DNA of 64,000 nucleotides, taken from the NCBI RefSeq assembly GCF_007556705.1, contig NZ_VJOL01000008.1:1-64000 (forward strand), in the 5' to 3' direction. Of this stretch, positions 1 to 64,000 are shown piece after piece. The notes under the pieces were generated by a model. The model was given only the letters and a program-made list of their open reading frames with translations, made no database searches and was not told the DNA's origin. The stretch's first letter is position 1. Every line of letters starts with the position of its first letter. Origin of the DNA: Tepidimonas thermarum (GTDB lineage: Bacteria; Pseudomonadota; Gammaproteobacteria; Burkholderiales; Burkholderiaceae_C). The position numbers and the translations under genes were made by a program.

Positions 1-188
1 GATGTAGCTGAACATCGCCCCCTGGAAGTCTTGACTGCCTCTCATCGTGCTCGTCTGCGTTGTTCTCGGTTGGCCTCAGATCGTACCGCCCGACGCGGGG
101 GGTGGCGAGGGATTTTTCAACGGCCTGTTAATCTGCATTATCAACATATCGCAAAGCGCAAAAAATTTCAATATGGCACGCGCCGGAT
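1..188. other. Left-edge segment without recognisable gene
   Basis: No convincing coding sequence is seen here. Bases 111 to 175 are clearly more AT-rich than the flanks, with runs of T and A, and resemble the end of a transposable element or a rearrangement scar. Receptor-like coding sequence starts abruptly at about 189. The last stop in that frame is at 129-131, so the residues read from 132 to 188 do not look like part of the receptor. Whether an insertion sequence lies just outside the window cannot be decided from this edge. Confidence 0.4.
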
Positions 189-797
189 CGCTCGTGGGCC
201 TTCAAGGTGGAGCCGCATCTGACGCATGTGCGCAACTTCATCGACGCCGAGCGTCTGCCCAATCAGGTGGGCAATCAGCGCTTTGTGCTGTTGCGCTACG
301 CCAACGTGTCGGCGCGGCTGTACGGGGTGGACCTGTCGGGGCACGCGGACTTGGCGCGCAACGACTGGGGCGCGTGGGGTGTGCGGGGCCAGTTGAGCTA
401 CCTCAAGGGCCGCAACCGCATCACGGGCGATGGGCTCTACCAAATCATGCCCCTCAATGCCCGCATCAGCCTCACGCACCGCGTGGGCACGTGGGACAGC
501 GCGTTGGAGCTCGTGGCCGTCAAGGCCAAGACCGATGTGTCGCAGGTGCGCAACGAGGTGCGCACGCCGGGCTACGGTCTGCTCAACGTGCGCACCGCGA
601 CCCGTCTGGGCCGGGGCAAGCTGGAACTGGGGATCGACAACCTGTTCGATCGCTTGTACCGCCTGCCCACGGGTGGCGCGTATGTGGGGCAGGGTACGAC
701 CATGACCAACCCCATGCCACCCAATGTGCCGCAGTGGGGCACGGCCGTGCCGGGGCCTGGTCGCACGGTGTGGCTGGCGTATCAGCAGGCGTTCTAA
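189..797 (+). pseudogene. TonB-dependent receptor, C-terminal remnant
   Basis: The reading frame encodes about 200 residues with the look of the last beta-strands of an outer-membrane TonB-dependent receptor: alternating strands, an LGIDNLFDR-like segment (here ELGIDNLFDRLY) typical of the C-terminal barrel, and a terminal aromatic residue (QQAF) as required for outer-membrane insertion. Such receptors are normally 650-800 residues, with an N-terminal plug. Here the plug and most of the barrel are absent, and the sequence upstream of about 189 is unrelated. A GTG at 207 exists, but no ribosome site or signal peptide precedes it, so this is a decayed or truncated gene. The nearby thiC riboswitch would be compatible with a former thiamin-related uptake role, but that is only context. 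Truncation by a rearrangement is inferred. Confidence 0.7.
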
Positions 798-898
798 GCG
801 CCGCCGCAGCGATCCGCCGCCGGACACGGCCGGGCGCGCGGCGTGCGGGTGCCCCGGCACGCCGCCCCCGGGCCATGTTCCCGCTAGAATGCTCGTCA

Positions 899-4230
<3,332 letters not shown>

Positions 4231-4535
4231 GCGTTTCGCTCCCTTGCGCCGCCACGGCGCGACAGGGCCATCATGATAGCCCCTGGGCTGACGCTGCAGG
4301 CCGCGCGTGTCTGTGCTACAGTTGATGAGCTTTGCGGGTCGCTTTCCCCCGCGGGCGTCGTTGTCCCTGGTGGGCGGTTGCCCGCCACACCACCCGGGCC
4401 GCCAGCCAGCCCACGCTGCGCTGCCCCCGATTCAGCGCACTCTCCGGCAAGCTCCCTTACCGTTCGTCGATCGGTGTCGACGTCCGTCTTGCGCGGCCCG
4501 CCGGGGTCAGCGCGCGCACCCCACAGGAGGCCCCC
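4231..4535. other. Intergenic region upstream of infA
   Basis: A 305-base gap between the divergent starts of the transporter and infA. It should hold both promoters, but no hexamer pair stands out against the GC-rich background; TACAGT at about 4317-4322 is one possible -10 for infA. The strong ribosome site AGGAGG at 4525-4530 sits five bases before the infA ATG. No reading frame in the gap looks like a gene. Confidence 0.4.
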
Positions 4536-4802
4536 ATGGCCAAAGAAGAACTCATCGAAATGCGTGGCACGGTGGACGAGGTCCTGCCCGATTCGCGCTA
4601 CCGCGTCACCCTGGAAAACGGCCACTCGCTGGTGGCCTACTCCGGTGGCAAGATGCGCAAGCACCACATTCGCATTTTGGCCGGCGACCGCGTGTCGCTG
4701 GAACTCTCGCCCTACGACTTGAGCAAGGGCCGCATCACCTTCCGCCACCTCGAGCCGCGCGCGCCAGGCGCGCCCGCGCCGGTGCGGCGCAAGACGCGCT
4801 AA
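4536..4802 (+). CDS. infA: Translation initiation factor IF-1
   Basis: An 88-residue S1-fold (OB) protein that binds the ribosomal A site during initiation. The sequence begins [19 protein letters not shown] and contains [16 protein letters not shown], both characteristic of IF-1. The family is usually about 72 residues; the extra C-terminal tail is basic and Pro/Ala-rich (residues 72-88). Burkholderiales genomes commonly carry a ribosomal-operon infA and a second, diverged infA. This isolated copy, away from ribosomal protein genes, fits the second type. The start is fixed by AGGAGG five bases before ATG. It is convergent with glnS. Confidence 0.93.
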
Positions 4803-4808
4803 ACGCCA

Positions 4809-4824
4809 GACGCGCGCAGGCGCG

Positions 4825-4826
<2 letters not shown>
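4809..4826. terminator. Hairpin between convergent infA and glnS
   Basis: A perfect 7-bp inverted repeat (GACGCGC / GCGCGTC) with a 4-base loop sits exactly between the converging 3' ends and touches the glnS stop codon. There is no T-tract on either side, so it could be a weak bidirectional terminator or an RNA 3'-end stabiliser. Confidence 0.35.
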
Positions 4827-6900
<2,074 letters not shown>

Positions 6901-6909
6901 GGCGCGATT

Positions 6910-8283
6910 TTAGGTCGCGCCCGCGGCCAGGCAGACCCGGTTGCGGCCCTCACGCTTGGCGCGGTAGAGGGCCGCGTCGGCCTGGTTGATCAGGTACTGG
7001 TAGTCCGGGTGGCCGCTGTAGGGGGCCACGCCGAGGCTGGCGGTCAGCGACAGCTCGGCCCCGTTGGGCAGCACATAGCGGTGGGTGGCGATGCGCTGCC
7101 GAATTTTGTCGGCCTGCTGCAGCGCCTGCTCCGGTGTGACGTCCACGAGCACGACCAGAAACTCCTCGCCGCCGTAGCGAAAGACGAAATCGCTGGAGCG
7201 CACCTGGTTGAGCAGCGTGCCGGCGGCTTGCTGCAAGACCGCGTCCCCCGCATCGTGGCCATGGCGGTCGTTGACCGCTTTGAAGTGGTCCAGGTCGAGC
7301 AGCAGCAGCGCAAAGGCCAGCCGCTGGCGTTGGGCGAGCTGGATTTCGCGCGAGAGGATGGCGGGCAGAAACCGCCGGTTGAGCAGCCGGGTGAGGGCGT
7401 CGCGGCCGCTTTCGAGCTCGACGTGGCGCTCGAACAGCATTTGCACCAGGTATTGCAGGTTGTCCAGCTCGCTTTGCAGGTCCACCAGCAGCGCCGCGTG
7501 CGCCGGGTCCTGGCGGTTCGCGCGGGCCAGGCGCGGCAGCAGCACCTCGTCGATGCGCTGCAGCGCGGCGTGCACCAGTTCCACCTCGGGGGCGCCATCG
7601 AACAGGTTGCTGCCTTTGTGCAGGAACCACAGCCCGAACTCGGCGTTGCGCAGCGCGGGCAGCACCTGCGGGCTTTGCTCGCGGTGCAGCGTGAACAGCA
7701 CCTCCTGGCCCCAGCTCGCGAGCAAAAAGCGCTGCCGCTCGCGCTCGACCTGCAGGTTCTGCGTCAGGGCGTGCAACCGGAACGCCTCTTCGCTGCGCAC
7801 CACGCGCTGGGTGTCGCGCACATACGACTCCGCCATCAGCTCCAGCGCCAGGTCGAACAGGTCGCCGATGGTGACCAGGGCGGCTTCCGCGAGTTCCGGC
7901 GCCAGGCCGTCGCGCAGCAATGTGACGAGCAAGCGCCCCTTGAGGAAGCGCGCCCCGCGCGCCACCAGGTAGATGGGCAGTTGGATGCGTGCGTGCACCT
8001 CGCCCACGTGGCGCTGGTGCGCGACGATGGCGTCGAGCTCCTCCCGCGTGTGGGGGGCAAAGAGCTCCTCCAGCCAGCGCTACATCGACGCGTGCAGGCG
8101 CTGATGCACGATGTCGGCATCCAAAAACAGCCGACCCTGCGGGTGTTGCAGCATCTCGGCGTAGAACGCCTCGGCCAAGGCGGCTTTGTGGGTGCGCACG
8201 ACGCGGCCGATGTGCTCGCGCACGGCGGCAGGCGTGCGCGCCAGGATCGAGGACCATTCCTCGACAGGGCTGAGATGTTCCAT
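6910..8283 (-). pseudogene. dosC: Globin-coupled diguanylate cyclase (DosC type), interrupted by an amber codon
   Basis: The frame encodes a haem-globin sensor domain, a middle helical domain and a C-terminal GGDEF domain that makes cyclic di-GMP. It follows E. coli DosC/YddV closely: the proximal haem ligand region EVHARI, the distal-side Tyr in AFYAEML, the FGLWFLHKG motif of the middle domain, and RYGGEEF as the GGDEF active site. It ends with the normal ALYRAKREGRN. The frame is open over 457 codons except for one TAG at 8080-8082, between HASM and RWLEEL, where DosC has a charged residue. A single base change (GAG or CAG to TAG) explains it, and both sides are in the same frame. A GTG at 8007 could restart translation, giving a protein without most of the globin. 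It may be a real null allele, a suppressed amber codon or a sequencing error. Confidence 0.85.
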
Positions 8284-8435
8284 TTGTTTTATTTTTTATT
8301 TTTGAATGATATTTTTGATTGTATCGTGCAGGCGATCGGGGGCCTGTCTGCCCCGGGCGGTGCGGTGTTACAGGCGGTTACGTGCGATACACGACCGACA
8401 TACCCAACGCCGCCGATCGGTGGTGCAATGGCCCC
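8284..8435. promoter_or_regulatory. AT-rich divergent promoter region
   Basis: The first 45 bases (8284-8328) are strikingly AT-rich for this genome and lie directly upstream of the dosC start on the minus strand. A TACAAT hexamer in the minus-strand reading (around 8319-8324) is a plausible -10 or UP-type context. The right half should carry the promoter of the small secreted protein gene, but no clear hexamers are seen. Confidence 0.35.
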
Positions 8436-8798
8436 ATGGACACCAAACGCTTTGCTTTACGGGTGCGCTGGCAGCGCTGGCTGCCGGTGGCGTTGCTGGC
8501 AGCGGCCGGTGCGGCGCAGGCCGGTGATGTGTACTGGTCGATAGGCGTGCACCAGCCTGGGGTGACGGTTGGGGTGGGCAACGTGCCGCCCGTGATCGTG
8601 GCGCCGGCGCCGCGGGTGGTGATGGTGCCACCCGTGCCGGTGGTCGTGCCCCCGGCGGTGGTGTATGCGCCGGTCTATGGCTACGCCGTGCCGCCGGGGC
8701 ACCGCAAGCACCGCCACTGGCACCGCGGCCACGACGAGTGGCGCGGCTGGCGCGACGACGACTGGCGTCGCCACGACGGCTGGCGCGACCGGCGCTGA
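8436..8798 (+). CDS. Small secreted Pro/Val- and His/Arg/Trp-rich protein
   Basis: A 120-residue protein that I do not recognise as a named family. It begins with a clear signal peptide: a basic start, then LPVALLAAAGAAQA with a cleavage site after AQA. Residues about 45-85 are low-complexity Pro/Val (VAPAPRVVMVPPVPVVV). The C-terminus is dominated by His, Arg, Trp and Asp (HRKHRHWHRGHDEW and repeats of WR). Small periplasmic proteins of this composition are common in Burkholderiales, but their role is not established; metal or anion binding by the His/Arg tail is only a guess. It lies between dosC (divergent) and uppP. Confidence 0.65.
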   Translation: MDTKRFALRVRWQRWLPVALLAAAGAAQAGDVYWSIGVHQPGVTVGVGNVPPVIVAPAPRVVMVPPVPVVVPPAVVYAPVYGYAVPPGHRKHRHWHRGHDEWRGWRDDDWRRHDGWRDRR

Positions 8799-8888
8799 CC
8801 GCGCCGAGCCGGGGTGCGCGCCGGCGCACGGCCAGCAGCGCCGGCGTTGGCCGTTACACTCGGCGCTTTGCTGCTGCCTGTCGTGCCC

Positions 8889-9719
8889 ATGGATGTCGCC
8901 TTGCTGCTCCAGGCCGCCCTGATGGGGGTGGTCGAGGGGCTGACCGAATTTTTGCCCGTTTCCTCCACCGGCCATCTGATCCTCACGGCCGCGGCACTTG
9001 GCCTCACGGGCGAGACGATCAAGGTGTTCGAGGTGGTCATCCAGACCGGGGCCATTTTGGCCATCGTCGGCCTGTACTGGCAGCGCCTGATCGCCACCCT
9101 GCGGGGTTTGCCGCGCGAGCGGCAGGCGCAGCGCTTCACCGTCAACGTGCTGCTCGGGTTTTTGCCGGCGGCGCTGGCGGGGTTTGTGTTCATCGGGCCG
9201 ATCAAGGTGGTGCTGTTCAACGCCTGGGTGGTGGCGGCCGGCTTCATCGTCGGCGGGCTGATCATGCTGTGGGTGGAGGCGTGGTATGCGCGCCAGCCCG
9301 TGGCGCGCGTGGCCGACGTGGATGCGCTGGGCTGGCGCGACGCGCTGGCCGTGGGGGTGATCCAGTGCGCCGCGCTGGTGCCAGGGGTGAGTCGCTCGGG
9401 GGCCACGATCATCGGCGGCATGGCGCTGGGACTGTCGCGCCGGGTGGCGACCGAGTTCAGCTTCTTCCTCGCCATCCCGATGCTGTTTGGCGCGGCCGCT
9501 TATGACCTGTACAAGCACCGCGCGCTGCTGGCGGCGTCGGACGTGCCCATGTTTGCGGTCGGGCTGGCAACCTCGTTCGTCTCGGCCTGGGTGTGCGTGC
9601 GGTGGCTGTTGCGCTACGTGGCCAGTCATACCTTCGTGCCGTTTGCGTGGTACCGCATCGGCTTTGGCGTGTTCATCCTGGCCAGCGGCGCGTTGGGCTG
9701 GGTCAACTGGACGCCGTAA
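8889..9719 (+). CDS. uppP: Undecaprenyl-diphosphatase UppP (BacA)
   Basis: Integral membrane phosphatase that recycles undecaprenyl pyrophosphate to the monophosphate carrier lipid for peptidoglycan and other envelope polymers; overexpression gives bacitracin resistance. At 276 residues it has the normal family length, with about eight membrane segments. The two family motifs are visible: [14 protein letters not shown] at residues 14-27 and [10 protein letters not shown] near residue 170. The start is taken at ATG 8889 because the family begins [23 protein letters not shown]. An in-frame upstream start would add 25 non-family residues. The ribosome site is weak. The 3' end overlaps the convergent hydrolase gene by 17 bases. 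Confidence 0.95.
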
Positions 9720-10566
9720 AGTCCCGCAGCGCGCGGTCGATGGCGGCGGCCGTTTCCTCCGGCCTTTCCATCGGGAACAGGTGGGTGCCCTCGATGAATT
9801 GCAGCCGCGCCGACGGTTCCTTGCCGCACAGGCGGTGGGTCATGTTCAAGCCGACGCGGCGCATTTCCTCGGACTGCGTGCCGCCAACGAAGGCCACCGG
9901 GCACTGCAGGGGGTGGCGGCGCAGCAGCCGGTCCAGGTGGTGTGGGAGCGTGTTGTAGATCGCGGTTTCGATGTCGCGGTCGAAGCTCAGCACGCGCTGC
10001 GTGCCCTCCGGCGTGTGCACATCGTGGGTGCCGTGCGCGATGTAGTCGGCCAGCACGCGCGGGTCCCAGCGGGCGAAGGCGCGTTTGTGGCGGAAGTGCT
10101 CCAGCGCCTCCTGGGCGTTGGCCCAGCGGTTGCGGCGCTTGCGGCTGATCTGCCCGGGCGAGACCGCGCCGATGAGGCGCGTGTGCTTGGCCGCGGCCAG
10201 GGCGCGCGCCTTCCAGCCGCCGAGCACCGGCGAATCCAGCATGACCACGCCGCGCACGGGCTGCCCGGCCAGCACGGGGTGGCGGGCGGCGCACATCAGG
10301 CTCAAAAAACCGCCGAGGGAGTGGCCGACGAGGAACAGCGGCGTGTCGTGCGGGCCGACATTGGCCTGCACGAAGTCGGCCAGCTGCTGCACCAGGTGTG
10401 GCCAGTTGCTGGTGACCGGGTAGCGCGGGTCGTGCCCGTACTTGTCCACGGCCATGACGTGGTAGCCGCGCTCGCGCAGGGCCTGGAACAGCACGTTGTA
10501 CGTGCCGGCGGGGAAGCTGTTGCCGTGCGAAAAGACGATGCAGGGGCGGTGCGTGGACGTGGTCAT
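9703..10566 (-). CDS. Alpha/beta hydrolase
   Basis: A 287-residue cytosolic alpha/beta-hydrolase-fold protein. The nucleophile elbow is GHSLGG (about residues 94-99), the oxyanion region is [12 protein letters not shown] near the N-terminus, and a candidate catalytic His lies in GTHLFPME near the C-terminus. Sequence features ([27 protein letters not shown]) match a proteobacterial hydrolase group without a known substrate. The ATG at 10566 is four bases downstream of the recD stop on the same strand, so it is probably the last gene of the recCBD transcript. An upstream in-frame start would run inside recD. Confidence 0.8.
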
Positions 10567-10570
10567 GGGG

Positions 10571-12607
10571 TCAGATGGGAGGTTCGGCAAGGTCGTTGGG
10601 TTGGCACAGCGCGGCCCGCAGCGCGTCGCGCAAGCCGCCATCGCGCTGGGTGTGCCGGCGCGCTGCGGCAAGCAGCGCGTGCGGGCCGCCGGGCAGCAGC
10701 AAGGTCAGGCGTTGGCGCGCGCGCGTGATGCCGGTGTAGAGCAGCTCGCGCGTGAGGATGGGATTGTCCGGGTCCGGCGGCAGGGCCAGCAGCACGTGAT
10801 CGAACTCGGATCCCTGGGACTTGTGCACGGTCAGGGCGAAGGCGGTTTCCAGGTGGGCGAGTTGCCCCGGCAACGCCCAGCGCACGCCGCCGGGCAGGTC
10901 GGGGGCGGCAAAGGCGGCGCGCCAGCGCACGGCCGCGGCGGGTGCGCCCCGCGGCGCGGGCAGGGGCAGCACCAGGCCCAGGTCACCGTTCATCAGCCCC
11001 AGCTCGGGCGCATTGCGCGTAACCAGCACGGGACGCCCGGCGTACCAGCCGTCGGGCGAGGTGACCTCGGCCGGCAACAGCCCTTCGGCGCGCAGCAGCT
11101 GCACCAACCGTGCGTTGATGCCGCGCACCCCCCAGGGGCCTTCGCGCAGCGCGCACAACACCTGCACGCCACCGTGCAGCGCCAAGGCGGTGCGCGCCCA
11201 GTGGTCGAGTGCGGCCGGGCTGTCGTCTGCGGGCCCCTGGCGCAGGTGGCGCAGCAGCTCGGCCCAGGCGGGCAGCAGCACGCCGCGCCAGGCGTGTTGG
11301 GCGGCGGTATCGCCGCGGGCGTCGGCGGGCGCGGCGGGCATCAGCACCGCGACATCGGCCGCCGGGCGCTGCAGCAGGGCCTGAAGTTCGTCGACATTGC
11401 CGGCGTTGACCGCCGCGGCCCAGCGTCCGATGCCGCTGCGCGCGTCGAAGCGCCGGCTGTGGCGCAGCATGACCACCGCTTGGTCGAGCGGCTCGCCCGC
11501 GGGGTCTTGCAGCGCTGCGGGGATGGTTTGTCCGGTGGCCGCGCAGGCCCAGTCGGCCAGCGCCGGCGTGTAGTGGCCGTCACGGGCACGGGCGCACAGA
11601 TGCGCCAGGACCGAACCGGCCTCGACCGAGGCGAGCTGGTCGCGGTCGCCGATGAGCACGAGCCGGGTGTGTGCGGGCAGCGCCTGCAGGGTGTCGTGCA
11701 GCAGCTCCAGGTCGATCATCGAGGCTTCGTCGATCACCAACCAATCGAGCCACAGCGGATGCCGCGCGTCATGGCGCGCGCCCGTGCCGTCGCTGTGGCG
11801 GCCGATCAGGCGGTGCACGGTCTGGGCGCGCGCCGGCAGGTGGGCGCGCAGCGTGGCCGACTGGTCGGCATCCAGCGGCAGGGCCAGCCAGGGCAGGTGG
11901 TCGATGGCCGCGCCGATCGATTGGTCCAGCCGGGCGGCCGCCTTGCCGGTGGGGGCGGCCAGCCCGATGCGCAGGGGGCGCCGGCCCTGCTGGATGGCGA
12001 GACCCTGCAGCAGGGCCAGCAGCCGCACGACCGTGGTGGTTTTGCCCGTGCCGGGACCGCCCGTGAGCACGAACAGGCTGGTGCGCGTGGCCAGCGCGCA
12101 GGCCAGGCGCTGCCAATCGGGCGCTGGCGAGGTGGGCGATGGCGAGGCGGGCACCGGGCCAAAGAGCGCCTCGATCCAGGGCCGCAGCGCGTTTGCGTGT
12201 GGCACCGGTGGCGGGTTCTGCAGCCGGTGCGCGAGCGCGCGGGCGACGGCCTGTTCGCTGGCCCAATGACGCCACAGGTACAGGCGCGCACCCTGGCGTA
12301 CCAGCGGGGTGAGCACGTCGCCGTCGCCGATCCAACCCGGCGCATCCAGGCTGGTGGGGTCGTCGCGCCAGCACTGGGCCAGCCAGCGTTCGCACGGCCC
12401 CGCGCTGGCTGAGAGGGCATCCAGGTCCAGGCAGACATGGCCGTCGCCGACGCGCCGGCTCAGGCACGCGCTGGCGAGCAGTGCCGCCACCGGCGCCTGC
12501 GGCGCGCACTGGGCGCCGAAGCGCGCAAAGTCCGCATCGACGGCCCGCCACTCGCCGCTGGCCAGTCCGCGCTCCAACCACACGTGCAGGGCGTCGTCCC
12601 GGCTCAT
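10571..12607 (-). CDS. recD: Exodeoxyribonuclease V alpha subunit RecD
   Basis: The 5'-3' helicase subunit of RecBCD, which processes double-strand breaks and regulates Chi recognition. The product is 678 residues. The Walker A motif is TGGPGTGKTTT at residues 182-192, followed by the superfamily 1B motifs (LVIDEASMIDL, LIGDRDQLASVEAG) and the C-terminal VHKSQGSEFDHV and ITRARQRL motifs. ATG at 12607 overlaps the recB stop in an ATGA arrangement, which fixes the start and indicates translational coupling. The order recC-recB-recD without an intervening ptr is common outside enterics. Confidence 0.95.
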   Translation of the reverse strand: MSRDDALHVWLERGLASGEWRAVDADFARFGAQCAPQAPVAALLASACLSRRVGDGHVCLDLDALSASAGPCERWLAQCWRDDPTSLDAPGWIGDGDVLTPLVRQGARLYLWRHWASEQAVARALAHRLQNPPPVPHANALRPWIEALFGPVPASPSPTSPAPDWQRLACALATRTSLFVLTGGPGTGKTTTVVRLLALLQGLAIQQGRRPLRIGLAAPTGKAAARLDQSIGAAIDHLPWLALPLDADQSATLRAHLPARAQTVHRLIGRHSDGTGARHDARHPLWLDWLVIDEASMIDLELLHDTLQALPAHTRLVLIGDRDQLASVEAGSVLAHLCARARDGHYTPALADWACAATGQTIPAALQDPAGEPLDQAVVMLRHSRRFDARSGIGRWAAAVNAGNVDELQALLQRPAADVAVLMPAAPADARGDTAAQHAWRGVLLPAWAELLRHLRQGPADDSPAALDHWARTALALHGGVQVLCALREGPWGVRGINARLVQLLRAEGLLPAEVTSPDGWYAGRPVLVTRNAPELGLMNGDLGLVLPLPAPRGAPAAAVRWRAAFAAPDLPGGVRWALPGQLAHLETAFALTVHKSQGSEFDHVLLALPPDPDNPILTRELLYTGITRARQRLTLLLPGGPHALLAAARRHTQRDGGLRDALRAALCQPNDLAEPPI

Positions 12608-15600
12608 GCGCACGCAGCCTCCGGCGTTGCGGCGGGGTGGCCTGCCAGCGCGGCATCGAGGCGCTCGATGAGCTCCACGGGCGCGGGCAGCGCGAACACA
12701 CCGCGCGTGGGCGCCTGCACGCCGCGCCAGAACACGCACAGGGCACCGCCCAGATGCGCAGCGGGCTGGTAGCGCGGCAGGCGCTGGCGCAACAGGCGGT
12801 GCAGGGCGACCAGGTAGAGCACGGCTTGCAGTTCGTAGCGGTGTTCGAGCACCGCGCGTTGCACGGCGTCGTGGGTGTAGGCCTCGTCAGCGGCGCCCAG
12901 CGCGTTGGATTTGTGGTCCAGCACGTAGTAGCGCCCCTGGTGCTCGAACACCAGATCGACGAAACCCTTGAGCATGCCATGCAGCGTGGCCTCGCGCAGT
13001 GCCGGTCGGGGGGCGTTGTCCAGCGTGGCTTGCCGCACCCAGGCGTCGAGCCGCGCTGCGTCCAGCCGTGCCGTGCCCAGCCAGAATTCCCATTCGGGTT
13101 GCACGGTGTGCAGAGCGGCCAGACAGGTGACCGGTGCTTGCGGCGCGGGCAGGGGCAGCGGCGCGTGGACGATGGCCTGCACCCACTGGGCCAGGTCGGC
13201 GCTGTCTGTCGCGAGGTGCGCACCGGGCCAGCCGTGCTGGGCCAGCACACGCTCCACCCGTTGTTGCAGGGCGCTGGCGTGCGTGACCGCGCGCGCAAAG
13301 CCGGTGCGCGCGCAGTCCTCGAGCACGGCGTGCAGGGCCGTGCCGGTCAGGGCCCCGCGCGGCAGCCGGTGCCAGGGGGCGGTGTCGGCGGCTGCGGGGG
13401 GCGTGGCGCTGGGCGGTACGCTGTCCCCACCCGGTGCCGCCGTCCCCTCCAAGGCTGCGTCGGCACCGTCGTCGGCGATGGCGCTTTCCACCAGCTGCTC
13501 GTCGCGCGCGCTGGCCGGCGCATCGGGGCTGGTGTCGGTGGGAGCCTCCGGCGGTGCCGCGGGGGTGGCCGGCGCCAGCAGCGCGGAGTAGCTCGCGATC
13601 CACCAGCCTGGCCGGGGTATCGCGGGGACGGTCCATGCCGCCCGCGCCACTGGCGCCCCCTGCGGGCCGGGCGCCGACGGCGCGCAGCGCACGGCGGGGG
13701 CATCGGGTTGGCAGCGTTGCACGGCGATGGCGATGCCCGGTGCCAGCAGGGACGCCAACGCGGCTTCCAGCGCGGCATCGGGGGCACCTGCTGGCAACGC
13801 GGTGATGCCCAGCAGGTGACCCAGGGCGCTGACGGGCAGTTGGTCGGTGGCGGCCAGCCCAATCCACGCGGCGTGGCACGCACGTGTCAGGGCCACGTAG
13901 AGCCGGCGCAGGTCTTCGGCCCACCGCTCGGCCTCGGCCTGCGTTTGCGCCTCGAGCCAGCGCTCGCCCTCGTCGCTGAACGTGACCTGCAGCCGCCCGT
14001 CGGCGTCGTGCCAGGTCAGGACACCGACGCCGCCGGAGCGCGCGCGTGTCGCGTCGCGCACGCGCGCGTGCATGGCGAACGGGTAGCACACCACGGGGTA
14101 TTCCAGCCCTTTGGACTTGTGCACGGTGACGAGGATGACGCGGTCGCGTTCGCTCTCCAGCCGCAGCTGGGGGGTGGCGCTGTCATCGCCCTCAGGGAGC
14201 TGCCCGGCCAGCGCCCGGTGGCGGGCCCGAAGCAGGTGCTGCAGCACCGCCGCCGGTTCGTGCCGGCCGCTTGCGGGGGCCGCGGCGCTTTGCAACAGCT
14301 CCGCCAGGTGCAACAGGTTGGTCAGCGCCCGCTCGCCGCGCGGCGCGCTGGCGTGCGCATGGAGCAGCCGCTGCGGGACGTGAAAGTCGTGCAGCAAGGC
14401 GCGCACGGCAGGCAGCACCCCGTGGCGTTGCCACACGGTGTGGTAGTGCGCAAAGCGCGCGAGCAGCGCTTCCCAGCGTCCGTCGTCGGTCTGCGCGGCT
14501 TCCAGCTCGGTTGGGGTCCACCCCAGACTCGGGGTGGCCAGCGCGGCCCGCACGGCTTGGGCGTCGCCCGGGTGGGCGCAGGCGTGCAGCCAGCGTTGCA
14601 GATCCTCGGCCTCGGGGCTGGCGTACACCGACTCCCGGTCGGACAGGAACACGCTGGCCACGCCACGCGCTTGCAGGGCGGCCTGCAGCGCGGCGGCTTC
14701 GAAGCGGTCGTTGACCAGCACGGCGATATCGTCGGGGCGCAGCGGCTGCCAGCGGCCATCCGGCGCGCGAAAGCCGGTCTGGCCCGCGCTGGCGGTTTGC
14801 AACCAACGGGCCACGCGGTCGGCACAGGCTGCGGCCATGGCGTCACGCAGTGCGGTTTGGGTCCAGGGTTTTCCGGCGGGCGTGGGCAGCAGCCCGATCG
14901 TGAGCGCGGGCGCATCCGCATTGCCGGCGTCGCACCAGCGTTCCGGGCGTCCGTGGGCGTGCACGGGCACGAAGGGCAGCGCATGGTCGCCGCCGCCGCC
15001 CATGCGGAAGGCGCCCTGCGGCGTGCGCCGTTCGGCTTGCTCGAACAGGTGGTTGACCGCAGCCACGTAGGCGTGGCTGGAGCGCCGGTTGGTGTCGAGC
15101 CGCCACAGGCGTGTCGCGCACGCGCGCCGCGCCTGCAAGTAGCTGTGCACGTCGGCCTGCCGGAAGGCGTAGATCGCCTGCTTCGGGTCGCCGATCAGGA
15201 TCAGGGCGGTGGCCTCCGCCGGCGCCTCCAGCCCGTAGATGCGTTGCAGGATGCGCAGCTGGACCGGGTCGGTGTCCTGAAATTCGTCCACCAAGGCCGC
15301 CGGGTAGCGCGCGCGCGTGCGCGCCGCCAGCGCCGGCCCCAGCGGTCCGTCCAGCGCCTGCGCCAAGCGGGTCAGCAGTCCGTCAAAGCCGATCTCGTCG
15401 CGCTCGGCCAGCCTTTGTTCCACGCGCCGCTGCACCCACACCGCGGCCAGCCGCAGGACGCCCGCCATGGGGCAGGGCAGGGTTTTGAGGGCCGGGCGCA
15501 GGCGCGCCAGCGCATCCCACAACGGCAAGGCGGCCACCGCCACGGGGACTGCGGTTTCGGGTTGGCGCAGCAGGTGTTCGCGCGTCAACCGTTCCCACCC

Positions 15601-16506
15601 CGTGCCCAGTGACGGTTCGCCGTCGTCATCGGGGTCGTTGACCCAGTCCGACAGCCGCTGCATCCACGCCCGTGCGCTGGCGGGCTGACCCAAGACCCGC
15701 CACAGGCCGTGGGCGTCGATGGCGGCGCCGGCGGCCTGCACGCACGGCGCCAGCTCGGCCTTGAGCCGGGCCAGCGCCGCGCGGCGCTGGTCTTGGCCGA
15801 CCTGCAGCACCTGCGCCACGGTCATGTGGGCCAGCGCCGGGTCGAATGCCGTGCCCTGCGCCGCATGGGGCAGCAGCGGCCGCACCGCTTTGCCGAGGGC
15901 GTCGGGGCTGTGCCAGCGGTCGACCACCGCTTGCGCCTGCTCCGCGGGCAGCGTTTGCACCTGCAGGCGCCACAGGTCGGCCACCGCCTCGTCGATGAGG
16001 TCGCTCACGTCGGGCCGCAAGGTCAGCGCAAACGGCACCCCGCTCAGAAACGCCTGCTCGCGCAGCACCCGCTGGCACCAGCCGTGCAAGGTCGAAATGG
16101 CGGCGTCGTCCATGGCATCGGCCGCGATGTGCAGCCGCTGCGCCAGCGCCCCCCAGTGGGCTGGCGGGTAGAGGTCGCGCAGCTGGGCGATGGGGCGCAG
16201 GGGATCGGGGAAGTCGGCAGCCGCGCGTTGGCCGTCGGCAAACACGGTGGCCGTTTCGCCCAAACGGCGGCGGATGCGGTCGCGCAGCTCCTGCGTGGCG
16301 GCCTCGGTAAACGTGACGACGAGGATCTCGCGCGGGTGCAGCGGTCGCTCGATGGCGGCCACCGCACCCGGGTGCGGCCCAAGGATGAGCCGCAGGTAGA
16401 GCATGGCGATGGTCCAGGTCTTGCCGGTGCCGGCGCTGGCCTCGATGAGCTGGCTGCCGTGCAGCGCAAAGGTGGCGATGTCGAGGACGCGTGCGGTATT
16501 CGTCAC
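12604..16506 (-). CDS. recB: Exodeoxyribonuclease V beta subunit RecB
   Basis: A 1300-residue UvrD-type 3'-5' helicase plus nuclease. Walker A is EASAGTGKT at residues 22-30, Walker B is VDEFQDTDPVQ, and GDPKQAIYAFR and VHKSKGLEYPVV are further SF1 motifs. The C-terminal nuclease domain shows the metal and catalytic motif GFVDLVFEHQGRYYVLDHKS, with D and DxK residues. The start is GTG at 16506, which overlaps the recC TGA (GTGA). Translation from further upstream would lie inside recC. The alanine-rich tail ends 4 bases into recD. It works with RecC and RecD at broken ends and loads RecA. Confidence 0.96.
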   Translation of the reverse strand: MTNTARVLDIATFALHGSQLIEASAGTGKTWTIAMLYLRLILGPHPGAVAAIERPLHPREILVVTFTEAATQELRDRIRRRLGETATVFADGQRAAADFPDPLRPIAQLRDLYPPAHWGALAQRLHIAADAMDDAAISTLHGWCQRVLREQAFLSGVPFALTLRPDVSDLIDEAVADLWRLQVQTLPAEQAQAVVDRWHSPDALGKAVRPLLPHAAQGTAFDPALAHMTVAQVLQVGQDQRRAALARLKAELAPCVQAAGAAIDAHGLWRVLGQPASARAWMQRLSDWVNDPDDDGEPSLGTGWERLTREHLLRQPETAVPVAVAALPLWDALARLRPALKTLPCPMAGVLRLAAVWVQRRVEQRLAERDEIGFDGLLTRLAQALDGPLGPALAARTRARYPAALVDEFQDTDPVQLRILQRIYGLEAPAEATALILIGDPKQAIYAFRQADVHSYLQARRACATRLWRLDTNRRSSHAYVAAVNHLFEQAERRTPQGAFRMGGGGDHALPFVPVHAHGRPERWCDAGNADAPALTIGLLPTPAGKPWTQTALRDAMAAACADRVARWLQTASAGQTGFRAPDGRWQPLRPDDIAVLVNDRFEAAALQAALQARGVASVFLSDRESVYASPEAEDLQRWLHACAHPGDAQAVRAALATPSLGWTPTELEAAQTDDGRWEALLARFAHYHTVWQRHGVLPAVRALLHDFHVPQRLLHAHASAPRGERALTNLLHLAELLQSAAAPASGRHEPAAVLQHLLRARHRALAGQLPEGDDSATPQLRLESERDRVILVTVHKSKGLEYPVVCYPFAMHARVRDATRARSGGVGVLTWHDADGRLQVTFSDEGERWLEAQTQAEAERWAEDLRRLYVALTRACHAAWIGLAATDQLPVSALGHLLGITALPAGAPDAALEAALASLLAPGIAIAVQRCQPDAPAVRCAPSAPGPQGAPVARAAWTVPAIPRPGWWIASYSALLAPATPAAPPEAPTDTSPDAPASARDEQLVESAIADDGADAALEGTAAPGGDSVPPSATPPAAADTAPWHRLPRGALTGTALHAVLEDCARTGFARAVTHASALQQRVERVLAQHGWPGAHLATDSADLAQWVQAIVHAPLPLPAPQAPVTCLAALHTVQPEWEFWLGTARLDAARLDAWVRQATLDNAPRPALREATLHGMLKGFVDLVFEHQGRYYVLDHKSNALGAADEAYTHDAVQRAVLEHRYELQAVLYLVALHRLLRQRLPRYQPAAHLGGALCVFWRGVQAPTRGVFALPAPVELIERLDAALAGHPAATPEAACA

Positions 16507-19500
16507 GGGGTGTCCTCCGCGGGGGCGTGGGGTGGGGGCACCGCGGCATCCATGAGCGGACGCAGCAGCGCCTCGGCGGCGCGCAGCAGCGGACTGCGGG
16601 CGGCCTGTTCGAGCGGGCCGGCCAGCGCCGTGAAGTCCGGAAAGGCCAGCCGCCAGTAGGCGTCGCGGTCGCGCACGCCCGCTTGGTACTCGTCGCCGTC
16701 GTAGCGTTTGCACCCCTCGAGCCAGGCGCTGGCGGCGTCGCCATCGCGGCGCTGCAGGTGTTGCAGCATGCGCACGCCCACCTCGGGCGGCAGCGGGCAG
16801 GGCGCAGCCATGCCGTGCAGCCAATGCGTCGCCAAGGCGCGCCATGCGGCCTCGGCCACCTCGGCCGGCAGCGGCTTCAGGGCGTACAGGCCGCGCGGGC
16901 TGAGCACCCAGGTCCACACCGGGCCATGGGCGCGGTGGTGGGCCAGGTGCTGCACCCAGGGTTCGAGCAGTTTGTGGTGGCGCACGCGCAGCCCGCTCTT
17001 GGGCCCGTTGGCGTCCACCAGGGCGCTGCCCTGGCACACGAGCACGGCGCGCTCGCCGTCGGCCGCGGCGTATGGGGGGGCAAAGGCATCGCGGATGTGC
17101 AACGTGCCGCCGTCCAGATCGAGACGCTCGTCGAGCACGACCGGCTCGGCGGCGCGCGCCGGGTAGCGGGCGCGAAACGCCCGCACCGCGCGTCCGATGC
17201 GGGGCACCGCGTCGCGCCAGTCGCCCGCCTGCGCCACCCCCACCGCACCGGCGGGCCACAGGCCGCGCCAGACCGCGCGCTGCCACACCGTGTCGCAGGT
17301 GGCCAGCAGCACGGCATCGTCGTGACCCTGCCACGCGGCGCGGGCCGCCGCGCGGACCCAGGCGTCGTCGATGCGCCAGCGCGTCAGGCCGTCGGTGTCA
17401 AACGGTTCGCTGTCGTCGGCCGGCGCGTCGGCCTCGGTCAGATCGACCCGCAGGCGCTGGCGGTAAAAGGCGCGCGCCGGGTGGCGCAAAAAGTCGGCCA
17501 GCGTGCGCAGATCGATGGGGGTCTCGTGGGGCCAGGGGGGCAGCGTTGCCGCGCAGGGCGCGACCGCCGGTGCACGGCCCGACGGCAGCCACTCGTGGGC
17601 GTAGCTGAACCAGCGTTGCGTGGGTGAGGGCGGCGTGCCGTCGGTGGCGTCGCGCTGGAAGTAGGCCGCATCGAAGGGTTGCAGGCGGTGCTGCGTGGTC
17701 AGCGCCTCGAGCAGCGCCGGGCCAGCCCCTTCGCCCTCGTGGCCGGCAAGCCGCCAGCCGGCGGCCAGGTGGTCGCGCAGCTGATCGACCAGCACCGAGG
17801 CGGCACGCTCGTGGTCGTCGAGCGCGCTGCGCCCCACCCACGACAGGGTCAGGCATTCGCGCGCCGACAGCAGCGCCTCGAGGAACAGGTAGTGGTCCTC
17901 GTGGCGGCGCTGCCGGTCGCCGGGACGCGGGTGGGTGGCCATCAGGTCGAAGTCGTCGGCCGGTTGGCGCCGCGGGTAGGCCCCATCGTGCAGCCCCAGG
18001 ATGTGGATGTGCCGAAACGGCACCGCCCGCATGGGCAGCAGAGTGGCGATGGTGACGGCGCCGGCCAAAAACCGTTGGCCGGGTGGCGCCGGGGTGGCGC
18101 GGACCAGCCAGGCGTCGGCCACCACGGCCACGGGCAGCTCGGCATCGCCCGCGGCGGCGGCTTCGTCCGCCCACTCGATCAGCGCCGCGCGCAGGCGCTG
18201 CAGGGCTTGCCATTCGGCCGGGTCGGGCGCCTGGGGGTCGAGCGCCAGACAGTCGTCGAGCAGGGCCTGCAGCCGTTGTCGCCACTGCGCTGCGGATGCT
18301 GGGGTTTCCAGTGTGGCGGCGTGCCGCTCCAGCGCATCGAGCAGGCTTTGCAGGCGCGCGAGCAGGGGCGCTTCCAGCGGGGCGACACCGTGCGCGGGCA
18401 CGTGGTCCTGCCACTGCCCGTCCACCGGCCCGGTGGCGTAGCCCAGCCACAGGCGGCGCAGGCCGTCGCGCCAGGTCAGGCGCTGGGCGGCGCCGTCCGC
18501 TGCCGCGACCAGACCGAGGCGCTGGCGGTGCGCCGCGTCCAAGCCCCAGCGCACGCCGGCTTCGCCGAGCCAGCGTGCCAGCGTCTCCAGATCCGCCGCG
18601 GTGAAGCCGAAGCGGCGCGCAAACGCCGGGATGTCCAGCCAGCCCAAAACCTCGCGCAGCGTCAAGCGGCTGCGCGGCAGCGCGCACAGGCCGCGCACCA
18701 GCGCCACCAGCTGAGCGCCGGTGGCGTCGGCGGCGTCGCTGATGGCGTAGGGGATGTGGCGCGGGTCGTTGGGCGGCAGGCGGCCGAAGACGGCATGCAC
18801 CAACGGCGCGTAGGTGGCCACATCGGGCACCATGACCAGGATGTCGCGCGGTTGCAGCGTGGGGTCCCGGTGCAGCGCGGCCAGCAGCCGGTCGTGCAGC
18901 GTCTCGACCTCGCGCAGCGCGGTGTGGCAGATGTGAAAGCGCAGCGAGGCGTCCTGGGCGGGATCGACGGGGGGCCACAGGTCGCGTGTTTCGTGCAGCG
19001 GGCGGCCGTGCAAGATGTCGTCTTGCAGCTGGGCCAACAGGGAGCCGGTGCTGCCGGCCGGGATGGGGGAGGCGAACAGGTCCACCCGCTGGCCCAAGGC
19101 TTGCAGCGCGGCGTCGAAGCGGTCACGCACCGGGCGCTCTTCGTGCGCCTGCAACAAGGCGATGAAGTCGCGCCCCTGGCGTCCCCAGGCCGCCAACAGC
19201 GGGTGGCCGTGCCGGGCCGTGTCGCCGGGGGCGAGCTGTGGCGGGCTGCCCGGGCGGCGGGCCTGGCGGGCGCGCCAGTGGGCGTCCAGGCGCGCCAGCC
19301 ACACCGCATCGGGCACCATGTCGGCCCAGTGGTAGCGGCAGGGGTTGAGCACGCACACCAACACCTGCGACCAGCGCGACACCAGCGCCAGCGCCTCCAG
19401 CGTTGCGGGCGGCAGCCCGCTCAAGCCAAACACGGTCAGGCGCCGTGGCAGCCCCGCGGGCCGCGGCTGGTCCGGGTGGCGGCGTGCCGCGGCGACGAAG

Positions 19501-20225
19501 GCGGCGTGCCAATCGGCCCGGCTCAAGGCCGGCGCGGGGCTGCCCGTGTCGGCCGCGGCGTTGGGGGCAGTATCGGGGCCGGTATCGGGGGCGGCCAGGG
19601 CGTCCTGGCGCACCGCACGCCACAGGTGAGCCTGCCAACGGGCATCGTCGGGCAGCGGCTGGCGGTGCCCCACGGCATCGCCGATCTGGTCGTGGCCCGC
19701 CGCCCAGTCGCGCAGCCAGTCGGCCCGGTAGACCTGGTACTGGTCGTACAGATCGGCCAGGCGCCGCGCCAGTTGGCCGCGGCGCCGTCCGTCGGGGTCG
19801 TCGGCCAGGTAGCGCGCCAGCGGGGCATAGACCTCGGCGTCCGGCCCGCTGCACAGCACGGGCAGCAGCCGCCACAAGCGCCAGGTCATGGGGCCCTCGT
19901 CGAGCGCTGCCGTCTCGGACACGGCGTCCTCACCCAGCAAGACGCGGTAGGTGTGCCACAGCCACTGCGCGGGCAGCCGCAGGTCCAGGCTGGCGGCTAT
20001 GCCGTGCGGGCCAGCGGCCAGCGTCTGCCGCACCCACTGGGCCACACCCTGCGAGGGCACGAGCCAGGTTTCCATCTCCAGCGGCGCCAGCGGCCAGCGT
20101 GCCGTCCATTGCATGGCCAGGGCCAGCAGATCCTCGGCACGGTTGCCATGCACCACGAGCAGGCCGGACGGTTGGTCGTCGGCGCTGCCCGCGTGCGTGG
20201 TCGTCTCCCTGGCCGTGGCGTGCAT
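16503..20225 (-). CDS. recC: Exodeoxyribonuclease V gamma subunit RecC
   Basis: The Chi-recognising scaffold subunit of RecBCD, 1240 residues here against 1122 in E. coli. The N-terminal part carries the family segment WLVPSQGVAQWVRQTLA, followed by PLARYLADD, FGLSGLPPATLEAL and LHILGLHDGAYPRRQPADDFDLM-like motifs. The protein is a degenerate helicase, and no intact Walker A is seen, as expected. It is the first gene of recC-recB-recD, starting at ATG 20225, with greB divergent 61 bases away; the shared gap must contain both promoters. Confidence 0.93.
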   Translation of the reverse strand: MHATARETTTHAGSADDQPSGLLVVHGNRAEDLLALAMQWTARWPLAPLEMETWLVPSQGVAQWVRQTLAAGPHGIAASLDLRLPAQWLWHTYRVLLGEDAVSETAALDEGPMTWRLWRLLPVLCSGPDAEVYAPLARYLADDPDGRRRGQLARRLADLYDQYQVYRADWLRDWAAGHDQIGDAVGHRQPLPDDARWQAHLWRAVRQDALAAPDTGPDTAPNAAADTGSPAPALSRADWHAAFVAAARRHPDQPRPAGLPRRLTVFGLSGLPPATLEALALVSRWSQVLVCVLNPCRYHWADMVPDAVWLARLDAHWRARQARRPGSPPQLAPGDTARHGHPLLAAWGRQGRDFIALLQAHEERPVRDRFDAALQALGQRVDLFASPIPAGSTGSLLAQLQDDILHGRPLHETRDLWPPVDPAQDASLRFHICHTALREVETLHDRLLAALHRDPTLQPRDILVMVPDVATYAPLVHAVFGRLPPNDPRHIPYAISDAADATGAQLVALVRGLCALPRSRLTLREVLGWLDIPAFARRFGFTAADLETLARWLGEAGVRWGLDAAHRQRLGLVAAADGAAQRLTWRDGLRRLWLGYATGPVDGQWQDHVPAHGVAPLEAPLLARLQSLLDALERHAATLETPASAAQWRQRLQALLDDCLALDPQAPDPAEWQALQRLRAALIEWADEAAAAGDAELPVAVVADAWLVRATPAPPGQRFLAGAVTIATLLPMRAVPFRHIHILGLHDGAYPRRQPADDFDLMATHPRPGDRQRRHEDHYLFLEALLSARECLTLSWVGRSALDDHERAASVLVDQLRDHLAAGWRLAGHEGEGAGPALLEALTTQHRLQPFDAAYFQRDATDGTPPSPTQRWFSYAHEWLPSGRAPAVAPCAATLPPWPHETPIDLRTLADFLRHPARAFYRQRLRVDLTEADAPADDSEPFDTDGLTRWRIDDAWVRAAARAAWQGHDDAVLLATCDTVWQRAVWRGLWPAGAVGVAQAGDWRDAVPRIGRAVRAFRARYPARAAEPVVLDERLDLDGGTLHIRDAFAPPYAAADGERAVLVCQGSALVDANGPKSGLRVRHHKLLEPWVQHLAHHRAHGPVWTWVLSPRGLYALKPLPAEVAEAAWRALATHWLHGMAAPCPLPPEVGVRMLQHLQRRDGDAASAWLEGCKRYDGDEYQAGVRDRDAYWRLAFPDFTALAGPLEQAARSPLLRAAEALLRPLMDAAVPPPHAPAEDTP

Positions 20226-20286
20226 GGCGCGATGTTAGCAACTCGCCCGGCACCGGCGGGCGCGGATTGCGGTAAGGTTGCGCCCC

Positions 20287-20856
20287 ATGAGCAAGGCGTT
20301 TACCAAGGAAGTCGACCACGGGGACGATGACGAGCTGCCCGATGTGCGTGTGCCCGGGGGCGGCAAGAACTACATGACCCCGGCGGGCTACGCGCGGTTG
20401 CGCGGGGAGTTGATGCACCTGATCGACGAGGAGCGCCCGCGCGTGGTGGAGACGGTGGCCTGGGCGGCCAGCAACGGCGACCGCTCGGAAAACGGCGACT
20501 ACCTCTACGGCAAAAAGCGGCTGCGTGAGATCGATCGGCGCATCCGCTTTCTGACCAAGCGGCTCGAGCGCGCCGAGGTGGTGGACCCCAGCGTGCACCA
20601 CGGCAAGGATCAGGTCTTTTTCGGCGCGACGGTCACCTACGCGCGCCGCGACGGCAGCGAGGTGACCGTGACCATCGTCGGCATCGACGAGGCTGACAGC
20701 ATCCACGGCCACATCAGCTGGATATCGCCGGTGGCGCAGGCGCTGCTCAAGGCCCGTGAGGGTGACGAGGTGCGCCTGCAAACGCCCGGCGGGGTGGAGA
20801 CGCTGGAAATCCTGGAGGTGCGCTATCCCGCGCCTGCGGCCGCCGACGCGGGCTGA
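20287..20856 (+). CDS. greB: Transcription elongation factor GreB
   Basis: A 189-residue factor that enters the RNA polymerase secondary channel and stimulates cleavage of backtracked RNA. The N-terminal coiled coil contains the acidic tip in NGDRSENGDYLYGKKRLREID, and the C-terminal FKBP-like domain follows (ISWISPVAQALL, GDEVRLQTPGG). Length and the YGKKRLREID segment separate GreB from GreA. The N-terminus is extended by about 25 residues (acidic DDDELPDVRVPGGGKNYMTP) relative to E. coli, as in many betaproteobacteria. Start at ATG 20287. It is convergent with spoT. Confidence 0.93.
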   Translation: MSKAFTKEVDHGDDDELPDVRVPGGGKNYMTPAGYARLRGELMHLIDEERPRVVETVAWAASNGDRSENGDYLYGKKRLREIDRRIRFLTKRLERAEVVDPSVHHGKDQVFFGATVTYARRDGSEVTVTIVGIDEADSIHGHISWISPVAQALLKAREGDEVRLQTPGGVETLEILEVRYPAPAAADAG

Positions 20857-20893
20857 CACCGGGTAGGGGCGGCGGGGCCGGGGCGATCCGGGG

Positions 20894-23185
20894 TCAGTTT
20901 CCCGGCTCGTGCGGTCGCACCGGCCGCTGGCGCTGGGCGCGCAGCACCGACGGTGTGCGGCGCAGCTGGCGCAGCACGCGCGCCAAATGGGCGCGGTCAC
21001 TGACGGCAATCGTAAAGCGCAATTCGGTCGTGCTCTGCGCCGCCTCGTCGCCCATGTGGATGTGGGTGATGTCGGCCTCGGCCGCCGCGATCGCCGCCGC
21101 CACCCGCGCCAGCACGCCCTTGCCGTTGGTGACCGTGACCAGGACCGTCGATTCGAACGGCCGGGTGAGCTCTTCGGCCCACTCGACCTCCAAAAACCGT
21201 TCGCGATCGCGGTGCAGCAGCCGCTGAACCACGGGGCAGTCCTCGGTGTGCACCGCCAGCCCTTCGCCGCGGCCCAGGTAGCCGACGATGCGATCCCCCG
21301 GGATGGGCCGACAGCACGGCGCATAGACGACCGAGCTGCCCTCGCTGCCGTCGAGCGTGACCACGCCTTGGCTGGGCTGGTCCTCCGCCGGCATGCCAAA
21401 GCGCTCCTGGCTGATGAGCAGCACGTTGGGCCGGGTGCCGGCTTCGGCCAACAGAGAGGCAAGCTTTTTGCCCACCATGCCGGCGATGCGCCGCCCCAAG
21501 CCGATGTCGATGAGCAGCTCGTCGCGCGAGCGGTTGCCGGTAAAGCGCAGCAATTTGTCCCAGATCGCCTGCCCGGCCTCGTCGTCCCCGGGCAACTGGG
21601 CGATGCCTTCGGCGCGCAGCGCCTGTTGCAGCAGCCGGTCGCCCAGGGCGCGCGATTCCTCCTGCGCCAGGGTCTTGAGGAAGTGGCGGATTTTGGAGCG
21701 TGCCCGCCCGGTTTTGACGAAACCCAGCCACGCCGGGTTGGGCCGTGCGTGTGGCGAGGTCACGATCTCGACCACGTCGCCGTTGTGCAGCTCGGTGCGC
21801 AGCGGTACCTGCTCGCCGTTGACGGTGGCGCCGATGGCACGGTGCCCGACATCGCTGTGGATGGCGTAGGCAAAGTCCACCGCCGTGGCGCCGCGCGGCA
21901 GCGCCATGATGCGGCCCTTGGGCGTGAACACATAGACCGAGTCCGGGAACAGGTCGATGCGCACGTGGTCCCAAAATTCGCCCGAGTCCTTGGTCTCCTG
22001 CTGGATATCGAGCAGCGACTGCAGCCATTGCGCGTTGAGCGCCTGCCCCGCCGTGTCGCTTGCGCCGCCGGCCTTGTAGAGCCAGTGGGCCGCGATCCCC
22101 GACTCCGCCACGACATCCATGTTGGGCGTGCGCAGCTGGAATTCGATCGGCGTGCCAAACGGCCCCACCAGGGTCGTGTGCAGCGACTGGTAGCCGTTGA
22201 TCTTGGGGATGGCGATGTAGTCGCGGAATTTGCCCGGCAGCGGCTTGTAGAGCTGGTGCAGCACGCCCATGGCGGTGTAGCAGTCCAGCACCTGCGGCAC
22301 GATGATGCGAAAGCCGTAGATGTCCGTCACCTGCGCAAACGACAGGTGTTTGGTGTCCATCTTGCGGTAGATGGAGTAGAGGGTTTTTTCGCGCCCGGCG
22401 ATGCGCACCTCGATGCCACTGCCAGCAAAGGCCGCCTCCACCTCGCCCTGCACGCGCGCGATGAGGTCTTTGCGCCGCGCCCGCGAGCGCGCCAGCGCCT
22501 TGGACAGCGCCTGGTAGCGCCAGGGGTGCAGGTGGCGAAAGGCCAGGTCCTGCAGCTCGCGGTAGAAATTGTTGAGCCCCAGGCGGTGGGCGATCGGGGC
22601 GTAAATATCGAGTGTCTCACGGGCGATGCGGGCCCACTTGTGGCGCGGCATGTCGCCCATCGTGCGCATGTTGTGCAGGCGGTCGCCGAGCTTGATGAGG
22701 ATGACGCGCACATCACGCGCCATGGCCAGCAGCATTTTGCGGAAGGACTCGGCCTGGCCCTGCTCGCGGCTGTCAAACGCCAGTTTGTCGAGTTTGGTCA
22801 GACCGTCCACCAGGTCGGCCACCGCGGCGCCGAAATGTTCGACCAGCTCGGCCTTGGTGACGCCGCAGTCTTCCAGCACGTCGTGCAGCAGCGCGGCGCA
22901 CAGGGCCTGCGCGTCGAGCTTCCATTCGGTGCAAATCTGCGCCACCGCGATCGGGTGCGTGATGTAGGGATCGCCGTTTTTGCGCAACTGCCCCAGGTGG
23001 GCCTGGTCGGCAAAGCGGTAGGCTTTGCGCACCAGCTCGATGTCGTGGCTGCTGAGGTAATCCAGCCGCGACTCCAGCGCCGCAAAGCTGGCCGCCGCCG
23101 CGCTGGCCGCGGCCTGGGGCGGCGCAACGGGCGCTCGGGCGCCGAGGCTGGCGACCTCGGCCGGACTCAGGGTGTCGACACTCAC
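20894..23185 (-). CDS. spoT: Bifunctional (p)ppGpp synthetase/hydrolase SpoT
   Basis: A 763-residue Rel/Spo protein controlling the stringent response. Domains in order are: HD hydrolase (ALLHDVLEDCG, metal His-Asp intact), synthetase (AGREKTLYSIYRKM and TDIYGFRIIV), TGS (VFTPKGRIMALPRGATAVDFAY), helical domain, and C-terminal ACT domain (VLVTVTNGKGVLARVAAAIAAAEADI). An intact HD makes it the SpoT type rather than RelA. The start is uncertain. GTG 23185 is the first candidate after the terminator that follows rpoZ, but its AGGGGG sequence lies directly against the codon. It is the last gene of yicC-gmk-rpoZ-spoT. Confidence 0.94.
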   Translation of the reverse strand: MSVDTLSPAEVASLGARAPVAPPQAAASAAAASFAALESRLDYLSSHDIELVRKAYRFADQAHLGQLRKNGDPYITHPIAVAQICTEWKLDAQALCAALLHDVLEDCGVTKAELVEHFGAAVADLVDGLTKLDKLAFDSREQGQAESFRKMLLAMARDVRVILIKLGDRLHNMRTMGDMPRHKWARIARETLDIYAPIAHRLGLNNFYRELQDLAFRHLHPWRYQALSKALARSRARRKDLIARVQGEVEAAFAGSGIEVRIAGREKTLYSIYRKMDTKHLSFAQVTDIYGFRIIVPQVLDCYTAMGVLHQLYKPLPGKFRDYIAIPKINGYQSLHTTLVGPFGTPIEFQLRTPNMDVVAESGIAAHWLYKAGGASDTAGQALNAQWLQSLLDIQQETKDSGEFWDHVRIDLFPDSVYVFTPKGRIMALPRGATAVDFAYAIHSDVGHRAIGATVNGEQVPLRTELHNGDVVEIVTSPHARPNPAWLGFVKTGRARSKIRHFLKTLAQEESRALGDRLLQQALRAEGIAQLPGDDEAGQAIWDKLLRFTGNRSRDELLIDIGLGRRIAGMVGKKLASLLAEAGTRPNVLLISQERFGMPAEDQPSQGVVTLDGSEGSSVVYAPCCRPIPGDRIVGYLGRGEGLAVHTEDCPVVQRLLHRDRERFLEVEWAEELTRPFESTVLVTVTNGKGVLARVAAAIAAAEADITHIHMGDEAAQSTTELRFTIAVSDRAHLARVLRQLRRTPSVLRAQRQRPVRPHEPGN

Positions 23186-23200
23186 CCCCCTAATGTAAAC

Positions 23201-23227
23201 AAAAAAGGCGCCCCGTGTAGGACGCCT
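23201..23227 (-). terminator. Intrinsic terminator between rpoZ and spoT
   Basis: On the minus strand, AGGCGTCC (5' arm) and GGGCGCCT (3' arm) form an 8-bp stem with a single G-U pair, followed at once by a run of six T. It lies about 25 bases after the rpoZ stop and ends about 15 bases before the spoT start. Some transcription would stop after rpoZ and spoT would depend on read-through. Confidence 0.75.
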
Positions 23228-23252
23228 GTTTGGGGTTGCGGGGCGCGCGGTG

Positions 23253-23456
23253 TCAGACTGGCACTTTGCGCAGCATCTCCAGGCCAACCAAGCCCGCGGC
23301 GATCTCGCGCAGCGCGGTCACGGCCGGCTTGTTGCGCGTTTCGATCTTGGGCGCGTGGCCCTGGTTGAGCATGCGCGCGCGGTAGGTCGCGGCCAACACC
23401 AGCTGGAAGCGGTTCGGGATTTTCTCCAGGCAGTCCTCGACGGTGATGCGTGCCAT
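23253..23456 (-). CDS. rpoZ: RNA polymerase omega subunit
   Basis: A 67-residue omega subunit that assists assembly of the beta-prime subunit into RNA polymerase. The protein begins [20 protein letters not shown] and continues with ATYRARML and [14 protein letters not shown], all family hallmarks. The ATG at 23456 is preceded on the minus strand by a GGAGG-type ribosome site (CCTCC at 23461-23465). It sits between gmk and spoT in the conserved order. Confidence 0.96.
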
Positions 23457-23483
23457 GCAAACCTCCGGCAATACGTGGGAATG

Positions 23484-24113
23484 TCAGGAAATATCGAGCG
23501 CCCGAAACACGTCGGCGCGGGCACGACGCTGAGCCGCCACCCGCAGGCGCTGCGAATGCGTGATCGTTTTCAGATCGAACAGCGCGCGCTCAAAAACTTC
23601 GTTGATTATAACGTAGTCGAACTGATCGACATGCGCCATCTCCTGCGCCGCATTGCGCAGGCGCAGCGCAATGACCTCCTCACTGTCCTCGCCACGGCGT
23701 TGCAGGCGCCGGCGCAGCTCCTCCCAGCTGGGTGGCAGGATGAAAATCAACACCGCGTTGGCAAACTGGCGCCGGATTTGCAGCGCGCCCTGGTAGTCGA
23801 TTTCGAGCACGATGTCGGCGCCGGCGGCGATCTTGTCTTCGATCGCCTTGCGCGAGGTGCCGTAGCGCCGGTCGTGCACCCGCGCCCATTCGATGAAGGC
23901 GTCGGCCGCGATCATGCGGTCGAACTCCTCGTCGCTGACGAAGTAGTACTCGCGCCCGTGCACTTCCTGGCCGCGTGGCGCGCGCGTGGTGTGCGAAACC
24001 GACAGCTCCATGCGCGAGTCCACTTCCAGCAGCGCCTTGACCAGGCTGGATTTGCCGGTGCCGCTGGGGGCCGCGACGACGAACAGGTTGCCAGGATACT
24101 CCATAGGGGTCAT
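23484..24113 (-). CDS. gmk: Guanylate kinase
   Basis: Phosphorylates GMP to GDP. The 209-residue product carries the P-loop APSGTGKSS (about residues 14-22), the GMP-binding segment [19 protein letters not shown], and the [11 protein letters not shown] loop. ATG at 24113 overlaps the yicC stop as ATGA, indicating coupling; a second ATG three codons on (24104) is also possible. It lies in the yicC-gmk-rpoZ-spoT order, which links GMP metabolism with the (p)ppGpp enzyme downstream. Confidence 0.96.
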
Positions 24114-25006
24114 TCGAGGTTTTGGACCTGCTCGCGCATCTGTTCGATCAGGACCTTCATGTCCACCGAGACACGGGTGAGGTCAAGGCTGGCCGATTTG
24201 GCACCGAGTGTGTTGGCCTCGCGGTGCAGCTCCTGGATCAGAAAGTCCAGCCGCTTGCCGACCTCGCCGCCGCGCTGCAGCAGGCGTTCGATTTCGCTCA
24301 GGTGCGACTGCAGCCGCGTGAGCTCCTCGGCCACGTCCACGCGGATCGCAAACGCCGCCGCCTCGGCCAGCGCGCGCTCCTGCAGGGCGGTTGGGTCGGC
24401 AGGCGTGGCGCCCAGTGCCTCGTGAAAGCGCTGCAAAAACCGCTCGCGCTGCTGCGCCACGACTTGCGGGATCAGCGGCTCGGCCTGGGCGGCCAGCGCG
24501 CGCAGGGCGGCCACACGCTCGCGCAACATGGTCTGGAGGCGCGCGCCCTCGCGTGCGCGCGCCGCGTTGAAATCCTCCAGCACGCGCTCGGTCAGCGCCA
24601 GCAGCGGTGCACTCCAGTCCAGCGCGGCGCCAGCGCTGCGCTGGGCCAGCTGCAGGGCCTCGGCCACCGACAGGCCCCGCGCCTGCGGCAGCCACGCCTG
24701 CACCTGCTCCTGCAGGCCGGACAGCCGCTGCAACACCGCCGCGCTCGGGGCGGGCAGGCCGCCATCGGCGCGTTGCTCGACCCATGCGCGCAGCTCCACC
24801 TTGCCGCGCCGCACGCGCGCCGCCACACGCTCGCGCAGCGCCGGCTCGGCGTGGCGCAGCTCCTCGGGCAGGCGCAGCGACAGGTCCAGAAAACGGCCGT
24901 TGACCGCGCGAATTTCCACGCCCAGGCGGCTGCCGCTGGCGTCGGTGCTGGGTTCGCCCGCGGCGCATTGGCCCGCGGCGTAGCCGGTCATGCTGTACAC
25001 TGACAT
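24110..25006 (-). CDS. yicC: YicC family endoribonuclease
   Basis: A 298-residue protein of the YicC/YloC family, described as an endoribonuclease acting on some small RNAs. The N-terminus [10 protein letters not shown] and the segment [21 protein letters not shown] are diagnostic. The C-terminal DUF1732 part contains [22 protein letters not shown] and ends with [16 protein letters not shown]. It overlaps gmk by 4 bases and is divergent from the kinase gene at 25079, with 72 bases between the two starts. Confidence 0.94.
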
Positions 25007-25078
25007 CGACCTTCAGAGGAGGGCGGCCCTGCGGGCACAGCCGCATGCCCGGGCATTGGGGTTGCGCATGCACGGATT

Positions 25079-26104
25079 ATGTCAAAGACCAAGCCCGCTC
25101 CCCTGCCGCCGGATACGCTGATAGGCGGCTACCGGATCGTGCGGCTGCTCGCGGCCGGTGGCTTCGGCTTGGTCTATCTGGCGCTCGACGCCCAGGGGCG
25201 CGAGGTCGCCATCAAGGAGTACCTGCCCGCCGCGTTGGCCACGCGCGCACCGGGCGAGCTGCTGCCCCAGGTGGCACCCGAGAAGCAAGCGCTCTACCGC
25301 CTGGGCCTGCGCAGTTTTTTCGAAGAAGGGCGGGCGCTGGCCCAAATCGCCCACCCCGCGGTCGTGGGCGTGCTCAATTTTTTCCGCGAAAACGACACCG
25401 TCTACATGGTGATGGACTACCTGCAGGGCGCCTCGCTGCAGGATTTCATCGTCACCGCGCGCGGCCGGCAGCGCAAAAAGATCCTGCGCGAAGCCACCAT
25501 CCGCTCGCTGTTCGACGAGGTGCTGCGCGGGCTGCGCATCGTGCACCAGCACAAGATGCTGCACCTCGACATCAAGCCCGCCAACATCTTCATCACCGAC
25601 GACAACCGCGCCGTCCTGATCGATTTTGGCGCCGCGCGCGAGGTGCTCAACACCGAGGGCACCTTCGTGCGGCCGATGTACACCCCCGGCTTTGCCGCGC
25701 CGGAGATGTACCGGCGCACCGGCGGCGCCGGGCTGGGGCCGTGGACCGACATCTACGCCATCGGGGCGTGCATCTACTCGTGCATGCAGGGCTACCCGCC
25801 GCACGATGCGCCGCAGCGCCAGGAAAAGGACCGGCTCGTCACCGCGCTGGCACGGCTGCGCGGCCTCTATTCGAACGAGCTCATCGACGTCGTCGAGTGG
25901 TGCATGGCGCTCGACCCGCTGTCGCGGCCGCAGTCGGTGTTTGCGCTGCAGCGCGAGCTCGCGCGTGAGGCCGCGGCCGAGCCCGAGCCGACCCCGTCCG
26001 GCTGGTGGGAGCGGTTGCGCGCGCGGCTGGGGCTGGCGCAGGCGCAAGCGCCCGATGCGGCCAGCCACCAAAGCCAGCGCTCCAGCTTTTTGGAGCCGCC
26101 ATGA
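25079..26104 (+). CDS. Serine/threonine protein kinase
   Basis: A 341-residue Hanks-type kinase. The Gly-rich loop [11 protein letters not shown] and the lysine in VAIKEYLP lie near the N-terminus. The catalytic loop is [10 protein letters not shown] rather than the usual HRD, the DFG motif is LIDFGAAR, and the APE-like motif is FAAPEMY. After the kinase domain comes a charged Ala/Glu/Pro tail (about residues 300-341), with no membrane segment and no extracellular sensor, so it is cytosolic. The stop overlaps the start of the PP2C phosphatase gene (ATGA), making a kinase-phosphatase pair transcribed ahead of rph. Targets cannot be predicted from the sequence. Confidence 0.9.
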
Positions 26105-27057
26105 AGTTTGCGGTCTATCAGGCCACGCACGCGGGCGGGCGCGCGCGCAACGAAGACCGCCTGGGCTACACCTACACGCGCCAGGCGGTGCTGCTGGTGC
26201 TGGCGGACGGCCTGGGCGGACACCCGGACGGCGACCGCGCGGCCGACATCGCCGTGCGCACCTTCGTGCAGGATTTCATCGACCAGGCCCAGCCCAAGCT
26301 GCGCGACCCCAGCGCCTTCCTCCAAGCCACCGTCATGCACGCCCACCACGCCATTCGCCAGGCGGCGCACAGCGACGGTCTGGACGAGCCACCGCGCACC
26401 ACCGTCGTCGCCGCGGTGGTGCAGGATGGTTGTTTGACCGCGCTGCACAGCGGCGACTCGCGCCTGTACTGGGCGCGCGGTGGGCGGCTGCTGTTGCGCA
26501 CGCGCGACCACAGCTACCACGACAAGCCCGAGCTGTTTCCACCGCAGCCGGCGGGCGTCTCGCGCAGCGTGCTCTTTACCTGCCTGGGCGCGAACACGCC
26601 CCCGCTGTACGACGTGGTGGACCCGCAGCCGCTGGCGGCCGCGGACCGCATCCTGCTGTGCTCCGACGGTTTGTGGGGCGTGATGAGCGACGACGACATC
26701 GCCGCCGGCCTGTACGGGCAGCCCCTGGCCGACGCGGTGGCGCAGCTGTCGGAGGAGGCGCTGCGCCGGGGCGGGCGCCACGGCGACAACGTCTCGCTGC
26801 TGGGGCTGGAATGGCAAGAGGACGACGACTTTCCCGCCACCCAGGTGCTCGAGCCCGAGGCCGCCACGCGCGCGCGGCCCCAGCCGGCCGCCAACCCCAC
26901 GCCGGCGCCGGGGCTGACGGCAACCGAGCTCGACGACGAGGCCATCGAGCGTACCATTGCGGAAATCAACGATGCGATCCGCCGCACCCGACGCACGCCG
27001 GCCCCGGCCAGCCCACGTCCGGGTGCGGCACCCCCTCCCAAACGGCAGACCCCATGA
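26101..27057 (+). CDS. PP2C-family protein phosphatase
   Basis: A 318-residue metal-dependent Ser/Thr phosphatase. Metal-binding motifs are visible: RNEDRLGY near residue 16, [11 protein letters not shown] at about 37-47, HSGDSRLYW, and the late [12 protein letters not shown] and GDNVSLL. The C-terminal 70 residues are Pro/Ala-rich and probably disordered, with an acidic-basic helix ([21 protein letters not shown]). It overlaps the kinase by 4 bases upstream and rph by 4 bases downstream, so kinase, phosphatase and rph are translationally coupled. It is the likely antagonist of the preceding kinase. Confidence 0.9.
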
Positions 27058-27818
27058 CCCATGAACCCCTGGTGGCCGCCAGCGCCCAGCAGCGCCACGA
27101 CGGCCGCGCCCCCAACGAACTGCGCCCGGTGCGCATCACCCGTGGTTACACCGTGCACGCCGAAGGCTCGGTGCTGATCGAATTTGGTCGCACGCGCGTG
27201 CTGTGCACCGCGTCGGTGGAAGAGCGCGTTCCCCCGCACCAAAAAGGCAGCGGCGAAGGCTGGGTGACGGCCGAGTACGGCATGCTGCCACGCGCCACCC
27301 ACACCCGCAGCGACCGCGAAGCCGCACGCGGCAAGCAAAGCGGCCGCACGCAGGAGATCCAGCGCCTCATCGGCCGCTCGCTGCGCGCGGTGTTCGACCT
27401 GGCCGCCCTGGGCGAGCGCACCATCACGCTCGATTGCGACGTGCTGCAAGCCGACGGCGGCACGCGCACCGCCGCCATCACCGGGGCCTACGTGGCCGCG
27501 CACGATGCGGTGCAGCGTTTGCTGGCCGAGGGCAAGCTGGCGCGCTCACCGATCCGCCACCCGGTGGCGGCGGTCTCGGTCGGCATCGTCGATGGTGTGC
27601 CCGTGCTGGACCTGGATTACGTGGAGGATGCCGGTTGCGCCACCGACATGAACGTGGTCATGACCGGCGCCGGCCACTTCGTCGAGGTCCAGGGCACCGC
27701 GGAAGGCGAACCCTTTGGCCGTGACGAGCTGCACGCCATGCTCGCGTTGGCCGAGCATGGCATCCAGCAACTGGTGGCCCTGCAGCGCGCCGCGCTTGCC
27801 GGGGCTCAGGTGGGGTGA
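27054..27818 (+). CDS. rph: Ribonuclease PH
   Basis: Phosphorolytic 3'-5' exoribonuclease that trims tRNA 3' ends. The 254-residue protein includes [13 protein letters not shown] at the N-terminus, [12 protein letters not shown], the [17 protein letters not shown] motif, the [14 protein letters not shown] helix and the [14 protein letters not shown] phosphate-binding region, all intact. It ends at normal length, unlike the truncated E. coli K-12 allele. ATG 27054 overlaps the phosphatase stop (ATGA). The next gene, rdgB, follows after 4 bases, an order seen in many proteobacteria. Confidence 0.96.
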
Positions 27819-27822
27819 GGCC

Positions 27823-28452
27823 ATGACCGGATCGACCGCTCCGCGGCGGCTGGTGCTGGCCTCCAACAACGCGGGCAAACTGGCCGAATTGCAGGCACTC
27901 TTCGCCCCTTTGGGCGTGGAACTCGTCACGCAGGGCAGCCTGGGCATCCCGGAGGCGCCGGAGCCGCACCGCACCTTCGTGGAAAACGCGCTGGCCAAGG
28001 CCCGCCACGCCGCCGCCGCCAGCGGTCTGCCGGCCCTGGCCGACGACGCGGGGTTGTGCGTGGCGGCCTTTGGTGGCCGCCCTGGTGTGGACACGGCCCA
28101 CTACTGCACCCAATTCGGCTACCCCAAGAGCGACGCCAACAACGTGCGCGCGCTGCTGGAGCAGATGCGCGACGTCGAGGACCGCCGCGCCGCCATGGTC
28201 AGCACACTCGTGGCGGTGCGCCACGCCGACGACCCCGAGCCGTTGGTGGCCAGTGGGCGCGTGGAGGGTGAGATCACGCGCGCCCCGGTGGGCGACGGCG
28301 GTTTCGGCTTCGACCCGGTGATGTTCCTGCCTGCCTTCGGCTGCACCTTCGCCCAACTGCCCAGCGACGTCAAAAACGCCAACAGCCACCGCGGCCGGGC
28401 GGCGCGGGCCATGCTGGCGCTGATGCGCGAGCGCTGGTGGCCCGACGCATGA
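27823..28452 (+). CDS. rdgB: XTP/dITP pyrophosphatase RdgB
   Basis: Hydrolyses non-canonical purine nucleoside triphosphates (dITP, XTP), preventing their incorporation into DNA. The 209-residue protein shows the Ham1-family motifs LASNNAGKLAEL (residues 10-21), TFVENALAKARHAA, ADDAGLCV and GDGGFGFDPV. ATG 27823 lies 4 bases after the rph stop, and the gene ends with a 4-base overlap with hemW, so it is in the same operon. Confidence 0.95.
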   Translation: MTGSTAPRRLVLASNNAGKLAELQALFAPLGVELVTQGSLGIPEAPEPHRTFVENALAKARHAAAASGLPALADDAGLCVAAFGGRPGVDTAHYCTQFGYPKSDANNVRALLEQMRDVEDRRAAMVSTLVAVRHADDPEPLVASGRVEGEITRAPVGDGGFGFDPVMFLPAFGCTFAQLPSDVKNANSHRGRAARAMLALMRERWWPDA

Positions 28453-29687
28453 GCCACACGCCCGCAACGCCTGGCGCGCCCGCCACCGCCATCCACTGGC
28501 AGCGCCCAGGTCAGATCCGTTTGCGTGGCCTGCCCCCGCTGGCGCTGTATCTGCACCTGCCCTGGTGCCTCCATAAATGCCCCTACTGCGACTTCAATTC
28601 GCATGCCTGGGGCGCGGCCAGCGGCCAGAGCGGGCCACTGCCGCAGCGCGACTATGTGCGCGCCTTGCTGGCGGATCTGGAGGCCAGCCTGCCCCTGGTC
28701 TGGGGACGGCCGGTGGTCAGCGTGTTCATCGGTGGCGGCACGCCCAGCCTGTTCGACCCGGAGGTGATTGGCGACCTGCTGTCGGACGTGCGCGCCCGCG
28801 TGCCGCTGGCGCCCGATGCCGAAATCACGCTGGAGGCCAACCCCGGCACCTTCGAGCGCGAGCGCTTCGCGGCCTTTCGCGACGCCGGTGTGACGCGGCT
28901 GAGCATAGGCGTGCAGAGCTTCGATGATCAATGCCTGCGTGCGCTGGGCCGGGTGCACGACGCGGCGCAGGCACACGCCGCGGTGGAGGAAGCGGCGCGG
29001 TGCTTCGACACCTTCAACCTGGACTTGATGTACGCGCTGCCCGGGCAAAGCGTCGATGGCCTGGCGCGCGACCTGGCGGCGGCGCTGGCGCACGAGCCGC
29101 CTCACCTGTCCGTCTACCACCTGACGATCGAGCCCAACACCCTGTTTGCCAAGCAGCCGCCACCGTCGTTGCCCGATGACGACACCGCGTATGCGATGCT
29201 GGACCTGATCAGCGAGCGCACCGCCGCGGCGGGCCTGGCCCGCTACGAGGTCTCGGCCTACGCACGGCGGGGGCATCGCTGCCGGCACAACCTCAATTAC
29301 TGGCAGTTTGGCGACTACCTGGGCTTGGGCGCGGGCGCCCACGGCAAGCTCAGTTTTGCCGAGCGCATCGTGCGCCAGGTGCGCTGGCGCGATCCCGCGC
29401 GCTATGTGGAGCAGGCGTTGGCGGGCACGCCCGTTGCGCAGGAGCACGAGGTGGCCGCCCGCGATTTGCCGTTCGAGTTCATGCTCAACGCCCTGCGGCT
29501 GCGCGAGGGTTTTGCGTTGACGCTCTTGAGCGATCGCACGGGCTTGCCGATGAATGCGGTATCGGCGACGATCGAGCAGGCGCGTGCGCGCGGCTGGCTG
29601 ACCGTTGGCGACGACGGTTGGGTGCAGCCCACGGCGCGCGGCTTCGACTGGTTGAGCGATTTGCAGGCGCTGTTCTTGCCCGATTGA
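28449..29687 (+). CDS. hemW: Haem chaperone HemW (radical-SAM)
   Basis: A 412-residue radical-SAM protein of the HemN-like group, now regarded as a haem chaperone rather than a coproporphyrinogen dehydrogenase. The cluster motif is CLHKCPYCDFNSH (CxxxCxxC plus the extra Cys-free DF). Further family segments are VFIGGGTPSLF, LEANPGTFE, LSIGVQSFDD, DLMYALPGQS and GLGAGAHGK. The start at ATG 28449 overlaps the rdgB stop. A role in haem delivery could matter for the window's haem proteins (HoxZ cytochrome b, DosC), but this is only an association. Confidence 0.93.
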   Translation: MSHTPATPGAPATAIHWQRPGQIRLRGLPPLALYLHLPWCLHKCPYCDFNSHAWGAASGQSGPLPQRDYVRALLADLEASLPLVWGRPVVSVFIGGGTPSLFDPEVIGDLLSDVRARVPLAPDAEITLEANPGTFERERFAAFRDAGVTRLSIGVQSFDDQCLRALGRVHDAAQAHAAVEEAARCFDTFNLDLMYALPGQSVDGLARDLAAALAHEPPHLSVYHLTIEPNTLFAKQPPPSLPDDDTAYAMLDLISERTAAAGLARYEVSAYARRGHRCRHNLNYWQFGDYLGLGAGAHGKLSFAERIVRQVRWRDPARYVEQALAGTPVAQEHEVAARDLPFEFMLNALRLREGFALTLLSDRTGLPMNAVSATIEQARARGWLTVGDDGWVQPTARGFDWLSDLQALFLPD

Positions 29688-29754
29688 AGGGTCGCAGGGG
29701 CGGTTGGGCGGGCCCTCACTGCACAGCGCGGCGATCGCCGCGAGGAGGACGGGC

Positions 29755-30447
29755 ATGCTTGCCATCTACGGCACGTCAGGGCTGATGTACCGCGGTCCCA
29801 TCGAGGACCTGCGCCGCGTGTTGCCGTCGTTGCGTGCGGGGCGCCCGCGCGCGCTGCACGTGGACATCGATCGGCCGGACTTTGCCGACAGCGCGTTTCG
29901 CGTTGCTGCCGCGCCCGAGCACGGCGAGCGCCCCGCGCATGCGCTGCCGCGCCCGGCGGCGGTGGCCGTCCAAGCCTATGGCGAGGTCCAACATCCCGCG
30001 CCGCAGCGGCACCCGCTGGAGCGGGTGCGCGACGTCATGACGCGCGCGGTGGTCACCGTCACCGACACCATGCCCGTGGCCGAGGGGTGGCGCACACTGG
30101 CCGAGCGCGGACTGGGGCAGGCCCCCGTGCTCGATGCCGCTGGGCAGCTCATCGGACTGCTGACCCGCGCCGAGCTGCTCAGCGTCGAGCGGCTGCCGCG
30201 CCCGCAAGACAGCGCGCTGGTCTGGCGCGCTTTCATGGCCCAACCGCTGGCCACGGTCATGGTCACGCCGGTGCCGGCGGTCACGCCCGACACCCTGCTG
30301 CGCCGTCTGGCGCTGGTGCTGCTCGAGACCGGGCTGCCGGGGCTGCCCGTGGTGGACGAGGCGGGGGCGCTTGGCGGCTTCGTCTCGCGCAGCGACCTGC
30401 TCAAGGCCGTCGTGCACGACCCGCCACTGGACCTCTGGGCTGGGTAG
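29755..30447 (+). CDS. CBS-domain protein
   Basis: A 230-residue soluble protein. Residues about 1-85 are unassigned. Residues about 95-155 and 165-225 form two CBS repeats, each ending in the typical GLLTRAELL and GFVSRSDLL segments after VRDVMTRAVVTV and MVTPVPAVTPD. Paired CBS domains bind adenine nucleotides and act as sensors, often attached to a partner that is absent here. The start is set by GAGGAGG (29741-29747), seven bases before ATG 29755. It follows hemW after 67 bases and may be the last gene of the operon that starts at the kinase. Confidence 0.85.
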   Translation: MLAIYGTSGLMYRGPIEDLRRVLPSLRAGRPRALHVDIDRPDFADSAFRVAAAPEHGERPAHALPRPAAVAVQAYGEVQHPAPQRHPLERVRDVMTRAVVTVTDTMPVAEGWRTLAERGLGQAPVLDAAGQLIGLLTRAELLSVERLPRPQDSALVWRAFMAQPLATVMVTPVPAVTPDTLLRRLALVLLETGLPGLPVVDEAGALGGFVSRSDLLKAVVHDPPLDLWAG

Positions 30448-30534
30448 GCGACAATAGTGGCTTGCGCGGCGGCCGTTAGGGACCGCCAGATTCTTCCAGA
30501 TCGACGCCGAGCGGCCTTGCCGCCTGCCCACACC

Positions 30535-33075
30535 GTGAACGTGTCCGACACCACTACTGCGAAAGCCTCTCTCGCTGAACTCGACCAGCGCACCGGGGGC
30601 GCCTTCACCGCCCCCACCTCGGGCGAGCGTGCCGCGCGCCTGCGCACGTGGCTGGCGGGCAACCCCAGCGCCGACGAACTCGCCGAGGTCTACCGCGAGC
30701 TGGCCAGCCGCGACAAAGGGGCGGCCAAACTGGTGCGCGAGCGCCTCGACGAGTGGCGGCGCGCCAAAGCCCAGGACGAACGTGCCGCCGAGTGGGCCGC
30801 GCGCGCCGAGGCCTTGTTGCGCGCACCGCGGCTCAACCTGGCCGACGCCATGGCCTGGCAGCGTGACGCCGCCAAGGCGGGCGCCCCACTGTCGCGCGAA
30901 CCGCTGGCCGCGCTGCGCCAGCAACTGGCCGAGCGCATGAAAGCCATCGAAGACCTGCACACGCGCCTGCAGGTCGAACGGGAGGCGGCCGGACTGCTGG
31001 TGCAGCGCATCGACCTGCTCTCGACCAAGCCGCTGGCCGAGGTCCAGGCCGCGCGCGACGCGCTGGCCCAGGACGTGGCCGACTGGCACACGCGCCAGGC
31101 TGCGCTCCGCGGGGCGCCGGGCTGGAACGATCTCGACCCGCGCTACCCGGCCCAGCTCGACGCCGCGCGCCAGCAGCTCGATGCCGTGTGGCAGGCGTTC
31201 GAAGCCGCACTGGCCCAGGCCACGGCCGCGCTGGCCAATGCGCAAGCGCCCTTGCCGGGCGTGCCGGTGTGGGCCGACGAAATCCGCGCCGCCCGCGGCG
31301 AGCCCGCTGCCCCCGCCGCCGACGCCACGGTGCCCAAGGCGGTGCAGGCGCTGGCCCAGGCCGCACTGTTGCCCGCGATCGAGGCGCTCGAGCGCGAACT
31401 CGCCGAGGGCCACACCAAGGCCCTGGGCCGTTACGCCGGCGAGCTGCGCCACGCCCACAAGCTGCACGGGCGGCACGCGGGCCCCGAGCTCGACGCCCGT
31501 GCCCAAGCGGCGCTGGCCAAGGCCAAGGAACTGGAAGACTGGCAGCGCTGGCGTGCCGACCAATTGCGCGAAGCGTTGCTGGCCAAAGCGGTCGCGTTGA
31601 CCCAGGGCCCGGCGGAACAGCGCCCCACCGGCCGCAAGCTGCAAGAGGCCATCCGCCAGCTGCGCGAGCAGTGGAAGCAGACCGACCAGGGAGGGACCTC
31701 CAACCATGCGCTGTGGAAGCGCTTCGATGAGGCCTGCAACCAGGCCTATCAGGCGGTCGAGGCATGGCGGCGTGAGCTGCAGGCGCAGCAGGAAGCCGCG
31801 CAACAAGCGCGACTGGCGCTGATCGAGGAGGTCAAGGCATGGACCGCCGCCCATCCCGACAGCGAGGACTGGAAAGCGCAACTGCGCGATTTGCATGCGT
31901 TTGCCGAACGCTGGCGCCAGGGCGGGCACGTCAGCGAAAAGCGGTTTGCCGAACTGCAGGCGCAGTGGAAGGCCGCGATGGGCGCCGCCCACGCACGGTT
32001 GGAAGCCGCTCAGGCCGACAGCATTGCGCGGCGCCAAGCGCTGATCGCCGAGGCGCAGGCGCTGGCGGCGCAGCCGCGCCTGCGGCTCGACGCCGTCAAG
32101 GCCCTGCAGCAGCGCTGGCAGCAGGAGGCGCACCGCGTGCCGCTGGACCGGCGCAAGGAACAAAAACTCTGGGAAGCGTTCCGCCAGCCGATCGACGAGG
32201 CGTTTGCGCGCAAAAGCGCTGAGCGTGACAAGGCGCAAGCCGTCACCAGCCGGCTCGACGCCGCGGTGTTGGAGGCGGCGCGCGCCCTGGAGGCGGCGTG
32301 CGCGAGCGACGACGCCCAGCAGATCCGCGCGGCCATGGCGGCCCTGCGCGCGGCCGCGCAGGGCGAAGGGCAGGATGCCGAGCCGGCGCCGCAGGCCCCG
32401 GCGGCGGACGCAGCCCCGGCACCCGCTGCCCAGGCGGAGGCGGCCTCGCCTGCGCCCACCCCGGCCGCGCGCCCGCTGGTGGCGCGCCGGGGTGACGACC
32501 GACCCGGCGCAGCCCCGCCCGCAGCCCCGGCGTCGCTGGGGCGAGCGGGCGCAGCCGGCCGGGCGGAGCGCCGGCCCGAGCGCGCGCCGCGCGCCGACGG
32601 CGCGCCTCGGCCGCGCCTGGGCGATGCGGCATTTCGCGCCCAGCGGCAGGCGCTCGAACGGGCCGAAGCGCGCCTGCGCGCGCTGGCCGCGCGCGCCCAC
32701 GGTGAAGCCCTGACCGAGTTGCTGGCCGCCTGGGCCGCCCGCGACGCGGCCCGCTTGCCCGCCGCCCAGCAACTGGGCGGGCGGCAGGCCGCGGCTGCGC
32801 GCCCCGCGTGGGTGCAGGCGCTGGCACAACCCGCCAAGGCCGCGGCCGACGCAGCCGAGCCGCTGCTGCGGCTGGAAATCGCGGCCGAGGTGCCGACGCC
32901 GGCCGATCAGCTCGATGCCCGTCGTCAGCTGCAGCTGCGCCTGCTCACGCGCCGCCACGAGCCCGGCCCCGATCAGACCTGGGCACAGGACGTCGCACGC
33001 GTGCTCGTCACCGCGCACGACCCTGCCCACGAGCGTCGCCTGCAGGCCGCGCTCAAGGTGTTGTTGCGGCGCTGA
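30535..33075 (+). CDS. DUF349 domain protein
   Basis: An 846-residue, highly charged, mainly helical protein. It contains several DUF349 repeats, recognised by Trp/Phe-centred patterns such as LREQWKQTDQG...LWKRFDEAC, AQWKAAMGAAHARLEAAQ and LWEAFRQPIDEAF. A Pro/Ala-rich low-complexity linker lies at about residues 620-700. There is no signal peptide or membrane segment, so it is cytosolic with long coiled coils. DUF349 proteins of betaproteobacteria are common but have no settled function. The start is uncertain between GTG 30535 and GTG 30541. A GACAAT hexamer at about 30450 could be its -10 element. Confidence 0.8.
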   Translation: MNVSDTTTAKASLAELDQRTGGAFTAPTSGERAARLRTWLAGNPSADELAEVYRELASRDKGAAKLVRERLDEWRRAKAQDERAAEWAARAEALLRAPRLNLADAMAWQRDAAKAGAPLSREPLAALRQQLAERMKAIEDLHTRLQVEREAAGLLVQRIDLLSTKPLAEVQAARDALAQDVADWHTRQAALRGAPGWNDLDPRYPAQLDAARQQLDAVWQAFEAALAQATAALANAQAPLPGVPVWADEIRAARGEPAAPAADATVPKAVQALAQAALLPAIEALERELAEGHTKALGRYAGELRHAHKLHGRHAGPELDARAQAALAKAKELEDWQRWRADQLREALLAKAVALTQGPAEQRPTGRKLQEAIRQLREQWKQTDQGGTSNHALWKRFDEACNQAYQAVEAWRRELQAQQEAAQQARLALIEEVKAWTAAHPDSEDWKAQLRDLHAFAERWRQGGHVSEKRFAELQAQWKAAMGAAHARLEAAQADSIARRQALIAEAQALAAQPRLRLDAVKALQQRWQQEAHRVPLDRRKEQKLWEAFRQPIDEAFARKSAERDKAQAVTSRLDAAVLEAARALEAACASDDAQQIRAAMAALRAAAQGEGQDAEPAPQAPAADAAPAPAAQAEAASPAPTPAARPLVARRGDDRPGAAPPAAPASLGRAGAAGRAERRPERAPRADGAPRPRLGDAAFRAQRQALERAEARLRALAARAHGEALTELLAAWAARDAARLPAAQQLGGRQAAAARPAWVQALAQPAKAAADAAEPLLRLEIAAEVPTPADQLDARRQLQLRLLTRRHEPGPDQTWAQDVARVLVTAHDPAHERRLQAALKVLLRR

Positions 33076-33096
33076 CGGCTGGACGGTGGCCGATCG

Positions 33097-34002
33097 TCAC
33101 GCCGGTGCGGGACGGTCGGCCGGCCGCGCAAACAACGCATCCAGCAGCAGCACCAGCGCCGGGTGCTCCTCGGCCAGTCGGGCCCGGTCCACGCAGTACG
33201 CCTCGCACGCGACGGCAAAAAACTCGGCGGCCGAGGTAGCGCCGTAGGCATCCAGCCACGGGGCTGGGCCGCCAAAGCGTTCGTGCATCGCCACCCGCTG
33301 CCGGTGGGTCTCGAGTGCCTGCGTCAGCACCGCGTGCCAGTGCCGGCGCGCCTCGGTGCTGGACAGCCCCAAAAATCCGGTGGGCAACAACGGGCAGCCG
33401 TCGGCGGGCTGCCCCAGTGGTTTGCCGTGCAGGTCGATGGCGTGCGCAAATTCATGGATCACCAGGTTGTGGCCCACCCCGGTGGCGCCGGGATGCGAAC
33501 CCAGCACACGCGGCCAGGCCAACACGATGGGGCCGCCCTGCATCGCCTCGCCGGCCAAGGCTTCCTCGTACTCGTGCACCACGCCGGCATCGTCGCGCAG
33601 CCGGCGCGGCGCCACCACCTCGTCGGGGTGCAGCACGATGCCCACGAAATCCTCGTACCACGCCAGCGCGGGCAGGCCGCGGTGGCGCAGCGGCAGGCAG
33701 GCCTGCGCCGCGACGAGCAGCGCCATGCGGTCGTCCACGACCAGGCCGTGTGCGCCGCTGAACTCTTTGCGTGCCAAAAAGGCCGCGCACAGGTCGCGCA
33801 GCTGCGCCTGTTCGGCAGCGTCGAGCGTCTGCAAAAGGGGCAGGTCCGCCACCACGCGGGCCCACAGCCGATCGGGGATGGCGCGGCCGTCGCCGCGGCG
33901 GGCGCGCCAGCGCTGGCGCCGCTGCACCAGCCAGCGCCGCAGGGCGCGCCACCACCGGCCCCACGGCCCACGCGGGCGGGCCGGCACGGGTGCCGCGTTC
34001 AT
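33097..34002 (-). CDS. mtfA: Zinc-dependent peptidase, MtfA-like (M90 family)
   Basis: A 301-residue protein with the zinc-peptidase motif HEFAHAIDLHG (about residues 173-183) and the downstream conserved DAYGATSAAEFFAV, which in MtfA supplies the third metal ligand region. E. coli MtfA is shorter (about 265 residues) and modulates the Mlc glucose repressor. A basic N-terminal segment (about residues 10-40: RRWLVQRRQRWRARRG) has no clear membrane span. ATG 34002 overlaps the lpxH stop as ATGA. The same target as in E. coli cannot be assumed. Confidence 0.85.
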   Translation of the reverse strand: MNAAPVPARPRGPWGRWWRALRRWLVQRRQRWRARRGDGRAIPDRLWARVVADLPLLQTLDAAEQAQLRDLCAAFLARKEFSGAHGLVVDDRMALLVAAQACLPLRHRGLPALAWYEDFVGIVLHPDEVVAPRRLRDDAGVVHEYEEALAGEAMQGGPIVLAWPRVLGSHPGATGVGHNLVIHEFAHAIDLHGKPLGQPADGCPLLPTGFLGLSSTEARRHWHAVLTQALETHRQRVAMHERFGGPAPWLDAYGATSAAEFFAVACEAYCVDRARLAEEHPALVLLLDALFARPADRPAPA

Positions 34003-34811
34003 GCCGCTGCCGGCGCCAGCGGGCGCACCTGGCAGCCGTCGGGGGTCAGGCTGAGCACCTGCAGCCGTGGTGGTTGTGCACTGGCGTCCCAGTCGCTGAG
34101 CACCCACCGTGTGGCCCCCCCGGGCAGCGGGTGGGTGCCAGGCCGGTGGGTGTGCCCGTGGATCAGGCCGTGCGCGCCGGCGGCGGCCATCGCCGCGGCT
34201 GCCGCGTGCGCGTCCACATCGACGGGGGCGACGCCCGCTGCCCGTTGGGCGGCCTGGTGTTGCTGGCTGCGCTGGCGCAGCGCGCGTGCCTGGTGCAGGC
34301 GCGCCGCCAGCGGCTGGGCCAAAAAGCCCGCTTGCCACGACGCCGTGCGCACCTGGGCCCGAAACGCCTGGTAGTCGCGGTCGTCCAGGCACCAGGCGTC
34401 GCCGTGGCTGAGCAGCCAGCGCTGTTGGCCCCAGGTCAGCAGCGCCGGGTCGGCCAACAAGGTGCAGCCAACCGCGCTGGCAAAGCGGGCGCCGAGCAAA
34501 AAGTCGCGGTTGCCGCGCATCACGTACAGCGGCCGCCGCCGTGCCAGCGCCGCCAGGGCCGCCACCGCCTGTTGCCAAAACGCCATGTCGGCGTCGGCGG
34601 TGGGGTCGGCGCTCAGCAGGTCGTCGCCGATCCAGACGTCGAACAAGTCCCCCAGGATGCACAGCGCATCGAACGGGGCGTCGTCCACATACGCCTGCCA
34701 GGCTGCCGCCGTGGCAGCGTCGCTGGCGTGCAGGTGGATGTCGGAGACGCAATCGATGCGCCGCCATGTCGGTGGCGCATCGATGTGGCTCAGCAGGTTG
34801 GCGGTCGCCAT
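33999..34811 (-). CDS. lpxH: UDP-2,3-diacylglucosamine hydrolase LpxH
   Basis: Peripheral membrane calcineurin-like phosphoesterase of lipid A synthesis that forms lipid X. All metal motifs are present: DIHLH, GDLFDVWIGDD, GNRDF, SHGDAW and GHTHRPG. The ATG at 34811 gives 270 residues; a TTG at 34850 would add 13 residues overlapping the cyclophilin gene, so the true start is not certain. It is downstream of the cyclophilin gene with 22 bases between, and overlaps the mtfA-like gene by 4 bases. Close linkage of a cyclophilin and lpxH is common in betaproteobacteria. Confidence 0.95.
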   Translation of the reverse strand: MATANLLSHIDAPPTWRRIDCVSDIHLHASDAATAAAWQAYVDDAPFDALCILGDLFDVWIGDDLLSADPTADADMAFWQQAVAALAALARRRPLYVMRGNRDFLLGARFASAVGCTLLADPALLTWGQQRWLLSHGDAWCLDDRDYQAFRAQVRTASWQAGFLAQPLAARLHQARALRQRSQQHQAAQRAAGVAPVDVDAHAAAAAMAAAGAHGLIHGHTHRPGTHPLPGGATRWVLSDWDASAQPPRLQVLSLTPDGCQVRPLAPAAA

Positions 34812-34833
34812 CGGCCGCGCGGCAGGCGGCGCG

Positions 34834-35532
34834 TCAGGGGGTGACGACAACCGCCTTGGTAATCACCACGTCTTGCAGCGGCACGTCGTCGTGAAAACCA
34901 CGCCGCCCGGTGGTCACCTGGCGGATGGCATCGACCACCTCGGTGCCCTTGATGACGCGGCCAAACACCGCGTAGCCCCACCCCTGCAGCGTGGGCGCGG
35001 TGTGGTTGAGAAAGCCGTTGTCCGCCACGTTGATGAAAAACTGCGCGGTGGCCGAGTGCGGCGCCTGGGTGCGCGCCATCGCAATGGTGTAGCGGTCGTT
35101 TTTGAGACCGTTGGCGGCCTCGTTTTCGATCGGCGCGCGTGTCGGCTTTTGCTTCATGCCGGGCTCGAAGCCGCCGCCCTGGATCATGAAGCCGTCGATG
35201 ACGCGGTGAAAGATCGTGCCGTCGTAGTGGCCATCGCGCACGTAGGCCAGGAAGTTCTCGACGGTTTTGGGCGCCTTGGCGGCGTCGAGCTCGAGGGTGA
35301 TGACGCCGCGGTCGGCGATGTGCAGTTCGACTTGGGGATTCACGGAACGGACTCCAGGAGAGGCTGGGCGGCTGGCGGCCGCCCGTTGCGGGGTGGGGGA
35401 CTGGCCGTGGGCCAACAGCGGGCTGGCCAGCGCGGTGGCGAGCGCGCCCAGCGCGGCGCGGCGTGGCATGCGGCGGGAGTCGGGGGCAGGGTGTGTCATG
35501 CGCGGTGGGGGCGCGGCGGCGCCAGGGTTCAT
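34834..35532 (-). CDS. Periplasmic cyclophilin-type peptidyl-prolyl isomerase
   Basis: A 232-residue protein: a signal segment, then a cyclophilin domain from about residue 70 to the end. The catalytic surface is visible in [31 protein letters not shown] and [18 protein letters not shown]. The leader [25 protein letters not shown] suggests export (possibly Tat-like, from the double Arg, though not a perfect motif), so the enzyme should act in the periplasm. ATG 35532 overlaps the TPR gene stop (ATGA). An internal ATG (MTHPAP, 11 codons later) could also be the start. Linked to lpxH downstream. Confidence 0.88.
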
Positions 35533-36221
35533 TGCTGGGGGGCGTCGGCGGCCGCACCGGGGTGCAGCAGCCGGCGCAAGGCCGCAGCGCGCGCGCCCAG
35601 GCCAGGGGTGTCGGGTTGCAGTGCCAGGGCACGCTGCCAATGGCCCAGCGCGAGCTGCGCGTACACGTCGCCCAGGTTGCGGTGCGCGACGGCGTAATCG
35701 GGGTGGAAGCGCAGGGCCCACTCCAGCGCGGCGCGCGCTTCGGGCAGGCGGCCCGCGGCGGCGTGCAACACGGCCAGGTTGTTGTACGGCTCGGGCAGTT
35801 CCGGGTAGGCTTGGGTGAGCTGTTCATAGAGGCGCTGCGCGCCGGCGCTGTCACCTTGGCCGGCCAGCACCACGCCAAGCAGCAAGCGCGCCTGCGGGTC
35901 GCTGTCGTGGCTTTGCAGCCAGTGCTCCAGGCGCTGGCGCGCCAGCACCCACTCACGGTTGGCGATGAGGCGCTGCACCTCGGCGTAGGTGGCCGCGCCG
36001 CTGATCGTTGTGCCGTCCGCGCCACCGCCCGCCCCCGCCTGACCCCAGGCCACAGGGGAGGCTACCAGGGCTCCCACGCACAGCAGGGCCGCAAGGGTGC
36101 CTTTCAGCCGTGCGGCAACGCGCAGCGGGCCCGCCTGGGCGGGCGCGCGCGTGGCGGCCGTGTGGTGGAGGGGTGTGGGGGGCTTGCAGGCCATGGGGCA
36201 GGGGTGAAACGGGTCGGCCAT
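35529..36221 (-). CDS. Tetratricopeptide-repeat protein, exported
   Basis: About 230 residues, with a hydrophobic leader ([23 protein letters not shown], residues about 36-58) consistent with export to the periplasm. Three or four TPR-like units follow ([75 protein letters not shown]). TPR units mediate protein contacts; the partner is unknown. The start is ambiguous between ATG 36221 and ATG 36194. It is divergent from cysS, 67 bases away, and overlaps the cyclophilin gene by 4 bases, so the two may be co-expressed. Confidence 0.8.
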
Positions 36222-36288
36222 CGGTGCACAATACGCGCCTTTCGATCGATTGTAGCCCGCGGGTCGCGCCCGCCGGGCCCGCTGTCCC

Positions 36289-37661
<1,373 letters not shown>

Positions 37662-37665
<4 letters not shown>

Positions 37666-38342
37666 GCGCCGACCGTCGAGGCAAAGCGTTGGCCACCGTG
37701 ACGCCGAGCGGCGCCGGCCAGGGCTGCGTGCCCCACTTTTGGTCCGAGGCCTGCGACCATCTGGTGGCGCGCGACCGCGTCATGGCACGCCTGATTCCGC
37801 AATTCCCCGGCGCCTGTCTGCAGTCGCGTGGCGACGCCTTCACCACGCTGGCGCGCAGTGTGGTGGGGCAGCAAATTTCCGTCAAGGCGGCCCAGGCGGT
37901 GTGGGACCGGCTGCTGGCGCAGCTGGGGGCGTGCACGCCCGAGGCGCTGCTGGCCTGTGCGCTGCCCGACCTGCGCGCCACCGGGCTGAGCGCGCGCAAG
38001 GTGGAATACCTGCTCGATCTGGCGCGCCACTTTGCCGACGGGCGTATCGACCCGGTCGCCTGGCGCGGCATGGATGACGAGGCCATCATCCGCGACCTGG
38101 TGGCCATTCGTGGCATCGGCCGCTGGACAGCCGAGATGTTTCTGATATTCCACCTGATGCGCCCGGACGTGCTGCCGCTGGACGACGTGGGGCTGCTGCG
38201 CGGCATCAGCCAGTGCTATTTCTCGGGCGAGCCGGTCAGCCGCAGTGACGCGCGCGAGGTGGCGGCCGCTTGGGCGCCCTACCGCAGCGTGGCAACTTGG
38301 TATATTTGGCGCTCGCTGGATCCGATCCCGGTGGCGTATTGA
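37662..38342 (+). CDS. alkA: DNA-3-methyladenine glycosylase (AlkA family)
   Basis: A 226-residue base-excision enzyme removing alkylated purines. The helix-hairpin-helix is [15 protein letters not shown], followed by [12 protein letters not shown], which carries the catalytic aspartate; the substrate-side motif [16 protein letters not shown] is present. It lacks the extra N-terminal domain of E. coli AlkA, as in the shorter family branch. The start is GTG 37662, overlapping the cysS stop. Confidence 0.9.
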
Positions 38343-38417
38343 CAACCCCTGCGCCGGGGCGGTCATCGCGCTGCCGCTGGCGACACACGAGGGCCTGCGG
38401 GCCCGTGGAGCGACAAC

Positions 38418-39395
38418 TTGGCCAAACGCAACTTTCTGGATTTCGAGCAGCCGATCGCGGAACTCGAAGCCAAGATCGAAGAGCTGCGCTACGTGCAGAC
38501 CGAGTCGGCGGTCGACATCTCGGAAGAGATCGAGCGCCTGAGCCAAAAAAGCCTGCAGCTCACCAAAGACATCTACAGCAAGCTCACGCCCTGGCAGGTG
38601 ACCAAGATCGCCCGCCACAGCGACCGGCCCTACACGCTGGACTACGTGCGCGCGATCTTTACCCATTGGACCGAGCTGCACGGTGATCGCCACTTTGCCG
38701 ATGACCAGAGCATCGTCGGCGGGCTGGCACGCTTCAATGGCCAGCCGTGCATGGTCATCGGCCACCAAAAGGGCCGTGACACCAAAGAGCGCGCGCTGCG
38801 CAACTTTGGCATGACCAAGCCCGAGGGCTACCGCAAGGCGCTGCGGCTGATGAAGCTGGCGGAAAAATTTCGCCTGCCGGTGTTTACCTTTGTCGACACG
38901 CCGGGCGCCTATCCCGGCATCGATGCCGAGGAGCGCAACCAGTCCGAAGCCATCGGCCGCAACATCTTCGAGATGGCGCAGCTCGAAGTGCCCATCATCA
39001 GCACCATCATCGGCGAGGGCGGCTCCGGCGGGGCGCTGGCGATCGCCGTGGCCGACCAGGTGCTGATGTTGCAGTACGCCGTCTATTCCGTCATCAGCCC
39101 CGAGGGCTGTGCCTCGATTTTGTGGAAGACGGCCGACAAAGCCCCGGACGCCGCCGAGGCGCTGGGCATTACCGCGCACCGCCTCAAGGCCTTGGGGTTG
39201 GTGGACAAGATCGTCAACGAACCGGTCGGCGGGGCGCACCGCGATCCGCAGCACATGGCCACCCTGCTCAAGCGCGCGCTGGGCGAGGCGCTGCGGCAGC
39301 TGGCGGACCTGACGCCGTCGGCGCTGATCGAACGCCGCCATGCCCGGCTCGATGCCTACGGGCGGTTCAACGACACCAAGGCGCCCCGCGCCTGA
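38418..39395 (+). CDS. accA: Acetyl-CoA carboxylase carboxyltransferase subunit alpha
   Basis: With AccD, transfers the carboxyl group from biotin to acetyl-CoA in the first step of fatty acid synthesis. The 325-residue product is of family length and includes [57 protein letters not shown] and [11 protein letters not shown]. The start is a TTG at 38418 (reading [10 protein letters not shown]): the ribosome site GGAG at 38407-38410 lies at the right distance and no ATG or GTG is available in frame nearby. Together with the glycosylase and tilS it forms a rightward group. Confidence 0.95.
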
Positions 39396-39435
39396 CGGGC
39401 AGCGCGCTGCCAGCCCGGGCGATCCCGCCGCCCCG

Positions 39436-40440
39436 GTGGGGCTGCCCACGGCGGACGCCGCCGTGCTGGCCGCGGTGGCGCAGTGGTGGCGCCGCCACCG
39501 CGCCGTCGTGTCCGCCGAGGGGGCAATCGGCGTCGCCTACAGTGGCGGGGCCGATTCCACCGCGCTGCTGTTGGCCGCGGCCACGCACTGGCCCGGCCGC
39601 GTGCGGGCGCTGCACGTGCACCACGGCCTGCAAGCCGCGGCCGACGCGTTTGCCGCGCACGCCACGGCACAAGCCGCGCGCTGGGGCGTGCCACTGACCG
39701 TGCTGCATACCGATGCGCGCCACGCCCGCGGTGACAGCCCGGAGGATGCGGCACGGCGCGCGCGCTACCGGGCGCTGGCCGGTGCGGCCCGTGCGCAAGG
39801 CCTGGCGGTGGTGCTGCTGGGGCATCACGCCCAGGACCAGGCCGAAACCCTGTTGCTGGCGCTCACGCGTGGCGCCGGGCTGCCGGGCCTGGCGGCCATG
39901 CCCGAGTGCCGCCGCATCGACGGCGTGTGGTTTGGCCGGCCCCTGCTCGCACTCGACGGCACGGCGCTGCGCGCCAGTCTGCGGGCACAGGGCATTGGCT
40001 GGGTGCATGACCCCACCAACGACGACCCCGCCTACACCCGCAACCGCATCCGGCTGCAGGTGGTGCCCGCCCTGGCCCAGGCCTTCCCGTCGTATGCGAT
40101 CACCTTCGCGCGCAGTGCCCGCCACGCGGCCGCCGCCCAGCAGCTGCTGGACGAGCTGGCGGCCGAAGATTTGGCCCGCGTGGGCAACCCGCCGCGCCTG
40201 GCCGCCCTGCAGGCCCTGTCGCCTCAGCGCCTCATCAACGTGCTGCGGCACTGGCTGCGCACCTGCCACGGTGCCAGCGGCACCGACGCGCAGTGGCGCG
40301 AGGTGGCGCGCCAGATGGCCGCGGCGCGCACGCGCGGCCACGCCATCGAGCTGCGTGTGGGGGCAGGGCGCTTGCGCCGCGCGGGCGATGTCGTGCTCTA
40401 CCAGCCCGATGACGAGGCCGTGGCCCCACAGCGCCTATAA
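39436..40440 (+). CDS. tilS: tRNA(Ile)-lysidine synthetase TilS
   Basis: Modifies C34 of the CAU anticodon tRNA-Ile to lysidine. The PP-loop is AYSGGADSTALLL, followed by ALHVHHGLQ, LGHHAQDQAETLLLALTRG and DPTNDDPAYTRNRIR, all TilS hallmarks. The start is not certain: GTG 39436 gives 334 residues, while an in-frame ATG at 39340 inside accA would add 32 residues that look non-homologous (Pro/Gly-rich). The C-terminal half is short compared with E. coli (432 residues). It is followed by lysC after a 113-base leader. Confidence 0.92.
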   Translation: MGLPTADAAVLAAVAQWWRRHRAVVSAEGAIGVAYSGGADSTALLLAAATHWPGRVRALHVHHGLQAAADAFAAHATAQAARWGVPLTVLHTDARHARGDSPEDAARRARYRALAGAARAQGLAVVLLGHHAQDQAETLLLALTRGAGLPGLAAMPECRRIDGVWFGRPLLALDGTALRASLRAQGIGWVHDPTNDDPAYTRNRIRLQVVPALAQAFPSYAITFARSARHAAAAQQLLDELAAEDLARVGNPPRLAALQALSPQRLINVLRHWLRTCHGASGTDAQWREVARQMAAARTRGHAIELRVGAGRLRRAGDVVLYQPDDEAVAPQRL

Positions 40441-40553
40441 TCCGACGGTTTGTCCGGGTTTTCCCGGTTGTACGGGCAGCCCCGGGTTCGGCGCCAGGGT
40501 GCAGCGGCCACCGCCGCTGGCGCGGTTGGCGATCGTTTTTGCGCGGATTTTTC
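40436..40553 (+). promoter_or_regulatory. Leader region of lysC with candidate -10 and hairpin
   Basis: A perfect TATAAT lies at 40436-40441, over the tilS stop, about 113 bases before the lysC start. A small hairpin, CCGGG-TTTT-CCCGG (40454-40467), follows. No clear -35 is seen. The leader does not look like a lysine riboswitch; it lacks the conserved core. Promoter assignment rests on the -10 alone. Confidence 0.35.
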
Positions 40554-41837
40554 ATGGCACTGATCGTTCACAAGTACGGCGGCACCAGCATGGGCTCGAC
40601 CGAGCGCATCCGCAACGTCGCCAAGCGCGTGGCCAAGTGGGTGCGTGCCGGCCACCAGATGGTGGTCGTGCCCAGCGCCATGAGCGGCGAGACCAACCGC
40701 CTGCTCGGCCTGGCCAAAGAGGTTGCCCCGGCCAAGCCCGGCGACGCCTACTACCGGGAGCTCGACCAGCTTGCCGCCACCGGTGAGCAGGTCTCCGTCG
40801 GGCTGCTGGCCATCGCGCTGCAGGCCGAGGGGCTGGATGCCGTCTCCTACTGCGGCTGGCAGGTGCCCATCCGCACCAACAGCGCTTTCACGAAGGCGCG
40901 CATCGAGTCCATCGACGACACCCGCATCCGCGCCGATTTGGCCGCTGGCCGGGTCGTCATCATCACCGGCTTCCAAGGGGTGGATGCGGCGGGCAATGTG
41001 ACCACGCTGGGGCGCGGCGGCTCCGACACCTCCGCGGTGGCGGTGGCCGCGGCGATCAAGGCCGACGAATGCCTGATCTACACCGACGTCGACGGTGTCT
41101 ACACCACCGATCCGCGCGTCGTGCCCGAGGCGCGGCGCCTGTCACGCATCAGCTTCGAGGAGATGCTGGAAATGGCCAGCATGGGCTCCAAGGTGCTGCA
41201 AATCCGCTCAGTGGAGTTCGCGGGCAAATACCGGGTGCCCATCCGCGTGCTCTCCAGCTTCACCCCCTGGGACATCGACATCCACGAGGAAGCCCGCTCC
41301 GGCACCCTCATCACCTTCGAGGAAGACGCATCCATGGAACAAGCCGTCGTTTCCGGCATCGCCTTCAACCGCGATGAAGCCAAGATTTCGGTGCTCGGCG
41401 TGCCCGACCGGCCGGGTATTGCGGCGCAAATCCTGGGTGCGGTGGCCGATGCCAACATCGACGTCGACGTCATCATCCAAAACGTCGGCAAGGACGGTCG
41501 CACCGACTTCAGCTTCACCGTGCACCGCAACGATCTGTCGCGCGCGCTGGACGTGCTCAAGACCCAGGTCGTGCCCGCGCTGGGTGCGGAGGACGTGGTG
41601 GGCGATGCCCGCATCTGCAAGGTCAGCATCGTCGGCATCGGTATGCGCAGCCACGTGGGCGTGGCCAGCCGCATGTTCCGCTGCCTGGCGCAGGAGGGCA
41701 TCAACATCCAGATGATTTCCACCTCCGAGATCAAGACCTCCGTCGTCATCGACGAGAAGTACATGGAGCTGGCCGTGCGCGCGCTGCACCGCGAGTTCGA
41801 CCTCGACCAGCCCGCGGACACCCTGCAGGGCGCCTGA
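40554..41837 (+). CDS. lysC: Aspartate kinase (lysine/threonine-sensitive type)
   Basis: First enzyme of the aspartate family pathway, making aspartyl phosphate. The 427-residue product has the kinase motif [15 protein letters not shown] at the N-terminus, [29 protein letters not shown], and two C-terminal ACT domains ([34 protein letters not shown]), which usually bind the feedback inhibitors. Start at ATG 40554 ([10 protein letters not shown]); an ATG five codons upstream is less likely. It ends 57 bases before tRNA-Ser. Confidence 0.96.
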
Positions 41838-41894
41838 TTTTTTGGCGCCGGTGATCGCCGATGCCGTCAACTTCGGGCATAATGGCGGCTCTTA

Positions 41895-41987
41895 GGAGTG
41901 ATGACCGAGAGGCCGAAGGTGCTCCCCTGCTAAGGGAGTATACGGTGTAGAGCCGTATCGAGGGTTCGAATCCCTCTCACTCCGCCA
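41895..41987 (+). tRNA. tRNA-Ser (anticodon GCU)
   Basis: The 93-base gene folds as a class II tRNA. Acceptor arms GGAGTGA and TCACTCC pair over 7 bp, followed by discriminator G and encoded CCA (41985-41987). The anticodon stem CTCCC/GGGAG encloses CTGCTAA, with anticodon GCT at 41929-41931. A long variable arm (ATACGG-TGTAGAG-CCGTAT) identifies a serine tRNA, and the T-loop TTCGAAT is intact. It reads AGC/AGU codons. A CATAAT at 41878-41883 is a plausible -10. Confidence 0.97.
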
Positions 41988-42026
41988 AGCCTTACGAAAC
42001 AACAACCTGTGCGTCTAAGCCTTACC
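41987..42026 (+). repeat. Short direct repeat at the 3' end of tRNA-Ser
   Basis: AAGCCTTAC occurs at 41987-41995, immediately after the encoded CC of the tRNA tail, and again at 42018-42026. A 9-base repeat is short, but its position at the tRNA 3' boundary fits a remnant of an integration site or of successive insertions. The other end of any element would lie outside this window. Confidence 0.35.
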
Positions 42027-42041
42027 TCGTCAGCGGCAACA

Positions 42042-42317
42042 TGCTGCTTGACCCGGTCGACCTAGCCAAGATTCTCGGCTGCACGCTCACCGCCACTCAA
42101 CGGCTCATCAGCAAGAAGAGGCTACCGTTCCGCGTTAAGAACGCTCGACAGCCGAATCCACGTCGTCACGCGCTCCGTTGCCGAGTGGTTTGACGCACAG
42201 GCAGACCGGAGCATCGCCCCGCCGAGTGACTCCGCCGGGCCCACGCCACCGTCAGCACGAAAGAGTCGAAAAATGGCGCCGAACACAGGGCGCAGCATCC
42301 TCAACAGAGGAAAATAG
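42042..42317 (+). pseudogene. Excisionase-like helix-turn-helix gene, frameshifted
   Basis: From ATG 42042 one frame reads MLLDPVDLAKILGCTLTATQ and on to LISKKRLPFRV, the shape of an excisionase/AlpA-type DNA-binding domain (helix-turn-helix plus the basic strand). It then turns into unrelated residues and stops near 42194. The neighbouring frame, open from about 42130 to the TAG at 42315-42317, supplies the expected continuation SRIHVVTRSVAEWFDAQADRS, matching the end of such domains. A frameshift near 42138-42147 therefore breaks the gene. Excisionases belong to prophages and integrative elements, and the position next to a tRNA supports that origin. No integrase is visible in the window. 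Confidence 0.55.
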
Positions 42318-42368
42318 GCTCAAAGCGGGACCCGTCGCTTGATTGCGCTTAACCGCCAAGACGGTTGC

Positions 42369-43715
42369 TCAGGCGCGCGGCAGTTCGAGCACGAACTCGG
42401 CCCCGCCGCCCTCGGCATTGCGCGCGCTCAACCGGCCACCGTGCTGCTCGACGATGCCGTAGCTGATCGACAGGCCCAGGCCGGTGCCTTTGCCCACCGG
42501 TTTGGTGGTGAAGAAGGGGTCGAAGATGCGCAGCAGGTGTTCGGGAGGGATGCCGGGGCCGTTGTCGCGCACCGTCACGCGTACCGTGGGCTGGTCTGGG
42601 TCACCGTTGCAATCCATCGCCACCCAGACCACGGGATCAGGCACCGCGGACAGAGCGTCGAAGGCGTTCTGCAGCAGGTTCATCATCACCTGCTGCAGCT
42701 GCCCGGCGCTGCCCAGCACGGTGCAGGCCTGCAGCGGCACCCAGCGCACCGGCACCGGCGACGACCGGCCCTTCTGCACCCAGTGGATCGCGCGCTCGAT
42801 CACCTCGACCAGGTTCACCGGCTGACGCTCTTCCGGGTCCATGGCCGAGAAGCGCTTGAGGCCGTGCACGATGTCGGCGGTGCGCTGCGCGCCTTCGAGC
42901 GTGCCCTCGATCAGCGACGGCAGGTCGGCCAGCAGGTGCTCGATGCGCAGCTTTTGCCGCAGGTTGGCCAGCTCGGACTCGCTCGCGTGCGCATGCACGG
43001 CGGCCATGTAAGTCTGCAGGCGGTCGCAGTACTTGCGCAGTGCGTGGACGTTGCCGAGCACAAAGCTGATCGGGTTGTTCAGTTCGTGCGCCACCCCCGC
43101 CACCAGCTGGCCGAGCGAGGCCATTTTTTCCGAGTGCAGCAGCTGCTGCTGCGTTCGTTTGAGGGCCTCGTGGGCGGTGCGCATCTCGTGGTAGGCGCGC
43201 TTGAGCTCGGCCATCGGCCGCCCCACCCAAACCGTGCCCAGACGTTTGCCGTTGGCGCCGATGCGCGGCGTGCAGTTGGCGTCCACCGGTACCGGCTGGC
43301 CCTGGCGGTCCAGCAGGTTGAGTTCGATGGCCTGCCCGCCGCGCGGTGCCTCGCTGCGGTCCATGGCGGCGCGCGCCGCCTGCACGCTGGCGGCATCGGC
43401 CAGCAGGTCGGCCAGACTGCTGCCGCGCAACACATCCTCACCTCGACCCACCAATTCGCACAGGGCCGCATTGGTCTGCTCGATCAGGCCGCGTTCGTCA
43501 CAGACGATGAGCACGTCCGACATCGCGCTGAGCACGCTGAAGATGAACTGCTGCGACTGTTCCAGCTCGCTGTTCTTCCTCTCCAGCTCGACCTCATCGT
43601 CGATCAGCCGCGTGTAGACCTCGTCCATCTTCTGGATCACATCCAGCCAGGTCGATTCGTCCACGCCCTCCATCGGCACAGTGAGCAGCGGGCTCGGGGC
43701 TCGGTCTTTCGTCAT
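42369..43715 (-). CDS. hoxJ: Hydrogenase-sensor histidine kinase HoxJ (HupT)
   Basis: A 448-residue cytosolic kinase that relays the H2 signal from the HoxBC sensor to HoxA. An N-terminal coiled region (about 35-55) precedes a PAS domain (about 55-165). The H-box is [18 protein letters not shown] with the phosphoacceptor at about His210, and the ATPase domain has [21 protein letters not shown] and GTGLGLS (410-416). No transmembrane segments are seen. In the well-studied Ralstonia strain H16, HoxJ is inactive because of a Gly change in the ATP-binding region; here the glycine-rich motifs look intact. Start at ATG 43715. It is the last gene of the cluster, 150 bases after hoxC, with a repeat in the gap. 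Confidence 0.9.
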
Positions 43716-43765
43716 GGCAACGATCTCCAGTCGGAGACAGTGCCTGGGCCAGACACGCCGCGCAA

Positions 43766-43856
43766 GCGGCTTGGCTGGGGCGCAGGTGTGGTCCCCCTGC
43801 CCAGCGCCGAAGGCGCGCCAGAGCGTGGGGAAGACGCGAAGCGGCGCAGGGGTGTG
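43766..43856. repeat. Dispersed comamonad-type repeat between hoxC and hoxJ
   Basis: The hoxC-hoxJ gap holds a block with internal inverted pieces (CCGCGCAAGCGG; GGCGCAGG...CCCCCTGCC; GGCGCGCC) and the phrase GTGGGGAAGACGCGAAGCGG next to CCAGCGCCGAAGGCGCGCC. I recognise this as the style of a short intergenic repeat common in Comamonadaceae genomes. A half copy sits at the start of hoxT. Copy number cannot be counted here. Confidence 0.5.
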
Positions 43857-43866
43857 TTCATATCCG

Positions 43867-45327
43867 TCAGTGGACGGTACAAACCATGCAGGGGTCGAAG
43901 GAGCGCACGATGTGCTGCACTGCCACCGGTGTCTTTTCGCCCTCGCGCACCGGTGCATCCACCAGGGCCTGTTCCAGTGCACCCGGCGTGCCCTGCGCGT
44001 CGCGCGGCGAGAAGTTCCAGCTCGTGGGTGCAACGATCTGGTAGTTGGCCAAGCGCCCGCCGCGCACCACCAGCCAGTGGCCCAGCGCGCCGCGGGCGGC
44101 TTCGGACAGGCCCACGCCACATCCATCGTTGGGCAGGTTGGCCGGCACACAGAAGGCCTCGGTCGGGCGGATGGCCTGCAACCAAGCTTCCATCATCGGC
44201 AGCACGCGCGCGAGTTCGAGCACACGGGCGAGCACCCGCGTGAACACCGTGCCGCCGTGGCGCGCCACCGCATCGCGCAGCAGCGGGTGACCGCTGGCGA
44301 GCTGGCGCGCGATGGCGCCTGTCTCGACCACCTCGCCGCCCAGGCGCGGGGCCTTGTTCCAGGTGTAAGCGCCGGCCTTGTCGGGCTCGGGCCGCGTCAG
44401 GCCGTACATCGGATGCAGCGGTTTGCGCGCCTGCGCAAGCCAGGCGCAGGTGGCGTCTTCGGTGATGGTGCAAACGTCCACTGCGTCCAGGCGCTGCGCA
44501 TCGCCGCGCCACAAGCCCGGGACCAGCGCGTGACCGCCGTCGGACTGGGGGTAGGCGCCGAAGCTTAGGTAGCGCCCCGGGCCGGGGCCGAGGGTCTGCA
44601 GCGACAGGTCCTGCACCAGGGTGAGGAAGAATCGCAGGTCACTGCCCAGCGGATCGCGCGCTTGCCAGGCCCAGAGCGCATCTTCGCTATCCAGCGCAGT
44701 GAAGCGTTCGAGCCCATCACCGATCAGATGGCGTTCCAGGAAGGCACGGAATTCACGCAGCTTGGCCAGCAGACGCACGCGCTCGGCCGCGTCGATGGGC
44801 CGGGTCGAACCGCCGGGCTCGACCGACTGCGTGTGCGGCCATTTGCCGCCCAGCGTGCCCAGCAAAGTGAACCAGCGCTGGCGCGCCGCTGTGGCGGCTC
44901 TGACCTGCTCACCACGGTCGGGCGCGAAGCGCCGCACCGCCTCGGCGTGCCAGGGCCGGGCAGCGTAGACCGGACGTGTGAAGTCCGGCATGAAAAACAG
45001 GTAGAAGTGCGTCAGGTGGTCGGCCAGGTTCTCGGTCGCCAGGATCAGATTGGTGGCGTGTTGCCCATTCGGCGGCGGGGTGATGCCGCCCAGATCGGCC
45101 AGCGCGCGCGCCGCCGCGACCGACTGCGAGACCGAGCAAATGCCGCAGATGCGCGGCACATAGACCAGTGCGTCGTGCGGTGCCTTGCCCTGCAGGATCT
45201 GTTCGAAACCGCGGTACATGGTCGCGTTAACGTGGGCCGAGGTCACGCGGCCGTCGGCGATGTCGAGTGACACCTCCAGATCGCCCTCGACACGGTTGAA
45301 CGGCCCCACCAGAAGACGCGACGTCAC
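43867..45327 (-). CDS. hoxC: Regulatory [NiFe]-hydrogenase large subunit HoxC (HupV)
   Basis: A 486-residue catalytic subunit of the cytosolic H2 sensor (group 2b). N-terminal Ni ligands lie in VPRICGICSVSQS (CxxC), and the C-terminal pair is in SFDPCMVCTVH. The protein ends exactly at the His where other large subunits are cleaved, so no maturation protease is needed, which is characteristic of H2 sensors. The start is GTG 45327, overlapping the hoxB TGA; the first residues (VTSRLLVGPFNRVEGDLEV) match family N-termini. With HoxB it senses H2 and controls HoxJ kinase activity. Confidence 0.94.
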   Translation of the reverse strand: MTSRLLVGPFNRVEGDLEVSLDIADGRVTSAHVNATMYRGFEQILQGKAPHDALVYVPRICGICSVSQSVAAARALADLGGITPPPNGQHATNLILATENLADHLTHFYLFFMPDFTRPVYAARPWHAEAVRRFAPDRGEQVRAATAARQRWFTLLGTLGGKWPHTQSVEPGGSTRPIDAAERVRLLAKLREFRAFLERHLIGDGLERFTALDSEDALWAWQARDPLGSDLRFFLTLVQDLSLQTLGPGPGRYLSFGAYPQSDGGHALVPGLWRGDAQRLDAVDVCTITEDATCAWLAQARKPLHPMYGLTRPEPDKAGAYTWNKAPRLGGEVVETGAIARQLASGHPLLRDAVARHGGTVFTRVLARVLELARVLPMMEAWLQAIRPTEAFCVPANLPNDGCGVGLSEAARGALGHWLVVRGGRLANYQIVAPTSWNFSPRDAQGTPGALEQALVDAPVREGEKTPVAVQHIVRSFDPCMVCTVH

Positions 45328-46319
45328 TTCAACCTCGTCTTTCGTACTGCTGGCTTGACGACTAAATGATCCGCCACCGCGTTGTGCTTCACCCGCTTGG
45401 GTGTTGCGCTTTTGGAGAGTGACGCTAGCGCGACGAACCAGGCCTTGGGCATGTCGGTGGGCAGGCCCACCGGGATGCCGGCGATCTTGGGGGTCTGGTG
45501 GAAGGGGTGGCCAGGCTCCTGAAAGCCGGGCTCGGTGCAGGCGATGCAGGCGTAGCCACCGCGCGTGCAGCTGCCTTCGCCGTTCCAGGGGCGGATGTTG
45601 CAGTCGGCATGCACCTGGGTGCCCTTGCAGCCCATGTGCTCCATCATGCAGCCCAGGTCGGACGGTTTTTCGGCGCTGGCCTTGAACTCGTAGTACTCGT
45701 TGCGCGTGCAACCGTGGTGCACCAGCTGGTCGGCGTAGAAGCGCGGGCGCGCCAGCGGATCGAGGTCGTCGACGCCGAAGGCGTCGGCGGCCAGCGCCAT
45801 CAGCGTGTCGATCACCCAGCTCGGGTGCGTGGGGCAGCCGGCGACGTTGATCACGGGCAGACCGCTGCCGCTTCGGAAGTCGGCCCCCAGCAGGCCGCCG
45901 ATGCGGTCGTCCTCGTACTGAAGGCCGCACGCGTCGGTGGGGTTGTCGCCACCAGCCGTGACACCGCCCCAGGCGGCGCAGCTGCCGATGGCCAGGACGT
46001 GTTTCGCTTTCGCTGCGAGTTCGCGCACCCAGTGGATCATGGACTGGCCGGTGCCGGCGAGCATGTGGAAGCGGCCGGTGCCGTTGGGGCCGCGCAGCAG
46101 CGAGCCTTCGACGCAAAGCGCGTCCAGCCGCGTGGCACCGTCGAGTATCGACTGCAGCAGCGCCAGCACGTCCTCGCCACTGGCGAGCGACAGCGAGGGG
46201 TGCCAGAGCACGTGAATACCCGCGTCGCGCAGATGGCCCTGGAAGTCGGTGGTGTCGGCACACAGCAGCGACATGCTGCAGCCGCCGCAGCCACCCGATT
46301 GCAGCCACAGGACGTTCAT
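45324..46319 (-). CDS. hoxB: Regulatory [NiFe]-hydrogenase small subunit HoxB (HupU)
   Basis: A 331-residue iron-sulphur subunit of the H2 sensor. It lacks a Tat signal and starts directly with MNVLWLQSGGCGGCSMSLL, giving the first cluster cysteines. The remaining ligands are in AIGSCAAWGG, INVAGCPTHPS, and the C-terminal CTRNEYYEF, CMMEHMGCKG, CNIRPWN, CTRGGYACIACTEPGF series. The last about 30 residues are a basic tail (SKSATPKRVKHN) longer than the cluster-binding core needs, where kinase contact in such sensors is thought to occur. The start ATG 46319 overlaps the preceding small ORF (ATGA); the stop overlaps hoxC (GTGA). Confidence 0.94.
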   Translation of the reverse strand: MNVLWLQSGGCGGCSMSLLCADTTDFQGHLRDAGIHVLWHPSLSLASGEDVLALLQSILDGATRLDALCVEGSLLRGPNGTGRFHMLAGTGQSMIHWVRELAAKAKHVLAIGSCAAWGGVTAGGDNPTDACGLQYEDDRIGGLLGADFRSGSGLPVINVAGCPTHPSWVIDTLMALAADAFGVDDLDPLARPRFYADQLVHHGCTRNEYYEFKASAEKPSDLGCMMEHMGCKGTQVHADCNIRPWNGEGSCTRGGYACIACTEPGFQEPGHPFHQTPKIAGIPVGLPTDMPKAWFVALASLSKSATPKRVKHNAVADHLVVKPAVRKTRLK

Positions 46320-46498
46320 GCGGGGGCCTCTTCTGTTGCGGGCTCGCCAGCCAACCAGCGGCAGGCCCAGGCGACGGCCAGGTCAGGAACGGCCAGCACT
46401 GCGGCCCCCGGTGCCGTGATCACGCCCGGGCGTTCGCGCCGCCGCGCCATCAGCGCGTCGGCGGCGTGGTAGCGGCCGGGCTGGTCGAATGCGGTCAT
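46316..46498 (-). CDS. Small 60-residue ORF between hoxA and hoxB
   Basis: A 60-residue frame that starts with ATG overlapping the hoxA TGA (ATGA) and stops with TGA overlapping the hoxB ATG (ATGA). The double coupling and the lack of spare bases argue that it is translated. The sequence is MTAFDQPGRYHAADALMARR, then a Pro/Ala/Val segment (PGVITAPGAAVLAVPDLAVAWA) and an acidic tail. I do not recognise a family, and there is no cysteine cluster or transmembrane helix of full length. It could be a link in translational coupling of hoxA and hoxB, or a small partner of the sensor. No function can be assigned. Confidence 0.6.
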   Translation of the reverse strand: MTAFDQPGRYHAADALMARRRERPGVITAPGAAVLAVPDLAVAWACRWLAGEPATEEAPA

Positions 46499-47955
46499 GG
46501 CTTGTCGAGACCGAAGCGTTGCATCTTGGCCCTGAGACCGACCCGCGAGAGGCCGAGTTCCGCGGCCGTCTTGGTCTTGTTCCAACGGTGCCGCAACAGG
46601 GTCTCACGCAGCACCATGGCCTCGATTACGTCCAGGCGGTCGTTCAGGCTGCCACTGGAGGGAAGAGCGGCCGCGAGTTCGCCGCCACCACCGGCCGCAC
46701 GACCCTGCAGCACGCGCGGCGAAAAGGCGGCCGGCGCAAGCGTGGTGCCGTCATGCAGCGCCAGTGCGCGACCGATTTCGTTACGCAGCTCGCGGATGTT
46801 GCCAGGCCAGGGGTAGGCGAGCAGGCAGGCCAGAGTCTCGTCGGGCAGTGTGGCGCCGGGGTGCCCCAATTCGGCCGCAACGTCGTGCACGATCTGGCGC
46901 GCAATCAGCGGGATGTCACCCACCCGCTCGCGCAGCGGCGGCACGGTGAGCGTAACGGCCGAGAGCCGGTAGTAGAGGTCCTCGCGGAACAGGCCTTCGC
47001 GCACGCGCTGTTCCAGCTGCCGGTGGGTGGCGGCAATGATGCGCACGTCTACCGGCACCGGCCGCGCCGCGCCCACGGGTCGCACCTCCCCTTCCTGCAG
47101 CACGCGCAGCAGCTTGACCTGGAAAGCCGGCGAGGTCTCGCCGATCTCGTCGAGGAAGACGGTGCCACCGTCGGCGCGCTGGAACAGGCCGACGTGGTCC
47201 TCAAACGCACCGGTGAAGGCGCCGCGCTTGTGGCCGAACAGCTCGGATTCGAGCAGGGTGTCAGGGATGGCGGCGCAGTTCTCCACCACGAAAGGGCCCC
47301 TCAGGCGCGGGCTCGCATAGTGGACGGCGCGCGCCAGCAGTTCTTTGCCGGTGCCCGACTCGCCCAGCACCAGCACCGGAATGTCGTAGCGCGCCACGCG
47401 TTCGGCCATGCGGCAGATGAGGTCCATCGGACTGCCCGGCGCACGCACGATGCGCTCGAACCCGAAGTGGCTCTTGGCCTGCGCCATCTGCGTGGCGGTG
47501 CGCTGGCGCAGCACGCGGGTGCTGGTGCGCAGCTCCAGGTCCAGCCACGCGGTCTGCCGCTGCAGCACCTGGGCTTCCACCGCGTTGCGCACCGAGTCGA
47601 GCAGATGGTCGGGCGACCAGGGCTTGAGGATGTACTGGTAGATGCCGGCTTCGTTGATGCCGGCGATGATGTCTTCGCTGTCGGTGTAGCCGGAGATGAC
47701 GATGCGCACGATGTCGGGCCACTGCTCACGCACTTCTTTGAGGAAGTTCACGCCGGTCATGCCGGGCATGCGCTGGTCGCACAGGATCACGTTCACCGGC
47801 TGGCGCTGCAGCAGGCCTCGCGCCTCGTCGGCGCTGCTGGCGGTCAAGACGGTGAAGTCCTCGTCCAGCGTGCGGCGCAGCGCGTCCTGCGAACGTACCT
47901 CGTCATCGACCACCAGCACGGTGGGCTTCCGGTCGTGCACTCGGGGTGGGGTCAC
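46495..47955 (-). CDS. hoxA: Hydrogenase transcriptional activator HoxA (HupR type, NtrC family)
   Basis: A 486-residue sigma-54 activator. The receiver domain has VLVVDDE and the phosphoacceptor Asp at about 60 in VILCDQRMPGMTG. The AAA+ domain has GESGTGKELLARA (Walker A), GAFTGAF (the sigma-54 contact loop), GGTVFLDEIGE (Walker B) and RIIAATHRQLEQRV. The C-terminal Fis-type helix-turn-helix is TLLRHRWNKTKTAAELGLSRVGLRAKMQRFGL. In related hydrogenase regulators the unphosphorylated form activates. Start at GTG 47955, just after the hypX stop; GTG 47940 is an alternative. The matching sigma-54 promoter lies upstream of hoxK. Confidence 0.94.
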   Translation of the reverse strand: MTPPRVHDRKPTVLVVDDEVRSQDALRRTLDEDFTVLTASSADEARGLLQRQPVNVILCDQRMPGMTGVNFLKEVREQWPDIVRIVISGYTDSEDIIAGINEAGIYQYILKPWSPDHLLDSVRNAVEAQVLQRQTAWLDLELRTSTRVLRQRTATQMAQAKSHFGFERIVRAPGSPMDLICRMAERVARYDIPVLVLGESGTGKELLARAVHYASPRLRGPFVVENCAAIPDTLLESELFGHKRGAFTGAFEDHVGLFQRADGGTVFLDEIGETSPAFQVKLLRVLQEGEVRPVGAARPVPVDVRIIAATHRQLEQRVREGLFREDLYYRLSAVTLTVPPLRERVGDIPLIARQIVHDVAAELGHPGATLPDETLACLLAYPWPGNIRELRNEIGRALALHDGTTLAPAAFSPRVLQGRAAGGGGELAAALPSSGSLNDRLDVIEAMVLRETLLRHRWNKTKTAAELGLSRVGLRAKMQRFGLDKP

Positions 47956-47963
47956 GGCGGCAC

Positions 47964-49706
47964 TCAGCGGTGGGTGGCGAGGTGGCGCGGTGTCCACGCG
48001 TGCGGCAGCTTGTGCACAAAGTGATGCCGGGCTACGTGGTAGCTCGGGTCGAAGCCGTAGAAGTTGCGGTGCATGCGCGCCAGTTCCTGTTCGCGGTAGC
48101 GGACCAGTGGGCAGCACGCCTCGTCGGCGGCACGCTGGGCCTGCTTGGCCGCCACCTGTTTGGCATAATTGTAGGAGCCGGCCAGCGCCAGCGCACGTTC
48201 GATGACACGGCTTTCATAGCCCTCGCGTGGCTCCTCGTCGCAGGCGTCGATCAGACCGATGCGCAGCGCGTCGGCGGCGCGCAGCGGCAGGCGCCCGGCC
48301 ATCAGCTCGCGCGCGCCGGTGTCGCCCAAACGGCGTGGCAGCAGGTAGGTCCAGTATTCCGAGCCGTAGAGGTTACCCATGTTTTTGTAGTGGGGGTTGA
48401 GCACCACGCCTTCGTGTGCCCAGACCTGGTCGGCTGCGAGCGCCAGGAAAACTCCGCCTGCCCCCGCATTGCCGCGCATCACGCTGACCGTGAGACGGTC
48501 GGTGGTCTCCAGCACCGCCAGCGCCGCGTCGTCCATGGCCTGGATGTTGCGCCAGGACGCGTCGGCAGGGCTGTCACCCGGTCGGTGCGCCGCAGCCTCG
48601 ATGCTGTTGAGGTCGATGCCGTTGCTGAAGAAGTCCTCACCGCCCATGAGCAGCAGCACCTGTGTCGGCCGCTCGCGCACGGCCAGCAGGGCAGCGCGCA
48701 GGCGCTCGCAGCGCTCGGTGCTCATCGCGCCGTTGTAGAAGTCGAAGTATAGGCAGCCTACGCGCGCCCCCTCGGGCCCATGTTCTGTGTAGCGCAGTTC
48801 GGCCCACTCGTCGGCTGCGCGCATCAGGGGCACGGGCCGCTGGGGCAGCGCCGCCGCTTCGTTTACAAACACGTCGGCCACCACCTGCTTGATGTGCCCC
48901 TGGCCGGGCACGGTGCCCGGCGGGTCGGCCAGCCGTGCGTGGCCGATCCACACGCCGCCATCGACCGTCCGGCGCAGCAATGCGCCGTCGCGCGTCGCAA
49001 GCGGTTCCCCAGGCGCACGGTCCGCGAACTCGGTGAGGGCAGCGGCACTGGCCTCGTGGGGGTCGCTCAGGTAACAGGATCGACCCCAGAGCACGTCCAG
49101 TACGCCGGGCTGACCATCGGCACAGCGCAGCTTGGCAAGCACGGTGGCGGTGTCGTCGCGCGACCAGTCGATGGCGCGATCGGACTGCTTCATCAAGGGT
49201 TTCCATGTCGGTGTGGGCCTGGCCAGTGGCGGCGCCTCCCGGTGGCCCGCAGCAAAGCGCGCCACTGCTTCCAGCGTGGCCTGCAGCGCCGCCTGCGTCA
49301 CCTCACGCCGGTACAAACTCCCCTTGCTGGCAGGGCGCATGTCGAACGACGCATGGGCCCAGACCGGACCGGCGTCGTACTCGCCGTCAGCCTGCAGCAC
49401 GGTGACGCCCCAGCGCAGCAGGCGGTCGCGCACTGCCCAGTCCAGCGCGCTGGGGCCCTGGTCACCCGGCGGACCGGGGTGCACCACGAAACAGGGCACG
49501 CGTTGCCAGACCGAGGACGGGATGCGCCGTTTGAGGAAGGGAGCGAGCACCAAATCGGGCGCAAACTCCTGAACCGCCTCTTCGGTCACGCTGTCGGCAA
49601 TGTCAAGTTCCACGCTGAGCGTGTGGCCACGCGCGCGCAGCTCGGCGAATAGACGCTGACTGAGGCTGTTGAAGCTGTGGCAGAGCAGCAGAATGCGCAA
49701 GGCCAT
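47964..49706 (-). CDS. hypX: HypX (HoxX), CO-ligand synthase of [NiFe]-hydrogenase
   Basis: A 580-residue two-domain protein. The N-terminal half resembles formyl-tetrahydrofolate hydrolases (ILLLCHSFNSLSQRLF, HPGPPGDQGPSALDWA). The C-terminal half is crotonase-like (LLMGGEDFFSNGIDLN, RGNAGAGGVFLALAADQVW, GSEYWTYLLPRRLG). HypX makes the active-site CO from formyl-THF when oxygen is present, so it indicates aerobic H2 use. It lies between hypE (39 bases upstream) and hoxA, at its usual place in aerobic clusters. Confidence 0.92.
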   Translation of the reverse strand: MALRILLLCHSFNSLSQRLFAELRARGHTLSVELDIADSVTEEAVQEFAPDLVLAPFLKRRIPSSVWQRVPCFVVHPGPPGDQGPSALDWAVRDRLLRWGVTVLQADGEYDAGPVWAHASFDMRPASKGSLYRREVTQAALQATLEAVARFAAGHREAPPLARPTPTWKPLMKQSDRAIDWSRDDTATVLAKLRCADGQPGVLDVLWGRSCYLSDPHEASAAALTEFADRAPGEPLATRDGALLRRTVDGGVWIGHARLADPPGTVPGQGHIKQVVADVFVNEAAALPQRPVPLMRAADEWAELRYTEHGPEGARVGCLYFDFYNGAMSTERCERLRAALLAVRERPTQVLLLMGGEDFFSNGIDLNSIEAAAHRPGDSPADASWRNIQAMDDAALAVLETTDRLTVSVMRGNAGAGGVFLALAADQVWAHEGVVLNPHYKNMGNLYGSEYWTYLLPRRLGDTGARELMAGRLPLRAADALRIGLIDACDEEPREGYESRVIERALALAGSYNYAKQVAAKQAQRAADEACCPLVRYREQELARMHRNFYGFDPSYHVARHHFVHKLPHAWTPRHLATHR

Positions 49707-49745
49707 GAATTGACGGTGTAGATCGCTCAGTGACGCACACGGGTG

Positions 49746-50858
49746 TCAACAAATCCTGGGCAACTGCTCCCCGCTGAGCCAGTCCACCACACGCCGACCA
49801 CCAAAGCTCGTGGCCATCTGAACGAACTGGTGTGGGTCGGCGGTGACCTCGCCGATGCGCGCGGCGTCCTGCCCGAGCGGGTGGGTGCGCATGGCGGCCA
49901 GCACAGCCTCAGCCGCCTCGGATGCAACCACCGCGATCAGCTTGCCTTCGTTGGCGACGTAGAGCGGGTCCAGGCCCAGCAGCTCGCAGGCTGCCTTCAC
50001 CTGGGGCTTGACGGGAATCGCGGCCTCCTGCAACAGCATGCCAACGCCGGACTGGCGCGCGATTTCGTTGAGCGTGGTGGCCAGACCTCCACGCGTGGGG
50101 TCGCGCAGGACGCGCACGGCGCCGGGTGCAGCCGCCAGTATCGCCGCCACCAGGGTGTGCAGCGGGGCCGTATCACTCTGAATGGTGGTTTCGAAAGCCA
50201 GTGACTCGCGCTGCGAGAGCACGGCCACGCCGTGGTCGCCGATGGTGCCAGACAGCAGGATCACGTCGCCCGGCTGCGCGTGGCGGCCGCTGATGCACAC
50301 GCCCGATGGCAGCACGCCCACGCCGGTGGTGCTGATAAACACGCCGTCTCCCTTGCCCTGCTCCACCACCTTGGTGTCGCCGGTCACCACCGGCACGCCG
50401 GCCTCGCGCGCCGCAGTGGCCATGCTGCGGACGATACGTTGCAGGTCGGCTAGCGGGAAACCTTCTTCGATGATGAAGCTCGCGCTCAGGTACAGCGGCC
50501 GCGCACCCAACATGGCCACGTCATTGACTGTGCCGTGCACCGACAGGCAGCCGATGTCGCCGCCGGGGAAGAACAGCGGCGAGATCACATGGCCGTCGGT
50601 CGCCATCACCAGCCGCCCCTCGGCAGGGTCGAAGGCCGGCAACGCCAACACCGCACCGTCGTCACCCTGGCGCAGATACTCGTTGTCGAAGGCGGCGAGG
50701 AACAGTTCTTCGATCAGCTGCGCCGCCGCCTTGCCGCCCGCGCCGTGGCCCATGTCGATGTGGCCGTGCTTGATGTCCAGTGGGCGGATGTAGTTCTTCT
50801 TCACGGGCTTGGGGGCGAGCGCCTCTCCGGCGCCGGCCAGGTCGTGTTCGGTTCTCAT
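49746..50858 (-). CDS. hypE: Hydrogenase maturation protein HypE
   Basis: A 370-residue PurM-like enzyme that dehydrates the thiocarboxamide on its own C-terminal Cys to thiocyanate, the source of the CN ligands. The C-terminus is the required PRIC. The ATP-binding core is recognisable in HIDMGHGAGGKAAAQLIEE, ATDGHVISPLFFPGGDIG, VVTGDTKVVEQGKGDGVFI and RDPTRGGLATTLNEIA. ATG 50858 overlaps the hypD stop (ATGA), so hypD and hypE are translationally coupled; their proteins act together with HypC. Confidence 0.96.
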   Translation of the reverse strand: MRTEHDLAGAGEALAPKPVKKNYIRPLDIKHGHIDMGHGAGGKAAAQLIEELFLAAFDNEYLRQGDDGAVLALPAFDPAEGRLVMATDGHVISPLFFPGGDIGCLSVHGTVNDVAMLGARPLYLSASFIIEEGFPLADLQRIVRSMATAAREAGVPVVTGDTKVVEQGKGDGVFISTTGVGVLPSGVCISGRHAQPGDVILLSGTIGDHGVAVLSQRESLAFETTIQSDTAPLHTLVAAILAAAPGAVRVLRDPTRGGLATTLNEIARQSGVGMLLQEAAIPVKPQVKAACELLGLDPLYVANEGKLIAVVASEAAEAVLAAMRTHPLGQDAARIGEVTADPHQFVQMATSFGGRRVVDWLSGEQLPRIC

Positions 50859-52012
50859 GGGGTGACCTCCTCGGTGGCATCGGCGATGAGGATGTCGCGG
50901 AAGCGCCCGTAGGTGTAGTGCGCGGCGCAGGCGCCTTCGCTGGACACCATGCAGGAGCCCACTGGGTTCTCGGGGGTACAGACGGTGCCAAAGATCTTAC
51001 AGTCGGCGGGCTTCTTCACGCCGCGCAGGATGGCACCGCACTCGCAAGCCTTGTTATCGGGCACGGAACGATAGGCCAAGTCGAAGCGACGCTCGGCATC
51101 GAACGCGGCGAAAGCCTCGCGGATTTTGAGAGCGCTGTAGGGCACCTCGCCCAGACCGCGCCACTCGAAGCTGGGGCGCAGCTCAAAGACCTCGGATACC
51201 AGAGCCTGGGCACGCAGATTGCCCTCGGACGTGACAGCGCGGGTAAACTCGTTTTCCACACGGGCGTCACCGCGGTTGACCTGACGCACCAGCATCAGGA
51301 TGGCCTGCATCACGTCCAGCGGCTCGAAGCCGGCGATCACCACCGGCTTGTGGTACTCCTCGGCGAAGTATTCGTAGGGGGCAGAGCCGATCACGATGCT
51401 CACATGCGCCGGGCCGACGAAGCCGTCGATCGGCACGGTGCCAAACTGGCGCACCTCAGGCGATTCGAGAATGTGGGTGATGGCCGAGGGCGTGAGCACG
51501 TGGCAGCACAGCACACTGAAATTGGACAGGCCCTCGCGTTGCGCGTCAAGAATGGCCAGCGCCGTGGGCGGCGTGGTGGTTTCGAAACCAATGGCAAAAA
51601 ACACCACCTCGCGCTGCGGATTCGCGCGGGCGATGGCCAGCGCGTCGGCGGCCGAATAGATCATGCGGATGTCGCCACCGCGTGCCTTGGCCTTGATAAG
51701 CGACAGCCCGTCACTGGCCGGCACGCGCATGGTGTCGCCGTAGGTGCAAACGATGGCATTGCGCTGCAGCGCCAGACGGATCGCCAGATCGATGCGGCCA
51801 ATGGGTAGCACGCAGACCGGGCAGCCTGGTCCGTGAACCATGCGCACGTTGGACGGCAGCAGTTCGAGTACGCCGTAGCGACTGATGGCGTGCGTGTGGC
51901 CGCCGCAGAACTCCATGAAGCTGTAGGAGCGTTTCGGGTCGGCCTCGGCATGGATGCGTTCGCCGATCCGTTGAGCCAGCTCGCCATCGCGGAATTCATT
52001 AATGTATTTCAT
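50855..52012 (-). CDS. hypD: Hydrogenase maturation protein HypD
   Basis: A 385-residue iron-sulphur scaffold that, with HypC, assembles the Fe(CN)2CO unit. Cysteine motifs are complete: MEFCGGHTHAI, HGPGCPVCVLP, and the C-terminal cluster ligands CECGAIL, GVKKPADCKIFGTVCTPENPVGSCMVS. The segment AIGFETTTPPTALAI and the redox-related FAEEYHKPVVIAGFEPLDV are conserved. Start at ATG 52012. It lies 29 bases after hypC. Confidence 0.96.
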   Translation of the reverse strand: MKYINEFRDGELAQRIGERIHAEADPKRSYSFMEFCGGHTHAISRYGVLELLPSNVRMVHGPGCPVCVLPIGRIDLAIRLALQRNAIVCTYGDTMRVPASDGLSLIKAKARGGDIRMIYSAADALAIARANPQREVVFFAIGFETTTPPTALAILDAQREGLSNFSVLCCHVLTPSAITHILESPEVRQFGTVPIDGFVGPAHVSIVIGSAPYEYFAEEYHKPVVIAGFEPLDVMQAILMLVRQVNRGDARVENEFTRAVTSEGNLRAQALVSEVFELRPSFEWRGLGEVPYSALKIREAFAAFDAERRFDLAYRSVPDNKACECGAILRGVKKPADCKIFGTVCTPENPVGSCMVSSEGACAAHYTYGRFRDILIADATEEVTP

Positions 52013-52041
52013 AGGGCCCTCACGCTACCCATTGCATGTGG

Positions 52042-52347
52042 TTAGCTGCTCCAAGACTGGGAAGAACCCTGGTCTTCGCCGGGTCCGTGGGCTGCCCCCG
52101 CGTGGAACGGCCCGGCGCTGGGGCTCTGCTCGGCTGTCTGCATCTCGGCAAACAGGGCCAGGGTCTTCTCGGCCTCTTCTGGGTCGATCAGGCCGATGGC
52201 GTGGCCCACGTGCACGATCACGTAATCGCCGACCTCGGCCTCGGGCACCAGGGCAATGGAGATGGCTTTGTGGATACCGCCGAGGTCGACCACCGCCTGG
52301 TCCTGGTCGCGTTTCGCGACGAGGCGCGCGGGAATGGCTAGGCACAT
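52042..52347 (-). CDS. hypC: Hydrogenase maturation chaperone HypC
   Basis: A 101-residue chaperone that carries the Fe-ligand group with HypD and delivers it to the large subunit. It begins MCLAIPARLV, where Cys2 is essential after Met removal. The OB-fold core VVDLGGIHKAISIALVPEAEVGDYVIVHVGHAI is standard. The tail after residue 75 is longer than usual and Gly/Ser-rich. The hypF gene upstream overlaps its start by 10 bases. Confidence 0.95.
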   Translation of the reverse strand: MCLAIPARLVAKRDQDQAVVDLGGIHKAISIALVPEAEVGDYVIVHVGHAIGLIDPEEAEKTLALFAEMQTAEQSPSAGPFHAGAAHGPGEDQGSSQSWSS

Positions 52348-53477
52348 GAAACGGTCTCCTCAACGGGGGGAATGGCTGTGGGTGTTTTGAGTTGCTGCGC
52401 GGCCACCCAGGCCTGGCCGATGGCCAGCCCCGCATCGCCACAGCCGGATGGACCGGGCAGGTAAACGGTGAGTCCCGCATCGACCAGGCGACGCACGGTG
52501 CGCTCGCGCAGGATGCGGTTGAAGAAGCAGCCCCCGCCGAGGGTGGCGGTGCGGGTGCCACGCGCGTGGGCGGCGGCGATCAATGCATCGGCCAGCGCGT
52601 CGGCCATGGCTAGGTGGAAGCCGGCCGCGGCGGCATCGGCATCGGGCGCGTCGAAGAGCTGCGCCAGCACGGGGCGCAGATCGATCACCCCATCGGCACC
52701 GATCACCGCACCGGGCAAGGGTGCGAGGGTGGGCTGGGCGGTCAAGGCGCGCGCGGCCGCCTGCTCCAGCGCGATCGCCGCCTGGGCCTCGTCGCGCTGG
52801 TGATGGCACAGACCGAGCGCGCCGGCGGCGGCGTCGAACCAGCGGCCGGCGCTGCTGGTCTTCGGACAGTTCAGGCCCTTGTCCAGCATCTGGTGCACAC
52901 CGGCGGCCACCGCTTCGCCCACCGCCAGCCCGAAACGCGGCACGATCTCGTCGCCGCGCCCTATCGCGTGCAGCGCACTGGTCGCCATGCGCCAGGGTTC
53001 GCGGGCGGCCCGGTCACCGCCCGGCAGGGCCAGCGGCTGTAGGTGCCCCAGGCGCTGCCACTGCGCACCATCGAGCCAGAGCAGCTCGCCGCCCCAGGGC
53101 GTGCGGTCCGTTCCGAGGCCCACGCCATCGAGCGCGAGACCCACGACCGCTTCGGTGATGCCGTGCTCGGCGATCACCGCCGCCAGGTGCGCGTGGTGGT
53201 GCTGCACGCCAATAGCGGGTACACCCAGCGCATCGGCGGTGGCGATGGCCAGCTGCGTGCTGAAGAAATCGGGGTGCAGGTCGTGTGCGATGGCCTGCAC
53301 CGGGGCACCAGCGTCCGCCGCCTGTCGCACCAGTGCCTGCACCGAAAGCTCCAGTGCTGCGCAGGCCGCCGGGTCGCTGAGATCACCGTGCACCGGCGAC
53401 CAGTGCGCACGACCGCCCAGCACCAGGCACGCCGCGTTCTTGAGCCAGGCGCCGACGGCGAGTACGGTTGCGCTCAT
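52338..53477 (-). CDS. hypF: Truncated HypF (HypF1 type) carbamoyltransferase
   Basis: A 379-residue protein that corresponds only to the C-terminal Kae1-like domain of HypF. Metal ligands are in HHHAH (residues 93-97) and GGGCFFNRILRERTV; GVGLGTDRTPWGGELL and SSAGRWFDAAAGALG are further family motifs. The acylphosphatase, zinc-finger and YrdC-like domains of full HypF (about 750 residues) are absent. The start is ATG 53477, 13 bases after hypB, leaving no room for them. A similarly shortened HypF1 is known in the MBH cluster of Ralstonia. It would need another protein to make the carbamoyl-adenylate, so a second full HypF is likely elsewhere. Confidence 0.9.
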   Translation of the reverse strand: MSATVLAVGAWLKNAACLVLGGRAHWSPVHGDLSDPAACAALELSVQALVRQAADAGAPVQAIAHDLHPDFFSTQLAIATADALGVPAIGVQHHHAHLAAVIAEHGITEAVVGLALDGVGLGTDRTPWGGELLWLDGAQWQRLGHLQPLALPGGDRAAREPWRMATSALHAIGRGDEIVPRFGLAVGEAVAAGVHQMLDKGLNCPKTSSAGRWFDAAAGALGLCHHQRDEAQAAIALEQAAARALTAQPTLAPLPGAVIGADGVIDLRPVLAQLFDAPDADAAAAGFHLAMADALADALIAAAHARGTRTATLGGGCFFNRILRERTVRRLVDAGLTVYLPGPSGCGDAGLAIGQAWVAAQQLKTPTAIPPVEETVSCA

Positions 53478-53490
53478 GGCGTCGCATCCT

Positions 53491-54495
53491 TCAGGCGGCC
53501 GAGCCGGTGGACAGCGCAGCTTTGGCCTTGGCCAGCTCGGCTTCGAGGTGCTTGACGCGCTCGCGCAGTGCGGTCTCCTCCGGTTCCCGCACGTCGTGAT
53601 GATGGCGATGTGCGTCCATCGCGTGGTCCAGCCAGTGCAGCCAGGCGTCCATGCCTTCGCCGGTGGTGGCGGACAGCTGGATGATCTCAATGGTTGGGTT
53701 CACGCGCCGCGCGAGTTCGATGCAGCGCGCCACATCGAACTTCACGTGCGGCAGCAGGTCGGTCTTGTTGAGGATCATGAGCTGTGCGGCCGCGAACATG
53801 TCGGGGTATTTCAGCGGCTTGTCCTCGCCCTCGGTCACCGAGAGGATGGCCACCTTGGCCGCTTCGCCCAGGTCCCAAACGGCGGGGCAGACCAGGTTGC
53901 CGACGTTCTCGATGAACAGCAGGCTGCGGCCGTTACCTCGGTGGCGGTGATCGTGCCCATGCGCGTGATCACGATCATGCTCATGGTCGTGCAAATGCTC
54001 ATGCGTGTGTAACTGCGCGAACGCCTCGGCCACCATGGACGCGTCCAGGTGACAGCCCTTGCCGGTGTTGACCTGGATCGCCGGCACACCGGTGGCGCGG
54101 ATGCGGTCGGCGTCGAAGCTGGTCTGCTGGTCGCCCTCGATCACAGCCACGGGCAGGTCGGGCTGGCGTTGCCTGAGCGCCTGGATGGTGGCGCACAGCA
54201 GCGTGGTCTTGCCCGAACCCGGACTGGACACCAGGTTGAGCGCGGTCACGCCGTGCGCTTCGAAGTGCGCGCGGTTGAGTTGCGCCACGCGGTTGTTGGC
54301 GCCCAGGATGTCGGTCTCCAGCTTGATGGCGCGCGCCTGGCTCATGCCCGGCACCGACACGCGGGCCGCACCGGCCCCGAAGTGCAGGTCGCCATTGGCC
54401 GGGTTCACCGCGATCACGCCGGGCTCGCCGCCGGCCTGCTGCACATGCCCGGCATTGGCCGGGCTGCTGTCACGGCATCCGCAAACGACACACAT
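53491..54495 (-). CDS. hypB: Nickel chaperone and GTPase HypB, with internal His-rich stretch
   Basis: A 334-residue SIMIBI GTPase for Ni insertion. It starts [10 protein letters not shown], an N-terminal cysteine metal motif, followed by a 40-residue linker. P-loop [11 protein letters not shown] is at residues 90-100, [13 protein letters not shown] and [11 protein letters not shown] follow, and NKTDLLPHV is the guanine specificity motif. A histidine-rich stretch (13 His in about 24 residues, 163-186) sits between [15 protein letters not shown] and SLLFIENVG, inside the GTPase domain, whereas the usual place is the N-terminus. A coiled C-terminal tail (about 300-334) adds further His (HRHHHD). 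It lies between hypA and hypF. Confidence 0.94.
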
Positions 54496-54518
54496 GATCT
54501 GCCTCCTTCAACGTTGTT

Positions 54519-54866
54519 TCAATCATCACTCACGCGCATGTCAACGACGCGCAGTTCCATGCCGCCCGTGGGTTGCAACTGGTAGCCGCCGCACGCTGGA
54601 CAGGCGTCGCCACGCTGGGCGATGGCCACCGTCTGGCCGCAGGGCAGGCACCAGGCCTGGCCAGGGGGTTCGTCAATCTCGATCCGTGCCCCCTCCAGCA
54701 GCGTGCCGGGCGCCAGGCTCTCCAGCGCAAAGCGCAGGGCGCGCACATCCACCCCGGCCAGCTGGCCGGCCTCCAGCCGCAGCTCAATCAGGCGTGCAAA
54801 ACCCTCGCGCCGCGCGGTGTCCTCCACCAGCTGCAACACGCCGCCGGCCAGACTGGCTTCATGCAT
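54519..54866 (-). CDS. hypA: Hydrogenase nickel-incorporation protein HypA
   Basis: A 115-residue zinc and nickel protein that hands Ni to the large subunit. The N-terminal MHEASL places the Ni-binding His2. The zinc site is CLPCG and CPACGG (about residues 73-94). The linking family sequence is LIELRLEAGQLAGVDVRALRFALES. ATG 54866 sits one base after the hoxV stop, so it is in the same operon. Confidence 0.95.
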   Translation of the reverse strand: MHEASLAGGVLQLVEDTARREGFARLIELRLEAGQLAGVDVRALRFALESLAPGTLLEGARIEIDEPPGQAWCLPCGQTVAIAQRGDACPACGGYQLQPTGGMELRVVDMRVSDD

Positions 54867-54867
54867 G

Positions 54868-56013
54868 TCAAACCTCCAGGCTCACATCCTGCACCATCGG
54901 CGCAGCGATTTCAAAAGGCACACATGGATCTATGGCTGCCATGAGCAGGCGCACGCGGGCGTGCAGGTCCGGCGCTGCCGCTGGCAAGGCAGCCAGCGCC
55001 TGGGCGACCACGCCTGCGCGGTGGAAGTTCCATTCGGTGGGTGCCAGCACCTGCGCAGCACGCAGTCGGCAGGGCTGACCGGCGGGGGTGTCCTCCAGGG
55101 TCACCTGGTGGATCAGCAGACCACGCGCCATCTCCACCCAGGCCAGTCCCTGGCGCGGGCCGGTGGCCAGCGCACCCCAGGCCAACCAGCCGGCGCCGCC
55201 TTCCCCGGGGGCATCGGGAAGGCTCAGTCGCACCAGTTCGGCCAGCCGACTGCCGAGCAGGGACCAGGCCGTCCAGGGCCGGTTGGGCGCAACGTCGTGC
55301 AGGCGGCTCCATACGCCGGTGCAGGCTGGCCGCCCTTCCCAGCGGGGCTGCAGCACATCGACAGCGCCCGTCGCCACCGCCGCGCCGAGCACCCGCAATG
55401 ACGTCTCAGCGGCGTGCGGCCGCAGGGCCTGCTCGTGCGCCCCGGGCAGTGGCGTGTCGGCCTCGCGCGCCGAACGCAGCAGCGCCGGCAACCAGCCAGG
55501 GTGGCGCCGGCTCCAGTCGTCGAGCCAGTCGGCGCCGCGGGTCCGCCAGGCCCGCAACCAGGTGGCCGGACGCATCTGCAGCCACTCGTCCTGCAACCAC
55601 TGGTGCAGCGCCGGCCAGGGGTTGGGCGACAGCGGGCTGGCGATCAGGGGGCAGCGGCGCAATCCATCGGCCGCCCGCGCGCTCACCTCGGCTACCTGGC
55701 CAGGCTCCGCGAGCAGGCGCGGCCAGTCCAGCGCGATGCGGCGCAGGTGATCCAGCGCGGTTTCGCGCTGTAGGGTGGCGGCCACCGGCGCCATGGCCGG
55801 GAACCGGCCAGGTTCGACCGCCTGGATCGCCAGCTGGCTGGCGGTGCGGTGGGCGTGGCCGCACAGGCTGAACAAACTGGCAAGCAGACCTGGCCAAGCC
55901 TCGGCCGGGTGCCCGGGCGCGAGCCGGGCGGCCCAGGCCTGGCGGCTGCTGTGCAGGCTGTGCGGCACCGGCACGCCGGGGCGCAGTTGCAGGGCACCCG
56001 CCAGATCGTTCAT
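54868..56013 (-). CDS. hoxV: Hydrogenase assembly scaffold HoxV (HupK)
   Basis: A 381-residue protein related to hydrogenase large subunits but without a complete active site. It has HAHRTASQLAIQAV (in place of the N-terminal CxxC) and a C-terminal IDPCVPFEIA, where the second Cys of DPCxxC is replaced. HoxV/HupK acts as a scaffold transferring the Fe-ligand group to the HoxG precursor in oxygen-tolerant systems. ATG 56013 overlaps the hoxT stop (ATGA). Confidence 0.88.
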   Translation of the reverse strand: MNDLAGALQLRPGVPVPHSLHSSRQAWAARLAPGHPAEAWPGLLASLFSLCGHAHRTASQLAIQAVEPGRFPAMAPVAATLQRETALDHLRRIALDWPRLLAEPGQVAEVSARAADGLRRCPLIASPLSPNPWPALHQWLQDEWLQMRPATWLRAWRTRGADWLDDWSRRHPGWLPALLRSAREADTPLPGAHEQALRPHAAETSLRVLGAAVATGAVDVLQPRWEGRPACTGVWSRLHDVAPNRPWTAWSLLGSRLAELVRLSLPDAPGEGGAGWLAWGALATGPRQGLAWVEMARGLLIHQVTLEDTPAGQPCRLRAAQVLAPTEWNFHRAGVVAQALAALPAAAPDLHARVRLLMAAIDPCVPFEIAAPMVQDVSLEV

Positions 56014-56576
56014 GCCGCGCCCCCGGCGCGCAGGCCGAGCAGAAAAGCACGCCGTGCCGGCACCGGTCTGGCCATCGTCGGCGCCGCGGCAGGCATCGGC
56101 GCGGGCCGCAGCTGCGCCAGCACGGCCTCGGCGGTTTCGCGGGCCTGATCTTGGTGCAGGAAGCCGCCCATGGGCGAGAACAGCGCGCACGCTTCATGGA
56201 AGCCCAGTGCGGGGTCGTGGGCGCCGATGAACTCAAAGTGCTCTTGGCCGAAAGGCAGGATGCGCTTGCGACCAACGCGTCCACCATGCGCCTCGACCGC
56301 CAGCGGCAGGCGAACCAGGCTCATGAACCAGGGGGTGATGAGCACACCCTCGGCCACCAACGCGTCTTCATCGGCCAGCCGGAAGCCAACCGCCTCCACG
56401 CGCAGCGCAGGGTTGAGCAGGGGAAGCCCCTGCATCCGTTCGGTCTCCACCCGGCGGTAGAAATCCATCAGTTGCTGCACGCGTTTGTCCAGCACACATC
56501 GCTGTACCGGCTCCGACGGGCTGCTGGTGGCGCCCCCTTGCAAGGGGAAAGACGCTGGACGGCGCATCGGGTCCAT
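56010..56576 (-). CDS. hoxT: Hydrogenase assembly chaperone HoxT (HupJ, HybE family)
   Basis: A protein of up to 188 residues. The HybE-like core starts at about residue 28 (LDKRVQQLMDFYRRVETERMQGLPLLNPALRVEAVGF) and continues through GVLITPWFMSLVRLPLAVEAHGG and HFEFIGAHDPALGFHEACALFSPM. Residues 1-27 (MDPMRRPASFPLQGG, ATSSPSEPVQRC) look unlike the family and coincide with part of a dispersed repeat. The true start may therefore be GTG 56495, giving 161 residues, although it has no obvious ribosome site. It works on HoxK/HoxG maturation. The stop overlaps hoxV. Confidence 0.85.
   Translation of the reverse strand: MDPMRRPASFPLQGGATSSPSEPVQRCVLDKRVQQLMDFYRRVETERMQGLPLLNPALRVEAVGFRLADEDALVAEGVLITPWFMSLVRLPLAVEAHGGRVGRKRILPFGQEHFEFIGAHDPALGFHEACALFSPMGGFLHQDQARETAEAVLAQLRPAPMPAAAPTMARPVPARRAFLLGLRAGGAA
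56521..56558. repeat. Palindromic half-repeat at the 5' end of hoxT
   Basis: A perfect 14-base palindrome, CCCCTTGCAAGGGG (56534-56547), is followed by AAAGACGC. This resembles part of the repeat between hoxC and hoxJ and suggests a repeat inserted at the hoxR-hoxT boundary, with the upstream hoxT codons derived from it. Confidence 0.4.
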
Positions 56577-56577
56577 T

Positions 56578-56808
56578 TCAATCCAGCAACAGAAATTGCT
56601 CGGCCAGGCCATCGCAGTTGGGGCAGCGCCAATGTGGCGGCAGCTCGGCAAAGGGCGTGCCAGGCGGGATCTGCCATTGCGGGTCGCCCACGGCCGGGTC
56701 GTAGACCCACCAGCAGATCTTGCATTCCAGACGCGAGTCCGGCCGCAGCAGCTCGCGCTTGCCCAGGTAGGAGCCCTCGAAACCATCGAAACGGTCACCG
56801 GACGACAT
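56578..56808 (-). CDS. hoxR: Rubredoxin HoxR (HupI)
   Basis: A 76-residue rubredoxin. The FeS4 ligands are CKICWWVYD and CPNCDG, and the fold residues DPQWQIPPGTPF match the family. HoxR belongs to the accessory set of oxygen-tolerant membrane hydrogenases and is linked to protection or repair of the small subunit cluster during assembly. It overlaps neither neighbour (2 bases from hoxQ); hoxT starts right after its stop. Confidence 0.93.
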   Translation of the reverse strand: MSSGDRFDGFEGSYLGKRELLRPDSRLECKICWWVYDPAVGDPQWQIPPGTPFAELPPHWRCPNCDGLAEQFLLLD

Positions 56809-56810
56809 GT

Positions 56811-57674
56811 TCAGGCAGATTCGAGATAGGCCAGCACATCGCCTAGGCGGGTGTGCGAATCACGCAGGTCTTCGGGCGCAGCCACAGCCACTGCGGGCAT
56901 GTCCACCACCTCGACGGTGTTGAGAATCACGCTGTCCATGGAGTTGTAGTACACGACGCGCCAGCAGTTGGGGTGCCGCGTGTTGGTAATACGGCAGTTG
57001 CCGTATCCGCGCGAGAGCATGAGCACGCGGCCGGTGCCCAGCTGGTGGTCGAGGAAGGCGATGTCCTCCGGCGTGACCGGCAGCAGGCTGAGGTTGATCA
57101 CGTACGGCGGATGTCCCGGCTGCCAGCGCGCGGTCTGGTCGCGGATCTCCTCGACCAGCAGCGGCGCATTCTGCACGTTGGGTGGCAGGGGGCCACGCCA
57201 GGGCTGGTAGACACTCTCGGCATCTTCGGCGGCGGCGGCGCGCAGCAGCGCGGGGATGGGGCCGACCTCGACCACGTCGTCCACCCGAGCGCCGGCGTGA
57301 AAACTCATCACGCGCCAGACGCCGGCGAACACCGACTCCTGTATGCGCACTTCCAGCGGTGAGCCCTCCGTGCGCACCAGGGCGCTGGCCTCGCCTTCGC
57401 CGAGGAGTTGGTTGACCAGCTGCAGGTCGGTGGCCGGGAGGTCCAGCAGGCTGACCTGTCCGCCGGCCTCGCCTTGCGCGGCCCGGTCCAGCAGCGCCAG
57501 CACACAGCCCAGGGCGGCCCTCGCCTTGGGCCGGCTGACTAGGGCCTCCGGCTCGGGCAGCACGGGCGGCCGCCAGGTGTCCATGTCCTTGGGCATGACG
57601 AGGTAGTTAAGCGTCTCGTCTTCGGTCTGGGTACCGGGATCCAGGGCCACCACGGGAATCGGGAAAGCTTTCAT
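56811..57674 (-). CDS. hoxQ: Hydrogenase small-subunit assembly protein HoxQ (HupH)
   Basis: A 287-residue HupH/HyaF-type protein that binds the small-subunit precursor with HoxO. Recognisable family segments are LLDLPATDLQLVNQLLGEGEASA, RIQESVFAGVWRV, EVGPIPALLRAAA, INLSLLPVTPEDIAFLDHQLG and the NCRITNTRHPNCWRVVYYNSMD signature. There is no export signal. It follows hoxO after 29 bases. Confidence 0.92.
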   Translation of the reverse strand: MKAFPIPVVALDPGTQTEDETLNYLVMPKDMDTWRPPVLPEPEALVSRPKARAALGCVLALLDRAAQGEAGGQVSLLDLPATDLQLVNQLLGEGEASALVRTEGSPLEVRIQESVFAGVWRVMSFHAGARVDDVVEVGPIPALLRAAAAEDAESVYQPWRGPLPPNVQNAPLLVEEIRDQTARWQPGHPPYVINLSLLPVTPEDIAFLDHQLGTGRVLMLSRGYGNCRITNTRHPNCWRVVYYNSMDSVILNTVEVVDMPAVAVAAPEDLRDSHTRLGDVLAYLESA

Positions 57675-57703
57675 GCGGGTTCCTTCGGGGTTGCGCGGCG
57701 GGC

Positions 57704-58156
57704 TCAGCGGCAGTGGCTGCCGCCAGCGGTGTGGCTGACGACCGGGATGCCGATGGTGGGCGGGCGCGAGGGCGGCGTGGCTAGCGCGGCAGCGACGCTG
57801 GCCAGGTACACATCCCAGTCTTGCATGCCGGCGATTGCCGTGACGTACTGCCCGTCGCGGAAGAACAGCAGCGAGGGCCAGCGCTGCGAGCCGTAGCGCT
57901 TGGCGACCGCGTCCTCACTGTCGCGCGGCACCACCGCCACGGCGAAACGCTGGGGGAAGGCCTTCATCAGTTCGGGCAGCACGGCCGCCACGTCCACGCC
58001 TTCCGGAAACCGCACCGGGTCGCCGGCCAGCAGCACGACGCGATCTCCGCCGCCGGTGGTCCAGTCGGACACGGTGTTTTCGTCGACCCAGGCGGCGCCG
58101 AAATCTCGGACCAGGCGTTGGATCAGCGGGGCGTGGGCTCCTGTCGCTTCGATCAT
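57704..58156 (-). CDS. hoxO: Hydrogenase chaperone HoxO (HupG)
   Basis: A 150-residue thioredoxin-fold protein lacking the CxxC active site (WVDENTVSDWTTGG in its place). It contains VVLLAGDPVRFPEGVDVAAVLPELM, RYGSQRWPSLLFFRDGQYV and IAGMQDWDVYL, as in HoxO/HyaE/HupG. These proteins bind the Tat-signal small-subunit precursor and hold it until the large subunit is ready. It sits between hoxL and hoxQ, the normal order. Confidence 0.9.
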   Translation of the reverse strand: MIEATGAHAPLIQRLVRDFGAAWVDENTVSDWTTGGGDRVVLLAGDPVRFPEGVDVAAVLPELMKAFPQRFAVAVVPRDSEDAVAKRYGSQRWPSLLFFRDGQYVTAIAGMQDWDVYLASVAAALATPPSRPPTIGIPVVSHTAGGSHCR

Positions 58157-58172
58157 GGTGTCTCCTGAAAAT

Positions 58173-58475
58173 TCACTGGCCCGTCAAGACCCGAAGTTGA
58201 TCGGCACTCATCCGCGACGGCAATGCGAAGTCGATGTCGACCGCAAGGTCTGCGCCCTGCATGACGCCGAGTACGAGGTCGAGCACGGCGTTCACCCCGG
58301 CCGCACGGTCCGCATCGATGCGCTCACGCGCGTCGTCGAGAAAGACCAGCAGCCAGTCGCCTGACACCACGTCACCGACCAGCGCGGTGTTGATGCGACG
58401 GCGCTCGCCGCGGCCTTCGCACAGCGCGAAGCGGCCGTCGGCTTCGATCACCTGCATGGGGATGCCGATACACAT
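58173..58475 (-). CDS. hoxL: Hydrogenase chaperone HoxL (HupF), HypC family
   Basis: A 100-residue HypC-like protein beginning MCIGIPMQVIE, with the essential Cys2, then GRGERRRINTALVGDVVSGDWLLVFLDD. HoxL is a second HypC-type chaperone specific for the membrane hydrogenase large subunit, acting with HoxV in the presence of oxygen. It is a distinct gene from hypC further along (52042-52347). Confidence 0.92.
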   Translation of the reverse strand: MCIGIPMQVIEADGRFALCEGRGERRRINTALVGDVVSGDWLLVFLDDARERIDADRAAGVNAVLDLVLGVMQGADLAVDIDFALPSRMSADQLRVLTGQ

Positions 58476-58478
58476 GGT

Positions 58479-59144
58479 TCAAGCACCTTTGAGCATGAAG
58501 CGCTCATCGCCAATGCGGCAGGCCTCTTCCGCCGACGGCCGTTGCGCTTCGTACGCGGTCAGCGCCAGTTCGTTCGGTGTCACGACCTCGCGGGCAGCCA
58601 ACGGCGTGCGGCGCGCTACCGGTCGCGCGCCCCAGCGTTCGAGCTCGGCCACACCGAGGGCCAGCGCCTCTTCCATCGCGGCCTTCACCACTGGGCGCAG
58701 GCTGCCGCCATAGTCCTCCAGCTCCTGCGGCTGGCAGCCGATCAGCAGCACCTGCTGCGGGTATTTGCCTGTGAGTATGGCCAGCGACAGCACTTCCTGG
58801 AAGCCGGTCTGGTGCAGGCTCATTTTCTTGGCACCCATGTAGCGCGGCACCTCGTCGTCGCGCACAGTCTTGAGTGTTCCGGGTGCCAGGCCGTAATCGA
58901 TCGCATCGAAGATCAGCAGCGCGTCGGCTTGCTGCACGTGCTGAATCAGGTACAGGCCCTGGGTGCCGCCGTCGATCAGTTGCACGTGGTCGGCAAACTC
59001 CCAACGCTGTTGCAGCGCCTCGATGCATCGCACACCAAAGCCTTCGTCGGCCCAGAGCAGGTTGCCGATGCCCAGCACCACGATGCGGGCCGGCAGGGTG
59101 TCACCACCGGGGTGACAGGTGGATTTGGTCGCAATGGCGCTCAT
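58479..59144 (-). CDS. hoxM: Hydrogenase maturation protease HoxM (HupD)
   Basis: A 221-residue endopeptidase that removes the C-terminal extension of HoxG after Ni insertion. The family core is VVLGIGNLLWADEGFGVR (metal-binding Glu and Asp), IDGGTQGLYLI, IFDAIDYGLAPGTL and SLHQTGFQEVLSLA with its His. A 20-residue N-terminal extension (KSTCHPGGDT) and a C-terminal tail beyond about residue 175 lengthen it relative to E. coli HyaD (195). The tail is not recognised. Its substrate is the HoxG C-terminus in this cluster. Confidence 0.94.
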   Translation of the reverse strand: MSAIATKSTCHPGGDTLPARIVVLGIGNLLWADEGFGVRCIEALQQRWEFADHVQLIDGGTQGLYLIQHVQQADALLIFDAIDYGLAPGTLKTVRDDEVPRYMGAKKMSLHQTGFQEVLSLAILTGKYPQQVLLIGCQPQELEDYGGSLRPVVKAAMEEALALGVAELERWGARPVARRTPLAAREVVTPNELALTAYEAQRPSAEEACRIGDERFMLKGA

Positions 59145-59165
59145 GGCAGGCAGACCGGTGTGAAA

Positions 59166-59495
59166 TCAGCGGGGGGAAGCGGAAGGGGCCGACGCCGAGG
59201 GCAACCGCTTCCAGGCGTGGAAGCTGTTCCAGGCCGCCTGCTGCGCGAGCCAGAACGATGCGTCGATACGAAACAAGCGCGCACAGCGGATGGCGGTGTC
59301 GGCCGATATGGCGCGCTGGCCGTGCACCAGTTCGTGCAGGCGTCGACGCGAGAGGCCTAGCAGTCGGGCAGCCTCGTTCTGATTGAGCGAGAGCGGCACC
59401 AGGCAGGTGCGCGCCAGCAGCCGCCCCGGGTGCAGCGGCGCGCGCACCGGCACGCCACGCGGTGGAATGACCCAGCTGCCAGCAGGCTGGTTCAC
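59166..59495 (-). CDS. HigA-type (XRE) DNA-binding protein inside the hydrogenase operon
   Basis: A 109-residue HigA-like helix-turn-helix protein. Core motifs are HPGRLLARTCLVPLSLNQNEAARLLGLSRRRLHELVHGQRAISADTAIRCARLFRIDASFWLAQQ, the usual HigA antitoxin pattern. No HigB-type toxin frame flanks it: hoxZ ends 4 bases upstream and hoxM starts 21 bases downstream, both hydrogenase genes. As an orphan it may act as a regulator of this operon. A conserved toxin partner elsewhere in the genome is possible but not seen. Confidence 0.85.
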   Translation of the reverse strand: MNQPAGSWVIPPRGVPVRAPLHPGRLLARTCLVPLSLNQNEAARLLGLSRRRLHELVHGQRAISADTAIRCARLFRIDASFWLAQQAAWNSFHAWKRLPSASAPSASPR

Positions 59496-59499
59496 GGCA

Positions 59500-60246
59500 T
59501 CAGTCCTTGAACGTCCGATGGCCCGAGATCATCGTGGACACGATCGACTGCCGCCCCATGATGTCTTCGCGGATCGCGGCGTAGACGTGCAGCGTGATGA
59601 ATATGATCATGGCCCACATGCCCAGGCGGTGCCAGGTATGCACATCCTGGCTCTGGCCGAACATCGGGATGACCCAACCGAACATCATGTCCTGCCACGA
59701 ACCGGCCTGCGCGCCCTCGCTGTAGAGCGCAAAGCCGGTGACGATCATGAAGATCGACAGCATCAGGTAGCCGGCAAACATGGCGAGGCGCGCCAGCGGG
59801 TTGTGGCCCACATACTGGTTTGGCTTGGGGATGATGAACAGGTACCAGAGCAGCATCTTGAACACCTCGGTCCAATAGGCCTTGTGAAACAGCGGCACCC
59901 AGAACAGCTCGCGCGCATGGTGGTTGCCCACCAGCGCCCAGTAGGCGCGGCCCAACAGGCCGATGGCCATGATGTAGCCTGCCGTGAAGTGCACAAAGCG
60001 GATGTAGCCCATCAGGTAGTTCGCGCTGGCTTCGCCGGGCATGGTCGGCAGCGGTTTGCCGATGAAGTAGCCGGTGAGGCACAACACGGTGATGGTCACG
60101 ACGTTGACCCAGTGCCAGACGCGCACCGGGGCTTCGTACACATAGACCGACTTGGTGCTCTGGCCGTGCGAGACGGCGCTTTCGTCGATGCCGGTGATAT
60201 CGGCCAGGCGCTGCCGGACCAGTTCTTCTGCAGACAGGGTGGACAT
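59500..60246 (-). CDS. hoxZ: Ni/Fe-hydrogenase b-type cytochrome HoxZ (HupC)
   Basis: A 248-residue di-haem membrane protein that connects the periplasmic hydrogenase to the quinone pool. Four membrane segments are visible (WHWVNVVTITVLCLTGYF; FVHFTAGYIMAIGLLGRAYW; LARLAMFAGYLMLSIFMIVTGFALY; WHRLGMWAMIIFITLHVYAA). Axial His candidates lie in VWHWVN, RFVHFTAG, TWHRLGM and LHVYAA. The N-terminus has an extension of about 35 residues before the first helix. Start ATG 60246, 28 bases after hupE. Confidence 0.93.
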   Translation of the reverse strand: MSTLSAEELVRQRLADITGIDESAVSHGQSTKSVYVYEAPVRVWHWVNVVTITVLCLTGYFIGKPLPTMPGEASANYLMGYIRFVHFTAGYIMAIGLLGRAYWALVGNHHARELFWVPLFHKAYWTEVFKMLLWYLFIIPKPNQYVGHNPLARLAMFAGYLMLSIFMIVTGFALYSEGAQAGSWQDMMFGWVIPMFGQSQDVHTWHRLGMWAMIIFITLHVYAAIREDIMGRQSIVSTMISGHRTFKD

Positions 60247-60274
60247 GGTGTGCTCCCGTGCGAGGGGCGGGCCG

Positions 60275-60877
60275 TCAGGCGGCCAGCTGGCTGAACAGGT
60301 AGACGCCGGCGGCGCTCAGGGCCGTGCCCAGACCGCCCAGGGCCACACCGCTGCGTTGCCCCAGCCAGCGCTTGATTGCCAGACCGATGCCGACCCCACC
60401 GATGTGCAGCGCGGCGGTGGTCAGCAGGAAGCCGACGGCATACCCGGCGAACCCGGTCTCGGGTGTTTCCGAACCGTGGGCCAGACCGTGCAGTGACGAG
60501 GCGGCGGCGATCAGGCCCAAGCCGATGGCCGCCGGCGCCGGACGGGTGGCCACGATCAGCATCAGCCCGAACAGCACCACCGACAGCGAGATGGCGTGCT
60601 CCAGGTAGGGCACGGTGACACCGGCTGCGCCGAGTGCGGCGCTGATCACCAGCGCCAGCATGAAGGTCGCCGGGCCCTGCCAGGCCTTGCCCTGTGGCAG
60701 CGCGCTGACCGACCAGACGCCCACGGCCACCATGGCCAGTAGGTGATCCGCACCGAAGGGGTGGACCAGGCCTTCCATGAAGCTGCTGGTGCCGTGACCG
60801 GTGTGCGCCTGGGCGGCGCCGGCCAGACCGGCCAGCAGCGCGGCTGCGGCCGCGCGACGGATGGTTTGGAATTGCAT
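60275..60877 (-). CDS. hupE: HupE/UreJ family membrane protein
   Basis: A 200-residue membrane protein with a signal-like N-terminus ending in AGAAQAHTGHG and six hydrophobic segments. The diagnostic motif is GLVHPFGADHLLAMVAVGVW; SSLHGLAHGSE and LHIGGVGIGL follow. HupE proteins are thought to import Ni2+ (or to be metal carriers) for hydrogenase; the His/Asp motif supports metal binding. AGGAGAT seven bases before ATG 60877 sets the start. Its presence between hoxG and hoxZ could replace the separate HoxN nickel permease of other clusters. Confidence 0.88.
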   Translation of the reverse strand: MQFQTIRRAAAAALLAGLAGAAQAHTGHGTSSFMEGLVHPFGADHLLAMVAVGVWSVSALPQGKAWQGPATFMLALVISAALGAAGVTVPYLEHAISLSVVLFGLMLIVATRPAPAAIGLGLIAAASSLHGLAHGSETPETGFAGYAVGFLLTTAALHIGGVGIGLAIKRWLGQRSGVALGGLGTALSAAGVYLFSQLAA

Positions 60878-60903
60878 GTGTATCTCCTCGTTGTCGGGTG
60901 TGT

Positions 60904-62763
60904 TCAGCGGACCGTCACGCGGGCCATTTCCTGGCCGTCCGGGCTCATCACGTGGGTGGAGCAGGCCAGGCAGGGGTCGAAACTGTGCAGCGTGCGCAGG
61001 ATCTCCAGTGGCTGCTCGGGGTTGACCATGGGCGTGTTCATCAGCGCGGCCTCGAAGGCGCCGATCTGGCCCTTGGCGTCGCGCGGTGAGCCGTTCCAGG
61101 TGGTGGGCACCACGCACTGGTAGTTCTCGATCTTGCCGTTTTTGATCTTGATCCAGTGGCCCAGCATGCCGCGCGGCGCGGCCACCGTGCCCACGCCCTT
61201 GGCCTCTTTCGGCCAGGTGGCCGGGTCCCACTTTTCGACGTTGGCGGTCGACGTGTCGCCGGCCTTGATGTTGCCCACCAACTGGCGGAAGTCGTCCATC
61301 ATCATCTCGGCGGCGTACTGGCTTTCCAGCGCACGCGCCAGGGTGCGGCCGATGGTGGTGGGCAGCAGTTGCTTGGCAGTGAACTGCGTCTCCGGTAGGC
61401 CCAGGGCCTTGGGGATCGCGCTGTTGATGGCCACGGCCGCACCGTCGACCTGTTCCTTGACGCGCTGGCACCACTTGTGGCCCTTCATCGCATGGGCGTA
61501 ACCCAGGATGTAGCGCGAGAGCGGGCCGACCTCGACCGCGTGGCCGCGCCAGCGCGGCGACTTGATCCAGCTGTACTTGGCGCTTTCGTCCAGGTTCTCG
61601 ATCTTCGTGCGCGTGCCCTTGAAGTTCGGCCCCTCGGGCTTGTAGTTGGGCTCAGTCACGCCGTCCCAGGGGTGCAGGCCCTTGGTCTCGTCACCGTACT
61701 GGTACCAGCTGTGGGTCACGAACTCCTGCACCTGCTCGGGGTCGCGCGGGTCGATCTCGTGGATCTTGCTCCAGTCGCCGTTCAGGATCACACCGCCGGG
61801 CAGCTGGTGCGTGCTGTGGTCGTAGGGCACCTTCTCGTAGGTGCCGTAGTCGGCCACGTTGGTGGCGGACAGGCCGCCACCGTAGAGCCAGCCCGCCTGC
61901 TTGTAGAGGGTGCCGATGGCCAGCACATCCGGGATATAGACGTTGTTGTTGAACTCGATCATCTCCTTGATGCGGGCCTCGACGAAGTTCAGGCGCTCCA
62001 TGTTGATGGGCGCGCCGGCCGCGCCGTTGCCGTCGAGGTTGATCGCGCAGGGCACGCCGCCGACCATGTAGTTCGGGTGCGGGTTCTTGCCACCGAAGAT
62101 GGTGTGCACCTTCACCCATTCCTTCTGCAGGTCCAGGGCTTCGAGGTAGTGGGTCACGGCCATCAGGTTGGCTTCGGCCGGCAGCACATAGGCCTTGGAG
62201 CCCCAGTAGCCGTTGAAAAACGGACCCAGCTGGCCGCTTTCGACAAACTTCTTGAGGCGGTTCTGCACGTCGCGGAAGTAGCCGGGCGAGCTCAGCGGGT
62301 GCGCGGGCGACACCAGATGCTGCAGCTCGCTGGTCTTCTTCGGATCGGCCTTGAGCGCCGAGACCACGTCTACCCAGTCGAGCGCGTGCAGGTGGTAGAA
62401 GTGCACCGCGTGGTCGTGGACCTGCAGGGTCTTGGCCATCATCTCGCGGATGAGGTGGGCGTTCAGCGGGATGCGGATGCCCAGCGCGTCTTCCACCGCG
62501 CGCACCGAGGCGAGCGCGTGGCAGCCGGTGCAGACGCCGCAGATGCGCTCCACGAAGGCCCAGGCGTCGCGCGGGTCGCGGCCTTTGAGGATCACCTCCA
62601 GACCGCGCCACATGGTGCCGCTGGACACCGCGTTGCGGATGACGTTGTTGCTGTCGAGGTTGACCTCGCAGCGCATGTGGCCCTCGATGCGGGTCACGGG
62701 GTCGACGACGATGCGCCGGCCGGTGTTGTCGAGCTTGAAGCCCTGTGTTTCGTACGCACCCAT
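60904..62763 (-). CDS. hoxG: Membrane-bound [NiFe]-hydrogenase large subunit HoxG (HupL)
   Basis: A 619-residue H2-oxidising catalytic subunit. The N-terminal Ni ligands are in [10 protein letters not shown] (Cys 75 and 78), and the C-terminal pair is Cys 598 and 601 in DPCLACSTH. The remaining 15 residues after His604 ([15 protein letters not shown]) are the extension removed by HoxM. Other family segments are [25 protein letters not shown] and [19 protein letters not shown]. It lacks a signal and is co-exported with HoxK. ATG 62763, 20 bases after hoxK. Confidence 0.97.
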
Positions 62764-62783
62764 GGTCGTGTCCTTTTGCTGCT

Positions 62784-63860
62784 TCAGGCGTTGGTCTTGG
62801 CTTTGGAGGTGTCGCGCGAGCGCTTGGCCACCGAGATCGCGGCGTGCGCCGCCACTGCGGCACCGACGACCGCGGCCGCCGTGCCGCCGATCCGGTCGGC
62901 GTTGGCCTCGATGCCAAAGGCGTGGATGTCGGTCAGGCGGTCGTAGAACGAGCCCTTGTCCCAGAAGCCGTCCTCGGAGCAGCCGATGCAGCCGTGGCCG
63001 GCCTTGATGGGGAAGCTCGTGCCCTCGTTCCACTGCACCGTGGAGCAAGCGTTGTAGGTGGTCGGCCCCTTGCAGCCAACCTTGTAGAGGCAGTAGCCCT
63101 TGCGCGCGGACTCGTCGTCCCAGGCCTCAACGAACTGGCCGGCGTCGAAGTGCGGGCGGCGGTAGCACTTGTCGTGGATGCGCTGGCTGTAGAACATCTT
63201 CGGGCGACCCTGGCGGTCCAGCTCGGGGATGCGGTCAAAGGTCAGCATGTAGGTGATCACGCCCGTCATCACCTCGGGGATGGGCGGGCAGCCCGGCACC
63301 TTGATAATGGGCTTGTCGGTGATGACCTTGTGGATCGGCGTGGCCTGGGTCGGGTTGGGCTTGGCGGCCTGCACGCAACCCCAGCTGGCGCACGAACCCC
63401 AGGCGATGATGGCCTTGGCATCCTTGGCCACCTTCTGCAGCTTCTCGATAAAGGGCTTGCCCGACTGGATGCAGAACATGCCATCCTCATTGAGCGGCGG
63501 GTTGCCCTCCACCGCGAGGATGTAGTTGCCCTTGTACTTGGTCATGACCTCTTGGAGGATGGCCTCGGCCTGGTGGCCAGCGGCAGCCATCAGGGTGTCG
63601 TCGTAGTCCAGGCTGATCATGGACAACACCACGTCCTTGGCCAGGGGGTGGGCCGAGCGGATGAAGGCCTCGGTGCAGCAGGTGCATTCGAGGCCGTGCA
63701 GCCACAGCACCGGGGTGCGCGGCTTGTTTTCCATGGCGTGGGCGATCTGCGGCACAAAACTCGGCGCCAGCCCCAGCGAGGTGGCGGTGAGCGAGCAGTA
63801 CTTCATGAAGCTGCGGCGCGAGATGCCCTTGCGGCGCATGACCTCGTAGAAGGTTTCCAT
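62784..63860 (-). CDS. hoxK: Membrane-bound [NiFe]-hydrogenase small subunit HoxK (HupS), O2-tolerant type
   Basis: A 358-residue electron-transfer subunit. The Tat signal [18 protein letters not shown] is at residues 14-31, cleaved before about residue 43 (MENKPRTP). In mature numbering the cysteines at 17, 19, 20, 115, 120 and 149 (residues 59, 61, 62, 157, 162, 191) are all present. The supernumerary pair 19 and 120 builds the [4Fe-3S] proximal cluster of oxygen-tolerant group 1d enzymes. The medial and distal cluster ligands ([42 protein letters not shown]) are complete. A C-terminal hydrophobic helix ([23 protein letters not shown]) anchors it in the membrane. First gene of the operon. 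Confidence 0.97.
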
Positions 63861-63943
63861 CGTGGCTTGTCTCCGTGGCGTGGTGTTGGGTGGAGTCCGG
63901 CCTCGTCCGTGGCGGCAACGGCATGGGCAGGCGTGTGTCCTTT

Positions 63944-63959
63944 TGCAAACCACGGGCCA
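63944..63959 (-). promoter_or_regulatory. Sigma-54 promoter (-24/-12) of hoxK
   Basis: The minus strand reads TGGCCCGTGGTTTGCA: the -24 GG and -12 GC are 10 bases apart and match the consensus TGGCAC-N5-TTGCA closely. It lies about 85 bases before the hoxK ATG. The activator HoxA with a GAFTGA loop is encoded in the same cluster. The remaining 40 bases of the window (63960-64000) should contain part of the HoxA or IHF binding region, but no defined site can be recognised there. Confidence 0.8.
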
Positions 63960-64000
63960 CATGCTCAAGCACAAGGGAAAACACCGACAACATCACACAA

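Follow-up and report, generated by a model that had tools for sequence, protein, structure and literature searches.

A recent point nonsense mutation has probably inactivated a dispensable O2-sensing diguanylate cyclase in Tepidimonas thermarum AA-1, as a further step in the erosion of this locus across the genus. The gene lies in the 64,000-nucleotide stretch of DNA that was analyzed (the window). Translation of the minus-strand frame from 8283 to 6910 revealed 457 codons plus a terminal TAA, with a sole internal stop, TAG 8082-8080, at codon 68. The frame and its elements are as follows:

6910-8283, minus strand: interrupted frame of a globin-coupled diguanylate cyclase (DosC-like), 457 codons plus TAA
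8080-8082, minus strand: in-frame TAG, codon 68; Gln or Arg codons stand here in four Tepidimonas relatives
8080-8283, minus strand: 5' fragment ORF of 67 aa, ending past the distal haem-pocket stretch
6910-8007, minus strand: 3' fragment ORF of 365 aa from GTG 8007, with the second globin half, the middle domain and GGDEF
7807-8214, minus strand: Protoglobin domain (Pfam match), split by the TAG
8161-8163, minus strand: distal haem-pocket Tyr, residue 41, motif-aligned to DosC Tyr43 (role described in PMC5549716)
7993-7995, minus strand: proximal haem His, residue 97, motif-aligned to DosC His98, 3' of the TAG
7429-7749, minus strand: DosC middle domain (PF21118; Pfam match)
6937-7404, minus strand: GGDEF domain with RSSD I-site and GGEEF A-site (Pfam match, motifs)
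7834-7836, minus strand: first in-frame ATG after the TAG, residue 150, which would yield middle domain plus GGDEF; modest upstream pairing only
8318-8323, minus strand: TACAAT, -10-like element upstream of the cyclase, by consensus match only

As written, the frame is split inside the globin, and the three families fall into one frame only with the TAG read through. Read in this way, the protein scores above the Pfam cut-offs for Protoglobin (residues 24-159), DosC_2nd (179-285) and GGDEF (294-449). The motifs are in place, namely distal F40-Y41, proximal H97, the middle-domain H-K, RSSD at 362-365 and GGEEF at 371-375. Solved structures from DosC and further globin-coupled cyclases can be aligned to the sequence, in both its globin and its GGDEF part, and residues Y41, M67 and H97 correspond by motif to DosC Y43, M69 and H98, whose roles are described in PMC5549716. 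The initial annotation had described a globin-coupled diguanylate cyclase that is intact but for one nonsense codon, and one TAG, three Pfam domains and retained motifs are indeed what we found. Both haem-pocket residues, Y41 and H97, are present, on opposite sides of the stop. The TAG is the codon right after M67, the last distal-pocket residue, and stands 29 codons before the haem-binding His. A product of 67 residues, ended between the distal haem residues and the proximal His, is unable to act as a haem sensor. The cyclase has a single full-length DNA match in its own genome; 19 further matches are short, none above about 180 bases. With the cyclase as query, 28 matches were obtained in the genome, and the 18 matches listed are mostly other GGDEF proteins.

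The frame resembles E. coli DosC/YddV (EcGReg) and Bordetella BpeGReg in its globin-middle-GGDEF order, distal Tyr, proximal His, middle-domain H-K, A-site and I-site. It differs from them in being cut by the TAG between the distal and the proximal haem residues and in that the flanking ORFs scanned include no EAL-type (DosP-like) partner. Interruption of cyclases by nonsense codons is in itself already known (PMC11327459). Shigella flexneri dgcE, dgcQ, dgcN and dgcM have a premature stop ahead of a GGDEF domain that is itself intact, as does the T. thermarum frame, whereas Shigella dosC (dgcO) has a truncating deletion without GGDEF, unlike the nonsense codon described here (PMC11327459). An account of this gene was not found in the open-access literature on Tepidimonas together with c-di-GMP or globin, and the words globin, diguanylate and hydrogenase are absent from a Tepidimonas genome paper (PMC7386788).

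Orthologues were recovered from four of the ten other genomes of the genus. They are 73-76% identical and free of stops; three are full length and one, that of T. fonticaldi AT-A2 (G004, NZ_VJOO01000007, L034), is 5'-truncated. Given these stop-free frames, the cyclase frame is evidently no chance ORF. Codon 68 reads CAG in G004 and G006, CGT in G002 and CGC in G005, and in the outgroups ACC in Oryzomicrobium and CAG in Crenobacter; a stop at this position occurs in 0/4 genus and 0/2 outgroup orthologues aligned. The same-codon comparison that the initial annotation had proposed thus gave a sense codon in all four genus relatives having the gene. Two of them have Gln (CAG) here and the other two Arg. 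In a Protoglobin family search, five of the 11 genus genomes gave a match and only that of T. thermarum contained a stop. At the level of the family, Protoglobin was found in 50 of 299 genomes. Among the 76 matches listed, two had an internal stop, the T. thermarum cyclase and one in G048 that, judged by eye, does not belong to a cyclase. A search for sensor-less members recovered the DosC middle domain in six of 369 class genomes, and the five besides T. thermarum have it in frames of 460-516 aa. In the gene tree, a pair of T. thermarum and T. fonticaldi was neither supported nor rejected (AU p 0.351), and the same holds for a pairing of T. fonticaldi with G006 (AU p 0.258).

Translation from ATG 8283 would end after 67 residues, inside the globin and before the proximal His. 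Haem sensor and cyclase would then both remain unmade, or would be made in traces only, via internal starts. For DosC/BpeGReg a full globin fold is reported to be needed for activity (PMC5549716). The downstream glnS gene would be unaffected, keeping a -10-like box of its own:

4825-6900, minus strand: glnS, starting 9 bp downstream of the cyclase stop codon
6907-6912, minus strand: TAAAAT, -10-like element of glnS overlapping the cyclase TAA; putative promoter role

TACAAT or TAAAAT stands just before the glnS ATG in 11/11 genus genomes, with or without the cyclase, which suggests that the glnS promoter is independent of the cyclase. With its own -10-like box in place, the nonsense codon need not harm this essential gene. 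We set aside a polar influence on glnS, as well as a coupling between the TAG and GlnRS supply, on account of this box in all 11 genomes. We infer that the allele is null, of recent age and harmless for glnS. It is most likely an ordinary loss-of-function allele in a known family, in a gene that the genus tends to lose.

Several other elements of the window were noted. The conserved TACAAT/TAAAAT adjoining the glnS ATG may indicate a nearly leaderless glnS mRNA. Upstream of the cyclase, a GTAAC pair (8367-8381, minus strand, starts 10 nt apart) looks like a regulator site, and GTAAC-like pairs are similarly placed in four relatives with the cyclase. A 1149-aa open frame on the plus strand (5095-8544), antisense to glnS and the cyclase, is probably a GC-rich shadow frame. 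About 35 kb from the cyclase lies a hydrogenase cluster (43867-60246) with small subunit, large subunit, hypE, hypD, HypF, hypB, hupH and cytochrome b. Its small subunit has no evident signal peptide by eye, and only the C-terminal half of the family model was matched by its HypF. The initial annotation had set the loss of O2 sensing beside an oxygen-tolerant hydrogenase; for this cluster, both such tolerance and a link to the cyclase would be conjectural.

Gene order around the locus (abhydrolase - uppP - [cyclase] - glnS) is conserved in Tepidimonas, with abhydrolase - uppP - glnS present in 10 of 11 genomes. The cyclase site is empty in five genomes (G001, G003, G007, G008 and G010), where a search for remnants before glnS gave chance-level matches only (blastn E 0.012 or more, tblastn 0.29 or more). 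G009 has no protoglobin match genome-wide, and there the site itself is at a contig edge. Outside the genus, the homologue of the cyclase had glnS as a neighbour at 0/10 loci (6 family genomes, 4 others; 4-5 kb on each side). A tree of three neighbouring proteins placed T. thermarum with T. fonticaldi, G009 and G010 (98/95). Gene-bearing and gene-less genomes occur on both sides of its midpoint root, while both damaged copies fall on one side and all three intact copies on the other. Since the insertion site is one and conserved, the simplest reading would be an ancestral gene that was lost repeatedly. The pattern indicates that O2 control of c-di-GMP via this cyclase is dispensable in Tepidimonas. 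The initial annotation, made from sequence alone, had no view of the absent or damaged copies in several sister species.

Codon models did not detect relaxed selection on the T. thermarum branch, either for the whole gene or by domain. Whole-gene omega was 0.063 on this branch and 0.082 elsewhere. For globin, middle domain and GGDEF the values were 0.059/0.085/0.064 compared to 0.091/0.066/0.065 elsewhere, a difference that is not significant (2dlnL 2.92, 3 df). For the globin past the TAG, omega was 0.024 on the T. thermarum branch and 0.035 elsewhere, both rough partition values, as one of the partition fits was unconverged with a negative 2dlnL. This conserved stretch argues against a long-standing globin-less product in T. 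thermarum. The final neutral stretch was bounded at about 2-3% of the T. thermarum branch under three topologies, a larger fraction costing more than 1.92 log units. Missing relaxation is expected if the loss is recent and hence not decisive against a pseudogene; codon models are unable to separate a very young null allele from a product still under selection. The branch is also long, with about 3 neutral changes per site and synonymous sites near saturation, so that the result reads as 'recent or still constrained' and gives no date. By the codon models, the lesion appears to be young, or an error.

Translation of the 3' half from GTG 8007, TTG 7932, ATG 7836 or GTG 7821 would give a middle-plus-GGDEF cyclase without a working O2 sensor, an outcome that we regard as unlikely for T. 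thermarum. Its catalytic and I-site residues are all intact, and upstream pairing reaches -6.6, -5.6 and -6.1 kcal/mol at TTG 7932, ATG 7836 and GTG 7821, respectively. The normal start ATG 8283, which follows an A-rich leader without Shine-Dalgarno pairing, is itself unpaired (+2.0), so that pairing is no must here. However, GTG 8007 is unpaired (+1.2) and the other values are close to the 10% quantile (-6.2) for arbitrary positions within the gene; the strongest pairing among the starts listed belongs to GTG 7575 (-7.2), inside the middle domain. A precedent comes from Shigella, where c-di-GMP is still raised by dgcE, dgcQ and dgcN despite the nonsense codons ahead of their GGDEF domains (PMC11327459). 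In Shigella dgcM and dgcQ an ATG follows 3 codons past the stop (PMC11327459), whereas the first start in T. thermarum is a GTG 25 codons on. T. fonticaldi, independently 5'-less, has likewise retained an intact middle-plus-GGDEF half. On the contrary, E. coli DosC truncations produced neither the full rdar morphotype nor motility inhibition in Salmonella, so without a full in vivo phenotype, and DosC middle plus GGDEF was four-fold less active in vitro (PMC5549716). The unrelaxed globin past the TAG is also unlike what a long-lived sensor-less product predicts. Reinitiation at GTG 8007 to yield a sensor-less cyclase had been proposed in the initial annotation. This codon is indeed the first in-frame start, but it shows no Shine-Dalgarno-like pairing, and its product keeps the second globin half and is therefore not cleanly sensor-less. 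By analogy, a residual cyclase from the T. thermarum allele is possible, and loss of activity appears likelier than unregulated activity. The further proposal that the loss uncouples c-di-GMP from O2 is doubtful, as truncated DosC is weak or inactive (PMC5549716).

That the TAG arose in sequencing or assembly, or became fixed in the sequenced culture alone, is improbable. Such an origin would fit a lone substitution in a frame that is otherwise undecayed and normally constrained. The assembly is a draft of 2,703,753 bp in 129 contigs. Isolated substitution errors are, however, rare in MiSeq/SPAdes assemblies. The genome of T. thermarum AA-1T comes from one type-strain culture and was assembled with SPAdes from MiSeq 2x300 reads (PMC7386788). 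The TAG lies about 8 kb inside a 64.8-kb contig. Moreover, nine named window genes show no stop within their match to T. fonticaldi frames (thiC, MFS, glnS, the small gene beside uppP, uppP, abhydrolase, recB, M90 peptidase and cysS); these are the unflagged named genes of an interrupted-gene census (64-kb window against 110 kb of T. fonticaldi) whose list was swamped, in this GC-rich DNA, by shadow frames, gene ends and low-complexity matches. A genuine, recent null allele remains our preferred reading.

The T. fonticaldi copy likewise stands before glnS, with the globin start damaged and the cyclase half (middle plus GGDEF) intact. Compared to T. thermarum, it shows an apparent deletion rather than a nonsense codon, and more private globin changes. 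Leader, start codon and the first ~31 codons are missing, the match beginning at query residue 31. The GTAAC-like pair lies 97/87 nt from the FY codons, compared to 205-250 nt in the other four gene-bearing genomes, and the -10-like box, defined by a loose hexamer pattern, lies 38 nt from them compared to 157-173. In-frame ATG, GTG or TTG codons were not found before residues 44/45. The lesion looks like a deletion of roughly 120 nt of leader and first codons. The damaged 5' region is located in L034 near 4930-5140, which equals G004:C67 about 17440-17645, minus strand.

Private amino-acid changes in globin and rest number 15/4 in T. fonticaldi and 3/17 in T. thermarum (Fisher p 9e-5). Globin omega was 0.155 in T. 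fonticaldi compared to 0.065 elsewhere, with the cyclase half lower (2dlnL 28.2, 3 df, shared branch lengths). For the T. fonticaldi and T. thermarum branches together, 2dlnL for domain omega was 12.6, and for T. thermarum alone 2.9. When the neutral length of the branch was free per domain, the T. fonticaldi signal shrank to 2dlnL 4.2 and 7.2 under two topologies (p 0.24 and 0.067), and the globin contrast is therefore insecure as relaxed selection. It may instead reflect regional divergence or recombination plus saturation. Parallel sensor loss would mean that T. fonticaldi, by an apparent deletion, and T. thermarum, by nonsense, independently turned an O2-gated cyclase O2-blind, internal starts giving the product. 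The strongest support for this comes from T. fonticaldi with its 15 private globin changes against 4 in the rest, and we regard such a scenario as improbable. Nevertheless, the T. fonticaldi copy is a more interesting lead than the T. thermarum allele.

Readthrough of the TAG by a suppressor tRNA, leaky termination or programmed recoding, with the full sensor being made, is very improbable. Constraint is normal on both sides of codon 68, and in the Shigella study readthrough is mentioned as one potential origin of full-length bands (PMC11327459). TAG is rare as a terminator (1/26 window genes, which were chosen as open frames and counted for their stop codons only, giving no internal-stop control). 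Against this, the genus and outgroup orthologues have no stop at codon 68, and internal stops are absent from the 17 other GGDEF-type matches listed (28 in all including the cyclase) and from the best 16 of 17 EAL matches. Recoding is unlikely because a CTA-anticodon tRNA was not found and RF1 is present (prfA over cut-off); amber suppression and loss of RF1 were rejected on these grounds. The amber suppressor tRNA that the initial annotation wished to have looked for was not among the 44 tRNA matches (43 named by ARAGORN, the remaining weak match reading CCG by eye), an absence that is not absolute since GAT and TGC anticodons are also lacking and the assembly is thus probably without rRNA operons. 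This weak match is a truncated tRNA-Arg(CCG) copy at G000:C56:25260-25330 (L156), directly before the intact gene.

For annotators, a null allele means that the T. thermarum gene is to be treated as a broken allele rather than as a working O2-sensing cyclase. Should translation of the broken copies persist, the genus would provide a small natural series, from intact and 5'-truncated to nonsense-interrupted and absent, on a cyclase outliving its sensor.
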